In this document: positions 1 through 64,000 of the stretch, piece by piece
How the letters are laid out: each line of letters opens with the position of its first letter
Numbering within the stretch: position 1 is the stretch's first letter
From: a virus
DNA length: 64,000 bases
Strand: one strand, 5' to 3'
Virus record (IMG/VR): IMGVR_UViG_3300017963_000266
Span: 1-64,000 of that record
Position numbers and translations under genes: made by a program
Notes under the pieces: generated by a model
Databases searched by the model: none
What the model was told of the DNA's origin: nothing
The model's input: only the letters and a program-made list of their open reading frames with translations

Positions 1-520
1 TGGGGGCAACTTTTCTAACCAGGCCCTTTTCATCTAATAGGTGATAAAAGATAGGACCAAAGCCCTGGGGGATTCTGAGGACCTTTTCAATAGATATAAG
101 CTGGCTATCCTGTCCATTTCTGCGGACTCGATAAGACCCCAGCAGCCTATCCTTAAGGGCCTGGCTATAACGTGAAAAGTCTTTATATGGCAGCCCTGTG
201 GTCAACCGAACCGCAACATTATGGGTTGATGCTGCCATACATGAAGAAATGCCCAGCAGGACCCCGGCCAGATATTGATCACTCAAGACCCATTCTGAGT
301 CCTGGGCATGACTGGGCAAGGCTGACTGGGTCTGGGCTGTACTACCAAAAGCAAAGCCCCCTAAACCATCAACTTCAATTGTCCTGGGCTGTTTGCTTAA
401 TGTCCCAGCCAGGGCAAAGTCACCTTTCTGTATATCCCCAACCAGACTCGAGAACTTAATCTGCTTTCCATTTCCCATAGTCTTTCTGAATCCGAAACCA
501 CTATCATTACTAATGTCCAT
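1..520 (-). CDS. ParM/actin-like ATPase, N-terminal part (cut by window edge)
   Basis: The minus strand stays open from an ATG at 520..518 to the window edge, giving about 173 residues. The start is preceded by GAAAGGGG. The N-terminus has the actin phosphate-1-like pattern DISNDSGFGFRK, followed by an FSSLVGD strand and later a VAVRLTTGLP segment followed by a helix. This order is seen in ParM/Alp-type actin-like proteins of plasmids and phages, which form filaments that segregate low-copy DNA or position phage DNA. The gene has its own sigma70-like promoter and lies beside tandem repeats, as parM lies beside parC. The catalytic C-terminal half and any ParR partner are outside the window. 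The family call is from motif pattern only. Confidence 0.6.
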   Translation of the reverse strand, partial: MDISNDSGFGFRKTMGNGKQIKFSSLVGDIQKGDFALAGTLSKQPRTIEVDGLGGFAFGSTAQTQSALPSHAQDSEWVLSDQYLAGVLLGISSCMAASTHNVAVRLTTGLPYKDFSRYSQALKDRLLGSYRVRRNGQDSQLISIEKVLRIPQGFGPIFYHLLDEKGLVRKVAP

Positions 521-577
521 TCATTCAATCCCCTTTCACTAAAAGATCACTAAAAGATTTGTTAAAAGTTTGAATGG

Positions 578-597
578 ACTATACCACACTATACCAC
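578..597. repeat. Two tandem 10-bp repeats overlapping the promoter
   Basis: ACTATACCAC occurs twice back to back (578-587 and 588-597). Copies with the same core and 10-bp phasing recur at 24409-24452 and 59913-59942. One-turn spacing would place bound proteins on one face of the helix. Confidence 0.65.
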
Positions 598-606
598 TGC
601 TGTCAA
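578..606 (-). promoter_or_regulatory. Sigma70-like promoter for actin-like gene
   Basis: Read on the minus strand there is TTGACA (601-606), a 17-base spacer, then TATAGT (578-583). The -10 is preceded by TGG, giving an extended -10. Transcription would run into the actin-like gene starting at 520. Confidence 0.7.
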
Positions 607-637
607 TAGAAAATAATTCAAATTTGATTAAAAAGTC

Positions 638-666
638 TTGACAGGACAAAAATTCTGTGTTATAGT
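638..666 (+). promoter_or_regulatory. Sigma70-like promoter for rightward operon
   Basis: TTGACA at 638-643 is followed by exactly 17 bases and TATAGT at 661-666. It has the same boxes and spacing as the divergent promoter at 578-606. The first rightward gene starts at 1138, so a long leader is implied. Confidence 0.7.
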
Positions 667-873
667 TCATTCCAGGCTGACCCCTAGCAGCATAAGCGAA
701 TAACAATACAATCAAATACTCCGCAACAACCAGGGGCAGCTGGTATTCTGGCAAAAGTCTAACCCATCCGACAAGTAGCAGTGGGACTCTTGAGCCAAAA
801 AAAGCAGGACAGGCAGGACAGGCCAGAATACATCCTACCAGAAGGGGGGTGGCAAAAGTCGCCCAAAGGCAAA

Positions 874-892
874 TGATGGTTGACAACCATCA
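874..892. promoter_or_regulatory. Perfect 19-bp palindrome, candidate operator
   Basis: TGATGGTTGACAACCATCA has two perfect 9-bp arms around one central base. It lies in the leader of the rightward operon and fits the size of a dimeric HTH repressor site. The cognate protein is unknown. Confidence 0.55.
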
Positions 893-1072
893 ACACTTAT
901 TTCCACAGCAACGAAAGGGGGTGTAATTAGGGGAAATTGAATACAGAAAGGTGCAATCTGTAACCGAATATTGGTAACAAGAAACCTGATTTCTTAGTTT
1001 CTTAGTTGCCGGTAACAATCAGTAAACTGGGGGAATTGCCTGCTGTTGGGGTGGGCAATCCCCCAAATCTAT

Positions 1073-1105
1073 CTACTAACCATTTACTAACGATTTACTA
1101 ACCAT
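1073..1105. repeat. Three 11-bp direct repeats before the first rightward gene
   Basis: Units CTACTAACCAT, TTACTAACGAT and TTACTAACCAT follow each other without gaps and end about 20 bases before the ribosome-binding site of the gene at 1138. They could be an iteron or an autoregulatory site. Confidence 0.6.
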
Positions 1106-1137
1106 TAAGAAAGTTGCTAAGAAAGGATATTTTAGCG

Positions 1138-1989
1138 ATGACTGACGAAAGTAAGTACATCCTTACTGACTTTGACTGGACAGATGAGTCCATCATTGAT
1201 CTGACTGAAGAAGGCAATAAGTTGTTTGGCAAGTTGCAGATGTTTCCGGTTCGGGCCAGCCTGACCCGCGACAGTTATTTCACGTTGCCTGGCGTGTTTG
1301 CCGGTAGATTTGACGAAGCTGATGACCAGGGCCTGCGGAAATTTAACGGATACAAGCTGGGTGGGCACAACCCCCACATGGTCTATATCCTGGTGGGTAC
1401 TTTCCTTAACCAGGATGGTGAAGAGTACCAGCGTCACAAAATCTTTCCTACTAAAAAGGGCCGTGGCAGCAACGCAGCCTTGTACTGGAAAGACATTGTC
1501 ATGCCCGGGCTGAACAAGCTGTTGACCAAAGCCCAGAAAAAGGAATTGGTGACCAAGGGCCTCTATATGTCCTGGTCTGAAGTTGTGACCGAAGACGACT
1601 ACACCAATGACGAAGGGGAAACCTTTCAGATCAAGACCTGGGGGGAGTTTGATCAGGTCTTTGCCGGTGTTGAGGAAATGAAAGCCGCGTCTGATGCCTT
1701 TTTCTCTGGTGACTATGCTGACACTGCTGACACTGTTGTTCCTGGGGCAGCCTACCCTGCCCACTGGGGCAATGACATCACCTCTATGCTGGACTGGATT
1801 GAAGAACAGCTGGCCGCTGGCAATGCTGTTGCTGATATAGCAAAAGAGGCAGGGCTACTGGGTGACCAGGCTGTCAGTTCCGATGGGCAGCCGGTTGATG
1901 CTGAAGCTATTCTGCGTCCCATCGCTGCCAAGGTGCAAGGGGTGCCCGAACCTATGGCCAAGCTGGAATTGCCTGAACAGGCATTTTAA
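1138..1989 (+). CDS. Unknown phage protein, possibly an abundant DNA-binding protein
   Basis: This is a 283-residue protein. ATG 1138 is chosen over an in-frame upstream ATG because AAAGGA lies about 11 bases before it. No family is recognised. The N-terminus (residues about 7-20) contains ILTDFDWTDESII, which is repeated almost exactly near the N-terminus of the unrelated-looking protein at 58278-59243. The middle is a mixed strand/helix domain and the C-terminus ends in acidic and Pro-rich residues. The gene heads the recombination operon and retains CpG codons that most neighbours lack, as the capsid gene does, so high expression is likely. A single-strand-binding or recombination accessory role is a guess from position and likely abundance. 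Confidence 0.6.
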   Translation: MTDESKYILTDFDWTDESIIDLTEEGNKLFGKLQMFPVRASLTRDSYFTLPGVFAGRFDEADDQGLRKFNGYKLGGHNPHMVYILVGTFLNQDGEEYQRHKIFPTKKGRGSNAALYWKDIVMPGLNKLLTKAQKKELVTKGLYMSWSEVVTEDDYTNDEGETFQIKTWGEFDQVFAGVEEMKAASDAFFSGDYADTADTVVPGAAYPAHWGNDITSMLDWIEEQLAAGNAVADIAKEAGLLGDQAVSSDGQPVDAEAILRPIAAKVQGVPEPMAKLELPEQAF

Positions 1990-2097
1990 GGCAACTGACC
2001 CAGACAACTGAATAATGATACAAAGCCAAGGGGGTGGGGTCAACAAGACTCCATCCCCACAGCTGCAAGAATGAAAGGACACAAGCAAGGCAAAGCA

Positions 2098-3111
2098 ATG
2101 CATATCTTTTATAGCCCAGACGCGACAAAATACCCTGAAGAAATCCATCAAATGGGGGCAAGACCCAGCCTAGGTCTGGAACAGCTGACTGGGGCTGACC
2201 TGGCCCTAACCAAATTACCCATTCCCATCACCCCTGACAACTTAAATGGTCATATAGAAAGATGGACTCTGTTTGTGCAAGTCAAGATAGGATATGATAT
2301 TCTTTCTTTTGATGCCCTGCATAATTTCTGCGCCAGGGCCCAGGCTGCCAGAATACCAAAGAGTCAGGCCATACTGTTGCCCATTGGGGACTACCACCAG
2401 GACAACAAAGGTATGCTCAGGGTAAACAATCAGAAAGCATATGGCAACACAACCTGGGAAGACTTTGAACGTGTCTTGATGTCTTGTGAAATAAGGGGGG
2501 TGACAGTCTGGCCCTTAACCCTCAAAAGCCCTGAAGAATTGTCCCGCTGGATAACTAGCTATTTCAGTATGGTACACAAGGCAGAAACAACTCCACAGAA
2601 AAAGGTATACCCTCCACGCGTTGAGCCAGTCTTTGTAATTGATGACATCTGGCAGCTGGTTGAAGAAGTCAGCCCTGACACCATTGATTACTTCTTATGC
2701 GCCGGTCTGAAAGGCTTTGGCCAAAAGACCTTGCAAGCTGTTAGGGAATATATGCAGAATGAACTGCCTCACATTGCCCCAGACCAACCAGATCAGCCCC
2801 TGGCAGGATATTATGTGATCAAGGTCCTGACTGACATGCGCCAGGGCAAGCTGGTCCACAATGTGCCCGGCTGGGGTCCTAAAAGGGCTGCCAACCTCAG
2901 ACAAATCCTGATGATACCAGACAACCTAAACCTGACTGTTAATGGCCATGTTACTGATCAGCCCTACAAAGTAGGATTTCAGCAGGGATGGAAACAGGGC
3001 CTTATCACATTTAAAGACTTTGTTGAAAAGCAGAAAATACGCCCCCAGGCTGCCCACAAAAAAGCTTTTGAAGCTGGTGAAAAAATGGCAGCAGAATTGA
3101 TAGAATTTTAA
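2098..3111 (+). CDS. ERCC4-like nuclease-fold protein with two helix-hairpin-helix motifs
   Basis: This is a 337-residue protein. ATG 2098 is preferred over 2071 because an AAGG lies at a workable distance and the fold seems to begin at MHIFYSPDAT. The first half follows an ERCC4/XPF layout: a strand, then LTGADLALT in place of the GD strand, then VQVKIGYDILS in place of ERKxxxDLxxS, then a later hydrophobic strand AILLPIG. The C-terminal half has two HhH-like loops, LKGFGQKTL and VPGWGPKRA. XPF-family enzymes cut branched DNA, and HhH pairs bind the backbone. The canonical GD and ERK residues are altered, so activity is uncertain. It sits just before the Sak4 pair, which fits a recombination role. 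Confidence 0.45.
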   Translation: MHIFYSPDATKYPEEIHQMGARPSLGLEQLTGADLALTKLPIPITPDNLNGHIERWTLFVQVKIGYDILSFDALHNFCARAQAARIPKSQAILLPIGDYHQDNKGMLRVNNQKAYGNTTWEDFERVLMSCEIRGVTVWPLTLKSPEELSRWITSYFSMVHKAETTPQKKVYPPRVEPVFVIDDIWQLVEEVSPDTIDYFLCAGLKGFGQKTLQAVREYMQNELPHIAPDQPDQPLAGYYVIKVLTDMRQGKLVHNVPGWGPKRAANLRQILMIPDNLNLTVNGHVTDQPYKVGFQQGWKQGLITFKDFVEKQKIRPQAAHKKAFEAGEKMAAELIEF

Positions 3112-3140
3112 TCATAAAAAACAAGAAAAGAGGCAAGAAA

Positions 3141-3593
3141 ATGCTTGACTGGACTAAAGAAATAAACCACTTAATCAACCAACTAAAAGAAAAAAGGGTC
3201 CAATTGACCAGGGCCCAGGCTGAGCTTACCACGCGTCAAGAAATTCTTGAAGGTACCCCAGAATGGGCTGACTACCAAGATGCCCTTGAATACTTAAACC
3301 AGATCAAAGAACAGGTCTGGAAAGTTGATCAGGAATTGAGAACAGCAGCCCTGGCTACATACCAGCAGGATGGAAACAAGAATCCAGCAAATGGAGTCAA
3401 GGTCATAATTGCCAGGGCCCTGGCATATGACATCCAGACAGCTATTAACTGGGCTGCCCTATCTGCCCAAGGGTTACTTAAGCTAGACAAAAGAAAATTT
3501 GAACAGCATGCCCGTAATGTAGCAGAAACAGTTCCTTTGTCCTTTGTTGAGATTACAGAACAGCCAACTGTTAGAATTAGCAAGGACCTATAA
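3141..3593 (+). CDS. Conserved phage protein next to Sak4-type recombinase
   Basis: This 150-residue protein begins with about 60 residues of charged helix likely to form a coiled coil. The second half has ALAYDIQTAINWA, LLKLDKRKFEQHA and a C-terminal VRISKDL. That layout is familiar from small phage proteins encoded beside AAA-type single-strand annealing or recombinase genes. It is 24 bases upstream of the Sak4-like ATPase and is probably co-translated with it. Its biochemical role is not known; a partner of the recombinase is an inference from position. Confidence 0.55.
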   Translation: MLDWTKEINHLINQLKEKRVQLTRAQAELTTRQEILEGTPEWADYQDALEYLNQIKEQVWKVDQELRTAALATYQQDGNKNPANGVKVIIARALAYDIQTAINWAALSAQGLLKLDKRKFEQHARNVAETVPLSFVEITEQPTVRISKDL

Positions 3594-3616
3594 ACAAACA
3601 GGAAAGGACCTAAGAA

Positions 3617-4654
3617 ATGAAAATACAAGGAATTTTTCTAGTCACTGGTGAATTTGGGGCAGGCAAGACCCTATTCAGCCTTGGGGCTGCCTATCCAAAC
3701 AAGACAGCCTATTTTCATGATGATGTCAAGATGCCCCCAGTTGACCCCAAAGACTTTGGCCTGTACGTCAACCTGATTGATAAGTACAAGGGCCTGTCTA
3801 ATGGCCTAAAGATGCTGGAATACTATGATGCTATAGTCTCAGAAATTGAAGACATTGAACCAGGCAAATTCGACAGTATTGTCTTTGACACCTGGGGCAC
3901 CCTGGGCCAAAGCATCAGGTATTTTGCCAAAGCCAACCCCTACAGGTTTAGGGAACAGGAAACTTTTTCAAGGCAGGGGACTATTAAACACATGGAATTT
4001 TGGAAACAGGCCCATGAGATAGAATCCTTTGCTGTGGCAGAAATAGCCAGGAAAGCCCCAGCTATCTTTTTTATAGTCCACATCAAACCCGTGGTCAAAG
4101 GCGGGGTGTCTACTGACCTAAATCAGCCAGATCATGGCAAGGCTTTCAATAAAGTTGCTAATGTCAAAATTTGGCTACAACACAACCCAGACAGCCCTGT
4201 TCCCATTGGCCTGGTCCTGAAAAGACCAGCCAAGGTAATGATTACTAAAGATGGAATGGAGTCAGTCAACCTGTTGCCCCAGAAACTGACCCCACAGCCA
4301 GATGATACCAGCCTATGGGATGTCATTAAAAGGTATTATGATAACCCAATGGGCAACCGGAAACCTGAGCCACACGAACAGCCCACCCCAGATGAAATTG
4401 CAATCTTATCTGGTACCTTGACCAAAAGGCAATTAGAACTGTGGCGCGCTGGTTTAGAACAGCAAAGACAGCAGGATAAGTTTGAACAGGAAATAATTGC
4501 AGCCAGGCAAGATGAATTTCAGGCTGCTGTTCAAAAGGCTGCTGGGTCCATTGCAGGACCCCCACCCCTTAAGGCTGCTAAGGTTCTGGAACAATTACAA
4601 CAGGACTGGCCTGAATTCAGTCTTGAGGATGTCAAAAAGGTTTTGAGAGGATAA
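3617..4654 (+). CDS. Sak4-like RecA-fold recombination ATPase
   Basis: This is a 345-residue protein with Walker A GEFGAGKT at residues 11-18 and Walker B FDSIVFDTWG around D91. A polar strand IFFIVHIKP around residues 156-164 fits the sensor position of the Sak4/AAA_24 family. These phage ATPases help anneal or pair single strands during recombination-dependent replication. The last about 80 residues are Gln/Glu-rich helix and may be a partner-binding tail. The start has the extended ribosome-binding motif GAAAGGACCTAAG ten bases upstream. Its neighbours are a small partner protein and an ERCC4-like protein. Confidence 0.75.
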   Translation: MKIQGIFLVTGEFGAGKTLFSLGAAYPNKTAYFHDDVKMPPVDPKDFGLYVNLIDKYKGLSNGLKMLEYYDAIVSEIEDIEPGKFDSIVFDTWGTLGQSIRYFAKANPYRFREQETFSRQGTIKHMEFWKQAHEIESFAVAEIARKAPAIFFIVHIKPVVKGGVSTDLNQPDHGKAFNKVANVKIWLQHNPDSPVPIGLVLKRPAKVMITKDGMESVNLLPQKLTPQPDDTSLWDVIKRYYDNPMGNRKPEPHEQPTPDEIAILSGTLTKRQLELWRAGLEQQRQQDKFEQEIIAARQDEFQAAVQKAAGSIAGPPPLKAAKVLEQLQQDWPEFSLEDVKKVLRG

Positions 4655-4661
4655 AAAAAAG

Positions 4662-4690
4662 GTCCCTGGGCAGGCAAGGGACCCAGGGAC
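4662..4690. terminator. 9-bp hairpin after the Sak4-like gene
   Basis: GTCCCTGGG (4662-4670) pairs with CCCAGGGAC (4682-4690). An A-tract precedes it, so a U-tract would follow only for leftward transcripts. For the rightward operon it may be an attenuator or an RNA end rather than a strong terminator. Confidence 0.45.
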
Positions 4691-4795
4691 TTGAAAGGAC
4701 CTTAGCTGTGACTGACAAAGGTGAAGAAAGAAGGGGGTGAAAGATCACAACCAATTATTTGAATTATACAGAATACGAAAGGATAAGTCAAGGCA

Positions 4796-5008
4796 ATGAC
4801 AACCGCAATCATTGAAAACAACACCATCCCTAGATCAGCCTTTTTTGCACAACAGGCAATTTCAGCTTGGTGCCATAGCTGCCAGAAAAAGGTTATCTTA
4901 TCTCACCTGGGGGATTGTTCCTGCTGTGGGGCAAAAAGAATGTACAAGGCAGATATACCAAAAGAACCTACTAAAGAAAAGAAAGGACAAGTGACGTATG
5001 GAACCTAG
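4796..5008 (+). CDS. Small zinc-ribbon-like protein
   Basis: This is a 70-residue protein with two Cys pairs, CHSCQ and CSCCG, about 15 residues apart, which suggests one zinc site. The rest is polar and Lys-rich at the C-terminus. It overlaps the next gene by 11 bases. Function is unknown; small phage zinc-ribbon proteins often bind host proteins or nucleic acid. Confidence 0.6.
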   Translation: MTTAIIENNTIPRSAFFAQQAISAWCHSCQKKVILSHLGDCSCCGAKRMYKADIPKEPTKEKKGQVTYGT

Positions 5009-5234
5009 TGACTTAGATAAGATTCTCCATTCTAACCAAATCGAGAAATTACCAGATCACATCCTGGCACAAATTCTGGATTTGCCTAACAACCCTGGTG
5101 ACATCCATTCAGCAGTTGCAGTTACTAAGCGCATGGTTGCAGAATGGGAATTAGACAATCGCCATGGGGTAATTGCAGAAGAATTAGAACGGTATCAGCA
5201 GTTTCAGGAAATGGATGACAGCATCTTTCTGTGA
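4998..5234 (+). CDS. Small acidic helical protein, unknown
   Basis: This 78-residue, mostly helical and acidic protein overlaps the previous gene, so it is likely translationally coupled. No domain is recognised. It is the last gene of the rightward operon and is followed by a dispersed repeat element and a strong hairpin. Confidence 0.55.
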   Translation: MEPSDLDKILHSNQIEKLPDHILAQILDLPNNPGDIHSAVAVTKRMVAEWELDNRHGVIAEELERYQQFQEMDDSIFL

Positions 5235-5242
5235 AAGACTGC

Positions 5243-5319
5243 CTGTAATCGATTCTAAGGCGATTCTGGTGATTTTAGGTCCTACCATACCTGAATCACC
5301 AGGAAAACCCACCAGCAGC
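5243..5319 (+). repeat. 77-bp dispersed element, copy 1
   Basis: This intergenic stretch is colinear over 77 bp with 63408-63484. The left ends share CTGTAATCGATTCTAAG exactly, and the right ends share 20 of 21 bases around AAACCCACCAGCAGC. Between them TGGTGATT (5267-5274) pairs with AATCACCA (5294-5301) around a loop containing TTAGGTCCT. A shorter copy on the minus strand at 22551-22597 shares 22 bases exactly with 5248-5269. Confidence 0.7.
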
Positions 5320-5358
5320 AACACAGCAAAGCACAGGGACAATTAAGCAGGCAGCTTT

Positions 5359-5397
5359 GTTCAAGGGGACTCTATACACCAAAGAGTCCCCTTGAAC
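5359..5397. terminator. Strong 14-bp hairpin between convergent operons
   Basis: GTTCAAGGGGACTC (5359-5372) pairs perfectly with GAGTCCCCTTGAAC (5384-5397) around an 11-base loop. It overlaps the stop codon of the leftward tail gene. It probably ends transcripts from both sides, although only short T runs flank it. Confidence 0.7.
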
Positions 5398-6160
5398 TTT
5401 GGAACAGATTATTAATTATTGCATCAGACAGGGCTGCTGCACACAAAAAGCAAAATGATGCCCTGCCATTCAATGGTAACAGCCCCGCGCTGGTTGCCCC
5501 AATCGCAAAATCCAAACTGCTATTCTGCAAAGATGCCGGTACACTAACAGTAGTTTCTGTAGTTTGCCCATTGACCCAGACTTTTACTTCAGTTGATGGG
5601 TCATATCTGCCACAAACGAAGTACCAGGTCCCAGTTGATGACATTCCATTCAATAAAATTGCCTGAATATAAGTTGCACCAGTACTGACTCGCATGTGGG
5701 TATTGCCAGAAATGGTAGCAACATAAATTTCATATGCGCTTTGGGCTGCTGTAGTATTCCCCTTAAACATTAAGGCCTTAATACTTAGTAAGTCATCTAG
5801 CCAGAACCAACCACCCAGAGTCAGTCCTCTGGCAGCAGGGGCAACATAGGATTCTGTGCCAATAATATCAAGACCAGATTCATCACTTCTGCTTAAATAA
5901 TCTCCGGTTCCGTCAAAATCAAGATAAGGTGCCAGGCCAGCAAAGTTATATGTAGGATTGCCATTATAAGTCAAAGTTCTGCTCTGGCCAGACAAATCAA
6001 AAGCATTGCCTGAACTGTTAAAAGATGACATGGGCCAAAAGCCCCGCAACCCAGGCAATGACAAATATTTTCCTATTGCATCAGTTGATAAGGACTCGCC
6101 CCGCAAAATAAAGTCAACTGACAGGGCATCAACCAGACTGTCATTTCTTCTGTAGGCCAT
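5372..6160 (-). CDS. LamG-domain virion protein (tail or receptor binding)
   Basis: This is a 262-residue protein. Residues about 32-250 follow the LamG/concanavalin-like plan: LRGFWPMSSF, DLSGQSRTL, LDFDGTGDYL, LTLGGWFWL, WYFVCGRYD and VWVNGQTT. Such jelly rolls bind glycans. It is the last gene of the leftward tail operon, directly after the hub/adhesin gene, so an exposed tail or fibre role is likely. A related LamG head occurs in the protein at 27111-28649. Confidence 0.75.
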   Translation of the reverse strand: MAYRRNDSLVDALSVDFILRGESLSTDAIGKYLSLPGLRGFWPMSSFNSSGNAFDLSGQSRTLTYNGNPTYNFAGLAPYLDFDGTGDYLSRSDESGLDIIGTESYVAPAARGLTLGGWFWLDDLLSIKALMFKGNTTAAQSAYEIYVATISGNTHMRVSTGATYIQAILLNGMSSTGTWYFVCGRYDPSTEVKVWVNGQTTETTVSVPASLQNSSLDFAIGATSAGLLPLNGRASFCFLCAAALSDAIINNLFQSSRGLFGV

Positions 6161-6168
6161 TTTCTATC

Positions 6169-9100
6169 CTAATCTATTGCTGCACTACCCAACCGCTTCT
6201 GCAAAGTCTCAAAGAAGGATACTTCCGCACTATTGATAGATAATCCCCAGGGCATAGTATATTTTACATTGTCAATATATGCTGCCCGAACATCTTTTCG
6301 TAACAGGTCATTGGTGAAAGGTGGGCTGCTACCAACCAGCAAGTCTGTGTATAATAGCCATTCCCCAGCCAGCACATCCCAGGGATCAAGTTTCTTGCCA
6401 TTTTCAGTCAGGCCAGCATTGGACGTTAGTCTTTGTTCATATCTGATTTCTGTGGGGATAGGATCATAAATAAACTGCCGGTCATCATAGAATCCTGCCC
6501 GATAAGTATTATAGCTGGCATCACCTAAAGAAATTAGTTTACTGATCAGGCTTTCAGCAGTTTTGTCTCTGTCCTCTTGAACTCGTTGCTGGGATGTGTT
6601 CTCAGTAATCTTTGAATAATCAGTTGAAAATATCCCAGTGTTAGGTTCTGCTGCCAGAATATTTTCAATCTTGGTACTGATATTTTCTGTGCCTGTTCCG
6701 GTATTACTATAAATATATGCTTTCAACCAATGCCAGTAGCCAAGGCATTGCAATTTAATTTCTACTGTAGCAGAACCTAAGGTTGATTGTCGCCCCACAG
6801 CAGGCCATGCTTTTGATGCCAGATAAGAATCTCTGGCCTGTTCTGCCTCTGTTTCAGTTGCCCCAGATAGACTGACCACCTTTTCAATGATACCATATCT
6901 GGCCTGGCTATCAGTATTACTGGCAAAATCAGTATCAGTCCTGGTACCTAAAATAGGTGGGTCAACAGATGTATCAATAGTTGAGTAGGCAACCTTGACT
7001 TTGTTGCCCATATCCCCACCAACCAACGGGCCCAGGGTCAGCTGTAGACTGCCAAAAGAAACAGTAATTTGATTGACAAATCCTTCCCATCTTTTGACCT
7101 GGGCCGAGTTATAAACTTCAATGTGCTTGCCCAATCCATTCTGTATCCAGTCATCAATCATTGTTGGGTTTGCCCCTAAGGACATATCAGCAGCCCAATA
7201 ACCACCCACAGCCTGAATAGTATGGGAATAAGCAGATAGCTTGCCTGTAATGTCCACTGCTAAGCTACTGCGCCAAAGTGGGTCTGAGGCATATACCACT
7301 ATCCCCCTGGTCTGTTTCCTGCTGGGGAAAACAATTCTTGAAACAGGGGCAATGGTTGTGGTAGATGTAGAAATTGATGTGCTGGAACTGGAACTGGAAG
7401 AGCTAGAACTAGAACTGGTACTTGTAACCGTGCTGGTACTAGATGTGCTGCTGCTGGAACTGGAACTACTAGATGTTGTGCTGCTGCTGCTGGTGGTGCT
7501 GCTGGAACTGGAACTTGTAACCGTGCTGGTTGATGATGAGGATGATGTCTGGCTGGAACTGCTGGAACTGGAACAGCTGGAACTGGAAGTTGATGTGCTG
7601 GTGCTGCTAGAAGTCGATGTGCTAGAAACAGATGTGCTGGTACTGGTACTGCTGCTAGATGTAGAACTGGAACTGGAAGAAGAGGATGATGTGCTGGAAC
7701 TGGAACTGGAACTGGCAGCTGATCCGGCTTTGAATGCTATCCAGTAATAATCTGTTCCACTGGCATTAACTTCTGCATCGGTTCCAACCTGAAATGTGGT
7801 TGCCCCGGTTCCTTGCACCCGGTCAGTAGTTAAAGCGGTATTATTAAAATGCCCACTTTCACCAGCAGGCATGTCACTGGTGAAAAGAACTTTTGCATCA
7901 GCATTATCACCAAAGACCCAGACTGAGTCAGGCTGAAAACCAACTGTGATATTCCTGTCATCAACACCATTGCCGGTATAGGTTCCGGTTTCAACCAGGT
8001 TAGTAACATCCTGTATAGCCATATAATCAAAGGTCTTGCCATTGGCATTAATTCTTGAAGATGTGCCTAACTGAAAGCCGTTGACAATCAGGGCCTGAAT
8101 TTCATTAGATTGATTTGCAACACTATTAAATCTGGAACTGTCAGAACCATGTTCATTATTCTTAAAACAACCCTGGGCTGAAGATGCATCTTCAACTTTT
8201 ATCCATACCCCTGTTGGCGTAAATGAAAGGGGTGTCAGATTCCGGTTGTCATTTCCATCACCAGTATATTGCCCAACCTTGAAATCATTTTCTGATGGGT
8301 CAGCAATACATATGTAATAATATTCAATAGCATTTTCATTGACTCTGGCATCAGTCCCTATCTGGAATCCATCAGCCTCAAAAGCTTGAATAGCATTGGT
8401 AAATGTATCCCCATCTTCAAACTGTAGCGACTCGCCAGCTGACATGGCTGTTGTACTAAAAACAGCATAATCATTGTCATCAGAACAAATTGCCACAAAG
8501 TCTGGCTCAAAGCCTACCCCTGTAATGCTCCTATCATCTGTATTATTGCCGGTATAGGTCCCAACATAAATTTGCAGGTTTGTTCCTGGTATTACGCTGG
8601 TACTGCTGCTGCTGGAACTGGAACTGGAAGAACTGGAACTGGAACTGGAAGTCTGGGTTGATGTGCTGCTGGTAGAAGAAGAGGATGATGATGTGCTGCT
8701 GCTAGATGATGATGTGCTGCTGCTGGATGTAGAACTGGAACTGGAAGAACTAGCAGCCTCTGCTTCAATCGCCAAATAAGCCCATTTTCTGGCTGTTCCA
8801 TTTGTAGTGTTAAAATTAAGTGTCCAACCATTAGCATCCATACTGACATAAGATGCCGCCCAGCCAGCCCCACCTGATTCCAGCCGCAAAGAAATATCAG
8901 TATTTGCCCAGCTTTGAGTATCAGCAGTGCCTTGCGCGTCCTCATCCTGAAAAGTAGCACTAAGATCAGTTCCATCTTCATCAAAGACCATAACCCCATA
9001 AGTGCCATTTCCGGTTGTTGTGTTCAATGCGGATGTTGGATTGCCTAGCAGAAAAACAAATTGGGGGGTAAAGCCAGGCCCTGTCTGGCTATCGTTGCCG

Positions 9101-9960
9101 GTGCTGGTAGGAGTATCCATAAAACCAGTATCATAACCAACAGCCCCATTGAAAGCCATTGCAATATAGGCACTGACCAAATCACTAGAACTGGAACCAG
9201 CCCTTAAGGTTGCTGTGAATCCATCAGTTGCCCCGCTAATAAAATCTGTAATTTCAATAGCGCGACTAATGGCCCCACCTGATGGATTAAGATTGACACC
9301 TGCATAGGCATCCGATGCATAGGTATTGACTTCGCTAGCAGCTTCTCCGTCATTACTGATGAAAGATACCCCAGAATTAGTATTGCTGACATCATCAACA
9401 GCAAAGCCCAGGTTGATGGGCATATTGGTCCCAGCTGCATCACTTAAAGTTGTGCCATTTCCGCACAGATTGACTACATCTGGGGTAAAACCGCAGTCAA
9501 CATCAACTTCGCCCCCATCCCCCCCAGTAGCTGTAAAAGTACCGACATTAAAAGATAAGTCCGTACCACCCAACAGAATGCATATTACCTCATACCCAGA
9601 ACCAAACCCTGCCCCATAATTCAGCCGGACTCCATCCGTTATCCAAGAATCAAACGCTGCTTCCCCTGTTACATTTGTGTTCCCAGCATTTTGCAGCATT
9701 AAGCATTCATCAGTCATGCCGCGCCGCTGACTATTAGTTGTAGCAACTGAACTTTGACTAGACCCACCAATTACAAATTGATTAGTTCCATCAGTCGCGC
9801 CAATAGAAAATCTGGCATCACTGTAGGCAGTCCCATTTGATGTGCTACCCACAGGAATGAAAATGGCCCCTTTAGGAGTACCAAAATCAGTAATTGTAAT
9901 GTCCTGGGTCCCAGAAGTTGTCCTAGTTATAAATTGGGTTGCGCGTATAATAACGCCCAT
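6169..9960 (-). CDS. Giant tail adhesin with Ser/Thr linkers and C-terminal hub-like region
   Basis: This is a 1263-residue protein with clear modules. Residues 1-400 are Gly/Thr-rich beta domains. Residues about 403-454 are almost pure Ser/Thr. Residues about 463-748 hold three related repeats with the signature GTYTGNxxDDRxI followed by GFxPDxVW. Residues about 749-864 are a second Ser/Thr linker. Residues about 885-1263 form a non-repetitive region with RWEGFVNQI that resembles phage tail-hub proteins. Two domains are thus held on flexible arms from a baseplate-like anchor. The Ser/Thr tracts are candidate O-glycosylation sites given the glycosyltransferases nearby. The receptor is unknown. 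Confidence 0.65.
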   Translation of the reverse strand: MGVIIRATQFITRTTSGTQDITITDFGTPKGAIFIPVGSTSNGTAYSDARFSIGATDGTNQFVIGGSSQSSVATTNSQRRGMTDECLMLQNAGNTNVTGEAAFDSWITDGVRLNYGAGFGSGYEVICILLGGTDLSFNVGTFTATGGDGGEVDVDCGFTPDVVNLCGNGTTLSDAAGTNMPINLGFAVDDVSNTNSGVSFISNDGEAASEVNTYASDAYAGVNLNPSGGAISRAIEITDFISGATDGFTATLRAGSSSSDLVSAYIAMAFNGAVGYDTGFMDTPTSTGNDSQTGPGFTPQFVFLLGNPTSALNTTTGNGTYGVMVFDEDGTDLSATFQDEDAQGTADTQSWANTDISLRLESGGAGWAASYVSMDANGWTLNFNTTNGTARKWAYLAIEAEAASSSSSSSTSSSSTSSSSSSTSSSSSSTSSTSTQTSSSSSSSSSSSSSSSSTSVIPGTNLQIYVGTYTGNNTDDRSITGVGFEPDFVAICSDDNDYAVFSTTAMSAGESLQFEDGDTFTNAIQAFEADGFQIGTDARVNENAIEYYYICIADPSENDFKVGQYTGDGNDNRNLTPLSFTPTGVWIKVEDASSAQGCFKNNEHGSDSSRFNSVANQSNEIQALIVNGFQLGTSSRINANGKTFDYMAIQDVTNLVETGTYTGNGVDDRNITVGFQPDSVWVFGDNADAKVLFTSDMPAGESGHFNNTALTTDRVQGTGATTFQVGTDAEVNASGTDYYWIAFKAGSAASSSSSSSTSSSSSSSSSTSSSSTSTSTSVSSTSTSSSTSTSTSSSSCSSSSSSSQTSSSSSTSTVTSSSSSSTTSSSSTTSSSSSSSSSTSSTSTVTSTSSSSSSSSSSSSTSISTSTTTIAPVSRIVFPSRKQTRGIVVYASDPLWRSSLAVDITGKLSAYSHTIQAVGGYWAADMSLGANPTMIDDWIQNGLGKHIEVYNSAQVKRWEGFVNQITVSFGSLQLTLGPLVGGDMGNKVKVAYSTIDTSVDPPILGTRTDTDFASNTDSQARYGIIEKVVSLSGATETEAEQARDSYLASKAWPAVGRQSTLGSATVEIKLQCLGYWHWLKAYIYSNTGTGTENISTKIENILAAEPNTGIFSTDYSKITENTSQQRVQEDRDKTAESLISKLISLGDASYNTYRAGFYDDRQFIYDPIPTEIRYEQRLTSNAGLTENGKKLDPWDVLAGEWLLYTDLLVGSSPPFTNDLLRKDVRAAYIDNVKYTMPWGLSINSAEVSFFETLQKRLGSAAID

Positions 9961-9963
9961 TAT

Positions 9964-10290
9964 CTAAGTCCAGTGGTCAATAATAATGTTCAGCCTATTG
10001 CTGAAATCTGCCTTGGTATTGTACTTTAATCCTGCCTCTGCCAACATCATAATTCCATGCAATTCTGAGGCAAAACCAGCTTTGTTAGCTGCCCCAATTG
10101 CGGTGTCTACTGCTGCCAGCAAAGCATCAAGATCAGCCTGGGCTTCAGTGTCCAGACTCCATGCTGCTACAATTTGATTGCGCGTTGTTTGCCCAGCAAC
10201 ATAGTCAGCAATGGCAGCCCAGAAATAATGGGCAGGGATATTATCTTCTAGGTCTGATGTAGGAAATAATCTGTCAAATAAGTCAGCCAT
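9964..10290 (-). CDS. Small helical protein between tail fibre genes
   Basis: This is a 108-residue all-helical protein with an Ala-rich middle. It lies between the beta-helix protein and the adhesin with gaps of only a few bases, so it is part of the tail operon. Small helical proteins at this place in other phages can be fibre-assembly chaperones, but no family is recognised here. Confidence 0.6.
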   Translation of the reverse strand: MADLFDRLFPTSDLEDNIPAHYFWAAIADYVAGQTTRNQIVAAWSLDTEAQADLDALLAAVDTAIGAANKAGFASELHGIMMLAEAGLKYNTKADFSNRLNIIIDHWT

Positions 10291-10300
10291 AATTTTTCTC

Positions 10301-12373
10301 CTATGGGCAACCTAAAGTCACAACTGTTGTAACTGTTATCACTGCCACAACTGTTACAACTTCTGTTGGGGGTGGGGGGTTGTTTGGTGAGGATGGTAAA
10401 AGTTTCCTGATCCAATCTACATCTAAATTATCAAACCACAGTGTTCCAGATGTGCCAGCATCAATACCGCTAATTGTTCCGATCCTGATTTGATCAGCAT
10501 CAAAATTATGATTGTTTAGCCCTTCAATAGATTCTTCTTCAACACCATTGACATATAAGAAAAGAAACCCATTATTCTTTGACGTATTCTGCCCAGCATA
10601 CCACCTTAATTGGACATAAGACCAGCCAGACCCATTAAGGTTATAGTAGCTAGTATAATTTACTGTATTTGAATCATCAATGCACCCAGCCCTAACCCGA
10701 TAGTTAGACCCATCATACTGAACATTGACCAGAACAATGTTTGTTGCCCCATCTAATAATGCAAGGCATGTGAATTCATCCCCACTTGCCATAGTCAAGC
10801 TATCAACATTGATATAAAATCTTGTGTAAAAATGGTGAATATTATCCAGCCCGGTTCTATAAGCATAGTTTCCTGAGGCAATTGGAACCGTTAATACATT
10901 ATTAGCAGTCACCCCAACTGAACCGGAAAAGTTGGTTAAGTTTGTAAAAGTAGTTTGAAAGACTCTATGGGTGGTGTAATCATATTCTTTCCAGCCAATA
11001 TCAACTTGTCCAGACCCAGCATAGAAATTGTTCCAGTCCCAGACCACTGCTGAGCTATCCCCAGCATTAATGCAAGGTGATCCTGCTGCCAATTCATAAT
11101 CAACTGTGTCTACAAAAGCTGGGTCTGATGTCAACCCATTAGTTTCTTGACCCAAGGTGCCTGATACATAAGCATAATTTCTAGCTGCCCCGCTATAGTA
11201 CCAGATATTACTTGCCCCATCAGCATAGCAGTTATTGTCAAACGTGTAATTGTTTTCAGTATCTTCTAACAAAACTGGATATAAAGTTATGGTGTCAAAA
11301 ATACAATTTTTAACTACTTTTCCATCCTCATTAGACCCAGACCCAGTAGATGATGTTTGCCCGTATACCCCATAATTGCAATTGTCAATAGTGCAATTCA
11401 GTAAAACGTTATCGCCGCCCCGCATGCGAACTGCCCCAAAATCGCCTGACAGGTCTGTAAAAAGGCATCTTTCAACCGTGGTAAATCTGCCAGAAAAGTC
11501 AGTAGCTTCTGTGTAGCGTCCAAAATATAACCCTGCCCGATTATCCCCCCTGGTTCCAAAGATTCTACAGTTATAGATATGATTATGCTGTCCTCCAATA
11601 TTAACAATAAAATGGTCAAAGGCTTCGCCAGCATCCGTCCCAATTCCACTGTAAGAAAAAGAAGAATCGTAAACTGTGATAAATGACATTCCATCTTTCC
11701 ATTCCAAAGCCTCACTATCACAGTAAGATACATCACAGTTCCGAACCGTAATAAAACTGGTGTCATCACTCAACAAATTGTCCCTGCCAAACTTGAGTCC
11801 CTCACCCCTAATATTGGTAATAGTGCAATCTTCAATGGTGATAAATTTACTTGAATAGAGACATGTTATGGCATTGACTCGCCCAGCTTCCCCATTTGTA
11901 AAACCATGAACGTACAAATCACTTAAAAGAACATGTTCGGTTTCGTGAAACTGAATTGCACCCTGGTTCTGAGCTATATTTGTAGATGTAATTTCAAAAC
12001 CTGCTATTGTAAAATAGCTGGAAGGGCCTGGCGGGTCTGGCGTAGTAAATGTAGATGTGTAGATTATATGTGCTCCATTTCCCAGTACCCCGGTATTATT
12101 TCGCAACACTGGTCTGCCAGTTCCATAACCGTCTTTAGAGCCCAGATAAATATGGTTACCAACTGTCCCATTAGAACCGTATAAATGCAGGAACTTGGCC
12201 GCGTTGTCAATATCCCAGGTTTCACCACCCTTAAAGTAGATATTGTCACCAGCAGAAAATGTGCCAGCCTGCCATTCAGTATTGACCTTGGATGTAGTTT
12301 GCCAGGCTGTACCTTCAGCAGTGCCAGCGTTACTGTCATTGCCACCAGTCCAGTCAACGTAGTAATCAGTCAT
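10301..12373 (-). CDS. Right-handed beta-helix tail protein with LamG-like C-terminal domain
   Basis: This is a 690-residue protein. It opens with YYVDWTGGNDSNAGTAEGTAW, the usual entry of pectate-lyase-like parallel beta-helices. Rungs continue to about residue 400 with many ITIEDCTI/VRNCDV/VLLNCTI-type turns. Residues about 475-650 look like a LamG jelly roll (IHHFYTRFYIN, FLFLYVNG, LWFDNLDVD). A short Pro and Val/Thr tail ends the protein. Phage beta-helices of this type bind or cleave surface polysaccharide. No catalytic residues can be assigned. Confidence 0.75.
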   Translation of the reverse strand: MTDYYVDWTGGNDSNAGTAEGTAWQTTSKVNTEWQAGTFSAGDNIYFKGGETWDIDNAAKFLHLYGSNGTVGNHIYLGSKDGYGTGRPVLRNNTGVLGNGAHIIYTSTFTTPDPPGPSSYFTIAGFEITSTNIAQNQGAIQFHETEHVLLSDLYVHGFTNGEAGRVNAITCLYSSKFITIEDCTITNIRGEGLKFGRDNLLSDDTSFITVRNCDVSYCDSEALEWKDGMSFITVYDSSFSYSGIGTDAGEAFDHFIVNIGGQHNHIYNCRIFGTRGDNRAGLYFGRYTEATDFSGRFTTVERCLFTDLSGDFGAVRMRGGDNVLLNCTIDNCNYGVYGQTSSTGSGSNEDGKVVKNCIFDTITLYPVLLEDTENNYTFDNNCYADGASNIWYYSGAARNYAYVSGTLGQETNGLTSDPAFVDTVDYELAAGSPCINAGDSSAVVWDWNNFYAGSGQVDIGWKEYDYTTHRVFQTTFTNLTNFSGSVGVTANNVLTVPIASGNYAYRTGLDNIHHFYTRFYINVDSLTMASGDEFTCLALLDGATNIVLVNVQYDGSNYRVRAGCIDDSNTVNYTSYYNLNGSGWSYVQLRWYAGQNTSKNNGFLFLYVNGVEEESIEGLNNHNFDADQIRIGTISGIDAGTSGTLWFDNLDVDWIRKLLPSSPNNPPPPTEVVTVVAVITVTTVVTLGCP

Positions 12374-14103
12374 CTTTCTATGTCCAGAATAAAATCACCT
12401 GTCCACAAATCACGGTTGCCATTACCCTTTTTAATTATTTTAGGTTCTGGCCCATATTCATCTAAAATAATTGTGTCCCCATGATGGTGCCTTAATCGCC
12501 TTGGTTCTGCCCACTTTAAGAATTCCGTATCATCAGCTTTGCAATGGACAATAATATGATAGGGATGCCAGGCCCCCTGATAAGGTGCATCAAATCTATC
12601 TTGCCTCAATTCATTATGAGTATCTTTAATGCTTAAGATGGTTGTTTCCAAGTCCCCATTATGATGAATATGAATAATCCTGTCATCTTTAGGTTGACCC
12701 CATTGCAACACAGGCTGATGCTTTGCCCAGTTCTGTTGTAACCAAACCACCCTTTTTTCATATACTGACCCATATTGATTTGGCCAGATTCCTGTTTCTT
12801 TGTAAAGTCGATTAAATGACCCAGACCCGCGCCGGTAGGGATGCACCCCGGTACAAGGTTCTCCTAAGTTACAACGACAGGTAACAACATGAACTGTTAT
12901 GCCAGCGTCGCGCCAACGGTATGCCATTTCATCATCATCAGCCCCCCAGCCTGGTTCCGCGAAAGGTCCATCCTCGCTAAATCTTAATCCATCCCAGGCC
13001 TTGGCCCTTGCTAAACAATAGGCTGTATGACTTAACCTGGTATTTTGATAAGTCCATTTAATATCATAGGCCCACCGCCGCCAGGCCTTTTTTTCATCCG
13101 TTCTAAAATCTGGAATCTCGACTCCAATAACATCAGCTGCTGGAGTCGATTCTAAATAATCCAGCATCTTTTTTGTGCCACCAATTAAGGGGCGAATCCC
13201 TCCATCCAACATTAACACATAATCAAATTTACCTGCCTTATTTAGACCCGCGTTTCGACCTGGCCCAGCCCCCTTGTTTTCTCGATTAATCGCCGTAAGA
13301 TCAGATTGTTCTGGTTCTGCCAACCATCCTCGAGTATTATCAACAGACCCGTTATTGACAACAATAATTTCGTCTATTGGCTCATCCCTTAATACTGAAA
13401 TCTGTTGCTTAAGTAAAGGCAAGTTGTCAAGAGTAGTGATAATTGCCTTGATAACCTTTGGCTGGGGTCTGGGTACCTCTATTGTTTCCCATTCATAACC
13501 ATATCTGGTAGACATTTCCAGCAGTCTTATCTGTAGGGGCAAGGAAATAGCATCAAGATTGACTATTGGCCCTGGGCCCTTTATTTTGGTATTGAATTCA
13601 GTGTCATTAAATAGGTCTTTGTTTGAGCAATCAACATCTAGCCAGTCTAATAATTCTTCCGGTTCATCCTCAATTCTGTGAACATATTGTACCTTATCCT
13701 GAATCTTCAGGTTCCAGGCCAGCCAGAAATATGCAGCCCGGTCAATTTCATTCCTGTAGTCTGCTAATTCTGGTAAATGGTCATAAGCAAATTTAATATA
13801 GGGCCTGGTGTTAGGATTAGGGGCTGCTGAAAAGAAACCTATTTTCAGCAAAGATGCTATAACCTTTTGGGGATGTCTGATTATTTGAATCTTGATAGGG
13901 TCTAAAAAGTCGTCTAAGAAGGGGGCTGCCAACCAGCTGGAGTCCGCAATAGTGCCAGTCCAATAATGACGCATAAATTCCTGGCTGTAGCCATGGGGGG
14001 TAAAGAATAATTCATGCCCACACGTAATACCAGCACTATTCAGTAAATTGGCAATGAAACCTGTTCCACATCGCCCAGAACCAGTCAGGATATATTTTAG
14101 CAT
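12370..14103 (-). CDS. Sulfotransferase-like and GT2 glycosyltransferase fusion
   Basis: This is a 577-residue protein. Residues 1-210 match the sulfotransferase P-loop plan: GSGRCGTG at 8-15 (PAPS 5'-phosphosulfate loop) and IIRHPQKVIAS at 74-84 (3'-phosphate site). Residues 218-470 form a GT-A fold with IITTLDNLP, VVNNGSVDNT and the metal-site variant MLDGG at 298-302. The DXD is reduced to DGG, so metal binding may differ. A single chain could add a sugar and sulfate it. It overlaps its neighbours by a few bases within the tail operon, an unusual location for glycan enzymes. Confidence 0.7.
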   Translation of the reverse strand: MLKYILTGSGRCGTGFIANLLNSAGITCGHELFFTPHGYSQEFMRHYWTGTIADSSWLAAPFLDDFLDPIKIQIIRHPQKVIASLLKIGFFSAAPNPNTRPYIKFAYDHLPELADYRNEIDRAAYFWLAWNLKIQDKVQYVHRIEDEPEELLDWLDVDCSNKDLFNDTEFNTKIKGPGPIVNLDAISLPLQIRLLEMSTRYGYEWETIEVPRPQPKVIKAIITTLDNLPLLKQQISVLRDEPIDEIIVVNNGSVDNTRGWLAEPEQSDLTAINRENKGAGPGRNAGLNKAGKFDYVLMLDGGIRPLIGGTKKMLDYLESTPAADVIGVEIPDFRTDEKKAWRRWAYDIKWTYQNTRLSHTAYCLARAKAWDGLRFSEDGPFAEPGWGADDDEMAYRWRDAGITVHVVTCRCNLGEPCTGVHPYRRGSGSFNRLYKETGIWPNQYGSVYEKRVVWLQQNWAKHQPVLQWGQPKDDRIIHIHHNGDLETTILSIKDTHNELRQDRFDAPYQGAWHPYHIIVHCKADDTEFLKWAEPRRLRHHHGDTIILDEYGPEPKIIKKGNGNRDLWTGDFILDIER

Positions 14104-15284
14104 TTTTCAAGGTATAGCAGCCTTAGAAAGTCTTTCGCCATTGCTTTTGGGGTCCATCGCTGGCGCGCGCGAGCCTGGGCAACCAGGGCCCGATTAGAAT
14201 AAAATTCCTGAACCAATCGCCCAGCTTCATCATTCCAGAATGCCTGTTCGTCAGGGCTATAGGTTCTCACAACTTCATCACTGCCAAAGTCAAAATAAAT
14301 ACCAGCGTCCCCAAACAATTCGCGCATAACTTGCAGGTCACCATTCAGGCAAACTAACTTGCCCCGCAGAATGGCCTCATGTACTACCAGGCTGTAGGTT
14401 TCAATCATTGACGGATGGACGTAAACAGTAGTCAAGTCCATCAATTCAGTCACTACATATTTTGGCACCCCTTGACTGGCTCTATCATCTAACTTTGATG
14501 TAAAAGCCACGTCATCAGTTATATCCAATTCTGATATAACCTCTTGTAGTTGCTTAATATACTTCTGAAACCTTTTACCCTGGGATTGCCAATCAACAAT
14601 TAATAACTTGGTTGAATAACCCATCTTTTTAATGCCAGCCAGCAGCCTAATTATTTTTTCAGGCTGTTTTCCTGCGTCCAATCTGGCTGGAAAGACACAT
14701 GAGAATTCAGCGTCCAACAGATTAAACTTTTCAATCAGGTCAAGGGTTAAGGGGGAATAATTCCACATCAGCAAAGGGTCAAGGGCATGACTTGCCCGAT
14801 TGACAATAATCCTACTTATCTGCTCCTGGGTCTGATAGGCTTTGATCACCCTGGGCTGATTGTAATAATTCGGATAGACAATATATCCTGGGGGCATGGT
14901 ATGGGTAGGATTAGGGGCAGAATGAATATAATGCAACCAAAGAATATCAAGATTCAACTCTCTGATTGCCTTATCATAAACAGAATGGGTGGGCAACAAA
15001 ACCAAGTCATGAGTAATACAGACATCCATATCTGCCAGCTGGGACACTAATACCTGTTTGAGTATCTCAACTGTTGCATCAGGCAAGTCTGGCAACACTG
15101 GCCTAATATCCAAATTATGGGGTTGCCAGAATTCCCTATCTGACTTAAAATTTTCTTGGACCAGGACTGTTGGCTCTAAGCCAGCATCAATCAACATTCT
15201 TAGTTGATTCTCTGCTACAGTTACTACGCTGAATCCGCTGTCTGCCTCAAAAAATGTGGTTAGAACCGCTACTTTCCTTTTTAT
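14097..15284 (-). CDS. GT-B fold glycosyltransferase (GT4-like), probable ATA start
   Basis: The chain is 395 residues from ATA 15284. The first in-frame ATG (15197) would remove the N-terminal strand KVAVLTTFFEADSG, which is the normal start of GT4 enzymes. The open frame has no ATG, GTG or TTG at the right place, but GAGAGGTG lies four bases before an ATA that overlaps the TAA of the upstream gene. The C-terminal half has FPARLDAGKQPEKIIRL, a donor-site loop PSMIETYSLVVHEAI and GDAGIYFD. It probably transfers sugar from a nucleotide donor in the cytoplasm. ATG 15197 remains the alternative start. Confidence 0.65.
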   Translation of the reverse strand: MKRKVAVLTTFFEADSGFSVVTVAENQLRMLIDAGLEPTVLVQENFKSDREFWQPHNLDIRPVLPDLPDATVEILKQVLVSQLADMDVCITHDLVLLPTHSVYDKAIRELNLDILWLHYIHSAPNPTHTMPPGYIVYPNYYNQPRVIKAYQTQEQISRIIVNRASHALDPLLMWNYSPLTLDLIEKFNLLDAEFSCVFPARLDAGKQPEKIIRLLAGIKKMGYSTKLLIVDWQSQGKRFQKYIKQLQEVISELDITDDVAFTSKLDDRASQGVPKYVVTELMDLTTVYVHPSMIETYSLVVHEAILRGKLVCLNGDLQVMRELFGDAGIYFDFGSDEVVRTYSPDEQAFWNDEAGRLVQEFYSNRALVAQARARQRWTPKAMAKDFLRLLYLEKC

Positions 15285-18200
15285 GACGCACCTCTCATTT
15301 GCAAGAACCTTTCAACTTTGTTAATAACTACAGAATGGGATATTTCTGGGGGGGCAATCCAATTGAAACTGCTGCCCGTTGCTGATGTTTGCATTGCAAA
15401 AAACCATAATCTTTGCTGGGCATTGGCCTGTAAAATGGCCTCGCTAATTGTCCCTGCCCGATAAGTGGCAGTTACTTCATTACTAATTTGGCGTACCAGG
15501 GCCCGGATTGATTCTTTGGGATAGGTGATGCTATCTATATCCAGTAATCTTGGGATGTCATTATTTCTGCCTACATCGGAGTCATCCTCATTTGCCTTAT
15601 CAGTTGCATCAATCAACCATTCATCAGCAGGCATTAAAATAAGATCATATAAATATAGGTCTGGTGCCCCAGCTTCAGCAGAAACTTGAATATCAATAGT
15701 GGTCTGGTCCCCCAGTTCTGTATTCTTTAGGCTGCCTGCCACAGGTAATAAAATCTGCCCGAAGTCTAGTACCTCAAAAGCAGTTGTTGTCTGAACTTGT
15801 TCCATGTCTGTTGTGAATGATATTCCCCCACTGCCAGATGTAATCTTTAGTTGAATATCAAGATTTGATGCTGCCCCGCCTGTTCTTTGCACACGTAAAA
15901 AAGCATGAAATATTCCATAAAAATCTTTGGCAATAACAGGATTAAGTGTAACAGTTGCCCGCGTTGCCATACTTTCTGCCCCAGCCCCTGGGGTATATGA
16001 CATTCTTCTGCCACTAGGAGCCAGTACGTCATCTGCAAATGAAGTATTAGTTCCTGCTGTAATATCAATTTCAACAGGATTTTGTTCATCAGATAAGTTA
16101 ATATATGACTGAAATTTGCTGCCCCTGCTGGTTGACCTGAGCCCTACAACAACTCTGTTTTCAAATAGGTCTGGGGCTGATCCGTCCCTTCCATCAGCAT
16201 CAGACAAGTTATAAGCTTTTAACTGCATTAGGGCAGGAATGGACCCTCCAACTTGGTTAGAATCTATTTCAGTAAAAGGCAGAATAAGAGTTAATAAATC
16301 CGTATTTCCTTGCTGTGGTTCATTGAACGCGCCTGTTAATGAAGATAATCTTGCCCGCACCCAATAGCCAGTTACACTGTTAACTGCAACAGTGACCCAG
16401 TCTGAAGGTTGTTCCCAATGAACGGTACCATATCCTGGTTTTGAAAAACTGCCTAACCCATCATCTGTATTATCTTGAACTGTTAAGGGGTCCCATGCTC
16501 CGTTATAATACTCCCATGTGAATGCATATGATGTCACCGCGGCTGCTGGGTCAGTAATATAGAAACCCAGCCCAGAAAAAGGTCCAGTATTATCAATTGT
16601 GGTGTCTATCCCAAAATAGACTGCATCCCCTGTAGCAGCTACAGCTGGGGTCAACAAAAAGGCTGCTGTGACCGGAAACTGATTAGAGCCAAAGACGCCC
16701 CCATCATCTACAAAGATATGGGTCAGCTGTGCCTTATTTTGCCTATTGGTTACATACAACTTTTCTTCTGTAGTCCAACCAAAATCTTGAATTGACGCCA
16801 ACCGATAGACTAAGCCCCCATCCCCTGATGCAGCCTGGGCACCTCCAATGTAATAATCCCCATCCCCGCTTTCTGTCATGGATGTAGGATCAAAACCGTT
16901 TTCATTAATGGTTTCTTCTTTAGTAAAGGTAAGTCCTCCATCAACGCTTCGATAAAGGTACATAGTGCCATTAGCCAAGATTGCCCAGATATGCCCATAA
17001 CTATCTTCAAACATAGCATATCCTAATCCATCAAGATTAGAATACAGCTGCAACCAAGTTATTCCATCATCCGCTGACCGCCACAAATCCCCCACAATGG
17101 ACAATGTATAAAAGTTGCCATTTGAGTCTGCTATCATTGGCTGGGCATCATCATAAAAATAACTGGTCCCTAGATTTTTCACCAGGGACCAAGTTTCACC
17201 CCTATCTGTTGATCTATAGAGTCGTTCCCATACCGCACTAACTACATAAGCAATGACAGTATCAGTAGTGGGGGAAATCATTAGGGCAGCAGCAGTCACA
17301 GCCCCCCCAAAATCACTGATCTTGGTCCAATTTGCTCCCTGGTCAGTTGACCTGTAAATATCATCCCCGTTATATATTGTCAATAGGTGACCGTTTGCAA
17401 ATTGGACCAGTGGACCACCCCCCACCGCGGTAGATAGAACTGAGAAACTGCTTCCCTGATCAGTACTTCTTAGAATTCTAAACCCATTATCTTCATCACT
17501 TAACAGAATATTGCTATTAGAAATCTTTAGAATATCCCTAATTGAGACACTACCCCCATCTGTCACTGCTGCCCATGTGCTGCCCTTGTCTGTAGAAATA
17601 TAACTATCCCCAGACCCTGCAAACAGATTGCTATGGGCAACTAGAATCCGGTCATTACCAATAGCCATAGCCCGATAAGCCCCGCTAGGGGCAGGCAAAT
17701 CAGGAACAGCCCCCAAGCTATCATATACCGTCCAACCTTCAGAATAATCCCATTCCTGGCTATTGGTTGCTGTTACACTTTCTCCGGTACCAGGGGCAGA
17801 AGCCAGCCAATGACCATGCTCGATTATTACTGAAAAGTCAGCCATTGACGCCAGCTGTGACGCGCTGGCAAATGGCTGGGCATAAGGATTATTTAAGTCA
17901 GGTATTGAAAAGTTTTCAATCAGGGCATATCTTATCCCAGTCTCACAACTGGCCTGGCCTCTGATATAGACTGGGGTATCTTGCCAGTCAGCCAGCCGAT
18001 AATTTCTACCCAATAACAACAGTTGTATCAGTCTTTCAATCTTGTCAATTGTTTCATCTTGCCCGCGTCCATCAACAACAAAATTGAAAGCGTCATTAAT
18101 ATTTTCATACTGGGCATATACTAAACTTTGACCAGCAGACATTGCGCTTTCCTGGTATATGCCCCCACCTTTTAAGGCTGCAACTTCAGGAGTCCAGCTG

Positions 18201-18397
18201 ACCAGATGAAATCCTGTTGCCTCTTTGGGTAACAGATTGATAGTTGTGGTTCCATCACTGATTTCTAAAATAGCTGGCATGTTACACAATCCCTTGAATA
18301 TAAGGGGTAAATAAATAGGTTCCTGGGCCTGGGCAGAACCAGATAGGAATAAAAACAAAACCAGAACCAACAGCAGTCTGGTTGTCTTTGCAGGCAT
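15281..18397 (-). CDS. Secreted-type tail-tip protein with Asp-box beta-propeller
   Basis: This is a 1038-residue protein. Residues 1-24 form a typical signal peptide (Leu-rich core, SAQA cleavage). The mature chain starts near IYLPLIF, a motif seen in exported Chloroflexota proteins. Residues about 40-190 resemble a distal-tail-type domain. Residues about 215-520 carry at least six Asp-box units (YRSTDQGANW, YRSTDRGETW, WRSADDGITW and similar), the sialidase/BNR propeller signature. Residues 540-1038 are further beta domains. It follows the tape measure gene, so a tail-tip glycan-binding role is inferred. A signal peptide on a tail protein is odd. Confidence 0.65.
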   Translation of the reverse strand: MPAKTTRLLLVLVLFLFLSGSAQAQEPIYLPLIFKGLCNMPAILEISDGTTTINLLPKEATGFHLVSWTPEVAALKGGGIYQESAMSAGQSLVYAQYENINDAFNFVVDGRGQDETIDKIERLIQLLLLGRNYRLADWQDTPVYIRGQASCETGIRYALIENFSIPDLNNPYAQPFASASQLASMADFSVIIEHGHWLASAPGTGESVTATNSQEWDYSEGWTVYDSLGAVPDLPAPSGAYRAMAIGNDRILVAHSNLFAGSGDSYISTDKGSTWAAVTDGGSVSIRDILKISNSNILLSDEDNGFRILRSTDQGSSFSVLSTAVGGGPLVQFANGHLLTIYNGDDIYRSTDQGANWTKISDFGGAVTAAALMISPTTDTVIAYVVSAVWERLYRSTDRGETWSLVKNLGTSYFYDDAQPMIADSNGNFYTLSIVGDLWRSADDGITWLQLYSNLDGLGYAMFEDSYGHIWAILANGTMYLYRSVDGGLTFTKEETINENGFDPTSMTESGDGDYYIGGAQAASGDGGLVYRLASIQDFGWTTEEKLYVTNRQNKAQLTHIFVDDGGVFGSNQFPVTAAFLLTPAVAATGDAVYFGIDTTIDNTGPFSGLGFYITDPAAAVTSYAFTWEYYNGAWDPLTVQDNTDDGLGSFSKPGYGTVHWEQPSDWVTVAVNSVTGYWVRARLSSLTGAFNEPQQGNTDLLTLILPFTEIDSNQVGGSIPALMQLKAYNLSDADGRDGSAPDLFENRVVVGLRSTSRGSKFQSYINLSDEQNPVEIDITAGTNTSFADDVLAPSGRRMSYTPGAGAESMATRATVTLNPVIAKDFYGIFHAFLRVQRTGGAASNLDIQLKITSGSGGISFTTDMEQVQTTTAFEVLDFGQILLPVAGSLKNTELGDQTTIDIQVSAEAGAPDLYLYDLILMPADEWLIDATDKANEDDSDVGRNNDIPRLLDIDSITYPKESIRALVRQISNEVTATYRAGTISEAILQANAQQRLWFFAMQTSATGSSFNWIAPPEISHSVVINKVERFLQMRGAS

Positions 18398-18415
18398 TGT
18401 GAATCCTTTCTTGCA

Positions 18416-21400
18416 TTATATTGCCTCTGCAACTGTGCGCCGAATTACATTCTGTAGCTGGGCTACATCCATGCCGTTATTAATGTTACCCACATTAACA
18501 TTAATTTCAATTTCACCTGTTCCGGTTTGGGCCAATCTGCTCAAGACTACATCATCAATACTGGTGCCCCTGGGGGTAATCAACATCTGTTCACCAGATT
18601 GCACAAACATAGGGCCAAAAGAGTCGCCCGGGAAACCTGGGGGAATTGTTACCCCCAACCCCAGGCCCATAGGATTGCTGCTGAGTTTACCTAGCAGACC
18701 TGAGGCAAAGCCTATCCCTTGCCGAAATCCTATGCCGGTCTGGGCTTCACTGGTAGTCCCCGCATCTTCACTGGCTGTGGCAGCCTCGCGCGCTGCTTCT
18801 GCCATTTTTTTGAATGCCTCTGTCGCATCATCAACCAGATCAATTAGTTTCTTAATCGGTTCATGGGCATCTTGAAAATTTGTCATTTCTTCAATGGCTT
18901 TTTTGGCTGCTGCTGCAACAGCATTCAAACTTGCTACAATCTGTTGCAGCAATGCAATAGTTTGAACCAGGATAGTATTAACATTTGTAAAACCAGTAAC
19001 CATAGCTGCTGTGGTGGTATTTGATGCCTGCAAGATGCCTGGCAACCAGACTGTCATAATGGCTGTTAATTGTTCAATAACCATACCTAGCCAGGTATAG
19101 ACTTGATTAATGGTCAGTAGAAATTGTTCAAGGAAAACAGCCATGCTTTCTGGCAATGTTGTGCCAAAAGAAAGACTGATACTTTCCAGACTGGTCATCA
19201 CTGTTTCAAGCTGGGTTGCAGTTGCAGACATGTCTGGCAGCTGGGTTGTTTCCTCGCCCCCACCAAACAGGCCACTAAAGATGTTACCCAGGGTTTCCGG
19301 TATGTTGCCGGCCAGGGACAAGATACCGTCAATCAGACCCTGAATAATGTCAAGTCCAAAGCCAAAGAACAAACTGCTGGGCGATGCAATGCCCAGAAAT
19401 TCTTTGAATGAATTGATTGCCCCGTTAATGGTTTCAATCAGGAAACTTTCAAGGTTCTGTTGGGCCTCTTGTATTCCCTGGGTAATTCCATCAATGATAT
19501 TTTGACCAATGACCTTGGCAATGATTAAGGCATTCTGGCCAATGCCTTTCAAGACATTCCCTAATTCAGCAAAGGTTGCTGGCTCTAATTCAATCCCTAA
19601 CTTTTCTAAGATGCCTGCCAGAATACCTGCTACAATCTGCCCACCTATAACAATTAGTAGTCCCGCCACAGCTGCCACAGCAGCCCCTATACCCAGAACG
19701 ATCTTGCCCAGAACAGCCCTAAATTGTTCCTGGTTCTCTGCAATGAATGCTATACCATCAACCAGGGCTGCCCCGATAGCAACCCCCAGTTGGGTCAATT
19801 GTTCCCCACCAGGCCCAGTCGCCCAGGCTGCTATACCAGCCAGGACCCCGGCCAGGGCAGGGCCAATGTTATCAATAGCCGTATTGACCCAGTCCCAGAA
19901 CCTTTCAGCCCAGACAGACAAGGTTGCCTGTATTTCTGGCCAGCTACTGACCAGCCATTCTGTTATGGCAACCGTGATATTGCCCAAAATAGTGGGCAAA
20001 TTGGCTATAATCTCATTAACACTGGTTCTGAAACCTTCAGCATTCAAGGCACTGCCAAACAATTCAGATAAGCCACCCCCTTCGGTCAATACAGAAATGA
20101 ATCTGTCAAGGGCAGGCAATATCTGATTGTCCAAGGCATCAAGAATGGGCCCAGAAAATTTTTCAAGAAATTCAATACCGAAACCAATAAGCCTGTTTAC
20201 AAAGGGTAGGAATCGAGTCCCTATTTCATCCCCAAAAGCCCGAAAAGTATTTTTAAGTAATTGGACTTGGGACTCAGTTGTGCCATATCTTAAATCTGCC
20301 TCTTTTTGCAAGGCTGTATTTTCCTCAAAAGCCTTATTGGATAGGTCAATAGATTCCCCTAAAAGGTCCCCAGCATTGGCCAGGGACAAAAAGCCCCTAA
20401 CCAGCCGTTGATCAGCCAAGCCCAGGTCATCAAGAACATTGGCTGCATTGTCCCCTTCCCTGCCTAATCCTTCAACAAACAGCTGGAAAGCCTGACTTGC
20501 ATCCTCTGACCACAACTCTTTAAAGTCATCAGCAGAAACCCCAGCAACCTGGGCAAACTTGGTTAGCTGCCCCGCGTCAACTGGAGTCCCCTGGGTTGCC
20601 CTTAGTTGGGCAGTTTCCTGTTCTAATTCCCTAAGGGCCATGGCAGTGTCAAAGGCTTTCTGTCGAGTCTTGTCTCCCAACTGTCGCCCAAATTGTTCTG
20701 CTGACCCACCAGCCTGAATAAAAGCATCATACTGTCCCAGAATTTCAGCTTGCAGCCCCGGGGCTGTTGCTTCTAGCCTAGCTGACTCAGCATTCAATTT
20801 GGACATCTTTTCAACATTGCCTTCAATGGCCTCAGTGTTGTCAACAAATCCTGTAGCAGCCCCGTTGACCGCATTATTCATATTGATTAAAACTTTTTGG
20901 ATCGCGGTACCACCAGCTTCGGCTTCAACACCAACAGACGACATAGCCGCACCAATGCCTAATACATCAGCCTGGGTCAGCCCTGCAATATTACCAGCCC
21001 CAGCAATTCTTTCTGCAAAGGCTGTAATGTCCCTTTCGGTTGTAGCAAAATTGTTGCCCAGGGCCACAATAGCTGATCCTACCTGCTGGGTATTCTGGCC
21101 TGCATCTTCACCTGCAACCTGGTAAATATTCTGAAATCTGGCAATGGCTGTGGCAGCCTCTTCTGTGGTCAGATTTGTAGCAACCCCCAATGCCCCAATA
21201 GTTTCTGTAAAGTCAATTAAGGATTCTTTGCCTATCCCCAGCTGTCCCCCCAATTCCCCGATAGCCGCTAATTCCTCAAAGGCAAGAGGCACCTCTTTGG
21301 AAAGATTGACAAATTCATCCCTTAATTCTTGACCAGTCTGATTCAGTTTTCCTGTCGAGTCCGTTAATCCGTCTGTTGTTTTTAGGACCCCAGCAAAGGC

Positions 21401-21676
21401 AGATTCAAAACTAACTGCTGTATTAATGGACGCGGCCAGACCACCACCCAAAGCCGCAACACCAGCCCCAGCTGCTGCAACACCAGCCAGGGCAACCCCA
21501 CCAGCAACAGTCCCCAGCTTGGAAAGGGTCCCACCAGACTTGGTAAATTGACCCTGGGCTTTGCCTGCCGCGCCCCCAGTACTTTGGATTTTATCATCCA
21601 TTTGCTCCAGGCCACGTATAAATCCACCCAGGCCCTTAATCTGGGCATCAACTCCAATGGGTGTAAAATTAGGCAT
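18416..21676 (-). CDS. Tail tape measure protein
   Basis: This is a 1086-residue protein. It has an N-terminal coiled region, an Ala/Gly-rich hydrophobic stretch at about 55-85, a TP901-type core (SFESAFAGVLKTTDG, then LSKEVPLAFEELA), long amphipathic helices with membrane-like segments around 600-700, and SPSSLFFGFGLDII near 770. This is the standard layout of tape measure proteins, which set tail length and pass DNA into the cell. At about 0.15 nm per residue a tail near 160 nm is expected. It lies just after the chaperone frames, as usual. Confidence 0.9.
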   Translation of the reverse strand: MPNFTPIGVDAQIKGLGGFIRGLEQMDDKIQSTGGAAGKAQGQFTKSGGTLSKLGTVAGGVALAGVAAAGAGVAALGGGLAASINTAVSFESAFAGVLKTTDGLTDSTGKLNQTGQELRDEFVNLSKEVPLAFEELAAIGELGGQLGIGKESLIDFTETIGALGVATNLTTEEAATAIARFQNIYQVAGEDAGQNTQQVGSAIVALGNNFATTERDITAFAERIAGAGNIAGLTQADVLGIGAAMSSVGVEAEAGGTAIQKVLINMNNAVNGAATGFVDNTEAIEGNVEKMSKLNAESARLEATAPGLQAEILGQYDAFIQAGGSAEQFGRQLGDKTRQKAFDTAMALRELEQETAQLRATQGTPVDAGQLTKFAQVAGVSADDFKELWSEDASQAFQLFVEGLGREGDNAANVLDDLGLADQRLVRGFLSLANAGDLLGESIDLSNKAFEENTALQKEADLRYGTTESQVQLLKNTFRAFGDEIGTRFLPFVNRLIGFGIEFLEKFSGPILDALDNQILPALDRFISVLTEGGGLSELFGSALNAEGFRTSVNEIIANLPTILGNITVAITEWLVSSWPEIQATLSVWAERFWDWVNTAIDNIGPALAGVLAGIAAWATGPGGEQLTQLGVAIGAALVDGIAFIAENQEQFRAVLGKIVLGIGAAVAAVAGLLIVIGGQIVAGILAGILEKLGIELEPATFAELGNVLKGIGQNALIIAKVIGQNIIDGITQGIQEAQQNLESFLIETINGAINSFKEFLGIASPSSLFFGFGLDIIQGLIDGILSLAGNIPETLGNIFSGLFGGGEETTQLPDMSATATQLETVMTSLESISLSFGTTLPESMAVFLEQFLLTINQVYTWLGMVIEQLTAIMTVWLPGILQASNTTTAAMVTGFTNVNTILVQTIALLQQIVASLNAVAAAAKKAIEEMTNFQDAHEPIKKLIDLVDDATEAFKKMAEAAREAATASEDAGTTSEAQTGIGFRQGIGFASGLLGKLSSNPMGLGLGVTIPPGFPGDSFGPMFVQSGEQMLITPRGTSIDDVVLSRLAQTGTGEIEINVNVGNINNGMDVAQLQNVIRRTVAEAI

Positions 21677-21679
21677 TAT

Positions 21680-21964
21680 TTAACCTTTTTTCTTGGGGGG
21701 TTTGATTGATGCATCTTTAGAATGTTTATCAACTAAAGTATGGGCCCTATGCCAGGCAATTAAGGCTGTCTTGAATCTGTTAGAACTATACCAGACCCCC
21801 TGGGGGTTGCCCCCATCAATCAAGTATAATTCTTGCAGTCCTGCCCCAGCTGCAATGGCTGCTTCCCAGATATGGAATCTCAGGTTTGCTGTTATCCCTG
21901 GTGATGGAAAAGCCTTTTTATTTTTAATTGATGCATCGCCAATTGGGATTCCGTGTCTACTGAC
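21680..21964 (-). CDS. Tail assembly chaperone, frameshifted C-terminal frame (GT-like)
   Basis: An open frame of 94 codons runs from the end of the upstream chaperone to just before the tape measure start. It has no good start codon of its own and overlaps the end of the upstream gene in the other frame. Its peptide contains IWEAAIAAGAGLQELYLIDG and a Lys-rich end. In many siphophages such a frame is joined to the first chaperone by programmed slippage, and the fusion binds the tape measure protein. Here the shift would be -2 or +1. Confidence 0.6.
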   Translation of the reverse strand, partial: VSRHGIPIGDASIKNKKAFPSPGITANLRFHIWEAAIAAGAGLQELYLIDGGNPQGVWYSSNRFKTALIAWHRAHTLVDKHSKDASIKPPKKKG

Positions 21965-22493
21965 CCCGAAAGGAATCAGCCGCGCGTTGCAATTCCTCCT
22001 GTGTCAATCTGGACATCAGGCCCAATTGGGTGACATCATCCATTGTCAGAAAAGCATATCTAACGAACACAAATTCAACTTCTGTGTCATCATTCCAGTC
22101 AACCCAGGACAAGTCCATGTGCCCGCGCTTTTCATAGAATTTCAATTTCTTAAGCCAGTCATCTGTTTGGGGTAATCCATCCAACAGATTGACCCCAAAC
22201 AAAGACATAGCTTCAATGGCAGCAATGCCACGCTGTCTTTTGGCCTTTTCAATTGCATCAAGATAATGTGGGTCTGATGGGTTTTCAAACTCTGTCCCTT
22301 CAGCCTCGTTGGTGACAATAGGGACTGGGGGCATGTCAATTCTGCTTTCAGCTTCATCAAGGACCCCAATGGGGACAGGAATCAGTTCAGCCCGAACCCC
22401 CCACCTTTCAACAACAATGTTGCCGTTTTCTGATATTTCATGAGCCATGTCAACAGCTGCTGGCTTGCCAGAACGTTTTGCCAAGTTATACAC
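21957..22493 (-). CDS. Tail assembly chaperone (G-like)
   Basis: This 178-residue acidic protein sits between the tail-tube candidate and the tape measure, where tail assembly chaperones lie. It ends with helices around MSRLTQEELQRAADSFRG. It has no recognisable enzymatic motif. The last codons overlap the extension frame, and the slippery-looking TTTCGGGGTC lies two codons before the stop. The first chaperone is normally made alone most of the time and fused to the second frame in a minority of products. Confidence 0.65.
   Translation of the reverse strand: MYNLAKRSGKPAAVDMAHEISENGNIVVERWGVRAELIPVPIGVLDEAESRIDMPPVPIVTNEAEGTEFENPSDPHYLDAIEKAKRQRGIAAIEAMSLFGVNLLDGLPQTDDWLKKLKFYEKRGHMDLSWVDWNDDTEVEFVFVRYAFLTMDDVTQLGLMSRLTQEELQRAADSFRGQ
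21962..21971 (-). promoter_or_regulatory. Candidate programmed frameshift site
   Basis: Minus-strand TTTCGGGGTC lies just before the chaperone stop. Glycyl-tRNA on GGT could re-pair two bases back on GGG, entering the downstream frame at GTC. This resembles the -2 slippage on a G run in phage Mu. A +1 shift gives the same product frame. Confidence 0.45.
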
Positions 22494-22550
22494 CTTTCCT
22501 TCATCTTTTAATAAGCCTTAGATAGGCTACACAAGGATTAAAATTGATAT

Positions 22551-22597
22551 AGGTATGGCTAAGGACCTAATTTGCCCAGAATCGCCTTAGAATCGAT
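22551..22597 (-). repeat. Dispersed element, partial copy 2
   Basis: Bases 22576-22597 are the exact reverse complement of 5248-5269 (22 of 22). The following TTAGGTCCT and CCATACCT blocks are also kept. It lies in the gap between the tail-tube candidate and the chaperone and points in the direction of their transcription. Confidence 0.7.
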
Positions 22598-22608
22598 CCT
22601 GTGACTTA

Positions 22609-24099
22609 TTAGTCTTGCCCGATGATAGCAATTCCATCTGTTGCATCATCTGCCAGGCCTACAGCAGCAATGAAATTGACATCATTGGGGCATAAAGCAA
22701 TAGCGTTGTAGTCGTCAGCAGCTGGTATGGTCGCGGTCCCCTCAGGGGTGTTGACAAAACTGTATCCCCCATCATAAGACCGATAGATTCTACCGTTGCC
22801 ACTGACCACCACAGAAACAGCCATAACTGAATCATTAGCCATTGCAATATCGCTAATGTCTGTGGGGGTAACAGGCAAAGTCTTTTGAGTCCAAGTTTCC
22901 CCCTGATCAAGAGTGTAATATAGGGCTGTGGCAGTTGATACCCACCATTCCTTTTCATTCTTGACCCAGACAGCTGTAAGATTGTTACCTGATGGACTGG
23001 TGCTGGCTGCTGACCAGCTGGCCCCATCTTCAGTGAACACTACCGCACCAGACTCGCCAACTGCAACCGCAAATTCATCACTAATGGCATGAACCTTGGT
23101 TAGATTCTGGGCTGTGGCAGCCCCAGCGTCAAGGACAGTCAGCCCCGCTGTAACATCACTGGTGCCGTAAATATAGCCCCCGTCACCCACTACAAAGACA
23201 TAGTTGCCAACTGCCCATGCATCCTTGGGACTGCCAGCTGCAACAATTCCTGTGGTGATTCCAGTCCAGCCGCCAGCCGTGCCAGCCAGAACCGTTGCTT
23301 TCAGCTTGTAATTCAGCTGGTCATCAGAATGGCTGACTACAACAACATAGTCACCTAAACAAAAAACAGCATCCCCTGTGCTACTGGCCCCCAGGGTATC
23401 AACGTCATCAGCCGCAAAGGTAACCCCCTTGGTTTTGGACCAGACCAGGTCTGGGGCTGTGCCGGGACTGCCCCCAGTTGACCCTGCAACCGCAAAGATG
23501 TTGTCACAGCCGGTGTCTTCATCATCGCAATCCCCACAGCTGACGTTGGAACAGATGACAACATCTTGCATGGGGTTGACAATAACGTCAGCCGCGCGCT
23601 GGGCATAGCTGATAGGCAAGATTTCAAAAAGGTCCCTGCCTGACACATCAGCCGACTCGTCAACCTTGGCGTTTTCATCACTGGCCAGGGCCCCTAAATC
23701 CTCAGCAGACCAATTAGTCAACTTTCCTTTTTCAATAACAATAGCCTTGGTAAATTGGTTGAACAGCCTGGGGTTTGTGCATCGCCCGAAATGGACATGA
23801 ACATCAACATCACATCTTCGTTTTGCGATGTCTAGCAGAATACTGGCAAGATCACTAGCATATCTGCCAGTCAAGGTCAAGGTGGGTCTTTCAACTGCCC
23901 CTTGAATTTCTGCTTTTTCAATAAAAGCCCCATGCTGGTCTGGGTCTGGGCATTCAACCCTTTCCACGTCCCCAAAATTGTATTCTGGGGCACCAGCTTT
24001 CAGACAGCTTTGAAAGCTTGGTTCATGGTCTGGTCTGGCGCGCCCATCAATGAGAAACACCCTTGAATATGCACTTACTGCCGGTACAAAATCAGCCAT
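22609..24099 (-). CDS. Major tail (tube) protein candidate with C-terminal propeller
   Basis: This is a 496-residue protein. The position, directly upstream of the tail chaperones, is that of the tail tube protein. Residues 1-185 have a tube-like beta layout (VERPTLTLTGRY, VDVHVHFGRC). A Cys/Asp-rich link around 185-200 (CSNVSCGDCDDEDTGC) leads to residues 210-496. That part has propeller blades with Asp boxes (YYTLDQGETW, YRSYDGGYSF) and DAWAVGNYVFVVGDGG repeats. If it is the tube subunit, the tail shaft would display many propellers. The gene keeps more CpG than its neighbours, consistent with high expression. Confidence 0.6.
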   Translation of the reverse strand: MADFVPAVSAYSRVFLIDGRARPDHEPSFQSCLKAGAPEYNFGDVERVECPDPDQHGAFIEKAEIQGAVERPTLTLTGRYASDLASILLDIAKRRCDVDVHVHFGRCTNPRLFNQFTKAIVIEKGKLTNWSAEDLGALASDENAKVDESADVSGRDLFEILPISYAQRAADVIVNPMQDVVICSNVSCGDCDDEDTGCDNIFAVAGSTGGSPGTAPDLVWSKTKGVTFAADDVDTLGASSTGDAVFCLGDYVVVVSHSDDQLNYKLKATVLAGTAGGWTGITTGIVAAGSPKDAWAVGNYVFVVGDGGYIYGTSDVTAGLTVLDAGAATAQNLTKVHAISDEFAVAVGESGAVVFTEDGASWSAASTSPSGNNLTAVWVKNEKEWWVSTATALYYTLDQGETWTQKTLPVTPTDISDIAMANDSVMAVSVVVSGNGRIYRSYDGGYSFVNTPEGTATIPAADDYNAIALCPNDVNFIAAVGLADDATDGIAIIGQD

Positions 24100-24406
24100 T
24101 TTTCACGCTCCTATATCTTGATATAATCTCGCGCGTAATTGGACGCGCCGCTTCTGAAACATTGTGAATAGCAGCAACTTTCTTTACAGCTACTGTTACC
24201 CCATTTTGTTGGGCCTGAATATCTGCCCAAGTAAAAAGTCCTCTGTCAATTAGTTCATTATGAATATCCCTTTCAAATTCAGGCCCTGGGCCCAGATCAG
24301 ACAAATCAGGCAACTGCAAAGGCAATCCCCAGTCTGGGTCATCTGTTGGAAACTTAACCAGACTGGCCTGCTTTTTTCCATTTTCACCAATCCAAGTCTT
24401 AATCAT
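24092..24406 (-). CDS. Small neck/tail-completion region protein, unknown
   Basis: This 104-residue protein overlaps the tube gene by 8 bases. It is polar with a C-terminal helix (ARPITREIISRYRSV). The place between connector and tube suggests tail completion, but no motif confirms it. Tandem TGGTATAGT-type repeats end two bases before its ATG, so it may have its own start of transcription. Confidence 0.5.
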   Translation of the reverse strand: MIKTWIGENGKKQASLVKFPTDDPDWGLPLQLPDLSDLGPGPEFERDIHNELIDRGLFTWADIQAQQNGVTVAVKKVAAIHNVSEAARPITREIISRYRSVKNG

Positions 24407-24408
24407 TG

Positions 24409-24452
24409 ACTATACCACTATATACCACTATGTACCACATTGACTATACCAC
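24409..24452. repeat. Four 10-bp TATACCAC repeats
   Basis: Units ACTATACCAC (24409), TATATACCAC (24419), TATGTACCAC (24429) and ACTATACCAC (24443) are spaced 10, 10 and 14 bases apart. On the minus strand each reads TGGTATA or TGGTACA, like an extended -10 box. They lie just upstream of the gene starting at 24406 and overlap the end of the gene before it. Confidence 0.7.
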
Positions 24453-25793
24453 TGCCACTTTTGCTTTTATGGGGGCAAGTTTCTTGACCTTGTTCCATGC
24501 CATAACTTCACCGCGCCTGGTTCCAAAAGGATTGCCCAAAAGGTCGTCATCAATAGTAAATCCTATTTCACCCCCAAACTGGGCAAGGTCAGTTCTAAGA
24601 TGTTGGGCCAGGGCTGTGACATTCTGGCAACTGCAAAAAGGTCTTTCGATTCTGGCAACTGCCAGATAAGCAATGATTTGTTTCCACCAATTACTTAAAG
24701 GGTCACAGATCAGGCCCTGTCTTTTTTGATTGTCCCAGAAACCTGCCTGGTAATAAATTTTGACAAAGTCTGGGTCCCTGCAAACAGTCCAGCTGCTACT
24801 TGACCAGGTTGCATTGCTTTCACTATAGGTTGCTGGTTCTGGCACCACAATACCATTTCTGCTGTCCCTGATGTGCAAACATCCATCCTGGGTTGTCAAG
24901 GTGCAAGCTGTGCAACCAGACCCACCACAACCGCAAAGGGCTGCTGTGTAGGCCAAATGTCTATTTTCCGGTTCCCAGTAAAAGGTTGCAGTTGTAGCAG
25001 TAGTGTCATTGTATTCCCTATAGACATCAACTGTAGTGACTATGTTGCTGGCAACTGTCCAGTCAATAGCTGCAAACCCATCTAAAGTTGTTAGTGCTTC
25101 CCATAGGTCTGGGTCAATCAGCTGCCAGGCCCAAAAGGTTGCCGTAAAATTGCCCCCACTAATAGCTTTGGCCTTGGGGTTTCTTATTTCCCAGTAGGGG
25201 TCACCGCTGTGCCCTGCAAAATAAACTTTGACCTGGCATTCATCAGTCAAGGTTGTGGCAATTGTTACGGTTGCGGTTTCATTATACCCATCCCCATCTT
25301 CATCAGACAGGACCACATTAGGAGTCCCTATGCTGGTCACTGCCCTCTGACCTGGGGCAACAATATAGCCAAAATTGGCATTAACTGACTTATGGTACCC
25401 TCTGACATCATAACCCCCATAGGTGATAACATCAGGCCTGTAATGTCTGGGATATGGGTGGTTTTCCTGGGCAATCCATCTAGGGGCAGGATAATACCCA
25501 ACAACCCTGGCAATGTCCCTTTCAGCATTGGCAATCTCAACAGACAGATCATATCTACTGACTCTATCAGCTGATTGCCAACTATACTTTGGCCAAAGGT
25601 CATTACAGGCATTGTTGCCAATGGGCATGATGTTAGCTGACGCGCTGCCCCAGAAATGGGCAGGGTTGATGCCCATAATTTTGGCAAAGTCGTCTAGGCT
25701 TAGTAAAGTTGGGATTATCCCATCAGTAGCAAAGGTGCCAATGGCACCTCCACCCCCAATGGGGGTCATAGTTCCACTACCGCTGCTAGGCAT
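24444..25793 (-). CDS. Head-tail connector-like structural protein
   Basis: This is a 449-residue protein. The N-terminal part has an LSLDDFAKIMG helix and VEIANAERDIARVVGYYPAPRW, similar to helical head-tail connector proteins. The middle is beta-rich with EDGDGYNETATVTI and a Cys cluster (CGCGGSGCTAC). The C-terminus returns to helices (WWKQIIAYLAVARIERPF). Its place between minor head genes and the tail tube supports a neck role. The family call is tentative. Confidence 0.5.
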   Translation of the reverse strand: MPSSGSGTMTPIGGGGAIGTFATDGIIPTLLSLDDFAKIMGINPAHFWGSASANIMPIGNNACNDLWPKYSWQSADRVSRYDLSVEIANAERDIARVVGYYPAPRWIAQENHPYPRHYRPDVITYGGYDVRGYHKSVNANFGYIVAPGQRAVTSIGTPNVVLSDEDGDGYNETATVTIATTLTDECQVKVYFAGHSGDPYWEIRNPKAKAISGGNFTATFWAWQLIDPDLWEALTTLDGFAAIDWTVASNIVTTVDVYREYNDTTATTATFYWEPENRHLAYTAALCGCGGSGCTACTLTTQDGCLHIRDSRNGIVVPEPATYSESNATWSSSSWTVCRDPDFVKIYYQAGFWDNQKRQGLICDPLSNWWKQIIAYLAVARIERPFCSCQNVTALAQHLRTDLAQFGGEIGFTIDDDLLGNPFGTRRGEVMAWNKVKKLAPIKAKVAVV

Positions 25794-26338
25794 CAGCTTA
25801 CAACCTCTGTGTCTGGATTGTCATCGTCTGAATAGCTGCCATACTGTTTCCAGAAATAGTAAGTACCAGAATCAAGCCAGGGTTTGTTATTATTAATATC
25901 CCTAGCAATTCCCAGGTTATCTGTAGTTCCATTCCAGATAATGTTATTGCCTGCCAGGTCTGTTGTAATCCAAACCTCTACCCCTTCAATTGGGTTAGTA
26001 GTCACAGAATCTGTTACTGTATAAGTAAACTCGATTGCTCCGGGATTCCGTTGCTGAACTACATATTCAAGATTTTGTTGGATTGCCCCAGCCCCATCAA
26101 CCTTGACTGCAACAGGCCCAACTGTGTCAGCTTCAGCTGCTGTTGCCAGATAAGTATACCAGCCATTTCCTATTTCTGTATCAGTTCCCCCAGCAGCCCC
26201 AAAAGCCCCACCATTCTTAGAAACTTCAATGGTTAGATTTCCATCCCCAATACCTGCAACCTCTGTGCCAGTATTATCAATCATGACAAAAGCTATTCTG
26301 TTTTGCTGATTCCTAATCCAATAATTCTGAACTGTCAT
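25793..26338 (-). CDS. Beta-rich virion protein with two Ig-like domains
   Basis: This is a 181-residue protein. The first domain (about 1-90) reads LTIEVSKNGGAF, TEIGNGWYTYLATAAEADT, as in phage decoration-type beta domains. The second (about 100-170) has PIEGVEVWITTDLAG and a GIARDI turn, like carboxypeptidase-regulatory or SpaA-type modules. An exposed decoration function is inferred. A 17-base piece of this gene (CTGCCATACTGTTTCCA on the plus strand, from 25836) also occurs in spacer 3 of the array at 41 kb. Confidence 0.55.
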   Translation of the reverse strand: MTVQNYWIRNQQNRIAFVMIDNTGTEVAGIGDGNLTIEVSKNGGAFGAAGGTDTEIGNGWYTYLATAAEADTVGPVAVKVDGAGAIQQNLEYVVQQRNPGAIEFTYTVTDSVTTNPIEGVEVWITTDLAGNNIIWNGTTDNLGIARDINNNKPWLDSGTYYFWKQYGSYSDDDNPDTEVVS

Positions 26339-26796
26339 GTCAGCAATATAATTCCATTGGCCCCAAATTGGTGGGTATAGTTGCCCCCATTGGTTACTGT
26401 GGTTCCCAATTCAAAATAGCATATCATCAGGTCAGCTGTGGGGGCTGCAATAGTGTCATCATAGATTCCTCCATAGTCTGGTGTTGCGTCAGCTGGGGTT
26501 GTTAATAGCAAACTACTCCATGTTACATTATCTGCATCAAAGACTCCTCTATCATTAGCGTTATCTTGAGTAACATCTTGATTTGCTAGAGTCTCACCAC
26601 CAGCCGTGTAATTTACTGCCCCGTCACTAACTTCGTTCCCAGAAAAATCACCCCATGCTGTATCAGTATCAATATCAGGGACAGTAGTATGCCACATAGC
26701 GTCTTTAAGAGTATCCCCACCTGAAGCAAGATTAAAGGCCCCTTCCATAACTTCTTCTTTGAAATTGTTAAAAATGAATCCGTCACCTTCAGCCAT
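26335..26796 (-). CDS. Conserved phage beta-structure virion protein
   Basis: This is a 153-residue protein. The pattern FNNFKEEVMEGAFNL, DIDTDTAWGDF, VNYTAGGETLA and NVTWSSLLL belongs to a widespread small phage structural family of unknown exact position, often near neck or fibre genes. It overlaps its downstream neighbour by four bases (ATGA type) and is part of the same operon. Confidence 0.6.
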   Translation of the reverse strand: MAEGDGFIFNNFKEEVMEGAFNLASGGDTLKDAMWHTTVPDIDTDTAWGDFSGNEVSDGAVNYTAGGETLANQDVTQDNANDRGVFDADNVTWSSLLLTTPADATPDYGGIYDDTIAAPTADLMICYFELGTTVTNGGNYTHQFGANGIILLT

Positions 26797-26799
26797 AAT

Positions 26800-27114
26800 T
26801 CACCGTTCCTTTTTTTCTTTTTTCTGTCTAATAATCTCTGAAATGACATCAATCTGGAATTCTAGATTACTACTAATGTAATTTGCACTCTTTGGAGTCA
26901 TGTTCAGCATTGCAGGATTATCTAACAGCCTAATAATTAACCTGCCCTTTTTAATTCTTTCCTCAAGATCATTAATTGACTTTGATTTAAGAAATGTTAA
27001 CTGGTCATCAGTAAAGACTCGCTTTTTGTGGGGTCTTTGGTTAGTGCTAATATAAGCTGTTGACCTTAGAGTCAATGTTTTCAAACCAACAACCTGATCT
27101 TTAGGTTTGGTCAT
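26800..27114 (-). CDS. Small basic helical protein, unknown
   Basis: This 104-residue, Lys-rich and mostly helical protein ends in a KKEKKER tail. It overlaps the LamG-repeat gene by four bases. It has no recognised domain; the charge suggests contact with nucleic acid or an acidic partner. Confidence 0.5.
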   Translation of the reverse strand: MTKPKDQVVGLKTLTLRSTAYISTNQRPHKKRVFTDDQLTFLKSKSINDLEERIKKGRLIIRLLDNPAMLNMTPKSANYISSNLEFQIDVISEIIRQKKEKKER

Positions 27115-28649
27115 TGCTTATTCATCCCCTTGAACATTCCCTTAAAAAGAGCTTCCAATAGAGCCCCAGCCGTAACAACATTAATTGACTCCATATTACC
27201 AGCTAATGTCAATTCATTCAAGGCAACAGATATAGCTCCTGGGACAACTGTCAATGATTCAACGGAACCAGCCAGAGTCAAAGTTGCTAACAGAATAAGA
27301 GTCTCAATGTCGATATTAATTGTCTCAGTACTACCAGCCAAGGTCAATTCATTTAAGGTGACTGCAACAGCCCCAGGAACAACTGTCATGGCAGGGACAG
27401 AACCAACCAAGGTTAAGGTGTTCAATAAGACTTCAACTGAAGTCAAAATGGTTACAGCAGGGGCAGAACCAGCCAGAGTCAGTTCATTTAACGAAACTAT
27501 GACAGCCCCAGGAACTATAGTTATAGTAGGAATAGAACCCGCTAAGGTCAGTTCATTTAGGGCAATAATTGCTGCCCCAGGAACTATAGTTATAGTAGAG
27601 ACACTACTAGCCAGGGTTAACTCACTTAGCAGAATCACAACAGCCCCTGGGACTATAGTTATAGCAGGGACACTACTAGCTAGGGTCAATTCGTTGAGGG
27701 TGATTGCAATGGTCCCAGGGACAACTGTCATACCTGGGACTGACCCTGCCAGGGTTAATTCGTTAAGGCTGATTGCTACTGCCCCAGCACCTATTGTTAA
27801 TGTTTCCGCTGAGCTAGTCAGAGTCAAAGTTGATAACGTGACTGTTACGTCCCCTGCCGTGACCGCCTTGCCCACCGGGAACAACCGCGCCACCGGCTCG
27901 TATAGCTCCCAGCGGGTGTCAGGGGCGTAGAGGGAATGGACCTCGGCGGCAGATAGGGCGCGGTTGTAAAATCGATGATCTGACATCTGGCCTGAAAAAT
28001 ATTCTTCACCACTGTTAAATACTTCATGCTGTGCCCATCCGAGCCGCCATGGTTTACTGGTGTCTTCTGGAGCTTCACCGCTACCCGCTTGTATTGATCC
28101 GCCGGTATCCTCTACCCCATCCCAGAATAAGCGCCATTTGTCGGTTGCGTTATACGTTACAGTCAGATGCGACCATTGATTTGCTGAAGGTGATTGCCAG
28201 TCATAGGCGTAGGTAATAGTGCCACCATTTCCCCGGTTGTGTAATACGACAATTGTGCTGGCATTCAAGTAAATTTCTATGTCATCTGAGTTTCCCTCAC
28301 CTCTGACCCAAATCGGTCTATAATTTATTACTGACTCTGGCCGTATCCAGCCGGCCAGAGTATAAGCGGATGTAAAATCCAATATCTGATTATTAGATAT
28401 TTCAACATAATCACCAGTGCCGTCTAAATCGAGCACATTACCCTGTTCAGGGTAAATGGCCCAGGTAGCATCGTCGTTCAGCGTTCCGTGATTACGATAA
28501 TCCGAAAAATCCCGCAATACTGAGCCATAGCTGCCCAGCGTCGGCCACCAGGCCACCAGCCCTCGCGCCTGCGGAGAGCCTCTGTTTAGCCTAAATTGCG
28601 TGTTGGGCGGGTGACGGAAGGGCCACCCGCCGCGGCGAATAATGCTCAT
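27111..28649 (-). CDS. LamG protein with about ten 23-residue beta repeats
   Basis: This is a 512-residue protein. Residues about 25-250 are a LamG jelly roll (LVAWWPTLGSYG, DLDGTGDYVEI, YTLAGWIRPES, WSHLTVTYN, HRFYNRALSAAEV). Residues about 265-495 consist of about ten units of 23 residues with consensus LNELTLAGSxPxxTIVPGA, probably a repetitive beta rod. The end is a short amphipathic ALFKGMFKGM. The LamG part is encoded by DNA much richer in G+C and CpG than the repeat part, so it may be a recent acquisition. It is probably a fibre-like appendage. Confidence 0.65.
   Translation of the reverse strand: MSIIRRGGWPFRHPPNTQFRLNRGSPQARGLVAWWPTLGSYGSVLRDFSDYRNHGTLNDDATWAIYPEQGNVLDLDGTGDYVEISNNQILDFTSAYTLAGWIRPESVINYRPIWVRGEGNSDDIEIYLNASTIVVLHNRGNGGTITYAYDWQSPSANQWSHLTVTYNATDKWRLFWDGVEDTGGSIQAGSGEAPEDTSKPWRLGWAQHEVFNSGEEYFSGQMSDHRFYNRALSAAEVHSLYAPDTRWELYEPVARLFPVGKAVTAGDVTVTLSTLTLTSSAETLTIGAGAVAISLNELTLAGSVPGMTVVPGTIAITLNELTLASSVPAITIVPGAVVILLSELTLASSVSTITIVPGAAIIALNELTLAGSIPTITIVPGAVIVSLNELTLAGSAPAVTILTSVEVLLNTLTLVGSVPAMTVVPGAVAVTLNELTLAGSTETINIDIETLILLATLTLAGSVESLTVVPGAISVALNELTLAGNMESINVVTAGALLEALFKGMFKGMNKQ
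27150..27850 (-). repeat. Tandem 69-bp coding repeats
   Basis: About ten diverged 69-bp units encode the LNELTLAGS repeats of the LamG protein. The DNA keeps blocks such as GCCCCAGGAACTATAGTTAT between some units. Unit number may vary by slippage or recombination. Confidence 0.7.
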
Positions 28650-29128
28650 TGAACCTCAGTAATAATTGGTGTCACGGTCAAAATCTGATCAGTTCCGGTT
28701 GCCGTTAGTGCCTGTCCTGACTGATTACTAACAACTGGCACCCCATAACGTGCTGGCAAGAAATACAACCAGCTTTGAATCTGTGGGTCTGTATCATTGG
28801 TGCAAACCAATGACCCAACATAATTCAATCGCTTCATATCATTTTCATCATTGTAGGCTGCATCTGATCCGCTGACTTCACCATCATAGTCAGTACCGTC
28901 CGCAGAACTTGCCCAGTACACGTCAACCACTTCGCCTGCTGTTGGGGCAGCATTGAAATCAAGTTCTAATTGAATTCGCACCAGACCGCTATAGGTTGCC
29001 CCAAAATCATGTTCATCCCCAGCCCGTCCATTACCATCAGCCAGACTGGTCAGAGTCAATGTTTCATCACCGCCAGCACTGGTCCATGTAACAGTGGTGC
29101 CTTGTTTGTAAAGAATTTCATTAGCCAT
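28646..29128 (-). CDS. Conserved phage virion protein
   Basis: This is a 160-residue beta-rich protein. The signature TTVTWTSAGGDETLTL, VRIQLELDF and VVDVYWASSADGTDYD is known from small structural proteins that travel with LamG-type and neighbouring neck genes in phages. No enzymatic motif is present. It overlaps both neighbours by 1 to 4 bases. Confidence 0.55.
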   Translation of the reverse strand: MANEILYKQGTTVTWTSAGGDETLTLTSLADGNGRAGDEHDFGATYSGLVRIQLELDFNAAPTAGEVVDVYWASSADGTDYDGEVSGSDAAYNDENDMKRLNYVGSLVCTNDTDPQIQSWLYFLPARYGVPVVSNQSGQALTATGTDQILTVTPIITEVQ

Positions 29129-29481
29129 TATGGAACATCCCTATTAAATCCCCAATAAGCCAAAAGGTTTGCATAATAATTTTGTACTTGACTGACTCGG
29201 CTGCTATATAGAATGTCAATTGCATCTCGATTCTGAGCCAGTGATAACCCCGGATTAGTATTAAACTTTTCTGAATGTTCTACCAATTCACCATTATCAA
29301 GTTGCGTCTGCTCCCCAGCGTCAATGAATGGAACACTACTGGTTGTGTCCCCCAGCATTTGAACCAAAGCGACTCGATAGTTTACTCCAACAGCATTGGC
29401 TTGATCCGGTATTGGAATATGCATTACTACCGTGTAAGAATTTCCGTACCTGTCACCGGATAAAATGTGATAATCACTCAT
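29128..29481 (-). CDS. Small conserved neck-region protein
   Basis: This is a 117-residue protein with a beta N-terminal part (YTVVMHIPIPDQANAVGVNYRVALV) and a helical C-terminal part (VQNYYANLLAYWGF). It is found with the preceding protein in the same module and is one base into it. A structural or assembly role is inferred from position only. Confidence 0.5.
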   Translation of the reverse strand: MSDYHILSGDRYGNSYTVVMHIPIPDQANAVGVNYRVALVQMLGDTTSSVPFIDAGEQTQLDNGELVEHSEKFNTNPGLSLAQNRDAIDILYSSRVSQVQNYYANLLAYWGFNRDVP

Positions 29482-29491
29482 TGTTTCATCC

Positions 29492-29815
29492 TTACAGTCG
29501 TGCTAATACCACCCCATCAATTACAATTGCCCCAGCTGATACAGCAAGGGGCAAACAAACCAGGACTGCTGTTGTAGGGAAAAAGTAATAAAGAATGACC
29601 AAGCCCAGGGACAACCAGACCGAATTACACCATAAGCATTTCAGGACAGCTGCAAATTCATTGCTGGCATAAGAGTCACCAGTCTGGGCCTGATATTGGA
29701 CCCCAGCCCACAACCGGAATCTAAGAAAGACCTTGTAGGGCCCATCCTCGTGGGTTACCAGACTGGATATGCGCCAGACAGCTAAGATCAGAACCAGGAA
29801 AGGCACAAGATTCAT
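29492..29815 (-). CDS. DUF1360-like membrane protein
   Basis: This is a 107-residue protein. The internal ATG 29815 is chosen because it overlaps the upstream stop as ATGA and has an AGGGGG stretch before it. The sequence has the DUF1360 pattern: VLILAVWRISSLVTHEDGPY, a FRLWAG segment, then CLWCNSVW followed by two hydrophobic helices. The family is a small membrane protein of unknown function found in phages and firmicutes. It sits at the junction of neck genes and the glycan cassette. Confidence 0.65.
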   Translation of the reverse strand: MNLVPFLVLILAVWRISSLVTHEDGPYKVFLRFRLWAGVQYQAQTGDSYASNEFAAVLKCLWCNSVWLSLGLVILYYFFPTTAVLVCLPLAVSAGAIVIDGVVLARL

Positions 29816-32800
29816 TCTGTCTGCGCCCCCTGTTCCTGGGCCCATTCAAGAATTGTTTGGGCTTTTGTCTGGCCAATGCCTTTAACTGTCACTAAGCCAG
29901 CAATGCCCAGTTGGTATATATCCTGGGTTGTCTTAACGCCCTTTTCTTCAAGCTGGGCAACAATTTCTGGGGTTACCCCAGGCAATTGGGTCAAGTCAAT
30001 TTCTGCCTGTTCTGGTGGGGCAAATCTTTCCTGGGTCTGAGCCATAATTCTTTCTTTTAGGGCTGCTATGTCCCCGCTGAGTAGGGTCTGGCTCTTCGGT
30101 TCTGGCCTGGGTGGGGGCTTAACTACAGTTTCAACAGCCCGATTTTCCCTAACTAGCTTATATCGGCTGTCAACCTGTGTGCCTTGCCTGGTTTCCATAA
30201 AAACATCATCTTTATGCATATAGAAAATGTCACCACATTTCCTTGACCCATAAAATCTCTTCTGGTTCGTTCTGGGGTCAACAGTCTTGCCGTATACAGG
30301 ATGACTGGCAGAATTGATCCTGCCCATGGGGTCCCTAAGATACTCAATCAGTACAAAGTCATCAACCTGCTGTGTTGTTGCTGTTTGAGCATTCACTTGT
30401 TCAACATTTTGGGGAACTGATACGCGCCTATTACCCCCACAACCACTGCAACCCATATTTTCACCATCACCTTTCTGTATGATATATTTTATCAAATTCT
30501 CATGTTGTTGTAAACCAATGTTTACTCTGTTCCCAGTGTAAGAACGGACAGTCACCAGGGGCTGTGCTATTCTGGTATAACAATGACCAGCCTTGACCAT
30601 GCGCCAGGCATAGTCACCATCTTCCCAACTGGACATCTTTTCATCATAACCCCCTATAGCCTGGTGCCAGGCTGTTGGCACCAGACAGGTCACCAAACAC
30701 CACAAATAGGGCACCTTGCCCAGTTCTGGTTGTTTAATGGCCCTTTCGCAATCAAAGTCATATGCTGCAAATTCTGCTATAGCAACCTTTTTCTTTGGGT
30801 CATAATTCCTGATCTTTCTTACCTTTTTTTCTTTTTCAACCGTTGTCCTTTCTACACCAGTTATAATCTTGGTGTAATCAGTGTAGATTATGCCCTGGGT
30901 ATCATTCCATGCCCTAAGCATTTCTGACATACAATCTGGTTCCAAGTAGTCATCAGCATCAAGAAACAGCAGGAAAGGTGCCCTGGCACCAGCAGCCCCA
31001 ATATTTCTGGCCTTGCCAGGGCCCTGGTTGCCTCTTTCTGTCTGGTGCCACTTAACGTAGGAATATGCTTTGCAGTATCTTTCTTTTAACTTTTTCTTTG
31101 GGGTGTCATCAATTACAATAGCTTCCCATTTTCTATAGGTCTGGGCTTCCAGGCTGTCAAGGGCATCAACCAAGTACTTTTCATGACCTGGGCCCACTGG
31201 GATAATTACTGAAATTACTGGTTCATCATATTGCCTAACTGGGTGACTTAGGTTATTGGCTGGGGGAACTACTGACATAAATGGATGCTGCTGATCTTTT
31301 GTGAATGGATGCCATTGAGTCCAGTCAATCCGCTTTTTGTCTTTTCTACCAGACCAACCTGACAGCCAGGAATAATTGAATAATGGTTCTGGGGTAATTT
31401 CTTCTGCCCTAAAGCCATAAGCCATCTGCCTAAGCCAGAATTCACCATCTTCATACCCTGCCCCATCAGGGGCATATCTTTGCCGATACCCCCCTAACCT
31501 TTCCCAGGCCTTGTAGCGAAAGACACAGCATGTAGGGACCTGGTTCCGTCGATTCATCTGTTTGCTGGCATCAGCTTGACCGGGCCATCTGCCCACCTTT
31601 TGGGTCCCATCTGGTTCATGAGTCATCATACCAGTATAGGCAATCCCCAGGCCTGGGTTATTCCTAAGGGCTGTTACACAGATTCTTAAGTAGTCCTTTT
31701 CCAGCCAGTCATCAGCATCAAGACAGCAGATCAAGTCATTGCCTGCCCTGGCTATACCATTATTTCTGGCATTGGCGACTCCCTGATTTTTCTGTCTCAT
31801 TACAATGACCTGGGGATTGATGCCGGTATAACCAGTCAAGTCCCTTTCTAGCTGATCAAGATATTTCTTAGTATCAGGATTTGTTGAACCATCATCAACA
31901 ATAACCAACCTGTCTGGGGGCAAAGTCTGGTCAATTACAGAATAGATTGCCCTTTGAATATCTTTGGGGTCTTTGTTGTAGACAGGAATGATAACCCCTA
32001 CTGTATGGGTTTCTGATCTATTGGCTTTTCCAAAGACCTTGGCTAATTTTTCAACAGCTGAGTCCCATGTCCACAGGGCTGCTAATTCTCTGCCGGCAGC
32101 CCCCCACTCCTGTTGATTCTTCAAGCAAAGGTGCAACCCTCCTACCAGGTCATCAAAATCCCCTGGTCTGGCCAGATAACCATTGACCCCATGCTGAATC
32201 AGGTCAAGGTTGCCACCCTGAGCCCAACCCAGAACTGGTACTTGACTGGCCATGGCTTCAAGGACCCCTACTCCAAAAGTTTCTTTAGTGGTAGACAGGT
32301 ATACCCCAGCCCCCTGAACCAGGGGTTTCATTTCCCCAAAGGGCAGCCTGCCTGTTACCTTGACATTAGGTGGGGGATTATTGGCAAACGTAGAAAGAAA
32401 AAGATGCCTGGGGAATCTTTCTGCCAGGTCAACAACTATACTGGAATCACAGACATCCTTTTTATCCCTGTTCTTGTTCCATAGGATATACTTACCCTGA
32501 GGCGATTGGGGAGTCCAGTCATCAATGTCTATCCCATGGGGGACAATATGGGGACTGACTCTGACATCCCTTTGAATTGATTCTGCAACCCAGGCTGATG
32601 GGACTGTAATCTCTTTAGCTGTCCTGATGCTTTCAACAATCCTGGCATTGGTGCGGAACTCATTCCTGCTGGCTGGGTAATCAGCTGTCCAGTATAGGCC
32701 ATGTAGAATGGCCACATCAGCCCGAACAGGACTTGCCCCAGCATGAACAGCCGTGATGTCATATCCCTGGTCTTGCCCTACAAATTCAATACCATACTTT

Positions 32801-32895
32801 TTGGCATATTTGTGATAATGTAACAAGACCTGGTTGACCCCACTATTAAGGCTGTTCTTTTGAGATTCCAAGGTAGGTAGCATCAAGACGCGCAT
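29812..32895 (-). CDS. Three-domain glycosyltransferase (GT4-GT2-GT2) with Cys-rich and HhH tail
   Basis: This is a 1027-residue protein. Residues 1-290 are GT-B (IVPHGIDIDDW, TKETFGVGVLEAM). Residues 298-510 are GT2 with VIIPVYNKD, IVDDGST and the metal site LDADD. Residues 558-790 are a second GT2 with VIIPVGPG, VIDDT and LDADD. At M814 a distinct module starts (MGCSGCGG), followed by HhH-like motifs (LPGVTPEIVAQL, VKGIGQTKAQTI) at the end. An in-frame ATG at 30456 with AAAGGTG upstream could also start this tail as a separate protein. The three catalytic domains could build a short glycan in one chain. Confidence 0.8.
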   Translation of the reverse strand: MRVLMLPTLESQKNSLNSGVNQVLLHYHKYAKKYGIEFVGQDQGYDITAVHAGASPVRADVAILHGLYWTADYPASRNEFRTNARIVESIRTAKEITVPSAWVAESIQRDVRVSPHIVPHGIDIDDWTPQSPQGKYILWNKNRDKKDVCDSSIVVDLAERFPRHLFLSTFANNPPPNVKVTGRLPFGEMKPLVQGAGVYLSTTKETFGVGVLEAMASQVPVLGWAQGGNLDLIQHGVNGYLARPGDFDDLVGGLHLCLKNQQEWGAAGRELAALWTWDSAVEKLAKVFGKANRSETHTVGVIIPVYNKDPKDIQRAIYSVIDQTLPPDRLVIVDDGSTNPDTKKYLDQLERDLTGYTGINPQVIVMRQKNQGVANARNNGIARAGNDLICCLDADDWLEKDYLRICVTALRNNPGLGIAYTGMMTHEPDGTQKVGRWPGQADASKQMNRRNQVPTCCVFRYKAWERLGGYRQRYAPDGAGYEDGEFWLRQMAYGFRAEEITPEPLFNYSWLSGWSGRKDKKRIDWTQWHPFTKDQQHPFMSVVPPANNLSHPVRQYDEPVISVIIPVGPGHEKYLVDALDSLEAQTYRKWEAIVIDDTPKKKLKERYCKAYSYVKWHQTERGNQGPGKARNIGAAGARAPFLLFLDADDYLEPDCMSEMLRAWNDTQGIIYTDYTKIITGVERTTVEKEKKVRKIRNYDPKKKVAIAEFAAYDFDCERAIKQPELGKVPYLWCLVTCLVPTAWHQAIGGYDEKMSSWEDGDYAWRMVKAGHCYTRIAQPLVTVRSYTGNRVNIGLQQHENLIKYIIQKGDGENMGCSGCGGNRRVSVPQNVEQVNAQTATTQQVDDFVLIEYLRDPMGRINSASHPVYGKTVDPRTNQKRFYGSRKCGDIFYMHKDDVFMETRQGTQVDSRYKLVRENRAVETVVKPPPRPEPKSQTLLSGDIAALKERIMAQTQERFAPPEQAEIDLTQLPGVTPEIVAQLEEKGVKTTQDIYQLGIAGLVTVKGIGQTKAQTILEWAQEQGAQTE

Positions 32896-32900
32896 GGGTA

Positions 32901-33365
32901 TTATTCCTCTGTTATAAATTTTCCATCTTTGTCATACCAGCTGGTTGCATGGTCTGTCCCAGCATATTCTACCAGCTTTGAGTCCATCTTTTTTGCAACC
33001 AAAAGACAGCTATCAATTTCATCTGCTGACTCTGGGTGGGTCTTTCTAAGGTCCCTTAACATCTGACAAATGGTTCTATTAGGGCTGTGGGCTGTGAGAA
33101 CAGATTCTAGCTTGCCACTGGCAATGGCCCTGTCTAATTCTGTGTCCAACTGAGCAAACCCGCACTTCTGACATATCTTGCCTGAGGCAATAGACACAAG
33201 AACATGTTCTGAGCCATAACCTTTTACAAATTCACCACCAGGATTGACCACAACCTTCTTGGTATATGGTTGCCATATATGCTGGCAACCCTGGGTTTCC
33301 TGCTTTGCTTCAAGCTGGCTTAGTAATTCAAAGGTATGACCTGCAATCTTAATCTTTTTCATCAT
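32901..33365 (-). CDS. Unknown protein with possible zinc site
   Basis: This 154-residue protein has a Cys-His pair (GCQH, residues 27-30) and a later ICQKCG, which could hold one zinc. The rest is mixed helix/strand. It is the first gene after the terminator of the amino-sugar operon and directly precedes the large glycosyltransferase gene. Function is unknown. Confidence 0.5.
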   Translation of the reverse strand: MMKKIKIAGHTFELLSQLEAKQETQGCQHIWQPYTKKVVVNPGGEFVKGYGSEHVLVSIASGKICQKCGFAQLDTELDRAIASGKLESVLTAHSPNRTICQMLRDLRKTHPESADEIDSCLLVAKKMDSKLVEYAGTDHATSWYDKDGKFITEE

Positions 33366-33411
33366 TTATACCCTATTTCTATATGTTCCTTATTTTTCCT
33401 TGCAACTAAAA

Positions 33412-33437
33412 AGGCCCTTGGCATCAGCCAAGGGCCT
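33412..33437 (-). terminator. Intrinsic terminator of the amino-sugar operon
   Basis: AGGCCCTTGGC (33412-33422) and GCCAAGGGCCT (33427-33437) form an 11-bp stem with a tetraloop. On the minus strand it is followed by TTTTTAG. It overlaps the stop codon of the aminotransferase gene. Confidence 0.8.
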
Positions 33438-34404
33438 GTTCAATCAGATCACAGACTTTGTGTATATCCACCTGTCTAAGGTGGGGGGCAATGGGTAGAC
33501 TAAGAATTGTCTTTGACAGCCAATCTACTTCAGGCAAGTGGTACTGGTACCCCAAAGCCCTATGTGGTGGGATAGGATAGTGAACCATAGTTTCAATACC
33601 TTGACCCACTAACCAGCGTTTTAACGAGTCCCTGGTATATTCACTTTTTAGGATAATAGTATACTGGTGCCAGACTGAGTCTGGGCCCCCTGTTGGCAAT
33701 TCTATCCCTGCAACGTTTTGTAATCGGTCTGTGTATAGCTGGGCAAACTCTTTTCTTTGCTGGTTCCAGCTGTTCAAATAGGGCAACTTGACTCGCAGAA
33801 AGGCTGCCTGTAAAGGGTCCATCCTGCTGTTAATTGCCCCGTTGGTGCCATGGTTCCTTAGTGCTACCAGATGGGCAGCCAATTCGGTATCATCTGTGGT
33901 AATTGCCCCAGCGTCACCATATGCCCCCAGATTCTTTGTTGGGTAGAATGACCAAGCACATGTACCCTTAACCTTCAGGCCATGGCATTGCGCGCAATCT
34001 TGCAGGATATAATCTTTTTCCTGGTCAAGGTTCCGCATGACTGGTGCCCTGTGCCCATATAAATGAACCACTATTTCTGGTATGTTATCAAGGGCAGACA
34101 ATTCTGTTGGTATAGGCATTGCCCCTACTGCCTCAACTGCTGACCAGGTTGACGACGCTGTCCAGCCTGGCACCTTAATTGCTGAATGGGATATGCCCCA
34201 GGCCCTTAGAACCAGCTGCAAAGCATCAAGACCAGACCCGCAACTGATGCAATATTTTGCCTCGTTGTAGTCAGCCCATTCTTTTTCAAAGGCAACAACT
34301 TCATTGCCCCGCACATAGGTGCCAGATGACATAACCCTATCATAAGCAGAATCAAGCCTTTTTCTTAGTTGTGGTTGTGGTGTTAGGTCATTAAATTTAA
34401 GCAT
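33424..34404 (-). CDS. DegT/DnrJ/EryC1/StrS-family sugar aminotransferase (WbpE-like)
   Basis: This is a 326-residue protein. ATG 34404 is used because the alignable fold begins MLKFNDLTPQ and it overlaps the upstream stop. The PLP lysine is K157 in SFYPTKNLG, and the cofactor aspartate is D136 in QDCAQCHG. YCISCGSGLDAL and LRNHGTNG are family motifs. These enzymes aminate keto-sugar nucleotides. With the oxidoreductase and acetyltransferase genes upstream it matches the WbpB-WbpD-WbpE set that makes a 3-acetamido uronic acid sugar. Confidence 0.85.
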   Translation of the reverse strand: MLKFNDLTPQPQLRKRLDSAYDRVMSSGTYVRGNEVVAFEKEWADYNEAKYCISCGSGLDALQLVLRAWGISHSAIKVPGWTASSTWSAVEAVGAMPIPTELSALDNIPEIVVHLYGHRAPVMRNLDQEKDYILQDCAQCHGLKVKGTCAWSFYPTKNLGAYGDAGAITTDDTELAAHLVALRNHGTNGAINSRMDPLQAAFLRVKLPYLNSWNQQRKEFAQLYTDRLQNVAGIELPTGGPDSVWHQYTIILKSEYTRDSLKRWLVGQGIETMVHYPIPPHRALGYQYHLPEVDWLSKTILSLPIAPHLRQVDIHKVCDLIEQALG

Positions 34405-34885
34405 TGAAAAAGTCCAGTACATCAAAATAAGATGTTTTAATTGTTCTGGCAGGGTTGCCGGCAACCGCTGTTCTACTGGGCACATCTTTCAAGACTACAG
34501 CCCCCATTCCAACTATTGACCCTGCTCCAATAACCAGCCCTGGTCCTATCCTTGCCCCCATTCCGATTACTGCCCCTTTTTGTATTCTGGTACCGCCCCG
34601 AAAGGCCCCACCAGTCTGAGGATATAGATCATTTGCAATATATACCCCAGGACCTAACCAGACATTTTCTGAAAGGATGGTGCCAGCCGGAATGAAACAA
34701 CCCCCATGGATTCTGACCCCATCCTTAATAATGACCTTGTCCTCTATCATGCAATTCTGCCCAATGTGGACATTATTGCCAATAACGGTATTCTCTCGAA
34801 CCGTGGTTCTATGCCAGATGACAACATTTTCCCCGTATTGCACAGATGAATGTATTAGGGTCCATTCCCCAGCTGTTAGAGTCAT
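34397..34885 (-). CDS. Left-handed beta-helix acetyltransferase (WbpD-like)
   Basis: This is a 162-residue protein. Hexapeptide repeats (VVIWHRTTVREN, VHIGQNCMIED, VWLGPGVYIAND, VIGMGARIGPG, VIGAGSIVGMGAVV) run through most of it. The end GNPARTIK is typical of nucleotide-sugar N-acetyltransferases. It overlaps genes on both sides and is likely to acetylate the amino sugar made by the next enzyme. Confidence 0.85.
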   Translation of the reverse strand: MTLTAGEWTLIHSSVQYGENVVIWHRTTVRENTVIGNNVHIGQNCMIEDKVIIKDGVRIHGGCFIPAGTILSENVWLGPGVYIANDLYPQTGGAFRGGTRIQKGAVIGMGARIGPGLVIGAGSIVGMGAVVLKDVPSRTAVAGNPARTIKTSYFDVLDFFNA

Positions 34886-35919
34886 CCTTTACCCAGTCTT
34901 GAGTGTTTGTAATGTGATTGCCCCAGAATAACCCTGCTTTCCATTTTGCTGGAATGGTATATTGCATGGCATATTTCAAGGGCTTTAGCAGCTTGCCAGA
35001 TAGGGACTGGTGGGGGCTGTGCCAGATCAATGTCATCATACATGGCCTGGTGCCCATATCCATAAACGTCTGGGGGGTTTTCTTTCTTATCCCCCCAGTT
35101 CTGATCCGGTTCCCAAAAGTCAATTTGGTTACAGGCAAAGCCCCCTATTTTGACTGTCCCATTTTCACCTATTAGGGTAATTGCCCCTTCAAGGTCCCTG
35201 GTCGCCAGGGTTGTTGCCTGCAATGTCCCTATGCAACCAGAATCAAATCCTAAGGTTGCAACGATTCCTGTTTCAACTTCAGTATAATTAGAATAGGTAG
35301 CAGTTGCTGACACTGTCCTGATGTCCCCCAACAACCACCACAATAGGTCAATGTGATGAATGGCCTGGTTTGCCAGGACCCCACCAGCATCAAGCCACTG
35401 GCCATGCCAATCAGCATAGTATGCTGGGGTCCTTGACCATAAAACACTACAATGGACCAACCTGATCTTGCCTAACTTGTATATGTTGTCCCTGATTGTC
35501 TGGACTGCCACGTTATAACGGTTTTGTTTAACTTCACAAATCCAAGAGCCATATACTTTGGCATTATGTTCCAAGATGCCTATTTCACGTAGGCTTAGCA
35601 CCAGGGGCTTTTCAACCAGCATAGGGATTCCCAATGGCATCAAATTATTAATGCTATAGAAATGGTTGCCGGTTGCTATTCCCAGGGTGATAAGATCACC
35701 CTTGCATTTCTGAGCAAAGTCACTAATCTTGGGCCTGTCTTGTCTTTTGGTTGTATCAGCAACCAGATGGGGCACATCAAATCTTGATCCATAGTCACGA
35801 GCCCTGGGCCCATAGTAATCAACAACCCCCACCAGTTTGGCCTTTTCGCTTTGGCCAGATAAAATCTGGCAGTGTCTTTTTCCTATCCTGCCACAACCAA
35901 CTAAAAGAACATTAATCAT
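34882..35919 (-). CDS. Gfo/Idh/MocA-family sugar dehydrogenase (WbpB-like)
   Basis: This is a 345-residue protein. The Rossmann motif GCGRIGKRH starts at residue 8, and the family EKP signature is present as LVEKPLVL. GGVLANQAIHHIDLLWWLLG contains the catalytic-region His residues. WbpB-type members oxidise the sugar at C3 and start the three-step pathway completed by the next two genes. The sugar itself cannot be told from sequence. Confidence 0.85.
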   Translation of the reverse strand: MINVLLVGCGRIGKRHCQILSGQSEKAKLVGVVDYYGPRARDYGSRFDVPHLVADTTKRQDRPKISDFAQKCKGDLITLGIATGNHFYSINNLMPLGIPMLVEKPLVLSLREIGILEHNAKVYGSWICEVKQNRYNVAVQTIRDNIYKLGKIRLVHCSVLWSRTPAYYADWHGQWLDAGGVLANQAIHHIDLLWWLLGDIRTVSATATYSNYTEVETGIVATLGFDSGCIGTLQATTLATRDLEGAITLIGENGTVKIGGFACNQIDFWEPDQNWGDKKENPPDVYGYGHQAMYDDIDLAQPPPVPIWQAAKALEICHAIYHSSKMESRVILGQSHYKHSRLGKG

Positions 35920-36569
35920 TTATCTCTCTTTTTCTTTAGGTGCCCATACAGATTAAGGTAATTTTTCCAATGCCTGGGCAGCCTAGTGATTTCAAAATCC
36001 ATTTTCCAGCGTACATATTCAAAAGATAGCTGATCCCTGCTGCTGGTATCATCTTTGCATAGTTCTGCCCACCATGCCTGTTCAAATTCCTGCAAAGCTG
36101 GGGTGTTGCGCCTCACAACAACAATTAGGGCTGACAAGTCCTGGGCATAAGGGCTATCAAAAAATCCTTCCCCCTGGTATCTTTCCATCTGTTTTTCAAT
36201 TCGGTCTGGGTCATCTTTGCCCATTCTGGATAGGACTCGCGCTTCCTGGGCAACTTTTCGTCTGGGGTGAGCAACACAGGCAAGATCAATCCCTGGGGGC
36301 AAATATTTAATTAATTCCTCAGGGTGTATCTTTAAGGTTGCATTGGCACCATGCATGATAGTGTATTCTGTCCCTTCAACCTGGGCTACTAGATGGGACT
36401 GGCTAAAATAATATCTTGATGCCTTAACATCATCCTGGTGGGGTGGGTCAACCTGTCTAATAGCCCATCCATCTGCCCGAACATCATCTTGATCAGTATA
36501 CAAGATAGCATTGTACTTGGTAGGATGTAAGATGTCATAAGGGCCAAACAAGGCAGAATACACAACCAT
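35916..36569 (-). CDS. DUF616/TOD1-like glycosyltransferase
   Basis: This is a 217-residue protein. VVYSALFGPYDIL, LYTDQDDVRADGWAI and SRDQLSFEYVRWK follow the DUF616 plan, a GT-A-like family. TIMHGANATL replaces the usual D-containing strand, so the metal site is not clear. It overlaps its neighbours by one to four bases. Confidence 0.6.
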   Translation of the reverse strand: MVVYSALFGPYDILHPTKYNAILYTDQDDVRADGWAIRQVDPPHQDDVKASRYYFSQSHLVAQVEGTEYTIMHGANATLKIHPEELIKYLPPGIDLACVAHPRRKVAQEARVLSRMGKDDPDRIEKQMERYQGEGFFDSPYAQDLSALIVVVRRNTPALQEFEQAWWAELCKDDTSSRDQLSFEYVRWKMDFEITRLPRHWKNYLNLYGHLKKKRDK

Positions 36570-37111
36570 TAAAATGTAACCCTTTCATACGCTACAATGG
36601 ACCCAGCCCCACCTAACCAGGCCCAGGGAGTTCCTTTCCTTAGTACAAAGTATTCATCAACAGCCCTTTTGACCCCAGCCAGTCTTTCCTGATGCTTTTC
36701 TGGCTTGTCATCTGTGTAGTAATCATGAACTGCTATGATTCCGTTTTCCGGAATCCATCTACCCCAATTGAATAAGTCATCTTTAACTATAGGGTAATCA
36801 TGTCCCCCATCTACAAAGACCAGATGATAGCTAAAATCTTGGGCCCGAAAGGTTGTGCTGTTAGCTTCAAAATATTCAACACCTTTTAGCTTGTCCTTGC
36901 CAAAGATGTCAACCCGAAAGTTTGTATCAATCGCCAGAACTCTGCAACCTGAAGCCGCCAGGGGATGCAAACTGGTGCCCCGATTGACCCCAATATTGAC
37001 AATGGTAGGTTTTTCAAATCTGGCCTTAACTAGCAAGGCAAGTTGATGCAAGTATAGTCTTTCTGCCAGGGGCACATCATTGCCCATGCCCTTTTCCCAA
37101 TAGTGAGTCAT
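36569..37111 (-). CDS. Class I SAM-dependent methyltransferase, paralogue 1
   Basis: This is a 180-residue protein. Motif I appears as IVNIGVNRGTSLHPLA, the acidic ribose-binding residue as LAIDTN, and motif IV as VFVDGGHDY. IIAVHDYY ends the core. The same order is seen in CmcI/Methyltransf_24-type sugar or O-methyltransferases. It is clearly related to the next gene upstream, so the two arose by tandem duplication. A glycan substrate is inferred from context. Confidence 0.75.
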   Translation of the reverse strand: MTHYWEKGMGNDVPLAERLYLHQLALLVKARFEKPTIVNIGVNRGTSLHPLAASGCRVLAIDTNFRVDIFGKDKLKGVEYFEANSTTFRAQDFSYHLVFVDGGHDYPIVKDDLFNWGRWIPENGIIAVHDYYTDDKPEKHQERLAGVKRAVDEYFVLRKGTPWAWLGGAGSIVAYERVTF

Positions 37112-37659
37112 TATTTCACCTTAACAAAAGAAGCAATGGAATCTGCTGCCTTCTTCCACTGCCATTCTCTGGCAGATATAAACCAGGTATCAACTGCAAA
37201 TTTTACCCCTTGTAATCTGTTTCTATCCCTTGGCTGGGGTCTGTAGTCATGAAAGATAAGTAACCCCCCAGCTGCAATGTGGGGGGCAAATATTTCAATA
37301 TCTTGTTGGACGCACTCAAATGTATGGCAACCGTCAACAAAAACAAGATGGTATGGTTCAGCCGGATTCTTTTCAAGATAAGTCTGACTTTCACTTTCCA
37401 CAAAGGCAATGTCAATACCATCTAGCTTATCCTTGCCCTGAAAGGGCCTGGTTGATAAATCTGGGTCAATGGCAATAAGGTGGGCTTTTGGTGCACCAGC
37501 TGCCAGGCAATGAACTGATGCACCCCAGCTGACCCCAATATTAACAATAGTGGGTTTTGAAAAAGAATGGGCAACTTGCACAGCAGAATAGAACAATAAT
37601 TCCCTTTCTGCTATGGTCATTTTTTCGCCCTGGGCTTTGCGCCAATGTTGGTCAGTCAT
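37111..37659 (-). CDS. Class I SAM-dependent methyltransferase, paralogue 2
   Basis: This is a 182-residue protein. It shares IVNIGVSWGASVH, LIAIDPD, VFVDGCHTFE and LLIFHDY with its neighbour. Start and stop overlap the flanking genes by one to four bases, showing tight coupling. Having two diverged copies suggests methylation of two positions or sugars. Confidence 0.75.
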   Translation of the reverse strand: MTDQHWRKAQGEKMTIAERELLFYSAVQVAHSFSKPTIVNIGVSWGASVHCLAAGAPKAHLIAIDPDLSTRPFQGKDKLDGIDIAFVESESQTYLEKNPAEPYHLVFVDGCHTFECVQQDIEIFAPHIAAGGLLIFHDYRPQPRDRNRLQGVKFAVDTWFISAREWQWKKAADSIASFVKVK

Positions 37660-37937
37660 ACCAGTTCCAGCCTTTCTGGGTCCCAGGTATGGTCTGGGTA
37701 CCTATGCTTTATGCGATTCCACATGTGGACTGACGCTGCTGGGCCCTGGTTCTGAGCAATGTCCCTAAGATAAGTTGCAGCTGATTCCAGATCAGTTGGG
37801 TTGTCATGAATAGGGTGAAATTTCTGGTATAGTTGCCTGGTGACAACAGCATTAAAAGATGCCCCACTTTTTTCCATTTCCCTTTCTATGATTTGAACCA
37901 TATAACCAGGCAAGTGGATTGTCTTTTTTATCTTCAT
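37656..37937 (-). CDS. Ribbon-helix-helix DNA-binding protein
   Basis: This is a 93-residue protein. ATG 37937 is used because AAGGAAT precedes it and the fold begins MKIKKTIHLPGYMV. Residues 1-45 match RHH proteins: a beta strand, then IIEREMEKSG, then FNAVVTRQLY. The C-terminal part is unrecognised. It could regulate the glycan operon or bind phased sites, but no target is known. It overlaps the upstream gene by 86 bases. Confidence 0.55.
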   Translation of the reverse strand: MKIKKTIHLPGYMVQIIEREMEKSGASFNAVVTRQLYQKFHPIHDNPTDLESAATYLRDIAQNQGPAASVHMWNRIKHRYPDHTWDPERLELV

Positions 37938-38271
37938 GTTGCAAATTCCTTGTGTAGGCCTGCTGCTGAATTGGCGAATACAGGACAGGGACTCCAGCTT
38001 CTTGCAGAACATAACCAGCATATCTGGCCTGCGTTTTCTTGGTAGAAAACATTATCATAGTTCCATCCGTGTTAAGCATATAGCCCCAGGACTTGACTCC
38101 TTTTTTCTGCAACAGTTTTCTAATTGCCCTACTATCCCAAGTTGTGTTAAATGAAATGCCCCAATGGGCTGCCGGTCCTTCTAAAAAGTCGTTCAAAAAA
38201 GCCCAGGCTGGAGTCAGCCAGTCAAAGCCGCATGCAATATTCAACAAGTCATCAAAAGGATTATCAGACAT
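37852..38271 (-). CDS. Unknown 139-residue protein
   Basis: A mixed alpha/beta protein with an AIRKLLQKKGVKSWGYML stretch and a Lys/Gly-rich end. It starts at an ATG overlapping the stop of a tiny membrane gene. No family is recognised. Its 3' part overlaps the RHH gene in another frame; one of the two could be shorter than shown. Confidence 0.5.
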   Translation of the reverse strand: MSDNPFDDLLNIACGFDWLTPAWAFLNDFLEGPAAHWGISFNTTWDSRAIRKLLQKKGVKSWGYMLNTDGTMIMFSTKKTQARYAGYVLQEAGVPVLYSPIQQQAYTRNLQHEDKKDNPLAWLYGSNHRKGNGKKWGIF

Positions 38272-38351
38272 TATCCATACCTGACATCATCAATAATCCA
38301 CAGAACCACCAGGGCCCCTGCAATAATTGCTACAATAGCTAAAAGAGTCAT
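38271..38351 (-). CDS. 26-residue membrane microprotein
   Basis: This short frame encodes a single hydrophobic helix (LLAIVAIIAGALVVLWII) with a charged end DDVRYG. ATG 38351 overlaps the stop of the preceding microprotein (ATGA) and its TAA overlaps the next ATG. The overlap chain argues that it is translated. Function is unknown. Confidence 0.45.
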   Translation of the reverse strand: MTLLAIVAIIAGALVVLWIIDDVRYG

Positions 38352-38425
38352 TCTATTCTTTCCCCCTTAATAATAACCCACCAGAACAAAAGAATAAACA
38401 GGATCAGCAATGCAATTTCAGTCAT
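38348..38425 (-). CDS. 25-residue membrane microprotein
   Basis: This short frame encodes one hydrophobic helix (IALLILFILLFWWVII) followed by KGERIE. Its ATG lies inside the end of the upstream 66-residue membrane gene, and its TGA overlaps the next start. GGGTGGAAA precedes it as a possible ribosome site. Confidence 0.45.
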   Translation of the reverse strand: MTEIALLILFILLFWWVIIKGERIE

Positions 38426-38618
38426 ACTTTCCACCCTTGCTAGTTAAGTGATAATCCCAAGATGCAACAATCAAGACTACAATCAGCCAGAAAAAAGCAG
38501 CAAAAAGGAATCGCCATGGGGACACATCCCCCCAAAGAATAGCCAGCCAGACTGACGCGACAAAAGACAGCCATGCTGTCACATTCATTATTTTCAGTAC
38601 ATAATTCTTTGGGGTCAC
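38418..38618 (-). CDS. Small two-helix membrane protein
   Basis: This 66-residue protein has two predicted membrane helices, at about 14-29 and 34-52, and a charged tail. It overlaps the GT2 gene by four bases and the 25-residue gene by eight. It is the first of three membrane microproteins in a row. It could anchor or assist the glycan enzymes; this is inference. Confidence 0.55.
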   Translation of the reverse strand: MTPKNYVLKIMNVTAWLSFVASVWLAILWGDVSPWRFLFAAFFWLIVVLIVASWDYHLTSKGGKYD

Positions 38619-39310
38619 AATTTTCGCCTCTTGTAAGGTTGTATCTTAGCATTGGTTTCTGGTCTGAATTGCCCCCCAAAAAGACCCCTGGTACCAGCTT
38701 CTTTGTGCCAGATATATTCCCCAATTGGAAAGTTTGAAACTGTCCAACCATAATCTGGCACCTTTTTCATAATCTCAATTGCTGGGGCACCCCCTTCGGT
38801 ATACCTGGCAGGCATTAGAGCCAGTTTGGAAATGTCAACCATACAGGCATAGGGATGAATATACTTAACAGCAGCTTCAGGATAAATTTCAGGATAAATA
38901 GTCTTGTAGGCAATACCAGCCTGGCTAACATATCTTAACCAACCGATTGCAAAAAGGTCCTGGTCTTGTTCAAAGGCTGCTATCATATTTTCAACCGCGC
39001 CCCCCTTCTTGACCCTGGTATCAGAGTCTAGTAAGAAAGCGTAAGTTGCCCCCATTGCCCAACCAAAGCCAATTCCCTGGTTCAAAGCTGGGCCATGATA
39101 TATATTCTCGGGATTCTTGACCAGTCCGGCAATCTTGCCCTGATTGCTTAATTCATTCAGGACTTTGATAGAGTCCTGGCAGCCCCCATTATCAACAACA
39201 ATATGGGGAATCTTTGGGTAGTAATTGAACCAAGATTCAACACAGGTCTTAACCAGGTCTGGGGTCCTAAAGTTGACCGTAACACAACAGACAGAACCAG
39301 TTCTTATCAT
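38615..39310 (-). CDS. GT2 glycosyltransferase
   Basis: This is a 231-residue protein. VTVNFRTPDLVKTCVESW, HIVVDNGG and the metal motif LLDSDTR form the GT-A core. NPENIYHGPALNQGI is the usual N-x-G-x-x-x-N loop. It lacks a membrane segment, so a cytoplasmic enzyme acting on a lipid- or protein-linked glycan is likely. Confidence 0.8.
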   Translation of the reverse strand: MIRTGSVCCVTVNFRTPDLVKTCVESWFNYYPKIPHIVVDNGGCQDSIKVLNELSNQGKIAGLVKNPENIYHGPALNQGIGFGWAMGATYAFLLDSDTRVKKGGAVENMIAAFEQDQDLFAIGWLRYVSQAGIAYKTIYPEIYPEAAVKYIHPYACMVDISKLALMPARYTEGGAPAIEIMKKVPDYGWTVSNFPIGEYIWHKEAGTRGLFGGQFRPETNAKIQPYKRRKL

Positions 39311-39351
39311 TAATTAATCAACCTTAATCAAGAAATAATAATCAACCATAA

Positions 39352-40140
39352 TCAACCTAAAGAACGAAAATTAAGGGGATAATCAAATCTCAAGAAAAAG
39401 TCCATGTTATACTTTTCAACTGCAAGTATTTCTTCTGGGGTTAAATGGTCTTTATAGTGCCCACTGGTGCCATGCACAACCTGAGGCACAACCGACAGAT
39501 GTCTTTTTTCACTTTCCAAGGGCCTGTTGTATTCTTGCCCTTTCCTGGCGTTGATCTTTTGGGGGGTATAACGGGCTGCTATTTCCTGGGCCTTTTCCTG
39601 GGTCAGATTAATTCTTAGGTGCTTCGCGATTCCCATGGCCTCAGTTGCAAGGTCCTGGGTAAATGTCTCAAACTTGGACCAGTAAGTCAAGGGCCACAGA
39701 TTACACCATTTTTCCAGATCACCTAACCACTTGGGGAAATCCTGTGATGCAACCTTGATACCGTCCCATGGTTCAGTTTCCCTTTTGCCCCCTTGCCTGC
39801 TTAGGGTCCTGGTTTTCATACTGGTCAAGATGTCAAAGGGATTGCGTATACTGACCACACCCAGTAACCTGCCTTGCTGGTGATAGACTTTGCCATAAGA
39901 TTCTTTTCTTTTTAGATTGTCATGGGTGTCATAATAATAGAGCCAGATGGGAGCAAAGACTTTGCAAACAATGTAGGTTGCATCATAGTTGTCATATTTC
40001 TGCAAAGCCCCTTCAGTATGGTACCCAATGCCCAGACCCAGGCCCGACTCTTCAACAATGTCCCTGGTAATCTGATATTGGGTTGATGATGCTGTCCTAT
40101 AGGTACCAGCTACACAAACTAGAACAGGTCTATATGTCAC
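39352..40140 (-). CDS. Sulfotransferase-family protein
   Basis: This is a 262-residue protein. The N-terminal loop AGTYRTASSTQYQ fits the PAPS 5'-phosphosulfate loop, and VSIRNPFDILTSMKTR fits the 3'-phosphate site. The C-terminal KYNMDFFLRFDYPL resembles the last helix of the family. It is the second sulfotransferase-like domain in the window. The acceptor could be a sugar of the phage glycan. Confidence 0.65.
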   Translation of the reverse strand: MTYRPVLVCVAGTYRTASSTQYQITRDIVEESGLGLGIGYHTEGALQKYDNYDATYIVCKVFAPIWLYYYDTHDNLKRKESYGKVYHQQGRLLGVVSIRNPFDILTSMKTRTLSRQGGKRETEPWDGIKVASQDFPKWLGDLEKWCNLWPLTYWSKFETFTQDLATEAMGIAKHLRINLTQEKAQEIAARYTPQKINARKGQEYNRPLESEKRHLSVVPQVVHGTSGHYKDHLTPEEILAVEKYNMDFFLRFDYPLNFRSLG

Positions 40141-40817
40141 TATTTCTTACCTGCTTTCTTTGATTTGGCTGCATCAGTCCAGTTTTCTGGGTCAACATTA
40201 TCAATAACCCAATTCACCCCCTGGGGTTGCCCCTTATAATAATAATTAGTGTGAGGCATCACCATTTCCTTTGTACTTAAAAAGACCCCTTTTACGTTGT
40301 GTGCAACCCTGCCACTTCCCCATATTTCTGTTTTCCATGGGTCCTCAGATTCCCTTAATAGATTCATCAAGGTTTCACGTTCCCATATGCCAGGCTGTAA
40401 GGAAAGGCAATATCTTTTTCTTTTATCTATTCTGCCAAAGCCTGGTTCTGGATAATCAAATTGGGGTGGGGGCATAGGCCTTAATCTACAATGGGCAATT
40501 CCCCCATTGGAATCAACGCATAGTTCAGCAGCCCTTTGCACAACTGGGGCATTAACATCTTTCAGCAGGTAATCAGACATCATAAACAAAAGGTGAGAGT
40601 CATCGTAATATTGCCTGAGGAATGTTTTCAATCGCCAGCCAAAGGCAATGTCAGGCCTGTCCCCCAGATAATAGACTGTTCTGTTAACCTGCAACTTTTT
40701 TGAATTGGTAACAAAGATCACTTCCCAGGGGCAGTCAGGCCAGACCTTTTTCAACCTGTCGTCAAAAGCTCTGCAAGTATCAGCGTATAGGTCACAACTG
40801 ATAACAACTATTTTCAT
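40140..40817 (-). CDS. GT-A fold glycosyltransferase-like protein
   Basis: This is a 225-residue protein. The order of VVISCDLYADT, a WRLKTFLRQYY helix, then LFMMSDYLLKD (a DxD-like strand end) and CLSLQPGIWERETL fits a GT-A family found in phage and surface-glycan clusters. The metal site is SDY rather than DDD. It overlaps the short RHH gene by four bases. Confidence 0.55.
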   Translation of the reverse strand: MKIVVISCDLYADTCRAFDDRLKKVWPDCPWEVIFVTNSKKLQVNRTVYYLGDRPDIAFGWRLKTFLRQYYDDSHLLFMMSDYLLKDVNAPVVQRAAELCVDSNGGIAHCRLRPMPPPQFDYPEPGFGRIDKRKRYCLSLQPGIWERETLMNLLRESEDPWKTEIWGSGRVAHNVKGVFLSTKEMVMPHTNYYYKGQPQGVNWVIDNVDPENWTDAAKSKKAGKK

Positions 40818-40999
40818 CCTTTTTCCTTTTGTGGTGCAAGGTCCATTTTTTCAACAGTGTCAGAAAACCGTATGGCAGCCCTTAGCATATGTCCAGCCTG
40901 GGCTGCCATACTGCGATTCTGTTCCCTTGCTAATTTAACCAGTCTTTCTTTAGTTGCCTGATCAATTACTATTGTGATTCTTGCTTGTTCTTTCGTCAA
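40814..40999 (-). CDS. Short ribbon-helix-helix repressor-like protein
   Basis: This is a 61-residue protein from a TTG start with AAAGGGGAAG upstream. RITIVIDQATKERLVKLAR then RSMAAQAGHMLRAAI matches the RHH/Arc plan. It is the first gene of the leftward glycan operon and its upstream region is the CRISPR-like array, so its promoter may lie inside or next to the array. Confidence 0.6.
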   Translation of the reverse strand: MTKEQARITIVIDQATKERLVKLAREQNRSMAAQAGHMLRAAIRFSDTVEKMDLAPQKEKG

Positions 41000-41025
41000 C
41001 TTAATCAGTCTTCCCCTTTACTAGC

Positions 41026-41272
41026 TTACAATCCACATTCCTGTGAACTACCCGTTGCAACACTGTTTTGTCGAGTTGTCTGCCACCTTACAGTCCACAC
41101 TCCCGCGAACTACCCGTTGCAACGTCTAATAAAACAAACTGGGGGAATAATCCACTGTCTTTTACAGTCCACATTCCTGTGAACTACCCGTTGCAACTAG
41201 ATAACCCTATCCTGCCATACTGTTTCCAAGTCCAATTTACAGTCCACATTCCTGTGAACTACCCGTTGCAAC
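41026..41272. CRISPR. Four-repeat CRISPR-like mini-array
   Basis: Four 36-bp repeats lie at 41026-41061, 41088-41123, 41162-41197 and 41237-41272. They start TTACA and end ACCCGTTGCAAC; copies 3 and 4 are identical, copy 1 has one change and copy 2 has several. An internal CACA/TGTG hairpin is present. The spacers are 26, 38 and 39 bp and unrelated to each other. The last repeat is 19 bp from the 3' end of the TnpB-like gene. No cas1 or cas2 is nearby. It could work with the TnpB-like protein or borrow host Cas proteins; it might also be a non-CRISPR repeat set. Confidence 0.65.
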
Positions 41273-41291
41273 ACCAATATCCAGGGTAGCA

Positions 41292-41330
41292 TTACAGGAA
41301 TGGTCCACTAGATATTGAGTTGCAACGGGT
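41292..41330 (-). ncRNA. Candidate guide-RNA scaffold or anti-repeat at the tnpB 3' end
   Basis: Minus-strand ACCCGTTGCAAC (41330-41319), which encodes TRCN of the nuclease, is exactly complementary to the first 12 bases of the array repeats read on the same strand. CATTCCTGT just before the stop matches another repeat block but in swapped order. TnpB omega-RNAs also overlap the tnpB 3' end. An RNA is inferred, not seen. Confidence 0.4.
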
Positions 41331-42659
41331 CTGCACAATTGACCAGTTCCGCAAATCGAATTTTGCCACAAAAGTGGGGTGTATTTGCGAAACTGATTGT
41401 ACTTTGCCGATTCTCACTGATACTGCCGGTAGTGGTGACGGCAGGCCAGGTAAGTTGGCCCCTACACCTACACCAGCGTAAGCTGGTGATGGTGATACTT
41501 TGTTAAGAATATTGAATGCCCCGTTTACATCCGAGTTTACTACAACTCCGCATTGCTGGCAGGTTAGTAGCCCCCTTGGACTACGACGACCCACCTGTCC
41601 ACACAGATGACAACACTTTGATGTGTTACGTTCACTTACTGCTATTGTCTCAATTCCAACCTCCTCTGCTTTGTATTCAAGCTGGCGTCTTATTTCAGCA
41701 AAGGGCCAATTGTGCAACTTTTGGTTCCCTTTTTTGCCGTGGTTCGCCTGTTCTCTGATGCCCCTCAGGTCACCCAGGACAAGTGTCCTTATCTGGCGGA
41801 CAATACATTCATTAATGATATGTCGAGTCAGATTGTGGACAGCCAGCTTCTGAATATTGCCTGCCTTGCATCGATACCTCTTGAAATTCTCAGATTGTCT
41901 ACTTTCGGCTTTGCCCTTTTGCCAATTTTTAGGCTTGCAAGCTTTAGCCTGCTTTTGATGCCATTGATTACTAGCCAATAACCCTTTGCCAGAATACAGA
42001 ATGCTTTCACCATTCTGGAAAGCAACAGCAGCCATATTGATAATTCCCAGGTCAACCCCAGCTACACCATTGCCTGATACTTTGTTATTTGCCTCAAGAT
42101 TAATAATAGCATCGCCCGAACCATCAGGATGCAACCGAATAAGTTTAATGTCCCGCATTTTGACACCAGGCCTAATCCGCAACCTGACCAGGGCATGTCT
42201 ATCTTTGATGTGCCTACCAAGGACAGTCAAATGGTACGTCCAATCACCTTTTGACCTGGCATTGCGCCCAACCTCAAAATAAAGCAACCGCCCTTCTTTG
42301 GTGTAGCGTGGCGGTCTGGCTTTTGGGTTAGTTTTGATATTGCTAAACCAGGACCGCATTGCAATGTCAAAATCTTTGATAGTGTAAGAAGAACAGCGGT
42401 CACTTAAATCTTTAGCACTCCAATGATCTTTAATAACCTTTTGCATCCCAAAGTTGCCCAAATATTTTATCCCTCGCGCGTGGGGCACATTGCGCCTGTA
42501 AACTTCCCAACTGTCGCCCCGCCTGCGCCGCAATTTTTCATTATAGCCAAACTGGTGCCACCGTAATTGATTCCATAGGTGCCGAGATAATTCATGGCCT
42601 TGCGTTAAAATATCAGCCCCTTCAATGACCTTGTAAGTAATCTTTACGGTCCGTTTCAT
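41292..42659 (-). CDS. tnpB: TnpB/Cas12-like RuvC nuclease
   Basis: This is a 455-residue protein. ATG 42659 is used because the TnpB fold begins MKRTVKITYK. RuvC-I is VAGVDLGIINM with D203. RuvC-II is LVLGDLRGIRE, where the usual Glu is Gly; E284 or E303 may replace it, as in TnpB groups with rearranged sites. The zinc finger is C350xxC353 and C367xxC370. RuvC-III is DVNGAFN with D377. A 70-residue tail follows. These enzymes cut DNA using an RNA guide. No tnpA is present. The gene lies between the capsid terminator and the glycan operon and is richer in CpG than its flanks. Confidence 0.85.
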   Translation of the reverse strand: MKRTVKITYKVIEGADILTQGHELSRHLWNQLRWHQFGYNEKLRRRRGDSWEVYRRNVPHARGIKYLGNFGMQKVIKDHWSAKDLSDRCSSYTIKDFDIAMRSWFSNIKTNPKARPPRYTKEGRLLYFEVGRNARSKGDWTYHLTVLGRHIKDRHALVRLRIRPGVKMRDIKLIRLHPDGSGDAIINLEANNKVSGNGVAGVDLGIINMAAVAFQNGESILYSGKGLLASNQWHQKQAKACKPKNWQKGKAESRQSENFKRYRCKAGNIQKLAVHNLTRHIINECIVRQIRTLVLGDLRGIREQANHGKKGNQKLHNWPFAEIRRQLEYKAEEVGIETIAVSERNTSKCCHLCGQVGRRSPRGLLTCQQCGVVVNSDVNGAFNILNKVSPSPAYAGVGVGANLPGLPSPLPAVSVRIGKVQSVSQIHPTFVAKFDLRNWSIVQTRCNSISSGPFL

Positions 42660-42726
42660 TATTCTTGCCTGTTTAAGATTCTCGTTTCCATGCGCCCAAT
42701 ATACATTAAAATGCATCATTTTGCAA

Positions 42727-42747
42727 CACTTACAATGCAAGTGAACC
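42727..42747. repeat. Degenerate repeat copy upstream of tnpB
   Basis: CTTACAAT (42729-42736) and GTGAAC (42741-42746) match array repeat 1 with a six-base deletion between them, and TTGCAAC (42721-42727) lies just before. The nuclease gene would then be flanked by repeat-derived sequence on both sides. Confidence 0.35.
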
Positions 42748-42791
42748 TTAAAATTCCCTAAAAAGGCCCCTAAAAAAGCTCAGAATCAAAA

Positions 42792-42828
42792 GAACCCCTA
42801 ACCACCATTAGGGTTAGGGGTCCTTTTT
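42792..42828. terminator. Bidirectional terminator after the capsid gene
   Basis: ACCCCTAACC (42794-42803) pairs with GGTTAGGGGT (42812-42821). A T6 run follows on the plus strand and TTCTTTTG follows on the minus strand. It separates the capsid operon from the TnpB gene. Confidence 0.75.
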
Positions 42829-42855
42829 TATTTGACAGCAGCTGTTTAAGTTAGA

Positions 42856-44334
42856 TTAGAGCCAGACAGCGTAGTCTGAACTGGGGGTCCTGGCCGATAC
42901 ACCACCATTAACCCAGTGGGTATTGTCAGGATCATAATCCCTCAGGTGCTGTAACGGGCTGTACTTGACATGTTCAATCTTGCCAGCCAGCTGAGGAGTC
43001 CGCAGAACAACCCGCTGTTCTGACTTAAGACTAAACTTGTAACACCATTTAGTTTGCTCAACTGCCCAGCTGAAGATACCACGGTCAGTCCAAAAGTCCT
43101 CGCGTCCTTGCATCAGGGCAATGTCAGCCCCAGCTTCGCGGTAGTCCAGATATTCCATATAGGTTGCCGGGAAGTTTCCTGCTACCCGCATAGGAATAAA
43201 ATAGATACTGCTGGCGTATTCCCCAGCGTTAAGATTACTGGAGTCATTGGTCGCGTTATGCTCATAGATGCAGGTATCGGTGACAACCGGATAAGTACGC
43301 CCATTAACATCAATGGTCATGCCGCGCCGCATCCTGTCACGGTCACTGATATTTTCTCGCCCATCAGTCAGGACTCTGGCATCGCCGCCGATGCTGGTGC
43401 AACGGTTCGTGTTATACTTGCATGGCCAGCAGGCAGTCAATTCATACCACAGCTGGGGACGCATGGCCCAGACCCATTGACCAGGTAGCATGCCGGTATC
43501 ATCAGCCAGGGTGTAGATGAAATATTCCAGCATTGACATGTACTCAACAATGTCCTGGGTTGACCCACAAACGTCAGCATACTGGAAATCTTTCACATCA
43601 CTATCCAGACTGGCACAGGCAGTGTTGGTGTCAGCATCAACCTGGCCTGTGGCAATCTGGTTGTCTAAGCCAGGAAATTCCTTGTACCCACCTCCAGGGT
43701 TGTTGTTGCTGGGGCTGCCAGTCCAGACATGGCTGCAAAGTTTCCTTTCCATCCGAACCGCCGCACTGACCATTTCAGACATAGTGATAAGGTTCAAGAT
43801 TTGGGACTGATTCAGGCCTCTGGGGTACAGATCAGTCATTCCAAGAACCTCGCCCACCAGCCTCAGGTCAGTAAAGTCCCCACGGTTGACCCGTAACATA
43901 ACCTTGTCCATTTCAATGGTACGAGTATCACGCGCCACGCGCCCAAACTGGGCCTGCAAATTACAGGCCTTGACAAAGCCGTCTGGGGCATCATCACAAG
44001 GCTGCAATGGTTCTGCCCCCTGGTCATCACTGTAGCCAGTCAGGGCCCCATACCTGGGGTCTTCATTAACTGATCCCATCTTAGGTAGCATAGTAGCCAG
44101 GCCATGGGGTCTAACATGGGTTGTGATAATCTCACGTTCCAGACCTGGTGTGCTGAAAATGCCGGTACCACCATGCAAGAACGTGTTAGTTGCGGTACTG
44201 GCTGGGGCTTTGGTTGCCAGCCCCTGGTCTTTGGCAACCTGGCCTTGATAATGTTCCATCAAGGAAATCAGTTTTTCCTGGTTTGCCGCAACCTGTTTGA
44301 TAACGTCAATGTCTTGAAAATTGATTTCTGCCAT
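42856..44334 (-). CDS. Major capsid protein
   Basis: This is a 492-residue protein. It follows the protease/scaffold gene, the standard order for HK97-type heads. The sequence has a helical N-terminal part that may be cleaved (about 1-55), then an HK97-like body with TFLHGGTGIFS, QAQFGRVARDTRTIEM and QGREDFWTDRGIFSW. Motif evidence is weaker than position. It has a strong AGGAG ribosome site and normal CpG content, both fitting high expression. Cys pairs (WPCKYNTNRC) might form crosslinks. A terminator follows. Confidence 0.75.
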   Translation of the reverse strand: MAEINFQDIDVIKQVAANQEKLISLMEHYQGQVAKDQGLATKAPASTATNTFLHGGTGIFSTPGLEREIITTHVRPHGLATMLPKMGSVNEDPRYGALTGYSDDQGAEPLQPCDDAPDGFVKACNLQAQFGRVARDTRTIEMDKVMLRVNRGDFTDLRLVGEVLGMTDLYPRGLNQSQILNLITMSEMVSAAVRMERKLCSHVWTGSPSNNNPGGGYKEFPGLDNQIATGQVDADTNTACASLDSDVKDFQYADVCGSTQDIVEYMSMLEYFIYTLADDTGMLPGQWVWAMRPQLWYELTACWPCKYNTNRCTSIGGDARVLTDGRENISDRDRMRRGMTIDVNGRTYPVVTDTCIYEHNATNDSSNLNAGEYASSIYFIPMRVAGNFPATYMEYLDYREAGADIALMQGREDFWTDRGIFSWAVEQTKWCYKFSLKSEQRVVLRTPQLAGKIEHVKYSPLQHLRDYDPDNTHWVNGGVSARTPSSDYAVWL

Positions 44335-44381
44335 GATTCTTTGCTCCTAAAGAATAGTAAGATTGATAGTTGTCAGCAAAC

Positions 44382-46178
44382 CTATTGCTGTAAGAATTCC
44401 TTTTGAGCCTTTTCAATATCCTTGGCCCAGTTGCCGGTCACAATGGATGATACGATCCCATCAACCAGGGACTGTCCAGTAGCAATTACTTGATCCGGTT
44501 CTGGCTGGGTTTCCCTGGGCCCATCCTTGGCCAAGGACTCGCGCTTATCCTGTCTAGCCTGGGAATGCCCCACTGCCCTTTGGTACAAGTCAGTTAAGGT
44601 TTCAGCCTCTTGCTGAGCCTGGTCAACCGAAAGGGCTTTGACCTGTTCCCCAATGGCTGCTACAGCCTGGGACAGGGTTGCAATCTGTTCCCCAATGATA
44701 CTTACAACATCTTGCAATTCCTCGCGCCGGACTCCGGTATCTTCAACCAGGGGTTGCAATTCCTCAGCTGGTTGTTCTTGCTGTTCCTGGGCCCCGGGCT
44801 GCTCCTGCTGCTCCTGCTGCTCCTGGGCTTCAGATTGTTCTGGGTCATCTTTGGACTTAGAATCGAGTCCTTCCTTTTGGGCTGCATCAGCCTGGGCCTT
44901 GTTCGTCTCTTCAACAGCCCCCAGAATACCTGCTGGCAGTCCCCACTTGTCCTGCAATTCTTGTTTCTTGTCAATCATTTTTTCTTCCCTTTCCGTATCT
45001 TTAGATAGGACCAGGAATCCAGTCAAGTCATTGGCTGCCCAAGTTGCTGGCAATGGGCTGATTTCCCTGGTCACATGTTCGACAATGACTCTGGAATCAT
45101 TGTCATCATATTTTATAGATGAAACAGGCATTCCATGAGAAACACCTACAGACTCTGGGGGCAAACTCATTAAGAATTTTGCCAAAGGTTCAAAGCCCTT
45201 GTCTACCGTACCCCCCGCTATTGGAAATCCGGTGTTGTTGCCGGTGTCATCATATGCTATCCATTCTGCTGACCCCCATTTCCAGTCTTTGTTGTGCCAC
45301 AACCATAGTTCTGGCAAAGATGCCTGCCCACTATCAACCAAGCTGACAAATCTTTTGTGACTGTCTGCTGAAATAATTTCTTGTTCCTTGTCCAAAAAAT
45401 TGTTGCTATATCTGGCAATCCACTTATAAGCCCCATCAGCCCCCTTGTAAATCATAAAAGGGCCCACCTGGGTCTTAGACTGCTGGGATTGCTCTTGCCC
45501 CAGGGCAGTCTTGACCTTGTCAACCAGGACATTGAACCAGTTCTGGTCAACATCCTTATTGGCCTTGGCCAGCATGCCCTTGGCTTTTGTGGTCAGCTTG
45601 CTTTTAGTTGCTTCGTCAATCCTGTTAGACTGGGGAATTCTGGCCAAGGCATTTCTAAGGTGAGGCAAGTCCACCTTTCCTGATGCATCTTTGACCGGAA
45701 ACATTCTTAGAGTCCTGGGGGTTGTCTTGCCTTCGTTGTCCTTTTCCCCGCCAGGCAAGATATGTAAGAACGAAGAGTCAGGCAACCTGTTGACAAAAGC
45801 TGTTGACCAGACTGCCTTTTCTGGGTCCTGGTCTATCAAGGCAAGACCAACTGCCTTGTCAATTTCAACTTGCAGGACTTCTTTGACCAGGGTCCCATAT
45901 TCTGTCATTAGTTCATTAAGGGCCAATTCCTTATCACTAATGTCAAAGTCTGGCCTATTGGCAATCCTCTGAACCATCTCAGGCAAATGGTAATTCAACT
46001 TGTCCAATTCCATAGCAGCATCCTTGGCTGCTTCTATCTTTTCCAGTTCAGCAAAGGATATAGGCCCATATGGGCTACCCATTTCCTCGCCAGGATAGTA
46101 ATACTTTTCCTGCTGCTGATCACCCTGTTGCTGATCAACCTGTTCAAGATTCTGCTGGGTCTGATTCTTATCAGTCAT
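44382..46178 (-). CDS. Prohead protease (XkdF-like) fused to scaffold
   Basis: This is a 598-residue protein. Residues about 150-215 have the XkdF-associated pattern VDLPHLRNALARIPQ. Residues about 255-395 carry the protease-like domain with LPELWLWHNKDWKWGSAEWI, a GVSHGMP loop and REISPLPATWAAN. Residues about 400-598 are Gln/Glu-rich coiled coil, typical of scaffold. One polypeptide may thus shape the prohead and process it. It has its own promoter upstream and precedes the capsid gene. Confidence 0.75.
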   Translation of the reverse strand: MTDKNQTQQNLEQVDQQQGDQQQEKYYYPGEEMGSPYGPISFAELEKIEAAKDAAMELDKLNYHLPEMVQRIANRPDFDISDKELALNELMTEYGTLVKEVLQVEIDKAVGLALIDQDPEKAVWSTAFVNRLPDSSFLHILPGGEKDNEGKTTPRTLRMFPVKDASGKVDLPHLRNALARIPQSNRIDEATKSKLTTKAKGMLAKANKDVDQNWFNVLVDKVKTALGQEQSQQSKTQVGPFMIYKGADGAYKWIARYSNNFLDKEQEIISADSHKRFVSLVDSGQASLPELWLWHNKDWKWGSAEWIAYDDTGNNTGFPIAGGTVDKGFEPLAKFLMSLPPESVGVSHGMPVSSIKYDDNDSRVIVEHVTREISPLPATWAANDLTGFLVLSKDTEREEKMIDKKQELQDKWGLPAGILGAVEETNKAQADAAQKEGLDSKSKDDPEQSEAQEQQEQQEQPGAQEQQEQPAEELQPLVEDTGVRREELQDVVSIIGEQIATLSQAVAAIGEQVKALSVDQAQQEAETLTDLYQRAVGHSQARQDKRESLAKDGPRETQPEPDQVIATGQSLVDGIVSSIVTGNWAKDIEKAQKEFLQQ

Positions 46179-46204
46179 TATCCCTTTTCCTTATTTGTAA
46201 GAAT

Positions 46205-46234
46205 ATTTTATCACTTTAGAAAGTTTGATGTCAA
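46205..46234 (-). promoter_or_regulatory. Sigma70-like promoter for protease/scaffold and capsid
   Basis: On the minus strand TTGACA (46229-46234), an 18-base spacer and TAAAAT (46205-46210) precede the gene starting at 46178 by about 25 bases. It would boost capsid expression. Confidence 0.6.
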
Positions 46235-46241
46235 CCAATGA

Positions 46242-46730
46242 TTAGAAAGCCCCCTTTCCAGCCCTTTGCATTGCCTTAAGCAACCTCCGCCGAAATGGTT
46301 TTTTGCGTCTTTCCTGAACAATCCCAGACCATTCCCTGGCCTTGATTCCTGGCCTAACAATCTTTTTGCTAACTGTTACAAGACGCCCCCTGCCTCTTCG
46401 ACTCTTGACTTTCCTGGGAACAGTCTTTGATCTCCAATTAGGTGACATTAAAGCATGTCTAACCCTGGTACCCTCATTCAGCCAATTCCACTTTTTCACC
46501 CCCTGGGTAGGTCCCCCAGGCCCAGTTGCAACCGACGCGTCACTGGCACCTAAACCAATCTCAGATTGAAACTTTGGTTTGTCGCCTTTCCAAGTTTCAG
46601 TTGTCTTGTCCAGTTCATTTCGCTGGTCTTTTCCTTCGCGCCTCAATTCATTAAGCAATTCCAGCCGGATTGCATCAATCTTTAACCGTTTTGGTTTGAT
46701 AGCTTTGAAAACAAAGACAACTTCTGCCAT
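46242..46730 (-). CDS. Basic head assembly protein, possibly HK97 gp10-like
   Basis: This 162-residue protein is rich in Arg and Lys, especially the C-terminal half (PRKVKSRRGRGRL, RRKKPFRRRLLKAM). The GIKAREWSGIVQER segment resembles the late part of gp10-like tail-completion proteins. The place before the scaffold gene is unusual for that family, so a minor head protein is equally possible. Confidence 0.45.
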   Translation of the reverse strand: MAEVVFVFKAIKPKRLKIDAIRLELLNELRREGKDQRNELDKTTETWKGDKPKFQSEIGLGASDASVATGPGGPTQGVKKWNWLNEGTRVRHALMSPNWRSKTVPRKVKSRRGRGRLVTVSKKIVRPGIKAREWSGIVQERRKKPFRRRLLKAMQRAGKGAF

Positions 46731-46748
46731 ATTTTAAGGTTTACCCCC

Positions 46749-46777
46749 TTGTTTAATATTGAAAGTTATGATATGAT
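46749..46777 (+). promoter_or_regulatory. Promoter of the opposite-strand moron
   Basis: TTGTTT (46749-46754), a 17-base spacer and TATGAT (46772-46777) lie about 45 bases before the rightward gene at 46824. The -35 is weak; the -10 is good. Confidence 0.5.
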
Positions 46778-46823
46778 AATTAAAATTCAACTTTTAACTT
46801 TTAGTCTTGAAAGGACCTAAAAA

Positions 46824-47579
46824 ATGGTACCCAAAGAAATTGATCAGTTTGTAGTCGAACAGGAACATGGTAAGGACTCCACTGTCTGGGTGTATGAGTT
46901 ATCAGCTAATACCTGGGCAGGCCCAAGAGACTGGTTGATATATGTTTCTGACCAATCCCTTAAATCTAATTCTGGTAGGGCCTGGGACGTTAATAGGGCC
47001 ATTGAAAAGCATGCCCAACCCCAGGGCTTTGAATCCACTAGTCCCCAATCCGTTAATGAAGACCTAAGCTGGGGTGATGGTGTTAGCTTTCCAGACATGG
47101 TACAATCTGCTGCTAAGGGCAACTATTGGAACCACATAGCAACCTTTGTTTATTCCCCTGATGCCCACAGCAGGATTACTGCCATACACATTAAAGATGA
47201 CATTCAGAACCACCCTGATTATGTTGCAGCCTTTGAAAAAGCAGAACAGCAGGCCCAGGAAATAAAAGATACAACTGGTCGATTGATAGCAACTATCAAT
47301 AAAATGGTCCAGAAACTTGAAAAAGAAACTGACCAGGAATTGACAAGGCTGAACATTGAACTGCTTAAGGTACAAAAGCAACTGGTAGACAAGATCACTT
47401 TTCCAGACCACTTGAGTAAATATGACAGGGACCATCTGACCACCAGGCCTGTCAAAACAATTAAAACTGACGTTCTGGCTGATTTCCGATATAAGATTAT
47501 TCAGCAGCCCTTGGTCAGTCTTGACGACATTGAACAGGCCCTGGCTGCCGTGTATGAGGAATGGATCAATTCTGACTAA
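46824..47579 (+). CDS. Moron-type unknown protein with central coiled coil
   Basis: This is a 251-residue protein, the only rightward gene between 5.3 and 64 kb. It is preceded by its own promoter and the GAAAGGACCTAA ribosome motif and followed by a strong terminator, so it is an independent unit inside the structural block. Residues about 1-115 are mixed alpha/beta with Trp-rich segments. Residues about 130-195 form a long charged helix. No family is recognised. Morons often alter the host (exclusion, defence), which is only an analogy here. Confidence 0.65.
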   Translation: MVPKEIDQFVVEQEHGKDSTVWVYELSANTWAGPRDWLIYVSDQSLKSNSGRAWDVNRAIEKHAQPQGFESTSPQSVNEDLSWGDGVSFPDMVQSAAKGNYWNHIATFVYSPDAHSRITAIHIKDDIQNHPDYVAAFEKAEQQAQEIKDTTGRLIATINKMVQKLEKETDQELTRLNIELLKVQKQLVDKITFPDHLSKYDRDHLTTRPVKTIKTDVLADFRYKIIQQPLVSLDDIEQALAAVYEEWINSD

Positions 47580-47595
47580 CAATCCCTTGCTAATT

Positions 47596-47637
47596 AGCCC
47601 CCAGGCTGCCCCTGCTGGCCTCTGGGGGCTTTTTTTT
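47596..47637 (+). terminator. Intrinsic terminator of the moron
   Basis: AGCCCCCAG (47596-47604) pairs with CTGGGGGCT (47622-47630), followed by a run of T. Confidence 0.85.
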
Positions 47638-47651
47638 ATTACCTGGTATAG

Positions 47652-47690
47652 CAAGACCCTTTTTTCTGTAAATAGGCTACCAGGGTCTTG
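47652..47690 (-). terminator. Possible leftward terminator or attenuator
   Basis: CAAGACCC (47652-47659) pairs with GGGTCTTG (47683-47690) around a 23-base loop, just downstream of the leftward gene ending at 47754. There is no strong T run, so it is only a candidate. Confidence 0.35.
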
Positions 47691-47753
47691 TGTTGCCTTA
47701 TGTTGCTTAATCTGCCCATTGTGGGAAACCTACGGTTTCAAGTAGTATAAAGG

Positions 47754-48674
47754 TTATAAAGTTTCAAGGTACAAATCAAAGCCTGCTGATACATCCAAAT
47801 CATTAGCTGACCCAGCCCCTTGCATCTTAAAGATTCCTGGTCCTGTAAATCGGTTATAGGGATTAAAGAAATGCTGGACAGGATTGCCACCAGTACTTTG
47901 TGTTCCTAAACTATGCTTGACTAAAAAGACTGTTGGATTAATCTGGGGGACAGGATTGAACAATAAGCGCATGTCAACAAAGGCTGTAGCTGCATTGGCC
48001 CTTAGCACACTAAAATAAAAACCGGTCAAATAGGCTGCTTGGGTTGATGGAATTCCATATATTGCCATTTGAGTTTGACCCTCGTTAGGCTGAATCTGGG
48101 CAGTAACAGTTGCATCAACAGCCGCAGTTGCAGTGATAGTGCCCACATTTACAGATGTGCTACTAGCCTGAGGATTGATCTTCATCCTGTGAATAATGAC
48201 AGCAGCATTGGCCATAGCAATTCCAGCATTCAAATTGCCGGTCACTGTTTCCGTTTGCTCTGCTGTGTTCCAGTCTGGCAAGTAAGAAATAGTGATAGAA
48301 TTAGTCCCGGTCCCCCCAGTTGTGTCCTGGGCACTGGTTGAGGCAATGGTGTGGATTCTGGCTGCTGTAGGAGCCAGCCATATATCCTGGTCATTAGTAG
48401 CATTGGCCCTATCCCAGATGTCAGTATCAATCCCAGAATCAACATTAGTGCTTCGACCAAACTTATTGACCTGAGTCCAATTGGGCACCAGGCCAGCCGG
48501 TATAGATATTTCAGGGCCCAGGGTAATCAGCTGCCCATCTTTAATAATCAGGTCTGTTCCGGTTGAGTCCCTTAAAACTGTATAGACAGTCCCCCCAACA
48601 ATAAAGTTGCCATAGGGTTGCCCCTTAATAACCCCTTTGTCGTATGCATCATAAAAGATGTCTGGATGTGCCAT
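47754..48674 (-). CDS. Conserved head-associated structural protein
   Basis: This is a 306-residue beta-rich protein. NKFGRSTNVDSGIDTDIWDRAN and LAPTAARIHTIASTSAQDT with ISYLPDW are features of a virion protein common in marine and freshwater phages and usually near head genes. It probably decorates the capsid or forms a small fibre. It directly follows the small protein at 48674-48949. Confidence 0.6.
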   Translation of the reverse strand: MAHPDIFYDAYDKGVIKGQPYGNFIVGGTVYTVLRDSTGTDLIIKDGQLITLGPEISIPAGLVPNWTQVNKFGRSTNVDSGIDTDIWDRANATNDQDIWLAPTAARIHTIASTSAQDTTGGTGTNSITISYLPDWNTAEQTETVTGNLNAGIAMANAAVIIHRMKINPQASSTSVNVGTITATAAVDATVTAQIQPNEGQTQMAIYGIPSTQAAYLTGFYFSVLRANAATAFVDMRLLFNPVPQINPTVFLVKHSLGTQSTGGNPVQHFFNPYNRFTGPGIFKMQGAGSANDLDVSAGFDLYLETL

Positions 48675-48949
48675 TACAAGGTCCCCGAGATAAGATAGAC
48701 AGGAATTGCAGCCCCAGCCGTCTGACCACGCCCAGAAAGGGCAAGAACAGGAATGGGGTCCCCAGCTTGCAGGCCCCGTGTAGCAATGTAGGCATCATCT
48801 ACCACGTAAACAGGCTGAATAGACCCCCCATCAATGGCCCTAGTGCCTACATCAGCTGCTGCAATGGCTGCCACAGGAATTGCAGCCCCAGCTTGTATTT
48901 TGTTTGGGCTGCTGACCACTACAACCGGATTGATGCTGCCTTGTATCAT
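48674..48949 (-). CDS. Small beta-repeat structural protein
   Basis: This is a 91-residue protein built from short repeated units: NPVVVV, AAIPVAAI, IQPVYVV, DPIPVLAL and AAIPVYLI. Each ends near a Gly-rich turn. It overlaps the next gene by one base and lies after the portal. A minor head or decoration role is likely. Confidence 0.55.
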   Translation of the reverse strand: MIQGSINPVVVVSSPNKIQAGAAIPVAAIAAADVGTRAIDGGSIQPVYVVDDAYIATRGLQAGDPIPVLALSGRGQTAGAAIPVYLISGTL

Positions 48950-48979
48950 CTTAATGACTCCTTGCTTAATACGTTTTGA

Positions 48980-51295
48980 TTATGGCAGGCCTGGTAATGG
49001 GCCCTTTGACAATGGTTTATCTGTGGGCTGTAGCCGACAACCACACCTATACCCTTTGCATTCTAAGTAGCTGGCACCATTAACCTGAGGATAGATTCCC
49101 TGCTGATCCCAATATGATGCCCTTTTAACCTTGCCAGCTAATTTAAGGCAAGACCCACAGTTGTCATTGGCTGGATCAATAACCCATTCCAGCTTTTGGT
49201 CAGCACAGGCCATACCCCTGCCCCTATCCCTGGCAACCTGATATTGACTTGCCCAGACCTGGGCCCTGTCTAAAAATGGGCCCAGCCTTCCCCCTTCTGC
49301 CTTGCTGCCAGACTCAATGTCATTGGCCAGCCCCAGGACATAGGATAGCTGTCCTGAAATCATACCTTGCAAGGCTGTAATTTCCTGTCCTGTCAATTCA
49401 TCTGGCCTGATACCGCACTCTTTTGCACCCTCTTGCCAGGCCTGGGTCAGTCGCCTGGTCAGAACAGAATTCATATTATCAACAAATTGAAATTTTGAAA
49501 GGTCACCTGCCCAGTAACCTCTGATAGCTGACCTGATACCAGCCAGCATGTCAGCCCTGGTTTTAATTAGGTCAAAAGGGGATAGGGACTTTTCACCCCC
49601 TTCTTCATCCTCTTCTTCTTGTTTAGGTTCGGGCTGTTGTGGTGGTTGCTGATCCTGGGTAACATTTTCTGATTCCTCAGGGGCAACAGTTGGTTCAATG
49701 TCAACCGATTCCCCAGGACTCTTAATCAAGTCCCTTAGCTTGTTTAGAGCAACAATTACCTGCCTGGCCTTTTTCTTTAACTTGCCATTGGCAGCATTGA
49801 CCGCTACAGACTCCACTATTCTTAGTTGCTTATCAATCGCCGGTGCCCAGATCATTGGGTCATTAGTTTCAACATCTAAGGGGTCCCCTTGGGCATCAAT
49901 AGCCAAGAGCCCTACAAATTGTTCATCCTTGGTATGGAACAGAGTCAGGATGTCCAGACCATCTGGCAGTCTACCAGAATCTAATTCTAATTCCTCAAAT
50001 TGAGACTCTGTCAATTCCCCCTTTGTTAGCATATCCTCTCGGGCTGTCCTGATGGATATAACTTCAGAGTCTAGATTCTTTTGCCTTGCCTCTGCCCTGG
50101 CCTTGGCAATTTCAGCCGCCATTCTATCTTGTTCATCATCCTGAAAATCAAAGACCATCTTTAGGGGGGCAGGCAGAAACCTGGGTACATCGGAAAGGGC
50201 ACCACCAGTCCCAGTTGCAGGGCCCCCCAGCATTTCAGCTATCATCTTCAGGGTTGCCCCAGGCCCACCAGACAGCCCTGCCACATGCTGGAACATTGCG
50301 TCTGCCTTGGTTGCCCCGGTCATAGTTGCAGGCCATAACCATCTTGCTGGAACGTTGCCTGCCAGGGCAATAGTGAACATGCCCAGGGTGACATCATCCT
50401 CATAATTGAATCCGTCAGGCAAGCTGACCAGATCAATCAAGGAAATATCCCCATCTGGAATATTCCTATCACCTATGAATGGGACCTGGCTATAACGTCT
50501 TATGCCTCTGCTGTCCATTGTGGCATTGGCCATAGCCATAGCTGATGCTACATCTTCAGGGTCAAGACCCCCCTGGGTGATGCCAATAGCCCTTTTTTGC
50601 CTACTGCCTAATTTTTCCTGTTTGTAGACTGCTACATCAACCATTGATTGGGCCACATTAAGACATCTTGACAGCCAGCAGAATCCCACCCCATACATAT
50701 CAGCCCTGCTGCTGGGTAATTGGGACCTATAGAGAACTCTGGTTCTGTGTAGCCGGTACATGCGCCCATCAGTATCTTCATACAGGACAGGATATTCAAC
50801 AGACCCTGTTCTGGTACATCTGTGACTGTCTAAATGAGCCAAGCCAACTGGCAGCCCCCTAATAGGTCCATCCTTGTTTCCCCCACCAATGACTTCAACA
50901 AAGAGGCCATTATCACTTGAGTATAAGTCCATCAACAGCTTGGTCAGCAAGGTGCCCCAGCCCTGCCCGAACTCTGATTCAGATTCTAAATTTAGTTGGT
51001 ATTCTTCTGCCAACCTTCTATGCCTGGCAATGCTAGGGTCCCTTGGTTCAACGCGATATGGGACAGATGTTAGCCTGCTGGTCAAGGTATAGAAAGCCCC
51101 AGCAATGTGGTCACTGGACTTATAGAATCTGTCCAGTTCTGAGTCCCTACGCTGGGACCACCAGGGGCTTATTAATTCCCCAGCCCTAGCTAAAATTGCT
51201 AGTAGGGGGCTTCTGCCCTGTTCTGGTTGGGTCGCCCTGACTTGAACTGAGTCACTAACTGCCTGGTCTATACTCTTAATAATTTCTGTAGTCAT
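48980..51295 (-). CDS. Portal protein fused to MuF-like minor head domain
   Basis: This is a 771-residue protein. Residues about 40-420 follow the portal plan (RFYKSSDHIAGAFYTLTSRL, GLPVGLAHLDSHRC, KLGSRQKRAIGITQGG). A Gln/Glu-rich linker at about 540-570 leads to residues 575-771, which match MuF-type minor head proteins: RLTQAWQEGAKECG, then WVIDPANDNCGSCLKLAG and CKGYRCGCRL. The Cys set suggests zinc. Portal rings form the DNA gate, and MuF proteins are ejected or assist head assembly. Fusions of the two occur in other phages. Confidence 0.85.
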   Translation of the reverse strand: MTTEIIKSIDQAVSDSVQVRATQPEQGRSPLLAILARAGELISPWWSQRRDSELDRFYKSSDHIAGAFYTLTSRLTSVPYRVEPRDPSIARHRRLAEEYQLNLESESEFGQGWGTLLTKLLMDLYSSDNGLFVEVIGGGNKDGPIRGLPVGLAHLDSHRCTRTGSVEYPVLYEDTDGRMYRLHRTRVLYRSQLPSSRADMYGVGFCWLSRCLNVAQSMVDVAVYKQEKLGSRQKRAIGITQGGLDPEDVASAMAMANATMDSRGIRRYSQVPFIGDRNIPDGDISLIDLVSLPDGFNYEDDVTLGMFTIALAGNVPARWLWPATMTGATKADAMFQHVAGLSGGPGATLKMIAEMLGGPATGTGGALSDVPRFLPAPLKMVFDFQDDEQDRMAAEIAKARAEARQKNLDSEVISIRTAREDMLTKGELTESQFEELELDSGRLPDGLDILTLFHTKDEQFVGLLAIDAQGDPLDVETNDPMIWAPAIDKQLRIVESVAVNAANGKLKKKARQVIVALNKLRDLIKSPGESVDIEPTVAPEESENVTQDQQPPQQPEPKQEEEDEEGGEKSLSPFDLIKTRADMLAGIRSAIRGYWAGDLSKFQFVDNMNSVLTRRLTQAWQEGAKECGIRPDELTGQEITALQGMISGQLSYVLGLANDIESGSKAEGGRLGPFLDRAQVWASQYQVARDRGRGMACADQKLEWVIDPANDNCGSCLKLAGKVKRASYWDQQGIYPQVNGASYLECKGYRCGCRLQPTDKPLSKGPLPGLP

Positions 51296-51299
51296 TAGG

Positions 51300-52607
51300 T
51301 CACCAATCTATCATCACAACTTTGGCTTTGGGTATAGGTTTGTCAGCATACATAGCTGCATATCTGGCCATATCCATCCCATCATCTTCAACCTTGACAG
51401 GCTGTTCCTTATCTTGTCGATTGGCCCAGACATAACCCCCAAATTCATCTTCTGTCTTATGGGGCTTCTTGGCATCAATCAAGGACTGGTCCTGGTAGAT
51501 TAGGGAATCGCGTACAATAAACAGCCTGGGCTTTCCATCCCCAGCTGTCTGAAGTCTTTGCTGAACCGTATTGATACCTGGCAATACGTCATTGATAGCT
51601 GGCACTGCTGGCAGCCCAGCCTGTTGGTAAGATTCAATATACGCTGGCTGATCAGGACCACAGGCAATAGCTTCCAGCCGGTACTTTTTGTGTAATTCCT
51701 GAGCCCTTTCAACCCACCAGTCAATGGTTTGGCCAGTCCGATATACCTGCCTAATTAGGTACATGCGCCCATCAGAATCAACCCCCCATATACCTAACAC
51801 CCCAGGGTGGGTATATCCCCAGTCCTGGCCAGCAATATACCTGGGGAATTCTTTAGGGCACTGATCAGCTGTTATCAAGTGAACAGCCGGATTCCAATCC
51901 TCAAATATAACCCCTTCAGCCTGGGCAGGTTTACCTTCATATAGCCTAACCCGGCGCATGCCGGTCAGATTCTTGAGTCTGGAAATGGTTACTTGGCCTT
52001 GCTGGGTCAGCTGTCCTGTTAATGGGTCATATAGGACAGGGTTGTCAGTATGGTGAGAATAAAACAATCTAATCGATTCCCTGGTATACATCCAATGGCC
52101 TGGATATGCTGGATTTGCATCCCCAATGGTCTGGCTGTAGGGCATATTACCAGCCCTGCCAGTAGTTCTGGTGGTCAATGTTTCCCAGTCATCTAACATC
52201 AATTCTTCAGCCTGGTTCACATAGATAATGTCATGCTCTGCTGACAGAATCTTGCCTGACTTGTCTAAGCCTGCAATCCAGATTCTTGACCCAGTTGGAT
52301 ATTGAAACCATTCTGGCTTTTGTCCCCCATAGGGCTGAACAGGGTCTGAACTAATGACCTTGTTCTGAAAAGTTTGCAAGACAGTTGAATAAGTTGATGC
52401 CAAAGTCTTTCTGGCAATGACCAGGCTGCAACCAGGATATTTATAGGCACAAAGATGCAAAAAGTTAAGGGCTGATAGGGTCTTGCCTGTTTCAGCTGGG
52501 CCATGTAGAATTGCTTCAGCCCCCTTATACATAGCAAAATCTCTGGCCCCACCATAGAACGTAAAGTCAGCCGTGTTAGCTGGTCCATTAATAATACTAA
52601 ATGTCAT
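51300..52607 (-). CDS. terL: Terminase large subunit
   Basis: This is a 435-residue protein. Walker A is GPAETGKT at residues 36-43, Walker B is DIIYVNQAEEL near 126-136, and the nuclease starts with AGQDWGYTHPG, whose Asp is the first metal ligand. A late acidic pair lies in VEDDGMDMARY. It pumps DNA into the prohead and cuts it. It overlaps the small subunit by 11 bases and is five bases from the portal. Confidence 0.93.
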   Translation of the reverse strand: MTFSIINGPANTADFTFYGGARDFAMYKGAEAILHGPAETGKTLSALNFLHLCAYKYPGCSLVIARKTLASTYSTVLQTFQNKVISSDPVQPYGGQKPEWFQYPTGSRIWIAGLDKSGKILSAEHDIIYVNQAEELMLDDWETLTTRTTGRAGNMPYSQTIGDANPAYPGHWMYTRESIRLFYSHHTDNPVLYDPLTGQLTQQGQVTISRLKNLTGMRRVRLYEGKPAQAEGVIFEDWNPAVHLITADQCPKEFPRYIAGQDWGYTHPGVLGIWGVDSDGRMYLIRQVYRTGQTIDWWVERAQELHKKYRLEAIACGPDQPAYIESYQQAGLPAVPAINDVLPGINTVQQRLQTAGDGKPRLFIVRDSLIYQDQSLIDAKKPHKTEDEFGGYVWANRQDKEQPVKVEDDGMDMARYAAMYADKPIPKAKVVMIDW

Positions 52608-53106
52608 CTAGGTCCAGACCCCCAATGACCTTGACCTTATGTTCAACTTCCCCTGTATGCTCAACCCTATCAGTAAAAAGTGAATGTATCTTTCCAATGT
52701 GAACCAATGCTGATTGAGCATCATAAAATTCAACTTCCAGCTTACCATCTTTGTTGTGCTTGGTCTTTTTGATTAAATGTCCTTTTCCATCTTCCAGCAG
52801 CCTGCCCAAATCAACAGTCCCATCAGGGCTGATGTAATCGCTATACTGGGCCTGGGCCTGTTCTGCCAATCGAGCAATTACTTCATTGGCAGTCATTGCT
52901 TTTTCACTTAATCTGCGTTCAATTTCCTCTGCAATGTTACGCTTTGCAACTAATCCTGACGATCTGGCGCGCGCATTGTCATAATCCCCACCATAAACAT
53001 TAAGATATGCCTGGGCCTGATGCATATTGCATTTGAATAATTCATCAATGAATAGTCGATGTTTTTTGATGGGTACTCTTTCACTTAGCGGTTTTAATTC
53101 ATCCAT
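52597..53106 (-). CDS. terS: Terminase small subunit
   Basis: This is a 169-residue protein. The N-terminal part has the Terminase_2 HTH layout: HRLFIDELFKCNMHQAQAYLNVYG, then SSGLVAKRNIAEEIERRL. VIARLAEQAQ begins the linker helix, and a beta/acidic tail ends in GLDLDDI. It recognises packaging sites. The unusual structured DNA just upstream is a candidate target. Confidence 0.8.
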   Translation of the reverse strand: MDELKPLSERVPIKKHRLFIDELFKCNMHQAQAYLNVYGGDYDNARARSSGLVAKRNIAEEIERRLSEKAMTANEVIARLAEQAQAQYSDYISPDGTVDLGRLLEDGKGHLIKKTKHNKDGKLEVEFYDAQSALVHIGKIHSLFTDRVEHTGEVEHKVKVIGGLDLDDI

Positions 53107-53119
53107 TTTCTTATCCTTA

Positions 53120-53172
53120 CAACCTTGGCAGCCCTATCCACCTTTGCAACCCTGGCAGCCCTATCCATTGTA
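53120..53172. repeat. Two 27-bp direct repeats in the terS leader
   Basis: Copies start at 53120 and 53147 and share TGGCAGCCCTATCCA. They lie between the promoter and the terS start, so a protein bound there could control packaging-gene expression or mark a pac site. Confidence 0.6.
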
Positions 53173-53193
53173 CCATTGCCGGTCAACTGTCAA
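53167..53193 (-). promoter_or_regulatory. Promoter in front of terS
   Basis: On the minus strand TTGACA (53188-53193) is 15 bases from TACAAT (53167-53172), which is preceded by TGG as an extended -10. The short spacer is compensated by the extended box. It would start the packaging and head operon. Confidence 0.55.
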
Positions 53194-53350
53194 GCCCCGC
53201 GAAACCCGCGGGGCTGCTGCACTACGTTTCGCCCCCTGCGGGGTGACAGTTTCCCTTTGCAATGGTGGGGGCTGCTAACAGCCAGGGGTTGCTTCCCAAA
53301 AGGTTGCCCCTGGAACGCCATAGAATCGCCTCTAAGCCCTTTTCCTAATT
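53194..53350. other. GC-rich multi-hairpin region upstream of terS
   Basis: No gene is seen. GCCCCGCG pairs with CGCGGGGC (53194-53214), CCCC with GGGG near 53233-53246, GGCTG with CAGCC near 53268, and CCAGGGG with CCCCTGG near 53282-53313. A degenerate match to the 22-base core of the dispersed element follows (AGAATCGCCTCTAAG near 53321). CpG is frequent here, unlike its surroundings. It could be a packaging site, a structured RNA or the end of an upstream operon. Confidence 0.5.
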
Positions 53351-53418
53351 TTGGTACTTAGCATACCTTTTTTGCCTATAATCCTTGTCCTGCCCATCCT
53401 GGTAAGTCTCAGGGCCAT

Positions 53419-53601
53419 TCAGGACAGTAGCCAGAAAGTCATAGCAGCAGTAATTGCCCCTGTCAGCCAGCCCACCACAAAGACTTCTGCTTTTTCCGCT
53501 ACTTTGGCCAGCCAGCTTTTGGGTGGTACCACTTCCTGGGTCAGCCGGTTCTGATCATCAATGGACCCAATTACTTTGTACTTTTGGATAGTTTCAGCCA
53601 T
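53419..53601 (-). CDS. Small single-pass membrane protein
   Basis: This 60-residue protein has a polar N-terminal part and one membrane helix (VFVVGWLTGAITAAMTFWLL) at the C-terminus. It starts directly after the stop of the upstream gene. Its place in the lysis region suggests a holin-accessory or tail-anchored role, unproven. Confidence 0.5.
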   Translation of the reverse strand: MAETIQKYKVIGSIDDQNRLTQEVVPPKSWLAKVAEKAEVFVVGWLTGAITAAMTFWLLS

Positions 53602-53859
53602 TTATTTTGCCTCTTGTTCTATTGCCGTATTAAACCAGTTGCTGTCCTCATGAGCCCTGGCAATCTGCGCCCCCTGAGGATGAGGAATAATCTCAAAAGC
53701 CAGACCAGAATAAGGCACCAGCTTGAACAATTCCCCGGGCTGAATAACAAATCCATCCTTAGAGCAAGTCACCGCAATCTGTAGGCCTGATCTTGACTGT
53801 TCCAGACTGACTCTGGTCACCCCATCCTGGGCAGTTTCTGTGGTCACATTAACTTTCAT
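53602..53859 (-). CDS. Small beta-rich protein, unknown
   Basis: This is an 85-residue, mostly beta protein (VTRVSLEQSRSGLQIAVTC, LFKLVPYSG). It overlaps the previous gene by 11 bases and touches the next. No family is recognised. Confidence 0.5.
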   Translation of the reverse strand: MKVNVTTETAQDGVTRVSLEQSRSGLQIAVTCSKDGFVIQPGELFKLVPYSGLAFEIIPHPQGAQIARAHEDSNWFNTAIEQEAK

Positions 53860-54346
53860 CCTCTAACCCCTGAAATAACTCTTGTTGGACTTCTTCAGTC
53901 AAAAGAGGCAAGATTTCACCAGCAATATCTTGTAGCTGGTCCTGTTCCAGCTTGCCCCAGGCCTTGGTTCTGATGGGCGGGTTCATCTGTTCAAGGACCT
54001 GTACCAGCATCTTATAATCTGAGCGAAAAAATATTTCAATAAGGTTCTGGATCAGGACAGCCCTTGTTCCACTGGCGTCAATAATTGCAGCTAAAATATC
54101 CTTATCTTCAAGACTTGCAGCAGCAATTACCCCTAACCTTTCGCGGCTGCTTTGGTATTGCTGTTGCAGGGACATTGCCGTTTTAATCAGGTCAGCAAAC
54201 TTTTCTTCTATCTTTTCCCCAGCCTGGTATTCTGATTGCAGGTCGCGGACTCGATGCCAGAAAGACTTTTCAAAGTCCAGTAGGGCAATATGGTCCCCCT
54301 TAACCTTTTTCTTCAGTTCATCAATAACTGTCCTTGTCTTGGTCAT
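53849..54346 (-). CDS. Acidic helical protein, unknown
   Basis: This 165-residue protein is almost entirely helical with a charged coiled-coil start (ELKKKVKGDHIALLDFEKSF) and an acidic end. No motif is recognised. It lies between membrane-protein genes of the late region. Confidence 0.5.
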   Translation of the reverse strand: MTKTRTVIDELKKKVKGDHIALLDFEKSFWHRVRDLQSEYQAGEKIEEKFADLIKTAMSLQQQYQSSRERLGVIAAASLEDKDILAAIIDASGTRAVLIQNLIEIFFRSDYKMLVQVLEQMNPPIRTKAWGKLEQDQLQDIAGEILPLLTEEVQQELFQGLEDES

Positions 54347-54348
54347 TT

Positions 54349-54684
54349 TTATTCCTTAGTAAACTTCCATTGCAATAGAACCAGGGCTGCAATAACAGCT
54401 AGCCCTGAGATTTCAGCAATCGATAAAAAAATGCTGTTAAAAAAAGGCATATGCCAGCTGTCAAAAGAAAGATAAATAAAACCAAAAGCATCGTTAAGGT
54501 ACATTATTGCCAAGGCAGTAAAAAAGACAATCAGTCCCAAAGTTGCCCCATTGCCCCCTTTGCGATAATCATTAATGAATCGGTAGGCCCAGACCGCAAA
54601 CCAGACAAAGATAACAAGGTCCTGGGCTGCTATTCTTAACCGAATAGTATCATTCAGTAGATGCAACAATCCTTCTGAAAGCAT
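54349..54684 (-). CDS. Three-helix membrane protein
   Basis: This is a 111-residue protein with three hydrophobic helices at about 21-38, 48-64 and 85-105, and short charged loops. It sits in a run of membrane-protein genes near the holin candidate and could be a second holin or antiholin. No family motif confirms this. Confidence 0.5.
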   Translation of the reverse strand: MLSEGLLHLLNDTIRLRIAAQDLVIFVWFAVWAYRFINDYRKGGNGATLGLIVFFTALAIMYLNDAFGFIYLSFDSWHMPFFNSIFLSIAEISGLAVIAALVLLQWKFTKE

Positions 54685-54737
54685 GTGTTATCTCAGCTGA
54701 TTCCCTTTTTTGCCACTTAAAGATTTTTTTTAGCTGT

Positions 54738-55184
54738 TCAATCAATGTCCCCATCCCTATCCTTTCCCAGGTCACCTTGTATCAGGTCAAGAATTCGATT
54801 CTGCTTTTGAATAACCTGAACCAGATGTTGATTCAATAAAGTTATTAAGTCATTATTTCTCTGGATTGCCATATGAATTCCCCGAACCTGCTGTTCAACG
54901 TCATTGAATTCAACCCTTGACCAGTCAATGGTTTCTTTTAGGATATTCAAAGCCTGGTTGTCAATCTGAATCTGCCTGAGTCGCATGGCAGCCTGGTCCT
55001 GCAAGCTTGCTTCCAGCTTAACTGTGTCCAGTTCCTGTCTGTGTTCCCTGGTATCATCTGTCACCTTAAATAACTGTATATACCAGGCCCTGATATGATT
55101 CCTCAGGATGTATAGAACAATCAGAATGGGACTCAGCCAAGTTGGTAGCTGATCCCAGGACCAGGCTGATCTTGGGTCATCCAT
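54738..55184 (-). CDS. Membrane-anchored coiled-coil protein
   Basis: This 148-residue protein has one membrane helix at about 16-28 (LSPILIVLYIL) followed by a long charged coiled coil to residue 140. That layout is like an inner-membrane spanin or tail-anchored accessory protein. It is 9 bases downstream of the holin candidate. Confidence 0.5.
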   Translation of the reverse strand: MDDPRSAWSWDQLPTWLSPILIVLYILRNHIRAWYIQLFKVTDDTREHRQELDTVKLEASLQDQAAMRLRQIQIDNQALNILKETIDWSRVEFNDVEQQVRGIHMAIQRNNDLITLLNQHLVQVIQKQNRILDLIQGDLGKDRDGDID

Positions 55185-55193
55185 CCTAAAGAG

Positions 55194-55472
55194 TTACTTG
55201 CTGGTCTTACTTAGCTGGTAGACGCCGGATACAACCAGAAAGATGTATACCGAATAGGCAATCGGTTCTGCAATAACCACCCACTGAGGAAATTGTTGCA
55301 ACAGCAGGGCTGCAACATAACCTATTACTGACAACCCACCAGCCAGATATGGGGCATTCTGATCCTGTATAAGACCAGTTCGCTTGGCCAGGGTAACCAG
55401 TCCAATGATTATGGGCACCAGGGCAGTTGTCCCAATGGCCAGGTCTTGAATAACACTAAAATCGAATTCCAT
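55194..55472 (-). CDS. Holin candidate
   Basis: This is a 92-residue protein. It has a hydrophobic segment (TTALVPIIIGLVTLA), a charged turn (KRTGLIQDQNAP), then two more hydrophobic helices and a Lys-containing tail. Length and layout fit small phage holins, which open the membrane at lysis. No endolysin gene was recognised nearby, so the call rests on topology. Confidence 0.6.
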   Translation of the reverse strand: MEFDFSVIQDLAIGTTALVPIIIGLVTLAKRTGLIQDQNAPYLAGGLSVIGYVAALLLQQFPQWVVIAEPIAYSVYIFLVVSGVYQLSKTSK

Positions 55473-55514
55473 TTTCTTTCCCTTTCTACTTTCTATTGGT
55501 TAGATAATTAAAAA

Positions 55515-55536
55515 AAGGCACCTATTTAGGTGCCTT
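55515..55536. terminator. Intrinsic terminator before the lysis genes
   Basis: AAGGCACCT (55515-55523) pairs with AGGTGCCTT (55528-55536). On the minus strand a T7 run follows. It ends the short transcript of the gene at 55588-55944. Confidence 0.85.
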
Positions 55537-55587
55537 AATTGTATCATACCTGGGTTGCAGTTGTCTAACACAACCCAGATTGTTTAC

Positions 55588-55944
55588 TTACCAGCATTGG
55601 TACCCTGGGGACTGGACCCCAGCAAAGGTCTGGTGCCCACGCGCCCCGTGGTACCAGATTATGGCTGCTGTTGCCCATTCACTTCCACAATCAGGATGTA
55701 TGGCATAAAACGGGTTGCGCCAATCGCTTGGGTCAAACAGGGCCTGGTACACAGCCATCATATAAGCTGTGGTCTTGTTAAGGGGGGTTTGACCCACCAG
55801 CCTGCCCTGGTCATCTAGTTCCATTTCAGTCTTGAAATGACCTTGCAGATAGATGACAATTTCATCAGCAGTCTTGCCATTCAGCTGCTGGGGTTTCTGG
55901 GCCTCGATCTTTGCCCCTTCTGTGGTGTATCCTTTGAAACTCAT
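55588..55944 (-). CDS. Unknown 118-residue protein with its own promoter
   Basis: It stands alone between a consensus promoter (56008-56036) and an intrinsic terminator, with AAAGGACCC before the start. The chain is alpha/beta with a Trp- and His-rich second half (AAIIWYHGARGHQTF). No family is recognised. Separate strong control suggests an early host-directed or regulatory protein. Confidence 0.55.
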   Translation of the reverse strand: MSFKGYTTEGAKIEAQKPQQLNGKTADEIVIYLQGHFKTEMELDDQGRLVGQTPLNKTTAYMMAVYQALFDPSDWRNPFYAIHPDCGSEWATAAIIWYHGARGHQTFAGVQSPGYQCW

Positions 55945-56007
55945 TTTTGGGTCCTTTCTTTCTTGCCCTGGTGGGCAACTAGGTCAGCAGAACAAACAAC
56001 TAAGCCC

Positions 56008-56036
56008 AGTATACTCTATCCTGTTGCAGTTGTCAA
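56008..56036 (-). promoter_or_regulatory. Consensus sigma70 promoter P56
   Basis: On the minus strand TTGACA (56031-56036), a 17-base spacer and TATACT (56008-56013). The spacer block TGCAACAGGA and the upstream ACCTTAAAATTTCTA are shared with the promoter at 62067-62095. Confidence 0.8.
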
Positions 56037-56085
56037 CCCAATTTTAGAAATTTTAAGGTTTCACCGCCTATTTTATTAGTCTTAG

Positions 56086-57705
56086 TCATTGTATCGCCTT
56101 AAGGATTCCTTGGTTGATATACTTTCTGAACCTTGACCAGTGTCCATCAGCAATTGCTACTAAGCCATTATCCTTGCCATAATCCTGAGCCCTGCCCCTA
56201 CGCGTCCTGCCCAGGCCTTGGACCATCTTATTGGCTGTCCTTTGATTGCCTGCTGCCCCATCAAATCGAAACCTTGCCTTGTCAAATGGATCAGCAAAAT
56301 TTACAAAAGGCACCTTGGCCACAATACAGATGTTGTCTTTGCCTGCGTCAATCCCTTCCCAGAAATTCCATGTCACAGCCAGGGCCCCGTTGTCGGTTAT
56401 TTCCAACCATTCTTTCATTGCCCTTTCTGTGCCCCATCCATCCTCAGGATTCCAAATAGGTCTACCAGTCAAATCCAGCAGCCTGTCACTAAGGTCCCAG
56501 GCCAATTTTTTGCTGGGGGTGTGAATGATGCCTGTCCAATGGTCTGGGCACCTATTGATAGCATTGGCAATCAACTTTGCATGGCAATCCCAATCTTCAG
56601 TTGGTGACCGATAACCCAGCTTGGGGGCTTTCAGATCAAGAATAGGTCTTTCTGAGCCTGGCCAGACATTGGGCACTTCAATAAATTCCCATTCCCCGGG
56701 CTGTATACCTAATTCTCTCGTAAAATTCACAGGGTTGCCGATAGTTGCCGACATTAGGACCAGCTTAGGTGCCTTGTCAAACAGGGCTTTGAAATGGAAT
56801 CTGGCTGTTACTGGCTTGGCCACAAAGTGCCTGTCATCAGCATATACGAACCACTTTTCTGGCTCAATGTCCATTGCAGCCAGGGTAATGTCAATCTGTT
56901 CTAATTTTAATTTATGCCATTTGAATAAGGCAGGGTCCCCACCTAGCATAGGGTGAGGTGGGCTACTGGTTTTCATTTCAAAATATAAGTCCTGTAAAAA
57001 TGACTGCCCCCTTTGCCGGTTAATGCCAGCAACAGCCTGGTTGTCTGTAGGACCTAGATCAATCCTGTCCCCCCTAATAGCCCCAGCCCACTTTAATGAT
57101 GCCCTGCCTAATAATGGATTAAGGTACCTTTTCAGATATTTATGATTCCATCTAAGCACTAAGCCAGCAAAGTCAACCACTGTGTCTGATATTTCGTGCG
57201 CTTCGTCAAGAAATAAATAGGCTGGGTGAAATTGCTCAACTAAGGGCCTATCCAACAGAAACTTTTTAGTGTTCAAGGTGCCTGCTATACTACTTAAAAA
57301 TTTCTGTCTTGCCTGGGGATATTCACAATTACCCTGACATAGAATCTTTTTAGCAGGACTGCAACTATGTATCTCGCAAAGGTCAGCAGTCTTTTCTACT
57401 TGTGTCCTGGGTACAAATTCCAGAAAGTCAGCCTGGGCCCCAGAATCGTCTTGATCATAACCCAGACAGGGGTAATTACCCTTACCAAACAATTCAGCAA
57501 AATTGTAGGTCCTAGCATACTGGGTCTGTAGGCTTTTGGTTCTCACCAGGGCCAAGGTTCTTTTTCCCCAGGCTGCTAATTGGGCAGGATGGAAACTTTT
57601 ACCAGACCCTGTAGGGGCTTCGATAATTACAAACTTTTTATCACTTTTCTGTATACGTTCCAGGGTTTCCTGCTGGTGGGGTCTTAACTGGGAATGGATA
57701 AACAT
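56086..57705 (-). CDS. XPD/DinG-like superfamily 2 helicase with iron-sulfur cysteines
   Basis: This is a 539-residue protein. Motif I is APTGSGKS at 30-37, motif II DEAH at 167-170, motif III LMSATIG and motif VI QGLGRTRRG near 500. Between motifs I and II, C80, C110, C115, C123 and C127 provide the ligands expected of a 4Fe-4S cluster. XPD/DinG enzymes unwind DNA 5' to 3', and phage members act in replication or repair. The four-base gap to the next gene suggests one operon. Confidence 0.85.
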   Translation of the reverse strand: MFIHSQLRPHQQETLERIQKSDKKFVIIEAPTGSGKSFHPAQLAAWGKRTLALVRTKSLQTQYARTYNFAELFGKGNYPCLGYDQDDSGAQADFLEFVPRTQVEKTADLCEIHSCSPAKKILCQGNCEYPQARQKFLSSIAGTLNTKKFLLDRPLVEQFHPAYLFLDEAHEISDTVVDFAGLVLRWNHKYLKRYLNPLLGRASLKWAGAIRGDRIDLGPTDNQAVAGINRQRGQSFLQDLYFEMKTSSPPHPMLGGDPALFKWHKLKLEQIDITLAAMDIEPEKWFVYADDRHFVAKPVTARFHFKALFDKAPKLVLMSATIGNPVNFTRELGIQPGEWEFIEVPNVWPGSERPILDLKAPKLGYRSPTEDWDCHAKLIANAINRCPDHWTGIIHTPSKKLAWDLSDRLLDLTGRPIWNPEDGWGTERAMKEWLEITDNGALAVTWNFWEGIDAGKDNICIVAKVPFVNFADPFDKARFRFDGAAGNQRTANKMVQGLGRTRRGRAQDYGKDNGLVAIADGHWSRFRKYINQGILKAIQ

Positions 57706-57707
57706 TC

Positions 57708-58202
57708 TTAAACAGCCTTTTCTTTAGTAGGCCAGATATAGGGCCACTTGCCCAACTCATTTCTGGTTGCTGGCTCTTCTGTCCATCCCCACTGCTGATA
57801 CCATTGCCAGATTTTATCTTTGCCCTTATCTTTGCTTTCCTGGGCTTTGCCTAGCATTATTGCCCGATGGACAGAACAGAATTCATCAGTTATCCAGTCT
57901 GGATAATTTGGTATATACAAGTCAAAACCCCATTCATATGCAATCGAAACAATTTGATTGTACACAGTATCGCGCTTGCCCCTGGTGACTGTCCATTCTT
58001 TGCAGATTGTCAAAGAGTAGTCAACTAAACTTGTTTCCCATCCTCGCCACATCTTAACAGCAGGATGATTCTGCCAGCCATAATCTGGGTCAGTCAGGGC
58101 TTTTAGAATCTGTAGACATTCAACTCTTTGTTTGCCTAACCGTTGATTGTCCAGCCAGGCTGCTGTCTGCGCATAATCAGTTGATAACATAAAGGTTTGC
58201 AT
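57708..58202 (-). CDS. Pyrimidine-dimer glycosylase-like phage protein
   Basis: This is a 164-residue protein. ATG 58202 is chosen because GAAAGGATTC precedes it and the family begins MQTF. MLSTDYAQTAAWLDNQRLGKQRVE, NHPAVKMWRGWE and EWTVTRGKRD form a pattern common in phage proteins annotated as T4 endonuclease V-like glycosylases. The catalytic N-terminal amine would be lost if the Met is kept. Function is inferred from the family label. Confidence 0.55.
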   Translation of the reverse strand: MQTFMLSTDYAQTAAWLDNQRLGKQRVECLQILKALTDPDYGWQNHPAVKMWRGWETSLVDYSLTICKEWTVTRGKRDTVYNQIVSIAYEWGFDLYIPNYPDWITDEFCSVHRAIMLGKAQESKDKGKDKIWQWYQQWGWTEEPATRNELGKWPYIWPTKEKAV

Positions 58203-58277
58203 CACTAAGAATCCTTTCACTCGCTTTATTAATTTACTTGCCTTTTTTGTTGTCCCCCTACGCTACTTAGGGGTTGT

Positions 58278-59243
58278 TTAAGGTTGTTTAGGCACCCATT
58301 TCCAGTCAATGTCACTTAATTCCACTGTTACTTGTTTTCTTTCTAAGAAATTAAATGACATCCCATACTTTTCACAGATTGCCTTTGTCAGTTCTTCAAG
58401 CTGGTAAATCGCCCACTGCAATTCATCTTCAGTCCTGGGACTGAAATCAAGATCAATCCTTGCCTGAACCATTTCTTCTAATTGCAGTTGGGTCTTTGGT
58501 GCCCCAGGCTGTTTGCTATCATACCTAATAATCATGCCTCTTTGGTTAATGGTTGCCTTTTCTAATTCCTCAAAAGCTTGCTCAAACAACTTGACCATTT
58601 CATCGACATCTAATTCTTCACCCTGGTCCTGATCCTGATCCTGGTCCTGATCCTGGTCCTTGAGCCCACCAGACCCACCAGACCCACCAGACCCTAGCTT
58701 TCCTGATAATCGCCTGCCTGCCTCAGGAATGGCATGTTGGGATAGGATTCTGCATTTCTGTTCATCTAACTTTTCAAATCCATCTTCAGGGTCAATATCC
58801 AGATTTGTGGGGTCAATTACAAAGGCAGTCTGGTCACCACCAATTGGAATCCGGCGAATATTTTCTGAACCATATTTTCTGGTCAGTTTCTTTTCTTGGT
58901 CCCTATCTACAATTTGAACCAGGGGCTGTTCTACTCTGTGCAAAATCTTGGTTAAGGTATCAAATTCTTGCTGCTGTTTCCATGCCGCGCACCGTGGACA
59001 AATGTCAAAATTCTTACATCGCCTGCCAGGATAAGTCACCATGGTTCCAGTCTTGACGTTCCAGACCGTGATAGGTTTGCCACAATCAGCAGTTTCCTTG
59101 ATCTTGTTTTCTTGCCTGATTACCTTTTCTTCCTCAGGGTCAATTTCCAGCTGGATTATACTTTCATCTGTCCAGTCAAAATCTGTTAGAATGAATCCTT
59201 CGGCCAGAATACTTTCACCATCATTGTCAATTATATCAGTCAT
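58278..59243 (-). CDS. Zinc-binding early protein with shared FDWTDESI motif
   Basis: This is a 321-residue protein. Residues about 17-30 read ILTDFDWTDESII, nearly identical to the N-terminus of the protein at 1138-1989. A zinc-like Cys set follows: C54 region (DCGKP), then RRCKNFDICPRCA. After about residue 190 there is a Gly/Ser linker and a DQ repeat (six Asp-Gln pairs), then a helical C-terminal domain. The Cys pattern resembles some replication initiator proteins, but no catalytic HUH or Tyr motif is seen. Function is unknown. Confidence 0.55.
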   Translation of the reverse strand: MTDIIDNDGESILAEGFILTDFDWTDESIIQLEIDPEEEKVIRQENKIKETADCGKPITVWNVKTGTMVTYPGRRCKNFDICPRCAAWKQQQEFDTLTKILHRVEQPLVQIVDRDQEKKLTRKYGSENIRRIPIGGDQTAFVIDPTNLDIDPEDGFEKLDEQKCRILSQHAIPEAGRRLSGKLGSGGSGGSGGLKDQDQDQDQDQDQGEELDVDEMVKLFEQAFEELEKATINQRGMIIRYDSKQPGAPKTQLQLEEMVQARIDLDFSPRTEDELQWAIYQLEELTKAICEKYGMSFNFLERKQVTVELSDIDWKWVPKQP

Positions 59244-59272
59244 TGTTAGTCCCTTTCTAAACTAAACAATCT

Positions 59273-59860
59273 TTATTTTTCTAAGCAATCAAACATTCTT
59301 AATTGTTCTATTGGAGTCTTATCTACGGTTTCAAAGACCATACTGTCTGGCAACCCCAGCTGCCAGGTCACCCAGACTGAGGCAAAGTGTGACCCAGCCC
59401 CATTCCAACCTTTGTTAGGCATCTTGTAGTCAATCCGCTTGTCCATAAAAATGACTTGTAGTCCAAAATTCTTGGCTGGAATCTGAAAGCCCTTCGCCCC
59501 CAGGGTGTCAACGGGCACCAGCAGGGCGAAGGGCTTTTGGTAAGAAATGCTTTTTTCTAACCAGGCATATTTATGGGACCAGGGTGGGTTTGTTACTTGA
59601 ACGTCATATTCCTGGGGCTGCCACTCATAAAAATCACGTCTGGGCCAACCGCCAGCTGCCAGGTCTGACCCAAAGACATCAAATCCAAAATATCTCAAAG
59701 TGTAGACAATATACCCTTCTCCGCAAGCTGACTCCCAGATAATTGCATCCTGGGGCAAATACTTAACTAAGGGGGGCAAGGCATAAAAAGGGGTCATACA
59801 CTGATCATACTTATTGACTTGCTTTTGGTTGCCTGAGCGATTCACCTTTGACTTTTTCAA
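59273..59860 (-). CDS. DNA N6-adenine methyltransferase-like protein
   Basis: This is a 195-residue protein. Motif I is ESACGEGY at 43-50 and motif IV is NPPW at 91-94, the amino-methyltransferase signature. The acidic motif is GSDLAAGG. It lacks a clear target-recognition domain, so specificity may be low or relaxed. Such solitary phage enzymes protect DNA from restriction. The leader carries three 10-bp repeats and the extended ribosome motif. Confidence 0.7.
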   Translation of the reverse strand: MKKSKVNRSGNQKQVNKYDQCMTPFYALPPLVKYLPQDAIIWESACGEGYIVYTLRYFGFDVFGSDLAAGGWPRRDFYEWQPQEYDVQVTNPPWSHKYAWLEKSISYQKPFALLVPVDTLGAKGFQIPAKNFGLQVIFMDKRIDYKMPNKGWNGAGSHFASVWVTWQLGLPDSMVFETVDKTPIEQLRMFDCLEK

Positions 59861-59912
59861 CTTTTCCCAACTTTCCTAGTTAAGGTCCTTTCAAACTCTT
59901 TTTCTAACTTTT

Positions 59913-59942
59913 CTTATACCAGTCTGTACCAGTCTATACCAC
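59913..59942. repeat. Three 10-bp TATACCAS repeats
   Basis: Units CTTATACCAG, TCTGTACCAG and TCTATACCAC are in perfect 10-bp tandem. They match the core of the repeats at 578-597 and 24409-24452 and lie upstream of the methyltransferase gene. Confidence 0.7.
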
Positions 59943-59958
59943 TTTACCTAAGACTCAA

Positions 59959-60087
59959 GAAACCGCCCTGTGGTCTGCCCTTATCCCTTTTCGGCATCCC
60001 AACCGAAACAAAGCAGTAAAGATGGGAAAAGGGCAGGCCGCAAAACGGTTTCTGCCTTACTACTTTGTTTGGATAGTGGGGATGCCG
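59959..60087. other. Interlocked inverted repeats (A-B-A'-B')
   Basis: In this gene-free stretch, segment A (59959-59987) is the inverted match of A' (60024-60052; 23 of 29 bases) and segment B (59992-60021) the inverted match of B' (60056-60087), sharing CTTTGTTT and GGGATGCCG blocks. The order A-B-A'-B' cannot form nested hairpins and would give a pseudoknot-like fold. A smaller hairpin TTTCGG/CCGAAA lies at 59989-60008. The remaining bases to 60172 hold an orphan ACCTTAAAATTTC block. It could be an origin, a structured RNA or a control region. Confidence 0.6.
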
Positions 60088-60172
60088 TTAAATTGTATAG
60101 GCATCATACAGCATTATTAAGAAAAAGACAAGGGGAGCAACCTTAAAATTTCCAAATTGCCCCCCTACAGAA

Positions 60173-60502
60173 TCAAATTACTAAATGGTCAAGGCTTCCT
60201 GGCTTGCCCCCTTTTGGTGGGGGCACATCAAAGGGCCCTGTATCCCTGCCCCTGGGCCCTGGGTCTGGGGGACTGCCCATGTCAACTATTCTAATGGCAT
60301 TGGCAGCCTGGGGCATTATTGCCATTGCCCCTAAAGGATTCTTGCTGCCAGTTTTCACCATCAAAACATCCCAACCGCCTCTGTCAAAGGTAATCAGAAT
60401 CTGGGACCCATCAGGACCCTGCAAGTTGATGTACTCGGATTGACCCATCCATTCTTGTGTCCCATCCTCGCCCAACTCTGTCACTTTAATTTGTTGTGCC
60501 AT
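60173..60502 (-). CDS. Small protein with Pro/Gly-rich tail, unknown
   Basis: This is a 109-residue protein. Residues 1-75 are beta-rich (SQILITFDRGGWDVLMVKTG) and residues 76-105 are Pro/Gly-rich and disordered (SPPDPGPRGRDTG). No family is recognised. It is in the early leftward operon after the Toprim gene. Confidence 0.5.
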   Translation of the reverse strand: MAQQIKVTELGEDGTQEWMGQSEYINLQGPDGSQILITFDRGGWDVLMVKTGSKNPLGAMAIMPQAANAIRIVDMGSPPDPGPRGRDTGPFDVPPPKGGKPGSLDHLVI

Positions 60503-60530
60503 TTTTCTTGTCCCTTTCTTTCTTTTCTTT

Positions 60531-61493
60531 TTAAGTTAGTTCTTGCCAGTTGTCCTTGACATAAGCTAATACATCAAGGTATTCATTTTCCTGGGCCTTG
60601 GCATCATCCCATAGGCCTGAGTCAACCAGACCCCAGATAGTGTCCTGAATTAGGTCAACCAGAATGTCAGGGTCCAACGCGTCCAATTCCCAACTGCTTC
60701 GGGTATCATAGGTAGTTACATAGTCAGCCCATCTGGAATCGGTTATCTTAGCTGGGTTTGGTGGGGGGTCATACTGTTCAACCTGATCCATATTCAAGGC
60801 AAGCCGTAACAGGGAAAAGTCACTTTCAGCATTTTCTTCAATCTGACCAACCACTGATTCCCCACTGCCAACAAACTGGCTGCCCCGTAATCCACTATAC
60901 TTTTCCAGTCTTTCAAGATTGTCCCTGGTCATGTCGATTCCGCTGGGGTCATGGTCCCCCAGATGAATGATAACAGGGTGTTGCCCAAGATTAGACAGCC
61001 GCAACAGTTGATTTGCTTCACGCCAGATTGTACTGGCTGACATATATCCTCTGCAACTGACATAATTAACCTGTACGTTAGCAGCAAGGCAGGCCCTGCT
61101 GACAACCCCAGCCAAGGCTTCTTTTTCAACCCAAACCATTGGGCGAAAAGGCTGATTGACCCATTTATCAATTCTAAACGAGTCATAGGCTGCCTTAATA
61201 ATCTGACCTGGGTCTTCCCACAGAGTCAGTCCTTTTCTGTTTCTGGTCCTGTCTACAATGGCCAGCCAATCAATAAGTCCAGCTTCCCTGGCATCAGCAA
61301 TCAGCCTGCCCAGCCGATTGTATGATCTTTCTGTATTAGGTATGATGTCCTTGGCAACCAACTGATAATACAATTGCCTTAGAGTCAATTCATATCCCCT
61401 GCCCATATAGCTGGTGATAATGTTTTCTGCCTGTTCAATCAAGACCAGGCTGCTACTTTGGAAATTTTTCTCGATATATTTTATCTTTGGCAT
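60531..61493 (-). CDS. Toprim-domain protein related to Topo VI A/Spo11
   Basis: This is a 320-residue protein. The Toprim residues are E123 in WVEKEALAG and D180/D182 in LGDHDPSG. The N-terminal part has LTLRQLYYQLVAKDIIPN and YNRLGRLIADAREAGLI, a winged-helix-like segment with a conserved tyrosine region as in Topo VI A relatives. IVDRTRNRKG follows. The family occurs in many phages, with unclear activity (DNA nicking or topology). It lies between a structured region and an HTH regulator. Confidence 0.7.
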   Translation of the reverse strand: MPKIKYIEKNFQSSSLVLIEQAENIITSYMGRGYELTLRQLYYQLVAKDIIPNTERSYNRLGRLIADAREAGLIDWLAIVDRTRNRKGLTLWEDPGQIIKAAYDSFRIDKWVNQPFRPMVWVEKEALAGVVSRACLAANVQVNYVSCRGYMSASTIWREANQLLRLSNLGQHPVIIHLGDHDPSGIDMTRDNLERLEKYSGLRGSQFVGSGESVVGQIEENAESDFSLLRLALNMDQVEQYDPPPNPAKITDSRWADYVTTYDTRSSWELDALDPDILVDLIQDTIWGLVDSGLWDDAKAQENEYLDVLAYVKDNWQELT

Positions 61494-61510
61494 CTTTTTT
61501 TTTATCCTTT

Positions 61511-62020
61511 CTAAGCCTCTTTCAGGGCCCTGCTGACAGTTGACTTATGCAAACCTACTTCCCTTGCAACTTCATCCATAGTGTAACCTTGGTCATACAA
61601 CCTAAAGATTTCTTGGTTCCTGGCAGCCTTTTCTGCCTGTAATCTTTCCTGTCTTTTGGGAACAGGATTATAGCTGCCCAACCGTTGCAGTTTCTTTGAC
61701 ACTGCCTGTTTACTGATCCCTAGCTGGTTGCCAATTTCAGCCAAAGACAACCCATCAAGGTAAAGATGATATTCCTCAGGAAATGAGTCCCACCCTTCAA
61801 CAAACAGGTCTTTCTGGGTAGGCCTGGCATTGGATGCTGGCTTAATTTCATAACTGGTCTTGTCCTCAAAGTAAATGGTCAAGGTGCCCCGATAGAAAGA
61901 CTTAGGCCCATCCAGATCAATCTTGACCACTTTCTTAAAAGGTCCTGCTGGCCAGGGTGACGCTTTCTTCCCTAACCACCAGGACTCGTAAGTCTTTTGC
62001 AAGGTCTGTTTGTTAGTCAT
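61511..62020 (-). CDS. Double helix-turn-helix regulator
   Basis: This is a 169-residue protein. Two HTH units are visible: LSLAEIGNQLGISKQAVSKKL (about 92-112) and YTMDEVAREVGLHKSTVSRAL (about 146-166), both of sigma region 4 or resolvase type. The first 85 residues are beta-rich and may bind a ligand or partner. It is the first gene behind promoter P62, so an early regulator is likely, possibly acting on the repeats described above. Confidence 0.65.
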   Translation of the reverse strand: MTNKQTLQKTYESWWLGKKASPWPAGPFKKVVKIDLDGPKSFYRGTLTIYFEDKTSYEIKPASNARPTQKDLFVEGWDSFPEEYHLYLDGLSLAEIGNQLGISKQAVSKKLQRLGSYNPVPKRQERLQAEKAARNQEIFRLYDQGYTMDEVAREVGLHKSTVSRALKEA

Positions 62021-62066
62021 TTTTTAGGTCCTTTCGGGTTGCTAAAAGTTTACCTTGATGAGTCTT

Positions 62067-62095
62067 ATTGTATCATTCCCTGTTGCAAGTGTTAA
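62067..62095 (-). promoter_or_regulatory. Sigma70-like promoter P62
   Basis: On the minus strand TTAACA (62090-62095), a 17-base spacer and TACAAT (62067-62072). It shares spacer and upstream blocks with P56 and drives the HTH gene and those after it. Confidence 0.75.
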
Positions 62096-62121
62096 CCACT
62101 TTCTAGAAATTTTAAGGTTCC

Positions 62122-62385
62122 TTAGGGCTTTTTTCGGTATTTTGCTAGCAGTCCTTTCCAGTTAATAACTTGGCCTCTTAACTTTTCAATACCAGGAACT
62201 ATTTCAGCTGTGGCAAAAAGGTGCCCATTCTGGCACAGTCTTTTTCTGTGGACAATCCCAGTATCAGCTGTTTTTAGGGCCCTGGTAATTGTGGTTGCCG
62301 AACATTCTGGACACAGGATAACTCCCCATTTTCTTTCAAGATGCCTGCTGCCATTTCTGCTATGTACTATATCCCAGCTGTGCAT
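62122..62385 (-). CDS. NrdR-like zinc-ribbon protein
   Basis: This is an 87-residue protein. LCPECSATTIT, then IVHRKRLCQNGHLFATAEIVPG, follows the NrdR zinc-ribbon order (two Cys, basic stretch, third Cys, and His in place of the fourth Cys, then F-T-E). The ATP-cone of NrdR is missing. It may bind DNA or be an adaptor. Its start has the extended ribosome motif. Confidence 0.55.
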   Translation of the reverse strand: MHSWDIVHSRNGSRHLERKWGVILCPECSATTITRALKTADTGIVHRKRLCQNGHLFATAEIVPGIEKLRGQVINWKGLLAKYRKKP

Positions 62386-62407
62386 TTTCTAAGGTCCTTT
62401 CTTTCAA

Positions 62408-62989
62408 TTATTTGTTTACCCACCCATGATGCCTGTCATCACTATTTAACTTTAGGTAATTCAAGACCAGGACCTGGTCAAGGTCTGACTCAACCAGAAT
62501 TAAAAAGTTGTTGAAATGCTGCCAGCCCTTTTCCAGATATTCAAGATCAATATTTCCATGGTTTAGGAATTCCATTAACAAGGACGCGCTATAGAAATTG
62601 ATCCAATTCAATAGGTGAATGATTTTATCCTGAGGATAACCAAACCAGGCCATGGGAAACCAGGCCATGGGAAAGTCCTCTATTTTCTTGTCAGCTTGCC
62701 ACATTAGAATCCTGGCATAATAAGACCAGTCCCCAGCTTCATCAAGGACCCTGGGGGCATATAAATGGTTGTAATGTTCTGGGTCCCTATCATTACAAGT
62801 CTTGCACTTGTGCCAGTCAAAGCCTGGCTTAAATGTATCTTTGCCCCACAGGTCTAACAATTCACCAGCTTCCCCTGCTAATTTGGCAACAGGATGCAAG
62901 GAGTCTTTGGTCAAGCTGTGTCCTTCTGGGTACCAAGTCCTCAGGGCTGCCCCTATAGGGTCCTTGACTGGGTTGATATGCTTAATCAT
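62408..62989 (-). CDS. MazG-like NTP pyrophosphohydrolase
   Basis: This is a 193-residue protein. HPVAKLAGEAGELLDLW (E40, E43) and VLDEAGDWSYY (D83, E84, D87) are the metal-binding helices of all-alpha NTP pyrophosphatases. A possible zinc pair CKTC lies between them. A tandem duplication of five residues gives FPMAWFPMAWF. Such enzymes clean or deplete nucleotides, and phage forms may lower alarmone levels. Confidence 0.7.
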   Translation of the reverse strand: MIKHINPVKDPIGAALRTWYPEGHSLTKDSLHPVAKLAGEAGELLDLWGKDTFKPGFDWHKCKTCNDRDPEHYNHLYAPRVLDEAGDWSYYARILMWQADKKIEDFPMAWFPMAWFGYPQDKIIHLLNWINFYSASLLMEFLNHGNIDLEYLEKGWQHFNNFLILVESDLDQVLVLNYLKLNSDDRHHGWVNK

Positions 62990-63004
62990 TTTTAGGTCCT
63001 TTCT

Positions 63005-63370
63005 TTAGAATGGCAATTCATCATTTCCGTTAGTAGTATTTCCGTTAGTAGTACTATTAGCCTGGTCCCATTGCCCCACATTTCTGCCCCAGCCAGTACC
63101 AGGGTTGCAGATAGGGCACAGCTTGGGCCCATTCCTTTTACTCTTTAGGTACTTTTCAAGGTCTTGTCCCCCAGACCATAACCGAACCAGATTCCATTTA
63201 ATATTCCTTTCCTTGGCAACCTGACATAGTCTGGCAGCATCGCTATTGCCTTTTCTGTGACAGGCCAGCCGCTGGGCTAAATTTTTACTATACCCAATAT
63301 AATGCTGGCAGGCATGGTCTGGGGAAATAGGTCTTTCAAAGTGTAGTAAATAAACAACTGACTGACACAT
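63005..63370 (-). CDS. GIY-YIG nuclease-like protein with SSB-like C-terminal tail
   Basis: This is a 121-residue protein. VVYLLHFERP, then HYIGYSKNLAQRLACHR, follows the GIY-YIG plan in the HYIG variant, with the catalytic Arg position and a later Glu in DLEKYLK. CPIC adds a possible metal pair. The last about 28 residues are disordered, Gly/Asn/Thr-rich and end in NDELPF, like the acidic tip of bacterial SSB that recruits repair enzymes. A small branch- or single-strand-related nuclease is suggested. Confidence 0.65.
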   Translation of the reverse strand: MCQSVVYLLHFERPISPDHACQHYIGYSKNLAQRLACHRKGNSDAARLCQVAKERNIKWNLVRLWSGGQDLEKYLKSKRNGPKLCPICNPGTGWGRNVGQWDQANSTTNGNTTNGNDELPF

Positions 63371-63407
63371 CTCTTAAGGTCCTTTCAGAAAAGTTTCTGG
63401 AAAAGTT

Positions 63408-63484
63408 CTGTAATCGATTCTAAGCCATTTATATGGGCTTAGGGTCTTATTCTACCTGTTGCCCCAGAAAAACCCACCAGCAGC
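63408..63484 (+). repeat. 77-bp dispersed element, copy 3
   Basis: Colinear with 5243-5319. Here the central hairpin is TGGGC (63434-63438) with GCCCCA (63461-63466), changed in sequence but kept as a stem. Its right end forms one arm of the terminator at 63472-63516. Confidence 0.7.
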
Positions 63485-63516
63485 CCCGTAGCCTGTCACA
63501 AGGGCTGCTGGTGGGT
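63472..63516 (-). terminator. Intrinsic terminator after the UvrD-like helicase
   Basis: ACCCACCAGCAGCCC (63472-63486) pairs perfectly with GGGCTGCTGGTGGGT (63502-63516), 15 bp. On the minus strand TTTTTCTGG follows. It closes the helicase transcript. Confidence 0.85.
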
Positions 63517-63522
63517 AGGTAC

Positions 63523-64000
63523 CTACTTGTCAGGATAGACAAAGACTAGATTGTCTTTGGTCCTGGTAACTGCAACGTAGTGGATATTGGTTTCCTGGGC
63601 TTGGTCCTCGGGTGACTGGGCCAAGGGATGGGGCAGCTGGTGTGGTGCTAACACAAAAATTCTGTCCCATTCCAGACCTTTGGCCTTGTGAACCGTGCTA
63701 AAAATGACACCCTTTTTCTGGTCTGAAAAAGTTGACTTAATCTTGTCCCTCAGTTCCTTGATGCTGTTGCAGTTGTCACTGATTGCAATAATGGTTTCAA
63801 CCTTATCTTCTAGCATTGCAATGGTGCCCTGCTTATTCAATTTTTCCAGCTTGACTTTTTCATTGCCCAGGTAAATTTTTAATTGAACCAGTAGTTCTGA
63901 CAACCCATCCTGGGGACTGATAGCAACTGCGTTATATACGCTGGCCAGCTTTGCCCTTTTGTTGATTAGGCTGATCAGACCCTGTCCAATGTCGCGCCCC
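63523..64000 (-). CDS. UvrD/Rep-family helicase, C-terminal part (cut by window edge)
   Basis: The frame is open to the window edge, giving the last about 159 residues. GRDIGQGLISLI near the edge, FSTVHKAKGLEWDRIFVL (motif V region) and HYVAVTRTKDNLVFV (motif VI) are typical of superfamily 1A helicases. These act in phage replication and repair. A terminator follows 6 bases after the stop. Confidence 0.85.
   Translation of the reverse strand, partial: GRDIGQGLISLINKRAKLASVYNAVAISPQDGLSELLVQLKIYLGNEKVKLEKLNKQGTIAMLEDKVETIIAISDNCNSIKELRDKIKSTFSDQKKGVIFSTVHKAKGLEWDRIFVLAPHQLPHPLAQSPEDQAQETNIHYVAVTRTKDNLVFVYPDK

Follow-up and report, generated by a model that had tools for sequence, protein, structure and literature searches.

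An interlocked inverted-repeat element in a viral intergenic region, probably an RNA switch rather than a replication origin

We found that four inverted-repeat arms interlock within a 312-bp intergenic region (59861-60172) of virus record IMGVR_UViG_3300017963_000266 (hereafter G000; 69,992 bp in total), whose bases 1-64000 constitute the 64,000-nt window analysed here. Its 130 bases could form one or the other of two long RNA hairpins, though not both in full. We regard the element of this bacterial virus as a probable on/off RNA switch placed where viral messages begin, not as a replication origin. The arrangement, all on the minus strand, comprises a predicted promoter (60131-60103), the element itself (60087-59958), whose second helix is U-ended, and a DNA methyltransferase-like gene (59860-59273). 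The same order is seen in a second virus record, G004, and this anatomy fits a transcription attenuator. The reading that we favour, tentatively and with somewhat under even confidence, is a structured leader RNA at the 5' end of a minus-strand transcript into the methyltransferase gene, working as a transcription-attenuator switch. Judged from sequence, an RNA function of the element is moderately supported, and the attenuator mechanism is what we infer from the layout.

The initial annotation had described interlocked inverted repeats A-B-A'-B' in a gene-free region, and both parts of this description are borne out, the former at 59958-60087 and far above chance in shuffles, the latter by the ORF list of the window, which contains no ORF of at least 60 aa in the element region. 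Read along the minus strand, the order is b-a-b'-a', with linkers of 3, 3 and 4 nt: arm b (60057-60087, previously B') begins 15 nt past the -10 box and pairs with b' (59992-60020, previously B), and arm a (60024-60053, previously A') pairs with a' (59958-59987, previously A). Helix a:a' has 27 predicted pairs and a loop of 36 nt, and helix b:b' has 26, mainly in two blocks (9 and 14 bp) that flank an asymmetric internal loop; sequence comparison reveals no relation between arms a and b. The interlock score of 26.5 is the best genome-wide, with 22.5 as the maximum over 15 dinucleotide-shuffled copies of the 64 kb, and none of 1500 shuffled versions of the 312-bp intergenic region reaches it. 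Additionally, the chained-helix score is 37.2, compared to at most 23.8 in leader shuffles (0/3000) and a maximum of 29.1 when 11.3 Mb of loci were shuffled. The A/A' pair spans 30 nt and is 80% complementary. Its differences had been described as mostly transitions that keep G-U pairing; the transitions hold (5/6), but the keeping of G-U pairs does not, with two differences giving G-U and three giving A-C on the plus strand, and three and two, respectively, on the minus strand. Across the three long elements described below, the gene-sense strand carries 12 G-U pairs versus 4 A-C mismatches (p = 0.077, two-sided, not significant), an excess that lends weak support to an RNA function on that strand.

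Next, we consider the genomic setting. The minus strand carries nearly all of the larger G000 genes from ~5 kb onward. Upstream of the element in the reading direction lie first a topoisomerase-like gene (60531-61493, PHROG 6247), then a small gene (60173-60502), followed by a predicted terminator-like minus-strand hairpin with 10-nt arms and a long loop, then TGTCTTTTTCTT (60131-60166), which likely terminates the upstream topoisomerase operon. The predicted promoter, TTGTCT-17-TATGAT (60103-60131), is preceded by a 13-mer, AAATTTTAAGGTT (60139-60151, minus strand), 7 bp ahead of the -35 box. On the promoter scan alone this promoter is no better than shuffles; it is credible because the motif is shared with other G000 promoters, being found in either orientation with at most one mismatch before those near 65859, 62119, 56060, 46729 and perhaps 42756. 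Transcription would start near 60096, ~9 nt before arm b. Promoters of this family, with AAATTTTAAGGTT or its reverse complement, also occur in the otherwise largely unrelated records G002, G003 and G004, and the motif is rare in Chloroflexota (4/400 genomes). The other motif-promoter leaders examined are 31-92 nt long and have no interlock.

Downstream of the element, three 10-bp direct repeats, TATACCAGTC/TGTACCAGTC/TATACCACTT (59915-59944), separate it from the methyltransferase-like gene (PHROG 799, TTG start), the presumed regulated gene, and no promoter was seen between element and gene. A Shine-Dalgarno sequence, GAAAGGACC (59884-59892, minus strand), which is strong and uniform and serves at least eight other genes of G000, has no start codon at the usual spacing here, and the start of the methyltransferase gene may be degenerate or unusual. 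Sequestration of the ribosome site was considered on account of a 17-nt match between 59861-59877 and 60015-60031 and rejected, as accessibility hardly changes between the two states. The methyltransferase reading frame also contains a perfect 14-bp inverted repeat, AAAGCCCTTCGCCC / GGGCGAAGGGCTTT (59486-59537), and the same gene run includes a pyrimidine dimer DNA glycosylase-like gene (Pyr_excise, 57708-58220). Elsewhere in the window, a mostly intergenic cluster of inverted repeats, for example ACCCGTTGCAACT / AGTTGCAACGGGT, is found at 41116-41330.

We then examined other viruses. Neither DNA similarity among phages and plasmids nor the arm pattern among viral contigs revealed a sequence relative of the G000 intergenic region beyond chance. 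Neighbour-protein searches of viral and genome collections returned topoisomerase relatives of at most 58% identity that lack shared synteny, and hence no close relative spans the element site. Viral contig L083 (IMGVR_UViG_3300028840_006554), evidently the same virus as G000 assembled elsewhere given its 100% identity to window positions 41303-55716 over 14.4 kb, stops before that site.

The layout itself recurs with different letters. A promoter-motif search of viral contigs retrieved locus L209 of record G004 (94,133 bp), in which a promoter of the same family (AACCTTAAAATTT-N10-TTGACA-N16-TAAGCT) directly precedes an element in b-a-b'-a' order (b 5082-5056, a 5058-5032, b' 5017-4993, a' 4988-4962) that begins 17 nt past the -10 box; as the G004 examples come from this motif search, the promoter link partly reflects selection. 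Its b has a perfect 9-bp outer block and an asymmetric internal loop, as in G000, its b'-a' linker is 4 nt, and the gene downstream encodes an unknown protein. The G000 and L209 elements have no convincing sequence similarity, and because the layout recurs with unrelated letters the arms must have changed together. Retained four-segment pairing of this kind, seen here in one distant pair rather than in an alignment, would be expected under co-variation.

A layout scanner that demands a compact b-a-b'-a' arrangement ranks G000 (37.2) and L209 (32.8) top in 1.95 Mb, and yields a third case in record G002 (locus L227, 9282-9162, score 32.9). There, b:b' is a perfect 11 bp, a:a' is a 39/45-nt helix, and the element lies in the leader of a thioredoxin-like gene, 52 nt upstream of it. 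No motif promoter adjoins this element, the only promoter of any kind being TTGACA-17-TATACT ~190 bp upstream, across an IS605-like remnant. The intervening segment (~9283-9430), recognised by eye, we take to be an IS605/TnpB-like right end; it comes without a full tnpB gene, and the G002 element could be a decayed transposon. No further place scores 30 or more in ~3.7 Mb of real loci, some of them overlapping, and a wider promoter scan together with 1.15 Mb more viral DNA gave no new member. Clear motif promoters occur in four records, of which G000, G002 and G004 bear an element and G003 is a fragment. The genes downstream of the three long elements (methyltransferase, unknown protein and thioredoxin-like) are mutually unrelated.

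Regulatory RNA was among the functions first proposed for the repeats, and this option has gained support: the element opens a predicted transcript, and the four-segment order recurs in two unrelated viruses. Lack of this order in relatives had been named at the outset as the finding that would refute the proposal, and the recurrence runs against it. Decay of a mobile element, or fortuitous overlap of two functionless inverted repeats, is a very unlikely origin of the pattern. It would suit the lack of conserved sequence, the IS605-like remnant adjoining the G002 case and the ease with which inverted-repeat families interlock trivially, as at locus L138, but A and B are mutually unrelated, unlike the repeats of L138, and within the ~3.7 Mb the compact layout exceeds a score of 30 solely in the three viruses that have the promoter motif. 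The interlocks of L138 and L112 had been discarded as single repeat families or coding repeats.

Under the attenuator reading, arm b would pair first with b' during synthesis, keeping arm a in the loop, and the emerging a' would then let a:a' displace b:b'. Helix a:a', with its U-rich end, would be the terminator-like OFF helix and b:b' the antiterminator, and the setting of the switch would depend on folding speed or on a factor binding b or a. The two helices share no bases, and the short linkers would block the formation of both in full, leaving either exclusion by topology or a partial pseudoknot. Across the elements the linkers are 1-6 nt, or the segments overlap, which makes the full helices mutually exclusive by topology. 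Using a simple loop-length model to judge coexistence, we find that complete a:a' and b:b' together are disallowed in G000, with linkers of 3-4 nt versus the ~12 and ~21 nt needed. The pseudoknot-type topology of the initial annotation is possible as an alternation of helices or as a partial pseudoknot, but the complete double pseudoknot is sterically impossible with such linkers.

Folding of the growing chain on the G000 minus strand forms b:b' first (from ~85 nt), and a:a' becomes competitive at ~140 nt. The two states are balanced on this strand (ensemble -57.0 and -57.6 kcal/mol) and unbalanced on the plus strand (-50.6 and -59.8 kcal/mol). Since a:a' is ahead by ~15-18 kcal/mol in G004 and G002, equal state energy is not a feature of the class, and the absence of this balance in the two other viruses counts against the attenuator, as do the unrelated downstream genes, the 36-nt loop of a:a', which is unusual for an intrinsic terminator, the weak U tract in G000 and G002, and the small difference between states in how the element pairs with the ribosome site. 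The U-rich ends of a' are UUUCUUGA in G000 (59955-59962, minus strand; terminator-like but weak), UUUUUAUG in L209 (a:a' of G004 ends in UUUUU), and UUCUGUGU in G002, and a consensus terminator scan found no intrinsic terminator at the G000 element.

The same U-rich ends would suit an independent small noncoding RNA of ~135-140 nt, starting near 60096, normally ending at a:a' and acting in trans as a decoy, antisense or protein-binding RNA, and possibly oligomerising, with b of one copy pairing with b' in the loop of another. We consider this unlikely. In its favour, the element has its own promoter and a terminator upstream, and the downstream genes of the three viruses are unrelated, but the methyltransferase gene seems to need read-through, since no promoter was seen ahead of it, and the element is always upstream of a same-strand gene. 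It is distinctly unlikely that the element is instead a leader acting in cis to alter RNA polymerase or shield the message, whether by put-like processive antitermination or as a 5' stabiliser or RNase III site, with the interlock giving one compact fold of part of b:b' and most of a:a'. Its extreme 5' position resembles that of putL of HK022 (PMC9378689). In the rough loop-length model, a partial pseudoknot that retains the outermost 8-13 bp of b together with most of a is feasible in G000 and G004, where it would gain ~6-7 kcal/mol over a:a' alone if a guessed pseudoknot penalty of 9 kcal/mol is applied; in G002 it is unfavourable. Furthermore, put is ~70 nt long with two plain stem-loops (PMC9378689), and the elements have no conserved sequence, which a polymerase-binding RNA would need.

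The remaining functions suggested at the outset fared worse. GC skew is uniformly negative from 8 kb to the record end, without a sign change near the element, although this is a weak test, as gene direction also shapes skew. Apart from the presence of repeats, nothing supports a role as replication origin, and a DNA-level element of any kind (origin, recombination site or operator region) seems to us very improbable. The inverted repeats do lie beside the direct repeats noted above and an AT-rich stretch, with replication-type genes nearby, but besides the lack of a skew switch, the element recurs in association with promoters and leaders and is oriented toward a gene, and the G-U bias, though weak, falls on the gene strand. 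No evidence was found for a recombination site. Nor was there any for a ribozyme, as Rfam at gathering score had no match in the window or L209 and a permissive Rfam scan gave only chance-level hairpin matches. Searches for tRNA and tmRNA gave none.

A fourth, short interlock was observed in a G004 leader (locus L223), after a -10 box ending at record position 77796. This leader has two hairpins whose 6-nt loops (GCACGG and CCGTGC) are fully complementary. The second hairpin is an intrinsic terminator, the only canonical one among the interlocked leaders, GACTGGCAG-CCGTGC-CTGCCAGTC-TTTTT, that serves as a:a', with a 9-bp stem and then UUUUU. The terminator loop is complementary to GGCACGGC, 15 nt past the -10 box (1/4000 shuffles), the same start distance as that of G000 arm b (15 nt), the long G004 element starting at 17 nt. 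The short leader is a possible kissing-loop attenuator, and it suggests how the long elements may work.

Switching in the attenuators described so far, and in many riboswitches, comes from competition between two helices for shared bases. That the elements form a new class of phage leader RNA, with OFF and ON helices that share no nucleotides, exclude each other by interlocked order and are kept in several viruses despite complete sequence turnover, is a doubtful proposition at present. If true, it would amount to a different switch design, with long helices that share no bases and exclusion through strand order only, which sequence-based RNA searches miss, as the layout alone is conserved. 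If it were confirmed, a layout scan could turn up further members, and studies of co-transcriptional RNA folding could make use of the design. Among RNAs with crossing helices in one molecule, H-type pseudoknots (riboswitches, ToxI-like antitoxins) are alike in principle, but their natural stems are short, whereas here the helices run to ~20-38 bp (b in G002 being 11 bp) and the linkers leave no room for both to be complete. The pT181-type antisense-controlled attenuator likewise has a leader RNA in which a 5' antiterminator competes with a downstream terminator hairpin (PMC4878617), the counterpart here being terminator-like. The pT181 antiterminator base-pairs with the terminator stem itself, in its 5' half, whereas b:b' and a:a' share no bases and exclude each other only by their interlocked order; pT181-type control is by antisense RNA, and no such RNA was identified for the G000 element. 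Finally, the HK022 put RNA (putL) is also a phage leader RNA directly after a promoter, in its case an early one, and its copies are similar (PMC9378689), whereas the present element is ~130 nt long and interlocked, shares no sequence between copies and falls outside the definition of put.
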